A stretch of DNA of 24,882 nt from a virus: IMG/VR virus record IMGVR_UViG_3300036791_001622, positions 1 through 24,882 of that record, one strand, 5' to 3'. Each line of letters begins with the position of its first letter. The stretch's first letter is position 1. Below are positions 1 to 24,882 of the stretch, piece by piece. The position numbers were made by a program, and so were the translations under genes. The notes under the pieces are model-generated. The model was not told the origin of the DNA. It searched no databases and saw only the letters and a program-made list of their open reading frames with translations.

Positions 1-104
1 CCTGACTCCGAGCTTCGCTCGGAGTGGCGAAACTTTCGCTGGACACAGCGGAGCGCCGGGTCGCAAATGTTCCTTACGGGGGTCCTTGACCCCCGAAAAA
101 AAAA
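1..104. other. Non-coding left end with three hairpins and an A-tract
   Basis: No gene is visible before position 151. The stretch holds three perfect inverted repeats: ACTCCGAGC/GCTCGGAGT (5-13 with 17-25, 3-base loop), CGCTG/CAGCG (37-41 with 46-50, 4-base loop) and CGGGGGTC/GACCCCCG (77-84 with 88-95, 3-base loop). The third is followed on the + strand by nine A residues (96-104), and a second A-run lies near 117-124. None has a T-run downstream on the + strand, and on the - strand the T-run comes before the hairpin, so a standard Rho-independent terminator is not supported. Its place directly upstream of the terminase genes makes a packaging-recognition or leader role conceivable, but that is inference. 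Confidence 0.5.
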
Positions 105-150
105 TGGGACAGACTGAAAAAAAACCAGGACCAGAACTGCCCAATGCCCG

Positions 151-597
151 ATGGCGACGACGATCTCGATTCTGTGCTTCTCGGCGGCGGCTATCACCCT
201 CGTGACCTGGCTTTCGATCCGTTCGCAGCGGGCGTCCGAGGCGACGACGCGGACGGTGATGGCGGCCTTGAGCGATACGGTGAGGACGCAGAACCGCACG
301 ACCGAGATGGTGTCGGCCGACCTGACCGCGCTGGCTTCCAAGGAGGCCAAGGAGGCCCGGGAGATGATCGTGGACCTCTACCTTGGCCGCGACCGGGGGG
401 CGATGACGCCGGACTCGCCGAGTACCTCGAGCGAGAGGCAGTCGACGCCGGGGATCGAAACCTACGAAGGGTTGCCGAACAACGTGGTGGAGGCGTTGCG
501 ACGCGAGCAGGAGGAGGAGAGGCCGAACGAGTGGCGAGTGGTCTCCTCGACGCCGCCGAACGGCTCCGAGCCTCTTTTCCCCGCGACGACGGAGTAG
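151..597 (+). CDS. Unknown membrane-anchored protein with helical stalk
   Basis: 148 residues; function not recognised. Residues about 4-23 are hydrophobic (start MATTISILCFSAAAITLVTW) and read as an N-terminal membrane anchor. They are followed by a hydrophilic helical stretch rich in A, T, E, K and R (about 25-80) and a Ser/Pro/Glu-rich tail. Third codon positions are strongly G/C, which supports this frame over the frame starting at 144. No good Shine-Dalgarno sequence lies close to the ATG. It is the first gene of the rightward module, just upstream of the terminase genes. A TM-plus-stalk layout could fit a spanin-like, superinfection or host-membrane protein, but nothing specific supports any of these. 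Confidence 0.6.
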   Translation: MATTISILCFSAAAITLVTWLSIRSQRASEATTRTVMAALSDTVRTQNRTTEMVSADLTALASKEAKEAREMIVDLYLGRDRGAMTPDSPSTSSERQSTPGIETYEGLPNNVVEALRREQEEERPNEWRVVSSTPPNGSEPLFPATTE

Positions 598-827
598 AGC
601 GGCCCAAGCGCCCTTATCAGCGCCGCAACATCGCCGCCTCGCCGGCCTTCGAGCACACCGCCTTCGAGGCCACCATCTTCAAGCTCCTCTCCGCCGCCAA
701 CGGGGACTGGATGGTCACCTTCAAGGTCCCGTCCGAATACCGCGAGGCCGCCACCGTGCTCGGCGACTCCTACGGTCTCGCCCTCGACGTGTCCATCACG
801 CGCAGGCACCATGGCGCCGTCGCCTGA
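531..827 (+). CDS. Small unknown protein upstream of the terminase
   Basis: 98 residues from a GTG at 531. The open frame extends upstream to 144, but that part overlaps the preceding gene and looks like its shadow (Gly/Asp/Arg low complexity). The GTG at 531 is preceded by a purine-rich GGAGGAGGAGAGG (about 510-522). From there the protein looks genuine: a basic linker (RPKRPYQRR) and then a mixed alpha/beta stretch including NGDWMVTFKVPSEYREA. It overlaps the end of the 151-597 gene and, by 17 bases, the start of the next gene, as is usual for translationally coupled phage genes. No family recognised; it may be a small packaging accessory protein, which is inferred from position only. Confidence 0.6.
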   Translation: MASGLLDAAERLRASFPRDDGVERPKRPYQRRNIAASPAFEHTAFEATIFKLLSAANGDWMVTFKVPSEYREAATVLGDSYGLALDVSITRRHHGAVA

Positions 828-1290
828 CCCATGGACGCTCGACTCGTCCGCCCCCGACTGGCTGGAAGCCGTCTGCACCCGCCTCTTGGAGGTCGGCGTG
901 CCTCCGAGCGCGCTGGCCAAGGCCTTCTTCGTCGACGTCGCCGCCATCAAGGATCTCCAGGCCGATCTGCACGTCGAGAAGTTCGGGACCGCCGAGATCT
1001 CAGAAGCCATGTCCTTCCTCATGTGGCACGCCTACCAGGACGCGCTCGAGATCCTCGAATCGGCGCCCTCGGCCACGCGCCGCCAGTTCATCACCACCCT
1101 GCTCTCGCGTCAGTCGGTCATCTTGGGCAAGCAGTCCCCCGAAGAGCTCGGACGCATGCGTGACCAGCTCAGTGATCTCTTCGCCGGCATCGGAGTCCCC
1201 GACCCCCAAGCCGGGTCCATCTATGCAACCTCTCCGTTTACGCCCGTGGACCGAGTTGCTGACGATCCAGAAGAAGGACCTCAAGGTTGA
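811..1290 (+). CDS. Probable small terminase subunit
   Basis: 159 residues. The protein is mostly helical. A segment at about residues 17-52 (WLEAVCTRLLEVGVPPSALA and on) could form a helix-turn-helix-like DNA-binding domain, and residues about 65-125 look like an oligomerisation helical bundle. Size, helical content and position immediately upstream of the large terminase fit TerS, which binds the packaging site and loads TerL. TerS proteins diverge too fast for a motif-based call, so the assignment rests mainly on synteny. The 3' end overlaps the large terminase reading frame (see that entry). It could instead be an unrelated DNA-binding protein. Confidence 0.6.
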   Translation: MAPSPDPWTLDSSAPDWLEAVCTRLLEVGVPPSALAKAFFVDVAAIKDLQADLHVEKFGTAEISEAMSFLMWHAYQDALEILESAPSATRRQFITTLLSRQSVILGKQSPEELGRMRDQLSDLFAGIGVPDPQAGSIYATSPFTPVDRVADDPEEGPQG

Positions 1291-2833
1291 GCGCATCGAC
1301 CTGTCCGAACCGTTCGCCTGGGCCCAGGACGCGCTGCGCATAGAGATCGAGCGCCAGTACAACTTGGGATTGCCGGTCCGCATCATCTGCCTCAAAGGCC
1401 GCCAGCTCGGGGTTTCGACCATGAGCGAAGGCACCCTGTTCAACTGGACCTTCCTGCACCCCGGCACGCGCAGCCTCGTCATCGCGCACGAGACCAAAGC
1501 GGCCCAGCACCTCTTCGACATGACCAAGCTCATGTGGGAGGAGTGGCCGTTCAACCCCCTCTACACCGAGAAGCACAACACCATCAAGTCGCTCGCATGG
1601 GTCGAGACCCGTTCGTCGATGTCGGTCGCCACCGCAAAAAACGCGGGGAGCGGGAGATCCTTCACCTACCACGCCGTACACGCGTCCGAGTGTGCTTTCT
1701 GGGACGAACCCGAGCGTCTCATGGTGGGACTCAACCAGAGCGTGCCCTACAAGCACGGCACCATCGTCATCTTGGAGTCGACGGCCAACGGCGTGGGTAA
1801 CTGGTTCCACGAGGAGTGGCAGCGGGCGGTGCGAGGCGAGTCCCAGTACGTCCCGCTCTTCTTCCCGTGGTTCAAACACGAGGAGTACTGCTTCCCCACC
1901 ACGACACTGAAGTCGTACGAACTGCTGAAGGAAGAACGCGAGCTCGCGCGCGAGTTCGGCCTGTCTCTCGGGCAACTGGCTTGGCGCCGCCACACCATCG
2001 TCAACGACTGCCTGGGCGATGACGAACTTTTCAAACAAGAATTCCCGTGTACCCCCAACGAGAGCTTCCTCTCGACCGGTCGCAACGTGTTCCCGCTCCA
2101 ACGTCTCGACGAGCACACCAGCGTCGACACCGGTGTCAAGGGCATGATGGTCAACGACAAGGGCACCATCAAGTTCATCCGCGACGCCACCGGCCCGCTC
2201 ACCATCTTCAAGTCACCCGGGCGCGATCCCCTCAAGGCCCGCTACGTGGTGGCCGGTGACCCCACCAAGACGACCTACGGCGACAAGGCGTGCATCCAGG
2301 TCATCAACCGCTTCACCTTCGAGCAGGTCGCGGTCTTCCACCAACACTTAGACGCCGTGCCCTTCGCGCACCAGCTCATGATGCTCGCCTACTACTACAA
2401 CACGGCCCTGCTCAACTGTGAGATCGAGGGCCCCGGCTACGCCACCATCGGGGTCATCTTGGACAACTCCTACCCCGACCTGTGGCAGCACCGCTGGGCC
2501 GACAAGGCCCCGGGCAAGGTCTCCACCTCGTGGGGTTGGTCGACCAACTACCAGCGCAAGCACTGGGCCATGGAGAAGGTCAAGTTCCTCTTGGCCCAGA
2601 AGGGTGTCTTCACCATCCACGACCGCATCACCCACGACCAGATGGAGAACTACGTCTACCTCGCCAACGGCGAGATGGGCCCGGCTTCGGACGGCCTCTC
2701 CGACGACGCCGTCATGGCGATGGCCATAGCCGTGGTCTCGACGATGACAGAGGCCACGCTCCCCCACGAGGAGCAGCCCGAGGCCGAGATCCACGACCTG
2801 TTCGACAAACCGCCGTGGGAAGCGGTGTCATGA
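1223..2833 (+). CDS. terL: Large terminase subunit (ATPase and nuclease)
   Basis: 536 residues from the ATG at 1223; the frame stays open to a GTG at 1160, giving 557. The protein cuts concatemeric DNA and pumps it into the prohead through the portal. Visible motifs: a Walker A-like KGRQLGVST (58-66, in the RQxGxST style common in phage terminases); a Walker B-like hydrophobic strand ending in an acidic pair region, HAVHASECAFW (150-160); and a coupling motif ILESTANG (183-190). The C-terminal RNase H-like nuclease has candidate metal ligands D346 (VVAGDPTKT), E400/E402 (CEIEGPG) and D494/D495 (GLSDDAV). The start is uncertain because neither candidate has a clear ribosome binding site; 1223 overlaps the previous gene by 68 bases, 1160 by 131. 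The stop overlaps a 7-codon ORF leading to the next gene. Confidence 0.95.
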   Translation: MQPLRLRPWTELLTIQKKDLKVERIDLSEPFAWAQDALRIEIERQYNLGLPVRIICLKGRQLGVSTMSEGTLFNWTFLHPGTRSLVIAHETKAAQHLFDMTKLMWEEWPFNPLYTEKHNTIKSLAWVETRSSMSVATAKNAGSGRSFTYHAVHASECAFWDEPERLMVGLNQSVPYKHGTIVILESTANGVGNWFHEEWQRAVRGESQYVPLFFPWFKHEEYCFPTTTLKSYELLKEERELAREFGLSLGQLAWRRHTIVNDCLGDDELFKQEFPCTPNESFLSTGRNVFPLQRLDEHTSVDTGVKGMMVNDKGTIKFIRDATGPLTIFKSPGRDPLKARYVVAGDPTKTTYGDKACIQVINRFTFEQVAVFHQHLDAVPFAHQLMMLAYYYNTALLNCEIEGPGYATIGVILDNSYPDLWQHRWADKAPGKVSTSWGWSTNYQRKHWAMEKVKFLLAQKGVFTIHDRITHDQMENYVYLANGEMGPASDGLSDDAVMAMAIAVVSTMTEATLPHEEQPEAEIHDLFDKPPWEAVS

Positions 2834-2849
2834 GTATCCTGGAACCCCG

Positions 2850-3215
2850 GTGAAGGAATATCAGTTCCGCTGCGTTGCCTGTAAGAACCTCTTCATCACC
2901 TTCTCTCGCACCGAGGTGCCTCCGTGCCCGGTCTGTGCCAACCCCGCTCCCACCCGCCAGTACATCTTCCAGACCAGAGCCTCGGTCCCCGAGCACTTCA
3001 ACGTCGCCACCGGTCAGTACGTCAACAACACCCGCGAACTGCGCGACGCCCTGGCTCGGCATTCGGACGAGCAGTCAGAGCGCACCGGCATCGAGCACAA
3101 CTTCGAGTACCTGACGCCGGCCGAGATGCGCGACCCGAGCGCGCACGGAGTCACCGACGAGGGTCTCGACACCCAGGAGAAGGCGTGGCGTGACACCGAG
3201 GAGCGCAGCAGATGA
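2850..3215 (+). CDS. Zinc-ribbon protein
   Basis: 121 residues from a GTG. The N-terminus carries a four-cysteine zinc ribbon, FRCVACKNLF then PCPVCANPAP (CxxC at about 8-11 and 26-29), similar in layout to the FmdB-type regulatory ribbons. The rest is hydrophilic, helical and charged, with no other recognisable domain. Zinc-ribbon proteins between terminase and portal are found in other tailed phages, but their role is not established. The GTG overlaps the stop of a 7-codon ORF (MSILEPR, 2830-2853), whose own ATG overlaps the terL stop, so terL and this gene may be translationally coupled. Its stop overlaps the portal start by four bases (ATGA). Confidence 0.8.
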   Translation: MKEYQFRCVACKNLFITFSRTEVPPCPVCANPAPTRQYIFQTRASVPEHFNVATGQYVNNTRELRDALARHSDEQSERTGIEHNFEYLTPAEMRDPSAHGVTDEGLDTQEKAWRDTEERSR

Positions 3216-5071
3216 CCAACGTTCTCGACACCCAAACAGACGCCCCCGCCCCACCGGACCCGAACTACGACGACTTCGAACTGACCCAACGCCTGGCTCA
3301 GATGTACGAGCTGGCCCGCCAGGAGAAGAAGAAGTACCAGGCCAATTGGCGGCGCAACTACCTCCTCACCACCAACAAGCAGTACAGCCTCGACACCCAG
3401 TCGCCGTGGACCCCCAACGTCACCGACTCTGAGATCTGGCCCATCCTCTCGTCGCGCATCGCCTGGATGACCGACCAGAAGATCCAGCCCAACGTCGCCC
3501 CCTCCGCGCTGCCCGGTGACCCCTACGCCCAACACGTCCGCACCCTGGCGGACCACATGGAGCAACTCTTCGAGTCCGAGTTCGCCAACCAGGGCTGGGA
3601 CAAAGAAGTCATCTTGGCCCTGTGGGACGCCGCGCAGTTCGGTTGCGGGCTGTTCAAAGCCGTCTGGGACTCGGGCCTCGAAGAGGGCCTGGGCAACATC
3701 TGCCTCAAACGCGTCGACGTGTGGAACTTCTACCCCGACCCCAACGCCCGCTCCCTCGACGAGTGCACCTACATGTTCGAGGTCGAGAAGATGACCTTCG
3801 ACCAGATACAGCGGCGATTTCCGGGGGCCGACCTCGAGTCCATCAAAGCGGCCTACCTCTACGGGCAACGTGGTGACGACATCGTCCGGCCGTCCCAATC
3901 GTCCAGCAGCCAATATCCAATGGCTATGCCCGGCAATCTCCCTGGCAGCACATCGACCACCTGGGGCCTCCCCGGTCAGTCCTCCAAGTCGACCGACCAG
4001 ATTCTCTTTGAAGGCGTCAACGTCTACACCTGCTGGATGCTCGAGAACTGGGAGGAGACCCGTGAGACCACCGACCCGACCCACGATGAGGACGAACGGG
4101 TTGTCTACGACGAATGGCGCTGTGTTGTCTACACCGGAAACGTTGTTCTATTCGATGAGCTGGCTCATGATCTCTATGAGCACTCTCGTCACCCCTACAC
4201 CCGTTACGTCGACGAGGAGATGGGGGAGTTCTGGCCGACTCCCATTGTTAGCCATCTGGCTCCCTGTCAAGTTGCAATCAATCGGTTGTTGGCCTCTTAC
4301 CAAGGCAACGTGGAGCTCGTCGGCAACCCCATCTTCTTAGACGTCAAGGGCAGCGGCCTCGAACGCACCTCGATCAACAACCGCCCCGGGGTCCGCCTCA
4401 CCTTGGACCAGAAGATGGCCAACGCGCAGGGCCAGAAGCCCATGTGGCTCGAGCCCCCCAAGATGAGCCAGGACGTGCAGAACCTCATCCAGTTCTGGAT
4501 CAGTCGAATGGAGAACATCAGTGGATTGTCCGGGGTCCAGAAGGGCCAGCAACCGAAGGACCGCCAAGCCGCACAGACCATGCAGGCCACCCAAGAAGCC
4601 GGCTTCGTCCGCATCCGTTCTTCTGTTCGTAATCTCGAACGCACCCTCGGCGAAACCTACCGACTGCTCGCCCACATGATGATCCAGAACTACGACGTCC
4701 CCCGACAGGTCGCCATCGTGGGGCCCAACGGTGAGAACTCAGCCCTCCTCTTGGCTTCGCGCCACTTCTACTCCCCGTCGTTCCGGGGCAAGGTCGAACC
4801 GATGAAGTTCTCCCTCCTCGTCCACGCCGGCGCCGACAACCCGACCAGCCGCCAAGCGCGTATCGCAGAAGCCGACGCGCTCGCCGCCATGAACATGATC
4901 GACCGCCCTGCGGTCTTAGAACAGCACAACTTCCCGCACTGGCAGTCCATCGACCAGAGGATGCAGCAAAAGGAGATGGCGATAGCCCAGGCCCAAGCCG
5001 CGGGAATGGCGGCGGGTCGCGGCGGTGGCAAGTCCCAACCGCGTGGGCCCGGCACCGGGCATAGCCATTAA
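3212..5071 (+). CDS. Portal protein
   Basis: 619 residues. Forms the dodecameric ring at the capsid vertex through which DNA enters and leaves. It has the usual portal features of podoviruses: an N-terminal helical region with NWRRNYLLTTN, a stretch on the fold AAQFGCGLFKAVWDSGLEEG (about 142-161), the FYPDPNARSLDE loop (near 173-184) and a long C-terminal helical region (about 400-600) with KGQQPKDRQAAQTMQATQEA. The C-terminus is Gly/Gln/Ala-rich. The length is in the range for P22-type portals rather than the shorter siphovirus ones. The start overlaps the preceding stop (ATGA). Codons in roughly 3880-4300 use noticeably more A/T at third positions than the flanks, hinting at mosaic exchange within the gene. 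Confidence 0.9.
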   Translation: MTNVLDTQTDAPAPPDPNYDDFELTQRLAQMYELARQEKKKYQANWRRNYLLTTNKQYSLDTQSPWTPNVTDSEIWPILSSRIAWMTDQKIQPNVAPSALPGDPYAQHVRTLADHMEQLFESEFANQGWDKEVILALWDAAQFGCGLFKAVWDSGLEEGLGNICLKRVDVWNFYPDPNARSLDECTYMFEVEKMTFDQIQRRFPGADLESIKAAYLYGQRGDDIVRPSQSSSSQYPMAMPGNLPGSTSTTWGLPGQSSKSTDQILFEGVNVYTCWMLENWEETRETTDPTHDEDERVVYDEWRCVVYTGNVVLFDELAHDLYEHSRHPYTRYVDEEMGEFWPTPIVSHLAPCQVAINRLLASYQGNVELVGNPIFLDVKGSGLERTSINNRPGVRLTLDQKMANAQGQKPMWLEPPKMSQDVQNLIQFWISRMENISGLSGVQKGQQPKDRQAAQTMQATQEAGFVRIRSSVRNLERTLGETYRLLAHMMIQNYDVPRQVAIVGPNGENSALLLASRHFYSPSFRGKVEPMKFSLLVHAGADNPTSRQARIAEADALAAMNMIDRPAVLEQHNFPHWQSIDQRMQQKEMAIAQAQAAGMAAGRGGGKSQPRGPGTGHSH

Positions 5072-5084
5072 AGGAATGTGCTCA

Positions 5085-5654
5085 ATGGATCAGTGCCCTA
5101 AAGGACATCCGTTTACTACCGACAACCTCATCCTCCGTCGTAACGGTGGTCGGCGTTGTCGGATATGCAAGAACCAAAGCGAGCAGAATCGCTATTGGAG
5201 AAAGCAAGAAGCGGCAGGTAAACAGCGCGTCAGGGTGACCAGAACAACACTTGCCAATATTCTTGATCGTTGTTCAGTCGATGAGAACGGATGTTGGTTG
5301 TGGCAAGGCTTTCTGAATGTACATGGGTATGGTCGTACTAAATGGGAAGATCGTAACTGGTTAGTTCATCGTTTGGTCTATGAACTGATGGAAGCACCTG
5401 TGCCTGATGGTCTCTTCATCGACCACCTTTGCCGTGTACGTCATTGTGTCAACCCGGGACATATGGAGGTAGTTACAAACAGAGAGAATGTTCTTCGTGG
5501 CGAAACCATCCCAGCAGCCCACCTCGCCAAGACCCATTGTCACCGAGGCCATGAGTTCAACCAGGAGAACACCTATCTCTTCGGGCCAGAAATGAAATGG
5601 CGGCAATGCAAGCCTTGTCAGAAGATAAATGCTGAACAACAAGCGGCTCACTGA
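5085..5654 (+). CDS. HNH homing-type endonuclease with two zinc fingers
   Basis: 189 residues. The ATG at 5085 is chosen over 5076 and an in-frame start at 5025 because AAAGGA (5070-5075) lies nine bases upstream of it. The central HNH nuclease has H95, the FIDHLCR core (D113-H114), N123 and H126 within CVNPGHMEV, and the trailing ENVLRG motif (134-139). Flanking it are two related four-ligand zinc fingers: CPKGH...CRIC (C4, H8, C25, C28) and CHRGH...CKPC (C152, H156, C175, C178). The gene is visibly AT-richer than its neighbours and sits between portal and WhiB genes, which fits a free-standing mobile endonuclease that nicks or cuts phage DNA lacking it. Related to the HNH gene at 21586-22152. 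Confidence 0.92.
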   Translation: MDQCPKGHPFTTDNLILRRNGGRRCRICKNQSEQNRYWRKQEAAGKQRVRVTRTTLANILDRCSVDENGCWLWQGFLNVHGYGRTKWEDRNWLVHRLVYELMEAPVPDGLFIDHLCRVRHCVNPGHMEVVTNRENVLRGETIPAAHLAKTHCHRGHEFNQENTYLFGPEMKWRQCKPCQKINAEQQAAH

Positions 5655-5655
5655 G

Positions 5656-5937
5656 ATGCAGGCGCGGCCCCCCTTCCTTCTCCTCCCCCAAGAGGCCTGG
5701 ATGGACGCCGCCTACTGCAAGGGACAGGACCCCGACATCTTCTACCCCGAGGACGGGCACTATCTCTTGGCCCAACCGGCCAAGGAGATCTGCAACTTCT
5801 GTCCGGTCCAGCTCGCCTGCCTCGACTACGCGCTCGAGCACCACATCGACGACGGCATCTGGGGCGGGACCACCCGCAACCAACGCCGGCGCATCCGCCG
5901 GGCCCGTGCCCGCCTGCGGCTTGAAAACGCTTCCTAG
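5656..5937 (+). CDS. WhiB-like iron-sulfur transcription factor
   Basis: 93 residues from ATG 5656; an upstream ATG at 5629 gives 102 and overlaps the HNH gene. It has all WhiB hallmarks: four cysteines C21, C46, C49 and C55 in the C...CxxCxxxxxC pattern that binds a 4Fe-4S cluster, the turn motif GIWGG (67-71) and a basic C-terminus (RNQRRRIRRARARLR) for DNA contact. WhiB proteins occur only in actinobacteria and their phages and bind the primary sigma factor's region 4. Phage WhiBs such as that of mycobacteriophage TM4 are known to interfere with host WhiB function. Here the gene lies inside the head operon rather than an early region, so a late switch or host-takeover role is inferred. Strongest host marker in the window. 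Confidence 0.93.
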   Translation: MQARPPFLLLPQEAWMDAAYCKGQDPDIFYPEDGHYLLAQPAKEICNFCPVQLACLDYALEHHIDDGIWGGTTRNQRRRIRRARARLRLENAS

Positions 5938-5958
5938 CCCCACTCACACTCGGCCCCT

Positions 5959-6177
5959 ATGGCCGAGTACACCGGGCCGGCAACCGACAACGAAGCCGAG
6001 GTCATCGCATCGAACGAGGGCCACAAGGTCCCTGACGTCTTCGCCACCGGCACCGACCCGCGCGACGAGCGGCACGACACTTCGCTGAAGTTCGGCAACG
6101 CCCACCCCAAGCGCATCCACAACGACGTCTACGGTCGTTACTCCGATGTTGACGAGGGTGAGAGCGAACCCTGCTGA
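5959..6177 (+). CDS. Small hydrophilic unknown protein
   Basis: 72 residues, acidic and polar (ends DVDEGESEPC), with no membrane segment and no recognised family. The segment DTSLKFGNAHPKRIHNDVYG is the best-ordered part. No clear ribosome binding site precedes the ATG. Its TGA overlaps the next ATG by one base (TGATG), so it reads as the first member of a coupled run of tiny genes that ends at 6586. Confidence 0.6.
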   Translation: MAEYTGPATDNEAEVIASNEGHKVPDVFATGTDPRDERHDTSLKFGNAHPKRIHNDVYGRYSDVDEGESEPC

Positions 6178-6263
6178 TGGCGTTCAAGTCCCTCATCTTC
6201 AAAACCGGTAACTCGCGCAAGGGCAAGCGCGGGCACGTCCGACGATCTCCGAGGAGGAAGTAA
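6177..6263 (+). CDS. 28-residue basic microprotein
   Basis: Encodes MAFKSLIFKTGNSRKGKRGH followed by VRRSPRRK, a very basic peptide. The ATG overlaps the previous stop (TGATG) and the TAA abuts the next ATG (TAAATG). Its 3' end GAGGAGGAAG also serves as the Shine-Dalgarno sequence for the next gene. High positive charge suggests nucleic-acid binding. It could also be an untranslated spacer, but the tight overlaps on both sides and G/C third positions favour coding. Confidence 0.5.
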   Translation: MAFKSLIFKTGNSRKGKRGHVRRSPRRK

Positions 6264-6392
6264 ATGGCTCGACGGCACAGTGGCTTCAATCTTCCCGTGC
6301 GAGGCAAGACCCACGGTTCGGGTATGAAGCGGGGCCGCCGTGGCGTCAACCCCAAGATGCACCGGGTCAAGAACCGCGGTGCCGGCCGTTAG
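6264..6392 (+). CDS. 42-residue Arg/Lys/Gly-rich microprotein
   Basis: Starts MARRHSGFNLPVRGKTHGSG and ends with a basic Arg/Lys/Gly-rich stretch; nearly one third of the residues are basic. A strong ribosome binding site, GAGGAGGAAG (6251-6260), lies four bases before the ATG. The TAG overlaps the next gene's GTG (TAGTG). No family is recognised. Composition suggests DNA or RNA binding, perhaps charge neutralisation in the head; this is inference. Confidence 0.6.
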   Translation: MARRHSGFNLPVRGKTHGSGMKRGRRGVNPKMHRVKNRGAGR

Positions 6393-6586
6393 TGCCCTTC
6401 AAGTCGGAGGCGCAGCGTCGCTATCTCTGGGCCAACGATCCGAAAGTGGCAGAGGCCTGGTCGCACGGCAGGTCGTCGGTAACAGGCAAGAAGGAATCAC
6501 CATCGCAACAAGGTAAGCGGAAGGGAGGTGGGAGCATGGCACGAAGGAAGGGCCGCCACGGCGGACGCCACAAGCGGGGGAAGTAA
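6392..6586 (+). CDS. Basic 64-residue protein of the FKSEAQRRYLWAN type
   Basis: Starts at GTG 6392, overlapping the preceding stop. The N-terminal PFKSEAQRRYLWANDPKVAE matches a short motif seen in many small phage and prophage head-region proteins (pattern FKSxAQRRxxxAxxPxxA), whose function I do not know. The C-terminal half is low-complexity and basic, ending MARRKGRHGGRHKRGK. An internal ATG at 6536 has a very strong ribosome binding site (AAGGGAGGTGGGAG, 6521-6534), so the basic tail could also be made separately. Last of the coupled run of tiny genes. Confidence 0.7.
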   Translation: MPFKSEAQRRYLWANDPKVAEAWSHGRSSVTGKKESPSQQGKRKGGGSMARRKGRHGGRHKRGK

Positions 6587-6624
6587 CCCCCAGGACTCCC
6601 ACCAACTGGGTTAAGTCCAAGTCG

Positions 6625-6679
6625 TGGGCTCAGGTCGAGTCCCGAGATACCCCATCTCCCCCAACCCGGCCTGAGCCCA
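6625..6679 (+). promoter_or_regulatory. Intergenic inverted repeat, possible structured leader or terminator
   Basis: In the 121-base gap between genes, TGGGCTCAGG (6625-6634) is the perfect reverse complement of CCTGAGCCCA (6670-6679). Inside the loop a second stem GAGAT/ATCTC (6644-6648 with 6654-6658) can form. No T-run follows, so a canonical terminator is not shown. The gene at 6708 begins 28 bases later behind GAAAGGA. It may be a processing or termination structure separating the packaging block from the head block. Nothing else is seen in this gap. Confidence 0.5.
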
Positions 6680-6707
6680 TGATTAGGCCCTAACCGAAAG
6701 GATCGAC

Positions 6708-7121
6708 ATGGCCCAACATGTCATCACCATCGTGGTCACCGCCGATGACCCTGACTTCTCCAGTGCCGTCGAGGACGCCGTCGCCGCCCTCCAGGCCGAC
6801 GGCTACACCCCGACCGAGGTTCGGGTGGCCTCCGATGCGGGCGAGTCGGTGGTTGCCGTGCCCACCGAGGAGTCCGAGACCCCGCCCGACGGTGGTAGCG
6901 GTGGGGAGGAGGCACCCCCGGCCACCACCGCGGTGGAGAACCCCGGCATCAACGGCGACTTCCAACCCAGCGGCTGTGCCACACCCACCGTGGCCGAACT
7001 GACCTCCCTCCCCGTCACCGCCGAGCCCGACACCGCCTGGGGGACCGGTTCCTACATGGCCGCTTCCGACGGCGACGCCTACTGGGACGGAACAGCTTGG
7101 ACCTCCGGTAAAGCCCCATAG
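6708..7121 (+). CDS. Small head-region protein with Pro/Glu/Gly-rich linker
   Basis: 137 residues. Residues 1-48 form a compact alpha/beta unit (MAQHVITIVVTADDPDFSSA, then helix and strand). Residues about 49-85 are a low-complexity linker rich in E, P, G and T. The C-terminus has an aromatic turn motif, DAYWDGTAWTSGKAP, similar to repeated W/DG motifs in phage structural proteins. A ribosome binding site (GAAAGGA) precedes the ATG. Position before scaffold and capsid suggests a head or decoration protein; no specific family recognised. Confidence 0.65.
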   Translation: MAQHVITIVVTADDPDFSSAVEDAVAALQADGYTPTEVRVASDAGESVVAVPTEESETPPDGGSGGEEAPPATTAVENPGINGDFQPSGCATPTVAELTSLPVTAEPDTAWGTGSYMAASDGDAYWDGTAWTSGKAP

Positions 7122-7135
7122 AAAGGAAACAACAC

Positions 7136-7285
7136 ATGCCCGATCAACGTGCCGCATCCAACTACAGCGGTAAGTCCGGCAAGACCAACGTCCAGATGCA
7201 GGGCCAGACCAACAGCGGGGCCTACGGCTCTGACCTGAACATGAAGCGTCGGACACCGGCTCCGCCCTCCGACGAGCGCCCCTGA
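7136..7285 (+). CDS. 49-residue unknown protein
   Basis: Starts MPDQRAASNYSGKSGKTNVQ; polar, Gly/Ser/Asn/Gln-rich with a proline-rich end (PAPPSDERP). A good ribosome binding site, GAAAGGAAA (7121-7129), lies seven bases before the ATG. This supports a real gene despite its size. No family recognised. It lies between two head-region genes and probably belongs to the same late transcript. Confidence 0.65.
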   Translation: MPDQRAASNYSGKSGKTNVQMQGQTNSGAYGSDLNMKRRTPAPPSDERP

Positions 7286-7291
7286 CCCTCC

Positions 7292-7720
7292 ATGGCGGCG
7301 TCGAAATCCTCCAGCGACGCTCCGGCCACCTGGCGTGATGCGCTCTCCGCCGCATCCCAAGCCCTGGCCGCCGGCCTCGCCGCGCCCGATGCCGACGTCA
7401 AGTTCGGCCTCGCGCTCATCGGCGCGCTCGCCACGCATCAAAAGCGGCAGGTTTCGGGTCCCGGTGGGGCAGCCGGTCCCGTTGGGGCTCCCGGCGGGGG
7501 TGTGCCAGCTTCACCCCCAGCCGGTGGCCCTGATGAGGGCGGGGGGGCACCCCCTCCGGGTCTCGCACCAGCGGCTGGACCGGCCGGTGGGGGAGCCCCA
7601 AACTCGGCCATGCCCTCTCAGGCGGCCCCTGGAGGCCCCGTCCCCGGCGGTATGAGCCAAGGCCTCTCGCCCAATCCCGACGAGCTGCGGCGCGTCCTCG
7701 CCGACGTGGCCGGCAAGTAG
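7292..7720 (+). CDS. Gly/Pro/Ala-rich head-region protein
   Basis: 142 residues. Residues about 12-50 are predicted helical (WRDALSAASQALAAGLAAPD and on). Residues about 54-120 are a disordered Gly/Pro/Ala stretch. A short C-terminal helix (NPDELRRVLADVAGK) ends the protein. The stop directly abuts the scaffold candidate (TAGATG), so the two are translationally coupled. It could be a scaffold-associated or internal head protein; that is inferred from position. No known family recognised. Confidence 0.6.
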   Translation: MAASKSSSDAPATWRDALSAASQALAAGLAAPDADVKFGLALIGALATHQKRQVSGPGGAAGPVGAPGGGVPASPPAGGPDEGGGAPPPGLAPAAGPAGGGAPNSAMPSQAAPGGPVPGGMSQGLSPNPDELRRVLADVAGK

Positions 7721-8641
7721 ATGGCAGAGCTCCCCGAAGCCAACGAGCCGAGCGTCGATCCCGGCGTCTCGAGTGAAGACCTCGACGCCTGGCTCGCCGA
7801 GTTGAACCCCCCTGCCGAGGCCGAGGCCGAGGGCGAGGCTTCAGCCGCGGTCGAGGAGGAGGAGGCCGATGATGATCAAGACCAACAGGACCAGCCAGAG
7901 CACCAGGATCATTTCGTCGTCGCCGGCAACGAGATCGCCCGGGCCGACATCGAACGACTCTACGAATTCGACCGCTACCTACGCGACAACCCCGATGCCG
8001 CTGCTCGGGTGGCCGAGGCCGTCGCAGCCCGAGCACCCGTCGAGTCCTCTGTTCCCGAGGCCCAGACCCCCACGCCCGCACCGCAGTACGAGGATCCGAC
8101 ACCACCGGACTATCTCGACCTCGACGACCCGACCTCCCGCTTCATGTGGGAGTCCCACGTCAGCACCCAACGTGCCATCTTCGACAACGAACAACGTGTC
8201 GCGAACTGGGTCGCCCAACAGAACCAGATCCAACAGAACCAGATCCAACGCCAGGCCGCGGCCGACATGGAGGTCGCCCTCTCCGACTTCCGCTCGCGTT
8301 ACCCCGCGCTCGACGACGGCGACATCGCGACCGTCCGCAACGCCGCCACCACCTTCATCCCCTCGATGATGGAACAACTGCCCCCGGTCGCCGCCCTCAC
8401 GCGTTCGATGGAGGTGGCCGCCTGGGCCGACGCCGACCTGCGCCCGCGCCTTGGTGGTGACTCTCCATCGGTACCCAGCCAAAAGGCGCGTTCGGTCACG
8501 CGCAAGCAACGACTCTCTTCGATATCAGGATCCCCCCGTTCTGCCCCAAAGACAGAAGACCGCGTCCAGTACTCCACTGACAAGGACATGGTGAACGCCC
8601 TTGCCAATGCGATTGCTGAACAAGGATTCAACGGCAACTAA
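7721..8641 (+). CDS. Probable capsid scaffolding protein
   Basis: 306 residues. Fits the scaffold pattern: immediately upstream of the major capsid gene, a highly acidic disordered N-terminus (EEEEADDDQD, about residues 46-55), a central helical region with a Gln-rich coiled coil (NQIQQNQIQRQAAADMEVAL, about 167-186) and a basic C-terminal part (RKQRLSSISGSPRS), which in scaffolds often binds the capsid protein. Residues 65-95 (FVVAGNEIARADIERLYEFD) resemble segments seen in scaffolds of other podoviruses. No protease motif is visible, so there is no sign of a fused maturation protease. No strong ribosome binding site; expression probably relies on coupling to the preceding gene. Confidence 0.7.
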   Translation: MAELPEANEPSVDPGVSSEDLDAWLAELNPPAEAEAEGEASAAVEEEEADDDQDQQDQPEHQDHFVVAGNEIARADIERLYEFDRYLRDNPDAAARVAEAVAARAPVESSVPEAQTPTPAPQYEDPTPPDYLDLDDPTSRFMWESHVSTQRAIFDNEQRVANWVAQQNQIQQNQIQRQAAADMEVALSDFRSRYPALDDGDIATVRNAATTFIPSMMEQLPPVAALTRSMEVAAWADADLRPRLGGDSPSVPSQKARSVTRKQRLSSISGSPRSAPKTEDRVQYSTDKDMVNALANAIAEQGFNGN

Positions 8642-8652
8642 AAGGAGCAGAC

Positions 8653-9621
8653 ATGGCGGTCACGCCGATCGGAACCAACACCGTCACCGCGCTGTCCCGG
8701 CGCCTCATCATGCCGCGCATCGTGGACAACGTGTACAACTCGAATCCCTTGTTCTTCCGTTGGTACCACGCCAACAAGTTCACCCAACAAGGTGGCACGC
8801 AAATCGAACAACCGCTCATGTACTCGCGCATGTCGGCCGGCGGTTCGTACCAGGGCTACCAACTCCTCACCGTCACCCCGACCGACAGCATCCAGAACGC
8901 GGCCTTCCCGTGGGCCCAGTACTACACACCGGTCACCGTCGACGGCCTCACTCTGTTGCGCGCGGACAGCCCCCTCGCCATCGCGGACTTCGTCGCCACC
9001 CAGTTCAAGCAGGCCGAGATGGACATGGCCGACAACCTGGGCGCCGGCCTGTGGTCCGACGGCGCCAACGCCAACGACATCATCGGCATGCGCCAGGTCG
9101 TCGACAACGGCACCATCGCCAGCCAGTACGGGGCCATCAACCACAGCGGCAACACCTGGTGGAACGCCCAGATCGACTCGACCACCACCACCATGACCCT
9201 GGTCGCCCTCCAGAATCTCTTCGGTTCGTGCACCCAGGGCGGCCGGGCCCCGACGGTCATCTTCTCGACCCAGGCCAACTACAACCGCTACTGGAACCTG
9301 AATCTCACCCCCCAGCAATTCCCGGTCCAGCCGGGTGGCAAGGACATGCAGCTCGCCCAAGCAGGTTTCGAGAACCTGCTCTTCAACGGCGTCCCCTGGC
9401 TCGTCGACTCCCACATCCCCACCTCAGGGTCGGAGGGCAACATCTTCTTCATCAACGAGGACTACGCCCAGATCGTCACCGCCAGCCGGGCCGACTTCCA
9501 CCTCCAGGACTTCATGACCCCGGTCAACCAGGACGCCATGACCGCGCTGTTGCTCTGGGCGGGCAACCTGGTCTTCGGCAATATCCAACGCCAGGGCAAG
9601 TTCACGGCAATTTCTGCCTAG
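8653..9621 (+). CDS. Major capsid protein
   Basis: 322 residues behind a strong ribosome binding site AAAAGGAG. Likely HK97-fold shell subunit. Supporting features are position after the scaffold, moderate size, uniform codon usage, an N-terminal helix with RLIMPRIVDNVYNSNPLFFR, a beta-rich E-loop-like part (about 43-75), a long spine-helix candidate (ADFVATQFKQAEMDMADNLG, about 112-131) and a C-terminal A-domain-like segment (PTVIFSTQANYNRYW; GVPWLVDSHIP; GNIFFINEDYAQIV). The last of these, a strand with IFFINxxY followed by the C-terminal strands, is typical of capsid proteins. No specific named family can be assigned without profile searching. Confidence 0.87.
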   Translation: MAVTPIGTNTVTALSRRLIMPRIVDNVYNSNPLFFRWYHANKFTQQGGTQIEQPLMYSRMSAGGSYQGYQLLTVTPTDSIQNAAFPWAQYYTPVTVDGLTLLRADSPLAIADFVATQFKQAEMDMADNLGAGLWSDGANANDIIGMRQVVDNGTIASQYGAINHSGNTWWNAQIDSTTTTMTLVALQNLFGSCTQGGRAPTVIFSTQANYNRYWNLNLTPQQFPVQPGGKDMQLAQAGFENLLFNGVPWLVDSHIPTSGSEGNIFFINEDYAQIVTASRADFHLQDFMTPVNQDAMTALLLWAGNLVFGNIQRQGKFTAISA

Positions 9622-9633
9622 AAAGGTAACCCC

Positions 9634-10089
9634 ATGCCAGTCGACCTACTCACAAACCCAGGTGCCCTGTTCGGCGAGACCTACATAGGTGGCGGCCAGG
9701 TCGTCGAGTACTACCCCAACGGCGACACCGTCGCGCTCACCAACGGCCAGCTCGTCTCGCTCATCGCCATCGTGGCTCCTTCCCTCGGGCCCGCCACGGT
9801 CAAGCGCTCACCCACCACCGCGGATGGCTTCATCCTCGGCTGTGTCATCAACGCCCCGACTGGTGGCTATCCAGTGGGCAGTCCCGTCGCCGTCTGCACC
9901 CGTGGCTTCGCTCTCGCCCTCTTCATCGCCAACACGACAGCAGGTCACTTCGCCAACGTCGGGGCCACCACGGCGGGCACCTTCGTCGACAGTGCCACGG
10001 CCACCAACAACCTCACCATGGGCACCATTCTCTCCACGGTCACCGTCGCCGGTTCGGCCCTCGTCCCGGTGTACATCGGCAGGACATAA
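9634..10089 (+). CDS. Probable capsid decoration or cement protein
   Basis: 151 residues, beta-rich and hydrophobic with many Ala, Thr, Val and Gly. It follows the major capsid gene with a GAAAGGTAA ribosome binding site. The pattern PVGSPVAVCTRGFALALFIA followed by a run of short strands resembles small capsid-cement proteins such as the DUF2190 type in general style, but the match is only by eye. It has two Cys and no signal peptide. Likely coats or stabilises the shell; alternative: a head-fibre base. Confidence 0.55.
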   Translation: MPVDLLTNPGALFGETYIGGGQVVEYYPNGDTVALTNGQLVSLIAIVAPSLGPATVKRSPTTADGFILGCVINAPTGGYPVGSPVAVCTRGFALALFIANTTAGHFANVGATTAGTFVDSATATNNLTMGTILSTVTVAGSALVPVYIGRT

Positions 10090-10098
10090 AGGAGTTAG

Positions 10099-10674
10099 AT
10101 GACGACCATTCTGCCCCAAGCTTCCGAAGTCATCCTCGACACCGGGCTCCAGTACTACGTCGAGAACCGCTCCGACACCCGCCTGACCACCGGCGACAAC
10201 AAGACCGACCTGCTCCGTTACAACCGCGTCGTCTACCGCTGTGAACCGGGTGAGAAGGTCATCGTGCCCTGGGCCGTGGTCGCCCTCTACTTCGGCGACC
10301 CGCGCAGCCAGATGGACAGGATCGTCGAAGCCGAAGACAGCCAGGGCACCCACCGGGTCCCCGCCCGGGGCAACGAGTTGCTCCGGCTGTCGGTCTACTA
10401 CGGCGTGTACGAACAAGGTGTCGAGGCCATCGCCGCGGTCGTCCCCAACGTCGTCATCACCACCCTCGCCGGCGTCGAGATCATCCCCCCCGTCTTCGAC
10501 CCCGAGTGCGAGCACATGTACGGCTTCCAGCGCTCCTCGCAGAAGTCAGAGGACGTCGCCACCCTCATCGCCAGCCTGCAGGAACAGGTCGACGCGCTCA
10601 AGGCATCGCAGCACTCCATGGCTCTGCACGGTGACAACGACGGTGCCATCCCCGAGGACAACCCAGGAATTTAG
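10099..10674 (+). CDS. Unknown head/neck-region protein with C-terminal coiled coil
   Basis: 191 residues behind AAAGGAG. Residues 1-140 are mixed alpha/beta (VVYRCEPGEKVIVPWAVVAL; ELLRLSVYYGVYEQ). Residues about 145-177 form an amphipathic helix (KSEDVATLIASLQEQVDALK) suited to coiled-coil oligomerisation. The tail is acidic. It is the last gene before a strong hairpin pair, so it probably ends one transcriptional block. No family recognised; a minor head or connector protein is the likeliest role by position. Confidence 0.6.
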   Translation: MTTILPQASEVILDTGLQYYVENRSDTRLTTGDNKTDLLRYNRVVYRCEPGEKVIVPWAVVALYFGDPRSQMDRIVEAEDSQGTHRVPARGNELLRLSVYYGVYEQGVEAIAAVVPNVVITTLAGVEIIPPVFDPECEHMYGFQRSSQKSEDVATLIASLQEQVDALKASQHSMALHGDNDGAIPEDNPGI

Positions 10675-10681
10675 AAGATCG

Positions 10682-10749
10682 CCCACGTCTCACACCGTGG
10701 GTACACACTCTGCCCTGCCTCTCTTCCGACACGGGGGGCAGGGCAGAGT
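10682..10749 (+). terminator. Two consecutive hairpins between capsid and tail blocks
   Basis: In the 87-base gap, CCCACG/CGTGGG (10682-10687 with 10696-10701, 8-base loop) is followed by a perfect 13-bp stem ACTCTGCCCTGCC/GGCAGGGCAGAGT (10707-10719 with 10737-10749, 17-base loop). No T-run follows (CATATAGCGACC), so it would be a U-less terminator, or a processing or translation-control structure. The next ATG (10762) starts only 12 bases after the stem and has no ribosome binding site, so the structure may also affect its initiation. Confidence 0.6.
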
Positions 10750-10761
10750 CATATAGCGACC

Positions 10762-11124
10762 ATGCGCAACGTATCGACCTACTCCAGCCTCACAACGGAC
10801 GAGCTGAAAGAAGAGCTCGTCACGATCAGCGCCGTCCTCAGTGCCGAGTACGAGTCCCTCGGCATGGCCCTCGCCGACTACCACCGCGACTTCCTCAACG
10901 ACTACGCCGGGGCCCCTGAGTCCTCTGCCGCGGCCAAGAACCGGGTGGCCGCCTACGCCAACCAGGTGGCGGGGTCCGAGATCATCACCACCCGTGCGCG
11001 CATCAACGCCCTTGTGCTGTGCCGGGACCTCCTGGTCTTCTTAGCGGGAGGGCAAGCCCCTCCGGCACCGCCGCAGAACATGGCCACGATGGGAATGGAT
11101 GACGACGGGTTACCGGTGGTCTGA
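10762..11124 (+). CDS. Unknown helical protein upstream of the tail hub
   Basis: 120 residues. Residues about 10-85 are strongly helical (LTTDELKEELVTISAVLSAE; ALADYHRDFLNDYAG), followed by a second helix (SEIITTRARINALVLCRDLL) and a Pro/Gly/Met-rich disordered end. No clear ribosome binding site lies before the ATG, which is 12 bases from the hairpin. Its stop overlaps the next ATG by one base (TGATG). No family recognised; gene order suggests a small tail or neck assembly protein. Confidence 0.6.
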   Translation: MRNVSTYSSLTTDELKEELVTISAVLSAEYESLGMALADYHRDFLNDYAGAPESSAAAKNRVAAYANQVAGSEIITTRARINALVLCRDLLVFLAGGQAPPAPPQNMATMGMDDDGLPVV

Positions 11125-12812
11125 TGGCACAGCCGCCGCCGAGACAGCCCAAGCAATCACCCCTGCAGTGGGTGCACATCGACGACTTCTCGCCCGGCTG
11201 CTACGACGGCTCCAACATCGCCTCTGAGCAACCGGCCCTCTCCACCGTGCCCCTCGGAGCGGCCGACCTGACCCAGACCTACGCGTGTTCGTCGATCGCC
11301 GGCGGGGCGCTGGGCCCCCTCCCCGCGCTCACCCAACAATGGAACTACTCGGCCCTCGGCGGCGGGCTGCCCGGTGCCTCCACCTACTCGGTCATCACCG
11401 CCTTCATCGTCGTGCCCCAACTCAACACCGGCAACTACGAGGTCGTCATCGTCACCGAGTCCGACGACGGCTCCAATCATTTCGTCAAGGCGTTCTCCTT
11501 CGTCCCCGCCACCACCGTCGTCACCGGCATCGCGGGCCCGACCAACACCTCGGGGTCCACGGGCGGGGGGATCTTCGGTGCCCCCTACCCAGCCTTCACC
11601 CGCATGACCAGTGGCGGGACGGGCAACCCGCCCCCGATTCTCATCTTCCCCGGTGCGGTCGCCACCGACGCCAATGGGGTCTCGGGCCACCTGTGGGTCT
11701 ACCCCTCCCTGTCCTCCCCCACCACCTTCAGCGCCCAGGACCTCGTCACCGCCGGATCCACCAACTCGGGCCAGATGATCACCTACGGCAACCGGGTCAT
11801 CTGCATGGTGGGCAAGACCTATTCGTGGCCGACCGGCAGCGGCGTCAACACCAACGAGAACTTCAACTACACCGACCCCCCCGAGTCCTCCTCCTACGGC
11901 AACCAGCAGACCATCATGGGCATCGAGATCCCCTGGGGCTACGGGGCCTGGGGAACCATCTCGGTGGGGGAGCTCATCCTCATCAAGAAGTACGGCGGTG
12001 CCGTCATCTTGAACGGCGACATCAACGTGCCCTCTTCGATCATCCGCATGCCGGGCGTCCAGGCAACGGGTGACATAGTTGGCCGCGCCGAGGCCACCAG
12101 CATCGGTCTGGTCTACTGCTCCCAAGACCGGGGCGCGTGGATATGGAACGGGGGCAACACGGCCAACAAGATCAGCGCCAACATCGACGACAACTTCTTC
12201 GACCTGGAACTCAACCGTGTCGGCTCCTCCAACTACGGGTTCTACTGCTATCAATGGCAGAAGTGGGTCATGTTCTCGAACAACATCGTCTACGACACCA
12301 CGACCGGCGGTTGGTGGAAGCTCCAGCCCTCACGCGGCCAGGCCGGGGCGGCGGGCCGTGAGATCTTCTGGTACAGCCTCACTCAGAACGGCAATCAGAT
12401 GGCGACCGCCCCGTTACGCCTCGACTCCAACTCCGAGGTCTTCATGTCGGTCTTCGACAACCGCGTGCCGGCTTCGTCGTACCAGTGGACCTCGCTCCCC
12501 ATCCACGTCGTCAACGACGCCGACCGTGTCATCGACGTGCGCCAGGTCGTTATCAGAGCCAGTGACCCGACCAACAGCGGCCACGCTGTCCTCCAGGTCG
12601 TCATCGGTTCTTTCAACGTCAACTCCACCGAGACGATCCATGCCACCCCCACCCCGATTCGCCTCAACGTCGGCGGGGCTGGGGGGACCAATCTCACCTA
12701 CGACATTCCCTTCCAGATCGTGTGCTCGAACACGTCGGGCAATTCGGCCCCGATCATCCACTCGATCGACATCGGCTACACCGTCAGAGCGTCAGTAGGA
12801 GTGAACAACTAA
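11124..12812 (+). CDS. Probable tail hub/nozzle (stabilisation) protein
   Basis: 562 residues, almost entirely beta-structure with regularly spaced Gly, Trp and Tyr (for example WGYGAWGTISVGELILIKKY; GLVYCSQDRGAWIWNGG; WQKWVMFSNNIVYDTTTGGW). The blade-like repetition suggests a beta-propeller. This matches the general form of P22 gp10-type hub proteins that plug the portal channel and connect the adaptor to the needle or spikes. The neighbouring adaptor candidate supports this. A C-terminal domain (about 430-562) looks like a separate beta-sandwich. The start overlaps the preceding stop. Alternative: a tail-spike or fibre base. Not confirmed by any specific motif. Confidence 0.6.
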   Translation: MAQPPPRQPKQSPLQWVHIDDFSPGCYDGSNIASEQPALSTVPLGAADLTQTYACSSIAGGALGPLPALTQQWNYSALGGGLPGASTYSVITAFIVVPQLNTGNYEVVIVTESDDGSNHFVKAFSFVPATTVVTGIAGPTNTSGSTGGGIFGAPYPAFTRMTSGGTGNPPPILIFPGAVATDANGVSGHLWVYPSLSSPTTFSAQDLVTAGSTNSGQMITYGNRVICMVGKTYSWPTGSGVNTNENFNYTDPPESSSYGNQQTIMGIEIPWGYGAWGTISVGELILIKKYGGAVILNGDINVPSSIIRMPGVQATGDIVGRAEATSIGLVYCSQDRGAWIWNGGNTANKISANIDDNFFDLELNRVGSSNYGFYCYQWQKWVMFSNNIVYDTTTGGWWKLQPSRGQAGAAGREIFWYSLTQNGNQMATAPLRLDSNSEVFMSVFDNRVPASSYQWTSLPIHVVNDADRVIDVRQVVIRASDPTNSGHAVLQVVIGSFNVNSTETIHATPTPIRLNVGGAGGTNLTYDIPFQIVCSNTSGNSAPIIHSIDIGYTVRASVGVNN

Positions 12813-13339
12813 TGGCTAAAGACCTTTTCATCCCTCGCAAGCACACTTCCAAGGTTCAACAACCGGATTACGGTCAGGACATGCGGGCTATCGAGATATG
12901 GGCCAAATCGGTAGGTGGTGGTGGGGGTACCACTTTCTATGCCTCTCTGACCGGAGCCGGTGAAACCAACCCCACAGGCCAACTCATCCAAGCGGGTGAC
13001 TGGCAATGGAGTAAGAACAATGTAGCCATCTCTTCGCAGAATGCTGTGTGGATCGACAGCGGTTCCCCCACCTTCGGCACCGTTGCCGCGGCCGGAGTGA
13101 CGAAAATCCAGGGGGGCTACATCAACATCCAACTCGGTTCGGGCACCGGACAGGTGCTCATCGGTTCCCCGGCCGTCCCCTCGGCCGTCCAGTCGGTGAT
13201 GATCCACAACCAAGCCGACCCCAACGAACGTCTCGGCTTTTGGGGTCACACTCCTGCGCCCCAACAATCCGGTGCCGGTATCACCACCATCGCCCAACTT
13301 GTATCCGCCCTTCAAGCCTATGGACTCCTAGGACCATGA
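12812..13339 (+). CDS. Head- or tail-fibre-like protein with LGFWG C-terminal motif
   Basis: 175 residues from ATG 12812, which overlaps the previous stop and is preceded by GTAGGAG (about 12795-12801). The N-terminus is polar, then a Gly-rich hinge (SVGGGGG) and a beta-rich middle. The C-terminus ERLGFWGHTPAPQQSGAGIT and then a short helix (AQLVSALQAYGLLGP) matches a C-terminal pattern common in phage head-fibre and minor structural proteins (GFxGxTPxxQ ... LVxALxxxGL). Codons in the first ~90 bases are less GC-biased than the surroundings. The stop overlaps the next ATG (ATGA). Confidence 0.65.
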   Translation: MAKDLFIPRKHTSKVQQPDYGQDMRAIEIWAKSVGGGGGTTFYASLTGAGETNPTGQLIQAGDWQWSKNNVAISSQNAVWIDSGSPTFGTVAAAGVTKIQGGYINIQLGSGTGQVLIGSPAVPSAVQSVMIHNQADPNERLGFWGHTPAPQQSGAGITTIAQLVSALQAYGLLGP

Positions 13340-14016
13340 CCCAGACCCTCGCAACCGCCCTCTCTGCCGTCCGCTCCCTCCTAGACGAGCCCTCCGCCCA
13401 GTTCTGGTCCGACTCAGAGCTCACCACCTGGATCAACTCGGGCTGTGTGGACCTCGCCCGCAAAGTGGAATGGAAGCGCGCCCAGGCCAACCTCACCGTC
13501 ACCGCGGGAACGCAGAACTACACGGCCCCGACTGACACCTACCGCATCCACCGTCTCGAGTACAAACCCACCGCCTCTGACAACACCTACACCGTCGAGT
13601 TCCGCGGTTACATGGAGATGGACCAGATCTGGGGGATCAACCAACAGTGGCCAGCTTCGTACCCGCTCTACTACACGCTGTGGAAGGTTCCCCCCACGAT
13701 GACCATCTTGGTCTACCCGGTTCCCTCCCAGGCCGGTGCCCTGACCGTGTACTACTACCAGCAGATCACCCCGGCCGTCGCCACCACCGACAACATCGAT
13801 GTCCTGTCGGGTTGGGAGGACGTCGTCCACGACTATGCGTGCTACCGAGCTCTGCGCAAAGACGCCGACCCCCGCTGGCAGGAATTCAAGTCCACCTACG
13901 ACGAGAAGGTGATCGTCATGGTGGACAGCACGCGGACGTTCCAAGACCAGGCGGGCACGTTCACCACTGGGCAGGCGGCGCTGCCGTCGTGGCTCGTCTC
14001 TGATGGTCTCTATTAG
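13336..14016 (+). CDS. Probable head-tail adaptor (P22 gp4-like class)
   Basis: 226 residues from the ATG at 13336, overlapping the preceding stop by four bases; the longer frame upstream is a shadow of that gene. The N-terminal part SLLDEPSAQFWSDSELTTWI and CVDLARKVEW is characteristic of podovirus adaptor or tail-accessory proteins that bind under the portal ring. It is followed by a beta-rich section (TVTAGTQNYTAPTDTYRIHR; YTLWKVPPTMTILVYPVPSQ) and a C-terminal helical section (VVHDYACYRALRKDADPRWQ). These features recur in many phage adaptors. Position next to the hub candidate supports the call. Confidence 0.7.
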   Translation: MTQTLATALSAVRSLLDEPSAQFWSDSELTTWINSGCVDLARKVEWKRAQANLTVTAGTQNYTAPTDTYRIHRLEYKPTASDNTYTVEFRGYMEMDQIWGINQQWPASYPLYYTLWKVPPTMTILVYPVPSQAGALTVYYYQQITPAVATTDNIDVLSGWEDVVHDYACYRALRKDADPRWQEFKSTYDEKVIVMVDSTRTFQDQAGTFTTGQAALPSWLVSDGLY

Positions 14017-14027
14017 AGGAGGTTGCG

Positions 14028-14870
14028 ATGCCCTATAGCGCAGGGACCGGATCGGGCGGGAACATCGGTTCTGTCCAGTCCATTGGACGCACCGCGGGCA
14101 ACCGACCCCCCTCGGCCACCCAGGACTTAATCCAACAAGCCCTTCAATCGGTCTATCCCCAGCTCGCCTCGGGTTACCTCAGCGAACAAGGGCTCCAACA
14201 ACAGATCGGACTCATCGACCCGTCCCTGCAATCCCAACTCGCCTACAACCAGGCCATGTCGGGCTACCAAGGCCAGAACCTCGCCTTGTCAGAACAGGCC
14301 CTCGGCATCCAACAGACCGGCCTACAACAACAGGGCGCACAGGCCCAAGCACAACAGGGCTTCGAGCAACAGCAGTACGGACTGCAGGCGGGCCAGTACC
14401 CCGAGCAACAGGCCGAGGCCGCCCTCGCCTACCAGAACGCGCTCATGCAGACACAAGGCTCCCAAGCCATCAGCGGCACCCAGAACACTGTTGGTGGCCG
14501 CGCCGCGGTCAACACGTTGGGACAGCAGTACGGCTTCCAGCAACAGGACATCGCGCGTAACCAAGCCCTATCACAACTCGGGCAGCAATCCGAGCTCAGT
14601 GGTTACGGTTACCAACAACAGCAACTGCAGAACGCCGCCAAGAACTTGCAACTCAACGCCCAGGCCAACGGGATCTCCCAGCAACAACTGCTCACCATGC
14701 TGAACTACGGCCAGCAGCAGGCGGGACTGGGAGCCCAACAGTCGGCCATATCTTTGTACGGACAGCTCGGACAGGCACAGTTGGGCAACTTCGCCACCGC
14801 CGCGGGCGCGCTCTCGAACATCGGGTTCAAGGGCGCCGGCGTGAACACCATTGCAGGGACAGGAGGATAA
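14028..14870 (+). CDS. Gln-rich protein, probable internal virion protein
   Basis: 280 residues behind a strong GAGGAGG ribosome binding site. Residues about 30-250 are an extended helical stretch extremely rich in Gln, Ala and Gly with many QQ pairs (for example GLQQQGAQAQAQQGFEQQQY). Gln/Ala-rich helical proteins placed just upstream of giant proteins are found among podovirus internal core or ejection proteins, which leave the head with the DNA and form a channel across the cell envelope. No catalytic motif visible. The role is inferred from composition and synteny only. Confidence 0.6.
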   Translation: MPYSAGTGSGGNIGSVQSIGRTAGNRPPSATQDLIQQALQSVYPQLASGYLSEQGLQQQIGLIDPSLQSQLAYNQAMSGYQGQNLALSEQALGIQQTGLQQQGAQAQAQQGFEQQQYGLQAGQYPEQQAEAALAYQNALMQTQGSQAISGTQNTVGGRAAVNTLGQQYGFQQQDIARNQALSQLGQQSELSGYGYQQQQLQNAAKNLQLNAQANGISQQQLLTMLNYGQQQAGLGAQQSAISLYGQLGQAQLGNFATAAGALSNIGFKGAGVNTIAGTGG

Positions 14871-14874
14871 GGAC

Positions 14875-15708
14875 ATGGCTGGTGGAGTACTCGGATGGGC
14901 CGAACAAGTCCCCGGTGCGGTCGTTGGCCTCGCCCAAGAAGGGGAGCACGCGACCGAACGTGACATCCATGCCGCCACCGACATCGGCAGGTGGGTCCAA
15001 GAGCACGGGACCAAGCCCGCTCCCTACGGTCATGCCGTCGGTGAAGCCCTTCGGACCGTGCTCGTCGGGGGCAAGGGGGGCAAGGGCGACCCCTCCCCCG
15101 ACGCCCAAGAACAGGGTTGGCTCGACAAGGCAGCCAAGGCCAAGGCTGTTCAACCCAAAGGTCCCACCGAGGCCCAGGACATCTCTGCTGCCCTCTCCAC
15201 TTACATGGACGCCATGTCCTCCCTCGGCCCCGAGTACGGCAAGGAGATGGAATACCTCAAGCCCTATCTCAACCCCGGAGCTCAAACCTTCAGTGGCCTC
15301 CTCAACACCGCCGCTCTGCAGGCGTCGCCCACCGGCAACACGGCCGTCAACGCCGCAGGGCAGCAACTTGCCCAGGCCAGTGCAGCCGGTCCCACCCCCG
15401 GCTTCGGCCACGCGGCCGACATGATGCGCGCGTACGAAAAGTCCATCCCCGCTGCGGGCCCCCTCCAAGCCGCCCTCGCCTACCAGAAGTCGCTGCAGAC
15501 CTACGGGGGCCAGCAACCCACGACCGCCGGCTGGTCGCCCGCCGAAAAGGCCGCGTACCAGTCCATCACCGGCACCCCGCTCACCCCGGCCGGTGGTGGC
15601 ATCAACGTCACGCCCGCGTCCGCCGCCGCCCAGGGCAACGCCAACACCCTGTTGTCTCTCAGCGGCCTCACCGGGTCCGGGTCTGCTTCGAGCGCGACCG
15701 GAGGATAA
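14875..15708 (+). CDS. Probable second internal virion (ejection) protein
   Basis: 277 residues from ATG 14875, with AGGAGGATAAGGAC immediately upstream. Ala/Gly-rich. It has an N-terminal helix (AGGVLGWAEQVPGAVVGLAQ), a Lys/Gly-rich hinge (GGKGGKGD), a central helical region (DISAALSTYMDAMSSLGPEY) and a disordered Ser/Gly-rich end. No lysozyme or transglycosylase motif is seen. It lies between the Gln-rich protein and the giant protein with short gaps and strong ribosome binding sites, which suggests the three are made together as an ejection set. Function not demonstrable from sequence. Confidence 0.55.
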   Translation: MAGGVLGWAEQVPGAVVGLAQEGEHATERDIHAATDIGRWVQEHGTKPAPYGHAVGEALRTVLVGGKGGKGDPSPDAQEQGWLDKAAKAKAVQPKGPTEAQDISAALSTYMDAMSSLGPEYGKEMEYLKPYLNPGAQTFSGLLNTAALQASPTGNTAVNAAGQQLAQASAAGPTPGFGHAADMMRAYEKSIPAAGPLQAALAYQKSLQTYGGQQPTTAGWSPAEKAAYQSITGTPLTPAGGGINVTPASAAAQGNANTLLSLSGLTGSGSASSATGG

Positions 15709-15712
15709 CTAG

Positions 15713-18700
15713 ATGGCGACCAAGCTCGAGACCCAGTCCTTCGTCGCCAATTGGAACAAGACGGTCAACTGGGCCAAGCAGAACAAGATCCCCCAGGCGG
15801 CGTACTACCCCGTCTACCAACAAGACGCCCAACGCCTCGTCACTGGGGCCACCATGATGGGCGAGAGCGAACGCATCCACGCGATTTTGGCCTCCGCCAA
15901 TCCCAACAACGTCACCGCGCTGCCCACCGACGTTCCCCAGCACGGTATCGGGGGGTTCTTCCACAACCTCGAGCACGATGCGGCCAACATCTTCACCGGC
16001 CTCCAACCCACCCACCTGGTCAACTCGATCTACCACAGCGCCCTCAATTCCTTCGAGCACCCCAACTGGCTGCTCGACCCGACCAAGAACACCCTCGCCC
16101 AACTGATCCCCGGAGTCTCCCTCGTCGGTGAATACGAAGAGGGCGGCATGTCCAACGTCTTCGCCCACCCCCTCATCACCGCCCTCAACGTGCTCGGCCT
16201 CGCGTCGGCGGGCACCGCCCTCATCGGCCGTACCGCGGCGGCAGAGGCCATCACCTCTGCCCTCAAGCTCCCAGAAGGCACCCAGATCGGCGGACGGGCG
16301 GGCATGGGTCCCATCTCCTTGGGTGCCAAGGCCCTCGCCAACATCCCGATGCGCAAGACCGGCTTCGCCAAGGACGTCGCCGGAGACACCACCTTCGGCA
16401 AGCTGACCGTCGGCAACCGGCTGTCCAATTGGACCAACACCAAGGGGGCCGGGCGCGACCTCGCCGACATCAACAAGGCAGTCGACAAGTCCAACCAGGC
16501 CGGCAACGCACGCTTCGCCGCCTCGATGCGCGGTGTGGCCGACGCCAACGCGGCGCTGCGTGACCAGACCGTCCCCATCACCACCGACGCCGAGGCCAAG
16601 CTCTACAACGCCGAGGCGGGCACCACGCTCTCGGCCTCCCACGCCGCCTACAACCTCGTCACCATGTCGGGCAAGTCCTGGTCCGCCCTCGCCGCCGACG
16701 ATTTGGTCCCCGCCTACATGAAGCCCCTGATCGCCTCATACCAGTCCGCCATCGAGTCCCTCACCTCCATGGCGGTCGACAAGGGCGAGCTGGTCAGACT
16801 GCGCCTTCCCGACGGCACGGTGCAGGCGTACCACCCTGCCGAAGCCGGGGTCCTCACGCGCGCCCGCGACAAGTGGTACGCGGCCGAGGAGAAGGCAGCG
16901 CGCGCCGGGGACCCCGTGTCCGCCGTCACCGCGAACATCCAACGCGTCGACGCTGCCGCCACCCCTCTGCTCACCACCACCCTCTCGAGCGCCCAACGCA
17001 TCAAGGCGGTGGTCACGCGTCCGCTCTCCCAAGAGCTCCGCACCACCCTCACCCCCACCGACAAGGCAGACCAGGCCTGGCACGACCTCGGCCTCAACCA
17101 CGACACCGTCTCCTCCCTCCTGTCGGTACCCAAGGCCACCCTCACCCAAGGACGCCTGATCGCCAAGATCTTCAACCACGGGGGCCTGCTCGACCAGATC
17201 GACGCCGCCTACAAGAAAGAGGACTTCCCCCTCCTGCGTACCCTCACCCGCCAGTTCTCCACTGCCATGCACAACAAGGCCTTCACGCGCGTGATGGAGT
17301 CCAACACCGCTCTCCCCGCCAGTGTGGCCCGTGACCCAGAAGGCAACCTCTTACTGGGCAACCCGGTCTTCAACGCGATGCGACAGTCAGCCGACCGCCT
17401 CTACGCCTACGCCAAGACACGAGCGAAGGACGAGAAACGCCTCACCGCCACCCTCACGCCCCGGGTAAAACGGGCGCAGCTGGCTTCGGAGAAACTCCTG
17501 AAGGACTACGAGGACACGGTGTGGAAGCACCCGGCCCCGGTGTGGCAGCCCCTCTACGTCCGCCTGATGAACAAGTACATCGCCGAAGACGAGAAGGGTG
17601 CCCTTCTCGTCAACGCCGCCCTCAGTCACGCCGAGCAAAACGAAAAACTGAACGAGGCCACCCTCACCCAGATCCGCTCCGATCCGGCCAAGCTCGTCGA
17701 AGCGATCCGCACCTACATGCGCGCCAGCCACACCTCACCCTTCGGCACCGAGCTCGACGCCGGCATCGTCGCCCACATGCAGAACCGCGTCCTTCACGAC
17801 ATCTCCTCGCTGCGCGCCAAGGGTTTCGTCCCCCACTACGTCCCCAACTTCTCCTCGCGCGACTCCACCGGGGCCTACGACCCCGCCGAGGCCTCCTACA
17901 CCATCAACATCAACCCCACCCACTACTCCACTCCCAACGCCGCCCACCGCCGCCTGATGGAGATGTCCAACACCATCTACGACATCCACGCCGGCATGAA
18001 TCTGGGCATGAAGCAACGCGTCATGTCCGACGGCGCCCAGGAGCTCATCGACAATTTCCTCATCCCGCGCTTCGGCCACAAACAGTCCGACCTCGTCCCC
18101 ACGATCGAACGCGAGAACCCCGGACTCCTCTTCCGCCAGGGCGGCACCTCAGAAGCCGCCCTCGCCCACTACCTCGAGGACACCCTCGACCTCGGACGCT
18201 TCGACCCGACCACCTTCGGCCTCACCACCAGCCACCACCTCACCGGGGGCGACACCATCTGGATGCCCAAGGCAATCCTGCGCGGCCTAGAAGACACGAT
18301 GAAGCAGACCGGATGGAAGGGCTTCGACCCCAGCGGTGTCGTCGCCACCGGCACCAAGGTCTTCAGAGAGTCCATCCTCGGCTATTCCCCCCGCTTCGTC
18401 GCCCACATCGGTTTCGGCGGGGCCTTCCTCATGGCCGGACGCGAGCCTCTCTCCTTCGCCTTCCTCCCCCGGGCCACTCGCATGCTGCGCGACCCCGAGT
18501 TCCGCGCCGCCATCCACACCCGCTCCACCCAGATCGGTGCGGCGGACCCGATCTCGTGGGGCGTGCGCGAGTTCCACCACGAGGGTGGCAAGACCATGGG
18601 CCGCATGTGGATCCAAGAGAAGATGGACCAGCTCGGCCTCGACGCCTCCAAGGTCACCTCCTGGCTCCAAGTCATCCCCCAGCTCACCTTCAAGCTGACC

Positions 18701-19687
18701 AACTACATGACCGACCTCCAACGCGCCGCCGTCACGCTCAACGGCATCGGAAGAGCCACCCGCCACGGCATGACCGACGAGCGTGCCTTAGAAGAAGGCA
18801 CCAAGGCGGCCAACAAGGTCATGGGGGACCTCTCCCACTCCAGTCCCCTCGAGCGCAACCTGTTGATGACGATCATGCCGTTCTACGGGTGGACCAAGCA
18901 CGTCCTCAGCTACGTCGCTTCCTACCCGGTCGACCACCCCTACCGTGCCGTGTTCCTCGCCTACCTCGCCAACCTCAACAGCGACTCGGTCTCCAAAGGC
19001 CTCTACACGCGCATCCAGAACCTCTTCTTCCTCGGCCAACCAGATTCTTCGGGCAACGTGTCGGCCACCGACGTGCGCTTCCTCAACCCGCTGCGAGACG
19101 TCGCCAACGACGCCACCTTGGGCGGGGTCATCTCGATGCTCAACCCGGTCATCAGTGCCCCCTTCGCCATGGTCGACCCCTCGGTGGTCTTCGGTTCCAA
19201 CACCCTCTACCCCCGCCTCACCTACAACCACCTCTACGGCACAGAAGAGGGTGCCCCGGCCGGCTCGCCCCTCACCGCGCTCGAGCAGTTCGTCCCCGAA
19301 GTCACCGCCCTCGACGCCTCCTTGGGCCTCTCGGCCCAGTACCGCCAAGAGCGCAAAGACAACCCCGCCGGCTTCGCCAAGACCATCTTCGGTGCCCTCA
19401 ACATCCCCTTCGCCCAGATCCAGCACATCAACCTGCGCCAGATCGCCGCCAAGCAGGAGATGGACCGCTACAACCAGGCCAAGGCCGACGCGCTGACCGT
19501 GGCCAAGACCGGCGACACCTCGGTCCTCGCCGGCTACCCCGCCGACGCGCAGCTCCCCGACCCGCTCAACCCGCTCTACAACGTGACCCCGGCCTACCTC
19601 GCCGCCATGTCGGCCCAGTCCCTCGCCCAGACGGGGCTGCCCTTCTACGCGACCACTCAGGCCCCCCACAACCCGCCGGGAATCTGA
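15713..19687 (+). CDS. Giant internal virion protein, 1324 residues
   Basis: Largest gene of the window, behind GGAGGATAACTAG. Largely helical over its full length with a few hydrophobic segments (ALNVLGLASAGTALIG near 155-175; FVAHIGFGGAFLMAGREPLS near 895-915). Around residues 1045-1075 it has MTIMPFYGWTKHVLSYVASY, a Phe/Trp-containing segment (PFYxW) that I associate with very large phage internal proteins. The length is in the range of T7 gp16-type ejection proteins, but no transglycosylase motif is recognised at the N-terminus. Likely packaged in the head and ejected ahead of DNA. Alternative: a large polyvalent protein injected to act in the cell. Uniform codon usage argues against recent fusion. 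Confidence 0.65.
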   Translation: MATKLETQSFVANWNKTVNWAKQNKIPQAAYYPVYQQDAQRLVTGATMMGESERIHAILASANPNNVTALPTDVPQHGIGGFFHNLEHDAANIFTGLQPTHLVNSIYHSALNSFEHPNWLLDPTKNTLAQLIPGVSLVGEYEEGGMSNVFAHPLITALNVLGLASAGTALIGRTAAAEAITSALKLPEGTQIGGRAGMGPISLGAKALANIPMRKTGFAKDVAGDTTFGKLTVGNRLSNWTNTKGAGRDLADINKAVDKSNQAGNARFAASMRGVADANAALRDQTVPITTDAEAKLYNAEAGTTLSASHAAYNLVTMSGKSWSALAADDLVPAYMKPLIASYQSAIESLTSMAVDKGELVRLRLPDGTVQAYHPAEAGVLTRARDKWYAAEEKAARAGDPVSAVTANIQRVDAAATPLLTTTLSSAQRIKAVVTRPLSQELRTTLTPTDKADQAWHDLGLNHDTVSSLLSVPKATLTQGRLIAKIFNHGGLLDQIDAAYKKEDFPLLRTLTRQFSTAMHNKAFTRVMESNTALPASVARDPEGNLLLGNPVFNAMRQSADRLYAYAKTRAKDEKRLTATLTPRVKRAQLASEKLLKDYEDTVWKHPAPVWQPLYVRLMNKYIAEDEKGALLVNAALSHAEQNEKLNEATLTQIRSDPAKLVEAIRTYMRASHTSPFGTELDAGIVAHMQNRVLHDISSLRAKGFVPHYVPNFSSRDSTGAYDPAEASYTININPTHYSTPNAAHRRLMEMSNTIYDIHAGMNLGMKQRVMSDGAQELIDNFLIPRFGHKQSDLVPTIERENPGLLFRQGGTSEAALAHYLEDTLDLGRFDPTTFGLTTSHHLTGGDTIWMPKAILRGLEDTMKQTGWKGFDPSGVVATGTKVFRESILGYSPRFVAHIGFGGAFLMAGREPLSFAFLPRATRMLRDPEFRAAIHTRSTQIGAADPISWGVREFHHEGGKTMGRMWIQEKMDQLGLDASKVTSWLQVIPQLTFKLTNYMTDLQRAAVTLNGIGRATRHGMTDERALEEGTKAANKVMGDLSHSSPLERNLLMTIMPFYGWTKHVLSYVASYPVDHPYRAVFLAYLANLNSDSVSKGLYTRIQNLFFLGQPDSSGNVSATDVRFLNPLRDVANDATLGGVISMLNPVISAPFAMVDPSVVFGSNTLYPRLTYNHLYGTEEGAPAGSPLTALEQFVPEVTALDASLGLSAQYRQERKDNPAGFAKTIFGALNIPFAQIQHINLRQIAAKQEMDRYNQAKADALTVAKTGDTSVLAGYPADAQLPDPLNPLYNVTPAYLAAMSAQSLAQTGLPFYATTQAPHNPPGI

Positions 19688-19691
19688 ATCG

Positions 19692-20003
19692 GTGAGCACG
19701 CACCAGGAGACGACATCGCCGCAACGCTGGCCTCCTCCCGACGTCCCCCACCACTTGACCGTGCGTCCCCCCGCGGGCACCCGTGTCCTCATCACCCGTC
19801 TCATGTACAAGGTGAACCAGGTCTCCGAACCCAACTACGTCGTGGCGGGGGTGCTCGGCATGCCACCGGTGCAGCTCTCCCTCTACATGCGTGGCCGCGA
19901 ACCCATCCGCTCCCAGCATCTCGAGAAGATGTGCCGCGTGTTCGGTTGCGAGCCCGAGGACGTGATGGGGTGGGTCGAGGTCGATATCGCCGAGGTCCGC
20001 TGA
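19692..20003 (+). CDS. Small HTH (XRE-like) DNA-binding protein
   Basis: 103 residues from a GTG four bases after the previous stop. A disordered N-terminus is followed at about residues 30-92 by a Cro/C1-type fold: LITRLMYKVNQVSEPNYVVA, then the probable HTH VVAGVLGMPPVQLSLYMRGR, then HLEKMCRVFGCEPEDVMGWV, which is the usual closing part of XRE domains. Likely a DNA-binding regulator. It is the last rightward gene and faces the leftward lysis genes across a 30-base gap, so it would be made late. Target unknown. Confidence 0.75.
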   Translation: MSTHQETTSPQRWPPPDVPHHLTVRPPAGTRVLITRLMYKVNQVSEPNYVVAGVLGMPPVQLSLYMRGREPIRSQHLEKMCRVFGCEPEDVMGWVEVDIAEVR

Positions 20004-20033
20004 GGCCAAGAGAACAGAACCGACCCCCGATGA

Positions 20034-20507
20034 TTACTGAGTGTCTGGGAGTGGGGGCAGACTCGAGGGCGGCAGGTTGCCGGTCAGGAAGTCGACCAGC
20101 TTCTGCTTCACTTCTTCGCGGTTGGGTGGTTCGGGGATGACGATGGGGTGGGTGGGGAGCTCGATGTCACCCCAGATCCCGGTGGGTGGTTGGGGGATGG
20201 GGATGTAGATCGGGTGCTCGGGGGAGAGGCCACTGTCGGGGGGTGGAGGCACCGGGATGTAGATCGGGTGCTCGGGGCCCGGTTGTGGGCCTGGCAAGCC
20301 TTGGTCGGGGTGCTCGACGTCGCCCCAGATCCCGAGGGGCGGGGTGGGGTAGTAGATGGGCGGGGTCGGGGTGGGCAGTGGTGCGCCGCCCCAGATGCCG
20401 TCGGGCGGGGTCGGGGTGGGCAGATAGATCGGGTGCTCGGGGTGAGCGTCAGTGGGGGGGGTGACGTCGGGAACGAGGGCCTCGACGACGACGTGCTGTT
20501 TGCGCAT
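20034..20507 (-). CDS. Proline-rich protein with PEHPIY and GIWG repeats
   Basis: 157 residues; AAAGGAAAAG upstream of the ATG supports the start. The protein is a proline-rich chain with repeated units: PEHPIY (23-28, 78-83, 96-101) and GIWG followed by G or D (37-40, 59-62, 110-113), separated by short PxPxPP linkers. It ends with a helical, charged stretch (NREEVKQKLVDFLTGNLPPS). Pro-rich proteins with IWG repeats occur in other actinophages; function unknown. It is the last gene of the leftward series after the lysis genes, so it might extend, anchor or modulate lysis, but that is inference. Confidence 0.7.
   Translation of the reverse strand: MRKQHVVVEALVPDVTPPTDAHPEHPIYLPTPTPPDGIWGGAPLPTPTPPIYYPTPPLGIWGDVEHPDQGLPGPQPGPEHPIYIPVPPPPDSGLSPEHPIYIPIPQPPTGIWGDIELPTHPIVIPEPPNREEVKQKLVDFLTGNLPPSSLPPLPDTQ
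20206..20442. repeat. Three copies of an 18-base direct repeat
   Basis: The unit TAGATCGGGTGCTCGGGG occurs exactly at 20206-20223, 20260-20277 and 20425-20442. It encodes the repeated PEHPIY motif of the proline-rich protein on the - strand. Other partial repeats (for example the CCCCAGATCCC blocks near 20170 and 20323) encode the GIWG motifs. The repeats are best explained as tandem internal duplications of a coding motif, not as an operator or CRISPR. Confidence 0.85.
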
Positions 20508-20696
20508 TTACTTTTCCTTTCCGTTTCCGTTTTCGGGGAGCTGGTTGACGATTATGGCGACACCGCCGAGGAGGGCGACTATGGCGAGTAGGTCACCGTC
20601 GATGGAATCGTTACGGATGAACACGGCGATAGCGAGACCGAGGGCGAAGAACCCACAAGCGTAGAGGACGAGGTTGCGCTTGACACGCCAAGGCAT
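20508..20696 (-). CDS. Small membrane protein, holin candidate
   Basis: 62 residues with two predicted membrane helices (LVLYACGFFALGLAIAVFI, about 9-27; LLAIVALLGGVAIIVNQL, about 36-53), a short charged loop (RNDSIDGD) and a charged C-terminus (PENGNGKEK). The two-helix, under-100-residue form with a basic start (MPWRVKRN) fits class II holins. It begins three bases after the endolysin stop on the same strand, supporting a lysis role. Another small two-helix protein lies at 22876-23076, so which is the holin cannot be decided. Confidence 0.65.
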   Translation of the reverse strand: MPWRVKRNLVLYACGFFALGLAIAVFIRNDSIDGDLLAIVALLGGVAIIVNQLPENGNGKEK

Positions 20697-20699
20697 CTT

Positions 20700-21500
20700 T
20701 TAGACACGATCAGGCTTGCCGTAGTACTGGGCCGAGCCGTAGGAGTACAGGTCACCGCCAGAGGAGAGCAACCAGTAGCCGTCCTTGGCGCAGGCGGTGA
20801 TGCCGACGATGGTGCGGCCGGCGGGGAGGTCGGACTTGCCGCTGGTGCCCTTGTTGGGTCCGCCCTTGTAGACGGCGTCACCGAACGCGTAGACAGCGCC
20901 GTCGTAGGTGGCGGTGAAGTAGCCCTTGCCGGTGGGCGTGGTGGTGATCATTTCCTTGCCCTTCGAGGTCGGGGGTGCGGGAGTGGGGGATTGGCCGGCG
21001 GCCATTGCTATGACTTGATCCATCGGGAAGTTGGGGCCCGGGTCCCAGTGCCCGCCACCCATAGAGCCGAGGTCAACATGGCCGCAGATGCCCGCCGATC
21101 CACCTTGGGCCTGTTGGGGGGTGAGGCGACGGATAGGGATGTTGAAGTAGGCGCACTCTTCTGCGATCCACTGGGCGCAGTTGGACAGCATGGTTGGGTG
21201 GGCGTTCCATTGGGTGGTCGTCCACTCGGCCCACGCACAGAGCTCGGTCTGGATCGAGTAGGGGTTGGCGGCTGCCGCGGTCCATGCTTTGTCGGGGCGT
21301 TGAACGTATTGACCGACGGTGTTGGGGGTGTCGTCGATGCCGGTGTGCGATGAGACTTGGCTGGCGGGGTTGGCGAAGTAGGCGCCGAGAGATTGGATCG
21401 TGGTAGCGCCCTGCGCGGTATGGACAATGACGAGGCGAACGTTACTGCCACCACGCGAGGAGTAATTGGGGGAGGCGATGTCCACTCTCTTGAGCGCCAT
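20700..21500 (-). CDS. Endolysin: N-acetylmuramoyl-L-alanine amidase
   Basis: 266 residues from ATG 21500, preceded by GGGAGG seven bases upstream; the longer open frame is disfavoured by this. The amidase_2-type domain (about 1-165) cleaves the amide between MurNAc and L-Ala in peptidoglycan. Candidate zinc ligands are H27 (VIVHTAQG), H141 (CGHVDLG) and D153 in HWDPGPNFP, with E86 (SIQTELCA) as a possible catalytic helper. After a Pro/Thr linker (about 172-187) is a C-terminal module with two ~60-residue repeats: GYFTATYDGAVYAFGDAVYK and GYWLLSSGGDLYSYGSAQYY. This resembles repeats of secreted actinobacterial proteins and may bind the cell wall. No signal peptide, so export needs a holin. 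Confidence 0.93.
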   Translation of the reverse strand: MALKRVDIASPNYSSRGGSNVRLVIVHTAQGATTIQSLGAYFANPASQVSSHTGIDDTPNTVGQYVQRPDKAWTAAAANPYSIQTELCAWAEWTTTQWNAHPTMLSNCAQWIAEECAYFNIPIRRLTPQQAQGGSAGICGHVDLGSMGGGHWDPGPNFPMDQVIAMAAGQSPTPAPPTSKGKEMITTTPTGKGYFTATYDGAVYAFGDAVYKGGPNKGTSGKSDLPAGRTIVGITACAKDGYWLLSSGGDLYSYGSAQYYGKPDRV

Positions 21501-21510
21501 GTCAAAACCT

Positions 21511-21553
21511 CCCGTAAAATAAGCGCCCCGGCGCGGTGCGGACCGCCCGGGGC
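21511..21553 (-). terminator. Hairpin with T-rich tail in the endolysin leader
   Basis: The + strand sequence GCCCCGG C GCGGT GCGG ACCGC CCGGGGC (21525-21553) folds into a 12-bp GC-rich stem with one bulged base and a GCGG loop. On the - strand the stem is followed by GCTTATTTTAC (21514-21524 region), a T-rich stretch. This is the layout of an intrinsic terminator for leftward transcripts, placed about 25-50 bases before the endolysin ATG (21500) and just before its ribosome binding site. It is also within the gap between the endolysin and the divergent HNH gene. Confidence 0.6.
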
Positions 21554-21585
21554 ACGGCCGACACCACATGGAGGTGACGACAACC

Positions 21586-22152
21586 ATGAAGGGTATTTGC
21601 TCGGTCGAGGGGTGTGAACGACCGAGCCATTGCCGCGGGTTCTGCACTAAGCACTACGCCCGGTGGCAACGGACCGGACACCCCGAGACCAAGGGACCGA
21701 TAGGACCCAAAGTGACGCCGCTGACAGAACGGTTGTGGCGTTACGTCACGCCGGGCCCCGCTGATGAATGCTGGATCTGGCAAGGAGCCACGGTGCCGTT
21801 TGGTTACGGCATCATCAGCGCCGGACCTCCCGCACGGGAGGGCAAGATGCTGAAGGCGCACCGAGTCGTCTGGGAGATCTACAACGGTCCGATCCCGCCG
21901 GGCGTCGAGTGCGACCACCTCTGCCGGAATCCTCCCTGCGTGAACCCGAGTCATATAGAACTCGTCTCGCACAAGGAGAACACACTGCGCGGTACGGCGC
22001 CCACTGCGATCAACGCCAGGAAGACCCATTGTCCTGCTGGTCATCCCTATAGCGAGGCGAACACTTACATCGCGCCGGATGGATGGCGTCAATGTATGAC
22101 TTGTCGAAGGCTTTACCAAGCGATGTTGAGAGCACGACGTAAAACCACCTAG
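21586..22152 (+). CDS. HNH endonuclease, antisense in the leftward module
   Basis: 188 residues. The ATG at 21586 is chosen over 21568 because GGAGGTGA (21570-21577) lies eight bases before it. The N-terminal finger is of the CSVEGCERPSHCRGFCTKHY type (C5, C10, C20, H23). The HNH core has H92, D110-H111 (ECDHLCR), N120, H123 (CVNPSHIEL) and ENTLRG (131-136). The C-terminal finger is CPAGH...CMTC (C149, H153, C170, C173), homologous to that of the HNH protein at 5085-5654, as is the WIWQG...FGYG stretch. It is a free-standing mobile endonuclease inserted on the opposite strand to its neighbours, between the tail-fibre genes and the endolysin. Confidence 0.92.
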   Translation: MKGICSVEGCERPSHCRGFCTKHYARWQRTGHPETKGPIGPKVTPLTERLWRYVTPGPADECWIWQGATVPFGYGIISAGPPAREGKMLKAHRVVWEIYNGPIPPGVECDHLCRNPPCVNPSHIELVSHKENTLRGTAPTAINARKTHCPAGHPYSEANTYIAPDGWRQCMTCRRLYQAMLRARRKTT

Positions 22153-22241
22153 TGGCATTCGTCGTCAGGGATGGTAGGTGGGTGCGAAGGTTCCTCGTCG
22201 GGTTCGGGGGCTGGGTCGGGCCATACGGGTTCGGTTGCCAT
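22149..22241 (-). CDS. 30-residue acidic proline-rich microprotein
   Basis: Encodes MATEPVWPDPAPEPDEEPSH followed by PPTIPDDECH, acidic and proline-rich. The ATG overlaps the stop of the upstream fibre gene (TAATG), as other neighbours on this strand do. Its end overlaps the last four bases of the HNH gene on the other strand. No strong ribosome binding site. The tight overlap and codon pattern suggest a real coupled gene, but the short length leaves doubt. Confidence 0.5.
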   Translation of the reverse strand: MATEPVWPDPAPEPDEEPSHPPTIPDDECH

Positions 22242-22876
22242 TAGGCGGACCTGTGGATGCCGATGCCAGAATCAACACCCGTAAAAGCACCAGGAATGAA
22301 TGGATCAGGCAGAAACCCAGTTACATTAATAGCACTAAGCGATAAACCGTTGCCAGTATTATAAACGGGTGTACCTGAACCCCACGGTGACCATGTAGCA
22401 CCAGCATTATTACCGATTGAACGAACAGCTAAAGCTACTTGATCCACACCAACAACCCCGAACCAAATATTCGGCTGAACCACTACAGGAGATACAAGCG
22501 TCCAACCTTTTCGCCCTGTGCTTCCATCAGTAGGTTGGGTGCCCGCATCCTGAACAAGACTGGCGTAAGGAGTAGCACCCTGAAAAGCAAACGGTCTGCT
22601 CTGATTTAAAACCCTGTAAATGCCTGCTCTAGTTACCGCTCCGGCTGTTCCTATTGTGGTTACATTAGCGTCGAGCTGGTCTATAGTGCAACCGTCAGGG
22701 CCAGAGTTGAATATGTGCAAATATGCAGTATTCAAAACATTACCACCTGTTCGAGCCGCACGAGAAATAGCATTCGGGTACCAACCATTTATTAGCCACG
22801 GTATGAACAACTCCGCCCCGTAGCTACCAAGATCACTGCCGGGGAATGAACTTGCCATATCTGAGGGTATTGGCAT
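22241..22876 (-). CDS. Probable tail-fibre or receptor-binding protein, AT-richer
   Basis: 211 residues from ATG 22876, preceded by GGGTGGAG and overlapping the stop of the membrane protein gene (TAATG). Mostly beta-structure. It has a motif string seen in actinophage fibre proteins: helix and hydrophobic start, TRAGIYRVL, PYASLVQDAGTQPTDGSTGR, WFGVVGVDQVALAVRS. This resembles a small jelly-roll domain of the kind found at fibre tips. Its codon use is visibly richer in A/T at third positions than the head genes, suggesting recent acquisition. Likely surface-binding. Confidence 0.65.
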   Translation of the reverse strand: MPIPSDMASSFPGSDLGSYGAELFIPWLINGWYPNAISRAARTGGNVLNTAYLHIFNSGPDGCTIDQLDANVTTIGTAGAVTRAGIYRVLNQSRPFAFQGATPYASLVQDAGTQPTDGSTGRKGWTLVSPVVVQPNIWFGVVGVDQVALAVRSIGNNAGATWSPWGSGTPVYNTGNGLSLSAINVTGFLPDPFIPGAFTGVDSGIGIHRSA

Positions 22877-23076
22877 TACTCCACCCTTCTTGAGTAGGTG
22901 TAGGTAACCCCGCCAGAGCCGATGGCGAGCCCGGTCAACAGGTCCACGAAGAAGGAGAGCAACGAGGCCATGAGCCAGGTGTACCACCACACCGAGAACA
23001 GTTGCATGGAGTCCGAGGCGCTGGCGATGATGCCGAAGACTATGAGGACAATGGCACCGATGAGGAAGAGCCGCAT
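22876..23076 (-). CDS. Small two-helix membrane protein, holin-like
   Basis: 66 residues from ATG 23076, chosen because AAGGAA lies five bases upstream; the open frame extends further but without support. Two hydrophobic segments (LFLIGAIVLIVFGIIASA, about 3-20; WWYTWLMASLLSFFVDLLTG, about 31-50) and a polar C-terminus (TYTYSRRVE). Size and topology fit a holin or antiholin. It sits among the adhesin genes, separate from the endolysin, and its stop overlaps the next ATG (TAATG). Could also be a membrane protein unrelated to lysis. Confidence 0.6.
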   Translation of the reverse strand: MRLFLIGAIVLIVFGIIASASDSMQLFSVWWYTWLMASLLSFFVDLLTGLAIGSGGVTYTYSRRVE

Positions 23077-23093
23077 GGGTTTCCTTATGTGAG

Positions 23094-23768
23094 TTATAGG
23101 GAGAAGGATTCGATAATCATTGAACCGGGACCACCTGCGGTGGTTGCCGCGACGGTATAGGTGCCAGCCGGGCCGATATTCAGACAATCCCCGGTGGACT
23201 CGCCACCGGGGGTGGACAAACGGTTAGCCAGAGGAGACAAGAAGGTGACAGTCCCCGCGGCGTCGAGGCACCAGGCGAACACGAGGTCATTGGGGTGTGT
23301 GGTCGTAATCGTTTTGGAAGGTGTCCCCCCCGCATAGGGGGCGAGGATGGATTCAGAGTCATAAGCAGTAAAGGGGGAATACTCGTGAATGAGCAGACGA
23401 TTGAAAGAAGAAGTACCCGACCCTCCGGTGGACGTTATCGTTATGGTCAACGACCCAGTTGCGTTTGCCCAAGCCCAAAACACTTGGATCGTCATCGGAG
23501 CGCCGGACACAACGACTGGCGCACCACCGTTCGAGCTTGTGTAGACATTGGAACGACTGTCAGCGATAGCCGCCGATGCACCCCCAGCGTTGCCTATTCC
23601 AACCGCTACAACTATGAGGTCGCCTAGAGCAACATTGGAGGCGAAAGCAAGACTGTGGGTGGACGTGGAACCAGCAATGTAGTCGGAAGTTCCTTGAACA
23701 AATGATGGTGGTAGTGCTGGTTTGGAGACAGGAATGGTCGCATAGTAGGCGTCGAGGATCGAGGTCAC
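23094..23768 (-). CDS. Beta-sandwich adhesin or tail-fibre protein
   Basis: 224 residues from GTG 23768, overlapping the stop of the collagen-like gene (GTGA), with AGGAGA seven bases before it. Almost all beta-strand, Ser/Thr/Gly/Val-rich, with strings such as [42 protein letters not shown] and LLIHEYS. This order (GDLIVVxV, D-S-x-x-N-x-Y, then EYS) resembles a beta-sandwich domain found in phage and bacterial surface proteins, probably carbohydrate-binding. Two cysteines (WCLDA, GDCLN) could pair. Likely part of the fibre complex with its neighbours. Codon use is less GC-biased than in the head genes. Confidence 0.7.
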
Positions 23769-24502
23769 GCGACATCTCCTGCGAGGCGCCAGGTGTCGGT
23801 GGCGGCTTTGATGATCGAGATGGTGGAGTACTGAGCGCGCGTACCTGTGGCTCCTGAGACAAAGCCTCCCGACACTGAGCTGGTGACGGTGACCCCGGCT
23901 GCTGCGGCGAGTTGGATCTTGCCGGCGCCTGTCTGCACGAAGGTGATGACCGTGCCGATGGGGAAGGCGACGGTGGCGTTGGTCGGGATGGTGATTGTGG
24001 CCGCGACTGCGTTGGAGGCTTGCTGGGAAGTGTTGGCGTCGGCCAGGGTGAGGGTGTAGGCGTTGGCGGTGAAGGTTGTTGTTGCCACTGATACCGTGCC
24101 GACAGAACCCGCTGGACCTTGAGGACCGGTCGAGCCGGTTGCACCTTGGGGTCCGGTTGCTCCGGTGACACCGATGGGGCCTTGGGTACCCGCTGGTCCC
24201 TGTGGCCCGGTTGGTCCAGCCGGGCCGGTTGCTCCGGTGGTCCCGGTGCCGTTGGTGCCGTTGGTGCCGTTGAGTCCTTGTGGGCCGACCGGGCCTTGGG
24301 GGCCTTGGGCACCCGTAGCTCCGGTGGCACCGGGGGGGCCGGCCGGGCCGACGATGCCGCCGCCGCTGACGGAGAAGTTGGTTATGGCGACCTCGAGGGC
24401 CTCGTAGAGTTCGCCGATGCCACACGAGGGGGGGTTGGGCGCACCGAAGGCGACGACGAGGGCACGGAGTATGTCGGCGGGGGCGAGGGATTGGGTCGGC
24501 AC
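23765..24502 (-). CDS. Collagen-like tail fibre protein
   Basis: 245 residues from GTG 24502. The N-terminal 48 residues are helical and probably attach to the virion ([27 protein letters not shown]). Residues about 49-136 are nearly continuous Gly-X-Y triplets ([20 protein letters not shown] onward) with a single break in phase near GTGTTGATG. They should form a collagen triple helix, so a trimeric fibre. The C-terminal domain (about 137-245) is a beta-rich tip with [38 protein letters not shown] and DTWRLAGDV, a string common in phage and bacterial surface fibres. Collagen-like stalks are common in phage fibres. Confidence 0.85.
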
Positions 24503-24503
24503 G

Positions 24504-24882
24504 TTAGAAGGGCTTGCCGAAGCCGGATTGAACCAATGACCTACCCAAAGTATTCGTGTTGCCTAGAGGGGCAACGGTGGGGGCGGTCGGGGTGGCGATG
24601 TTGTTGAAGTAGGCGGCTATCTCGGAGAGTGGGAGGGCGCGTTGGTAGAGGGAGACTTGGGAAAGGTTGCCACTATAAAAACTGCCGGCATAACCTATTT
24701 GGAGTTGTTGCCCAGTGTTAAGACTTGGAGTAGCGGTGATGGTTGATTGCACGACAAAGCGTCCATCAAAGTAAAGGGCGAGAAGTCCCGCCCCTGCTAC
24801 TCCACCATCGTAGGTGAAAGCAACATGATGCCAGTTGCCATCAGTTACAGAAGATGTTCCTACTACATTGCCACCTGAACCT
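24504..24882 (-). CDS. LamG-like adhesin, partial (start beyond the window)
   Basis: The frame is open to the right edge, so the N-terminus is missing. At least 125 codons are visible. Readable from the edge: [20 protein letters not shown], then [35 protein letters not shown] and [13 protein letters not shown]. The signature [13 protein letters not shown]...LYFDG...[17 protein letters not shown] is typical of concanavalin A-like LamG/pentraxin-type jelly-roll domains, which bind glycans. It ends one base before the collagen-like gene starts, so they are probably co-translated. Likely a fibre or spike tip. Confidence 0.85.

What the first reader, a model, noticed from the sequence alone, without database searches (positions are those of the whole stretch)
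5656..5937. WhiB-like protein encoded inside the structural operon
The ORF has C21/C46/C49/C55 in canonical spacing, GIWGG and a basic tail. Known phage WhiBs (mycobacteriophage TM4) interfere with host WhiB. Here the gene is on the same strand between portal and head genes, so it may be made late and act on the host sigma factor at or after the structural switch, or form part of a phage switch from early to late. It also gives firm evidence of an actinobacterial host.
Basis: partly seen in the sequence, partly recalled or inferred. Interest (0 to 1): 0.6.

Follow-up and report, generated by a model that had tools for sequence, protein, structure and literature searches.

The report
Phage WhiB regulator in capsid operon
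An uncultured, probably temperate phage of actinobacteria carries a copy of a host-type iron-sulphur gene regulator (WhiB) right after its portal gene inside the virion-building operon, and its relatives keep it there, which suggests the regulator is made late in infection, unlike the early-region WhiB genes of known phages.

Summary
The ORF at 5656-5937 is a true WhiB-like (Wbl) protein: PF02467 E = 2.8e-21, all four cysteines, GIWGG, a predicted Wbl fold, and the aromatic residues that grip region 4 of sigma-A. It lies on the same strand inside a tight structural operon: TerS, TerL, portal, [HNH], WhiB, small ORFs, scaffold, major capsid protein. The HNH gene between portal and WhiB is a recent insertion, seen only here and in one closely related circular genome. 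In HNH-free relatives WhiB usually abuts or overlaps the portal stop codon. Every inner-clade relative with sequence past the portal carries it there; an outer clade carries it 0.5-1.5 kb downstream. More distant relatives lack it, or (one phage contig in an Acidimicrobiia genome) carry it on the opposite strand outside the operon. Seven informative known phages show no such placement. Late co-expression is well supported but inferred. Most likely it is a late-made ligand of host sigma-A that reprograms host transcription. WhiB alone is not 'firm' proof of an actinobacterial host, but independent evidence points to Acidimicrobiia. Verdict: a known family in a new, conserved late-operon setting. 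By-catch: a candidate structured RNA in the outer clade.

The parts
5656..5937 (+). whiB-like gene, 93 aa, Wbl protein with C21/C46/C49/C55, GIWGG and basic tail
   Evidence: Pfam PF02467 E 2.8e-21; AlphaFold model pLDDT 81, best PDB matches WhiB, WhiB1 and WhiB3 in sigma-A4/RNAP complexes
5629..5655 (+). alternative upstream in-frame start (9 extra codons) overlapping the 3' end of the HNH gene; judged not the main start
   Evidence: M at 5656 aligns with the overlapping start of HNH-free relatives
3212..5071 (+). portal protein (P22-like); in relatives its stop codon abuts or overlaps the whiB start
   Evidence: PF16510 E 8.1e-32; phrog_156; overlap table
5085..5654 (+). free-standing HNH endonuclease gene inserted between portal and whiB
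   Evidence: PF13392 E 6.6e-12; GC3 0.47 against 0.82-0.88 in the flanking genes; otherwise at this place only in the close relative G001
5959..6177 (+). small conserved gene directly downstream of whiB
   Evidence: follows whiB in nearly all inner-clade relatives long enough to show it; 21-nt gap
811..1290 (+). presumed small terminase subunit
   Evidence: position upstream of TerL, conserved in the lineage; no family match
1160..2833 (+). large terminase
   Evidence: phrog_2 E 3.4e-25
7721..8641 (+). presumed scaffold protein
   Evidence: position directly before the major capsid protein; conserved; no family match
8653..9621 (+). major capsid protein
   Evidence: phrog_9953 E 1.6e-57; Mx8-type relatives

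Best explanation
The gene encodes a phage Wbl protein that is transcribed and translated with the virion structural genes, directly behind the portal gene, so it builds up in the late phase of the lytic cycle of a temperate phage. It most likely binds a [4Fe-4S] cluster and docks on region 4 of the host primary sigma factor, as host WhiB1/WhiB2/WhiB3 do. It would thereby occlude or redirect host Wbl-dependent promoters (for example division/septation genes, as proposed for WhiB of phage TM4) while the cell is turned over to virion production, perhaps also excluding superinfection. Shown: family membership, fold prediction, conserved ligands and contact residues, operon position and its conservation, purifying selection. 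Inferred: late timing, cluster, sigma binding, target promoters.
For: PF02467 match. W15, C21, F29, C46, C49 and C55 are identical in all 16 phage copies; G67, W69, G70 and G71 in all 15 that reach them (one is cut off); position 30 is Tyr or Phe. F29, Y/F30 and W69 align with WhiB1 F17, F18 and W60; Ala substitution of the WhiB3 counterparts F31, F32 and W76 abolishes sigma-A4 binding (PMC10245118). Foldseek best hits are WhiB/WhiB1/WhiB3 chains bound to sigma-A4 or RNAP, TM-score up to 0.83 on the target. dN/dS is below 1 in every unsaturated pair, 0.03-0.51. WhiB follows the portal in all inner-clade relatives that reach that far: in 12 of 15 HNH-free inner-clade copies the start lies within -10 to +8 nt of the last base of the portal stop, including TAATG and TTGA overlaps. 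No promoter-like site in 2700-9700. One WhiB per record in the records searched whole. The lineage is temperate: tyrosine integrase and a Cro/CI-type HTH gene in the circular relative G001. Phage WhiB overproduction is mildly toxic in mycobacteria and WhiB-TM4 represses host whiB2 (PMC11797047; PMC8612146).
Against: No expression, cluster or binding data. The sigma-70 consensus scan cannot exclude an actinobacterial promoter inside the portal gene. In the outer clade WhiB is separated from the portal by 0.5-1.5 kb that holds a conserved structured element in most members, so there it could have its own promoter. The target cannot be named: the tree (82 columns) does not resolve which host Wbl class it came from.
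Confidence: 0.5

Rival explanations
1. Late-gene activator or feedback factor: the WhiB:sigma-A complex activates the phage's own late promoter, so the structural operon boosts its own transcription once switched on.
For: Fixed inside the operon it would regulate; Wbl proteins can activate promoters together with sigma-A (WhiB7, WhiB3; PMC10245118); conserved A-tracts upstream of the first operon gene in the window and G001; basic tail.
Against: No AT-hook RGRP and no WhiB3-type Arg-rich loop in the sequence. The A-tracts were compared in only two close genomes. WhiB-less relatives (for example G409, G414) keep the TerL-portal-capsid gene order, so such a factor is not generally needed.
Confidence: 0.22
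2. Expressed early or in lysogeny from a promoter inside the portal gene (or, in the outer clade, in the portal-whiB interval), acting like TM4 WhiB in superinfection exclusion.
For: Known phage whiB genes lie mostly in early, integration or replication regions (PMC8612146); the outer clade has a long interval without conserved ORFs before whiB.
Against: Start/stop overlap with the portal in the inner clade; no promoter-like site.
Confidence: 0.13
3. Virion-borne WhiB: made with the portal, packaged and injected, acting on host sigma-A at the next infection.
For: Placement between portal and scaffold in a lineage-wide manner; one copy per record.
Against: No direct evidence; no known WhiB is packaged as far as I know; the protein keeps the plain single-domain Wbl signature with no extra domain.
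Confidence: 0.06
4. Passenger or moron gene with no role in the phage cycle, caught in the operon by chance.
For: It evolves faster than the portal (36-66% against 63-89% identity over the inner-clade relatives other than the closest genome); whiB is optional in more distant relatives.
Against: Retained in every inner- and outer-clade record that reaches it; invariant cysteines and interface residues; dN/dS well below 1.
Confidence: 0.05

Closest known systems
WhiB-TM4 (gp49) and cluster K/F mycobacteriophage WhiBs
   Same: Phage-encoded single-domain Wbl proteins; toxicity and repression of host whiB2 reported
   Different: Encoded in the integration/early rightward region, not among structural genes; TM4 gp49 is non-essential (PMC3203893)
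Actinobacterial host Wbl proteins (Streptomyces WhiB, Mtb WhiB1, WhiB3)
   Same: Four-Cys ligand pattern, G(I/V)WGG, aromatic sigma-A4 contact residues, predicted fold
   Different: No AT-hook (WhiB7) and no RGRAR loop (WhiB3); about 35-38% identity; encoded in a phage late operon
Gordonia phages (Monty, PokyPuppy and relatives), closest annotated phage WhiBs
   Same: 45-48% identity over 70-74 aa
   Different: Neighbours under or beside the match are Cas4-type exonuclease/endonuclease genes, not portal or scaffold
Freshwater and marine uncultured actinophages with whiB
   Same: whiB used as an actinophage marker (PMC10202952, PMC6802176, PMC3861242)
   Different: A portal-adjacent position was not reported in the passages read; the one key paper (Ghai 2017) was not held

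Membership tests
WhiB-like (Wbl) family, PF02467 | Profile match above the curated cut-off | tested here: met
   76.3 bits against 23.6
WhiB-like (Wbl) family, PF02467 | Four conserved cysteines with CxxC | tested here: met
   C21, C46, C49, C55; invariant in 16 phage homologues
WhiB-like (Wbl) family, PF02467 | G(I/V)WGG turn and basic C-terminal tail | tested here: met
   GIWGG 67-71; 9 K/R in the 22-residue tail
WhiB-like (Wbl) family, PF02467 | Wbl fold | tested here: met
   Model pLDDT 81; Foldseek to WhiB, WhiB1 and WhiB3, E down to 7e-6, TM-score up to 0.83 on the target. Only one of five models was confident (81, then 63 and lower)
WhiB-like (Wbl) family, PF02467 | [4Fe-4S] cluster | not testable with these tools
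   Ligands present; cluster needs biochemistry
WhiB-like (Wbl) family, PF02467 | Binding to sigma-A region 4 | not testable with these tools
   Contact residues equivalent to WhiB1 F17, F18, W60 kept (F29, Y30, W69)
WhiB7 subclass | C-terminal AT-hook RGRP | tested here: not met
   Not in the sequence
WhiB3 subclass | Arg-rich RGRAR loop between the sigma-contact Phe pair and the second Cys | tested here: not met
   FYPEDGHYLLAQPAKEIC has no Arg; feature as in PMC10245118
WhiB-TM4-type phage WhiB | Encoded in the early/integration region | tested here: not met
   Lies between portal and scaffold/capsid genes, conserved
WhiB-TM4-type phage WhiB | Represses host whiB2 by binding its promoter | not testable with these tools
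   No host or expression data

The most novel reading that the evidence does not exclude
A whole uncultured temperate phage lineage uses a captured host Wbl protein, made together with its portal, as a sigma-A-bound late factor that drives or locks the late transcription programme: a phage late regulator built on an iron-sulphur sigma-factor ligand.
Probability: 0.2. Interest if true: 0.7.

Novelty: new variant of a known kind. Interest (0 to 1): 0.4.

Why it matters
Phage WhiB proteins are among the commonest regulators of actinobacteriophages, yet their role is largely unknown, and studied cases sit in early or lysogeny regions. A lineage that keeps WhiB behind the portal, start against stop, gives a clean prediction about timing (late) and makes the question of what phage WhiBs do testable: host shut-off, superinfection exclusion or late-gene activation. 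It also adds evidence for phages of Acidimicrobiia, a mostly uncultured class of actinobacteria.

Tried and rejected
Portal profile against 84,980 bacterial/archaeal genomes: no relative found. CRISPR-spacer-like matches of window 1-20000 in 395 genomes of the Acidimicrobiia class: the strongest are whiB itself and one phage capsid region; short 29-37-nt hits look like chance. WhiB phylogeny to find the donor host class: unresolved with 82 columns; AU tests reject neither one clade for inner plus outer WhiBs (p 0.34) nor for the inner ones (p 0.30). An apparent grouping of the outer clade with Mtb WhiB1 in a FastTree tree was not reproduced in the careful tree, so a separate origin is not claimed. 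tRNA-Gly 3' end beside the G001 integrase as a host marker: matches of 91-98% in hundreds of genomes of the class, too conserved to name a host. Promoter and terminator scan: nothing above chance. NCBIfam: no match. Ghai et al. 2017 on freshwater actinophages is not held. WhiB alignment A1 was too divergent for a contig scan; a closer alignment was used.

Full report
What is there. The ORF at 5656-5937 (+) encodes 93 aa and is a true WhiB-like protein: PF02467, 76.3 bits, E 2.8e-21, with PHROGs WhiB families in support. The predicted structure (pLDDT 81; only one of five models was confident) matches Streptomyces WhiB and Mtb WhiB1 and WhiB3 in their sigma-A4/RNAP complexes best. The residues that align with WhiB1 F17, F18 and W60 are F29, Y30 and W69. 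In WhiB3 the equivalent residues F31, F32 and W76 each abolish sigma-A4 binding when changed to Ala (PMC10245118).

Context. The window is an IMG/VR virus record of 24,882 bp. The gene is in a compact rightward operon: presumed TerS, TerL, a small gene, portal (PF16510), HNH, WhiB, small genes, presumed scaffold and major capsid protein, with gaps of 1 nt before and 21 nt after WhiB. No promoter-like site was found in 2700-9700, where shuffles give 1.2 on average; such scans are weak for actinobacteria.

The HNH gene is an insertion. Its GC3 is 0.47 against 0.82-0.88 in portal and WhiB, and among the relatives it lies between portal and WhiB only in G001, a circular genome (37,449 bp, exact 127-bp end repeat) 79-94% identical to the window in aligned blocks. 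In both, the WhiB start follows the HNH stop as TGAGATG.

Conservation of the position. Scans of IMG/VR with the portal gave 20 and then 37 loci, many of them the same contigs. In the inner clade (portal 63% identity or more) WhiB follows the portal in every record that continues past it, including one found later (L191). Of 15 HNH-free inner-clade copies, counting near-identical contigs once, 12 have the WhiB start between -10 and +8 nt of the last base of the portal stop, with TAATG, TAGTG or TTGA overlaps; two are at +15/+16 and one is at +179. Start codons were chosen by me, and several are TTG or GTG. Such overlaps are typical of translational coupling (general knowledge), here an inference.

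In an outer clade (portal about 56-62%) WhiB lies 0.5-1.5 kb behind the portal, still before the scaffold gene where the record is long enough to show it. In more distant relatives (portal about 26-45%) no WhiB is found in the record; for two of them the records are 36.9 and 37.9 kb long. A further distant phage contig (G347:C27, 36,033 bp, 77-bp end repeat), binned in a genome of the Acidimicrobiia class, has WhiB on the opposite strand outside the structural genes, and with GIYGG instead of GIWGG.

Is the placement unusual? A survey of 2951 actinobacteriophages describes whiB neighbours as replication, integration and hypothetical genes (PMC8612146). Of ten phage regions I opened, five show whiB by replication, recombination or DNA-modification genes (Wesak, MooMoo, prophiGD22-1, Marky, ReqiDocB7), Chymera has it among regulators and hypothetical genes, and Adat has it just after endolysin and holin. 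VWB lists only hypothetical proteins and two records have no annotation, so those three say little. Among the other close viral WhiB loci, those with a large ORF just upstream were checked: of six such proteins four matched a family, namely ParB-like, DNA methyltransferase, UvsX-like recombinase and a terminase-like ATPase; none was a portal. So portal-adjacent WhiB was seen only in this lineage, within a limited sample.

Selection. Nei-Gojobori dN/dS lies between 0.03 and 0.51 in unsaturated pairs; several dS values are near saturation, so the low ones are rough. The four cysteines, W15 and F29 are invariant in 16 copies, and W69 in the 15 that reach it. WhiB diverges faster than the portal.

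Host and life style. Nearest host WhiBs by pattern search are mostly Acidimicrobiia MAGs; the search returned the best 80 of 200, so this is a trend. In 395 genomes of that class the strongest DNA matches of the window are whiB itself (81-82% over about 80 nt at best), with weaker matches to the capsid gene of the G347 phage. G347 also carries six other WhiB genes, as an actinobacterium would. G001 has a tyrosine integrase and a Cro/CI-type HTH gene and the 3' part of a tRNA-Gly close to the integrase, so it is probably temperate. I do not accept WhiB alone as firm host evidence, because a soil virus with whiB was CRISPR-linked to Acidobacteria (PMC6172770).

How it most likely works. Shown: a Wbl protein under purifying selection, with cluster ligands and sigma-contact residues, fixed in the structural operon of a lineage. 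Inferred: late synthesis, [4Fe-4S] cluster, docking on sigma-A region 4, and an effect on host promoters. I put 0.5 on a late host-directed transcription modulator, 0.22 on a late-gene activator, 0.13 on early or lysogenic expression, 0.06 on a packaged protein and 0.05 on a passenger.

By-catch. The outer-clade interval holds a conserved block of about 230 nt without a long ORF in seven records. Its consensus fold has 15 of 42 pairs with changes on both sides, against 6.3 +- 1.6 in shuffles (0 of 500 as high), but the structure was derived from the same seven sequences. A covariance model finds it in three further contigs (E 4e-30 to 2e-36), which were first picked by an exact match to a 25-base pattern; in one of them it lies upstream of terminase genes. 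No Rfam family other than a tRNA matches in the loci scanned. The block is absent from the window, G001 and the other inner-clade records searched. It may be a structured RNA or an origin-like element (it holds a DnaA-box-like TTATCCACA); this is a lead only.

Noticed in passing
L034:5967-6195, L035:2294-2533, L037:4499-4717, L038:7230-7446, L039:7907-8147, L040:5201-5429, L041:8620-8860 (+); also L183:57-271 (+), L184:13225-13465 (-), L185:10293-10524 (+): Conserved block of about 230 nt behind the portal gene (before whiB where whiB is seen) in the outer clade, with covarying consensus structure, a DnaA-box-like TTATCCACA and no Rfam match; also in three other phage contigs, once upstream of terminase genes. 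Candidate structured RNA or origin element.
   Followed up: partly
L136:2259-5417 (-), genome G001: TerL of the close circular relative is interrupted in frame by about 334 aa with a weak LAGLIDADG match and an intein-like start (C) and end (N before S), inserted just before the ECAFWDE motif; the window's TerL is uninterrupted.
   Followed up: partly
window 21568-22152 (+) and 5085-5654 (+): Two HNH endonuclease genes of one family (about 39-42% identical to each other); further homologues sit at other places in relatives (L012, L034, L041, L046), so HNH genes move around this lineage.
   Followed up: partly
L136:16088-16163 (-) next to integrase L136:14431-15573 (-): tRNA-Gly gene whose 3' part of about 52 nt matches host tRNA-Gly genes at 91-98% while the 5' part diverges: a likely attP core.
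   Followed up: partly
window 1-150: Two A-tracts (A9, A8) and a GGGGGTCC/GACCCCC inverted repeat before the first operon gene, conserved in G001; possible late promoter region.
   Followed up: no
window 23765-24502 (-): Collagen-like Gly-X-Y repeat protein, probably a tail or fibre gene.
   Followed up: no
window 19692-20003 (+): Small Cro/CI-type HTH gene at the end of the structural operon, conserved in the inner-clade genomes checked; another regulator in a late position.
   Followed up: no
L034:6147-6222 (-): tRNA-Met (CAT) gene in the portal-whiB interval of one outer-clade phage.
   Followed up: no
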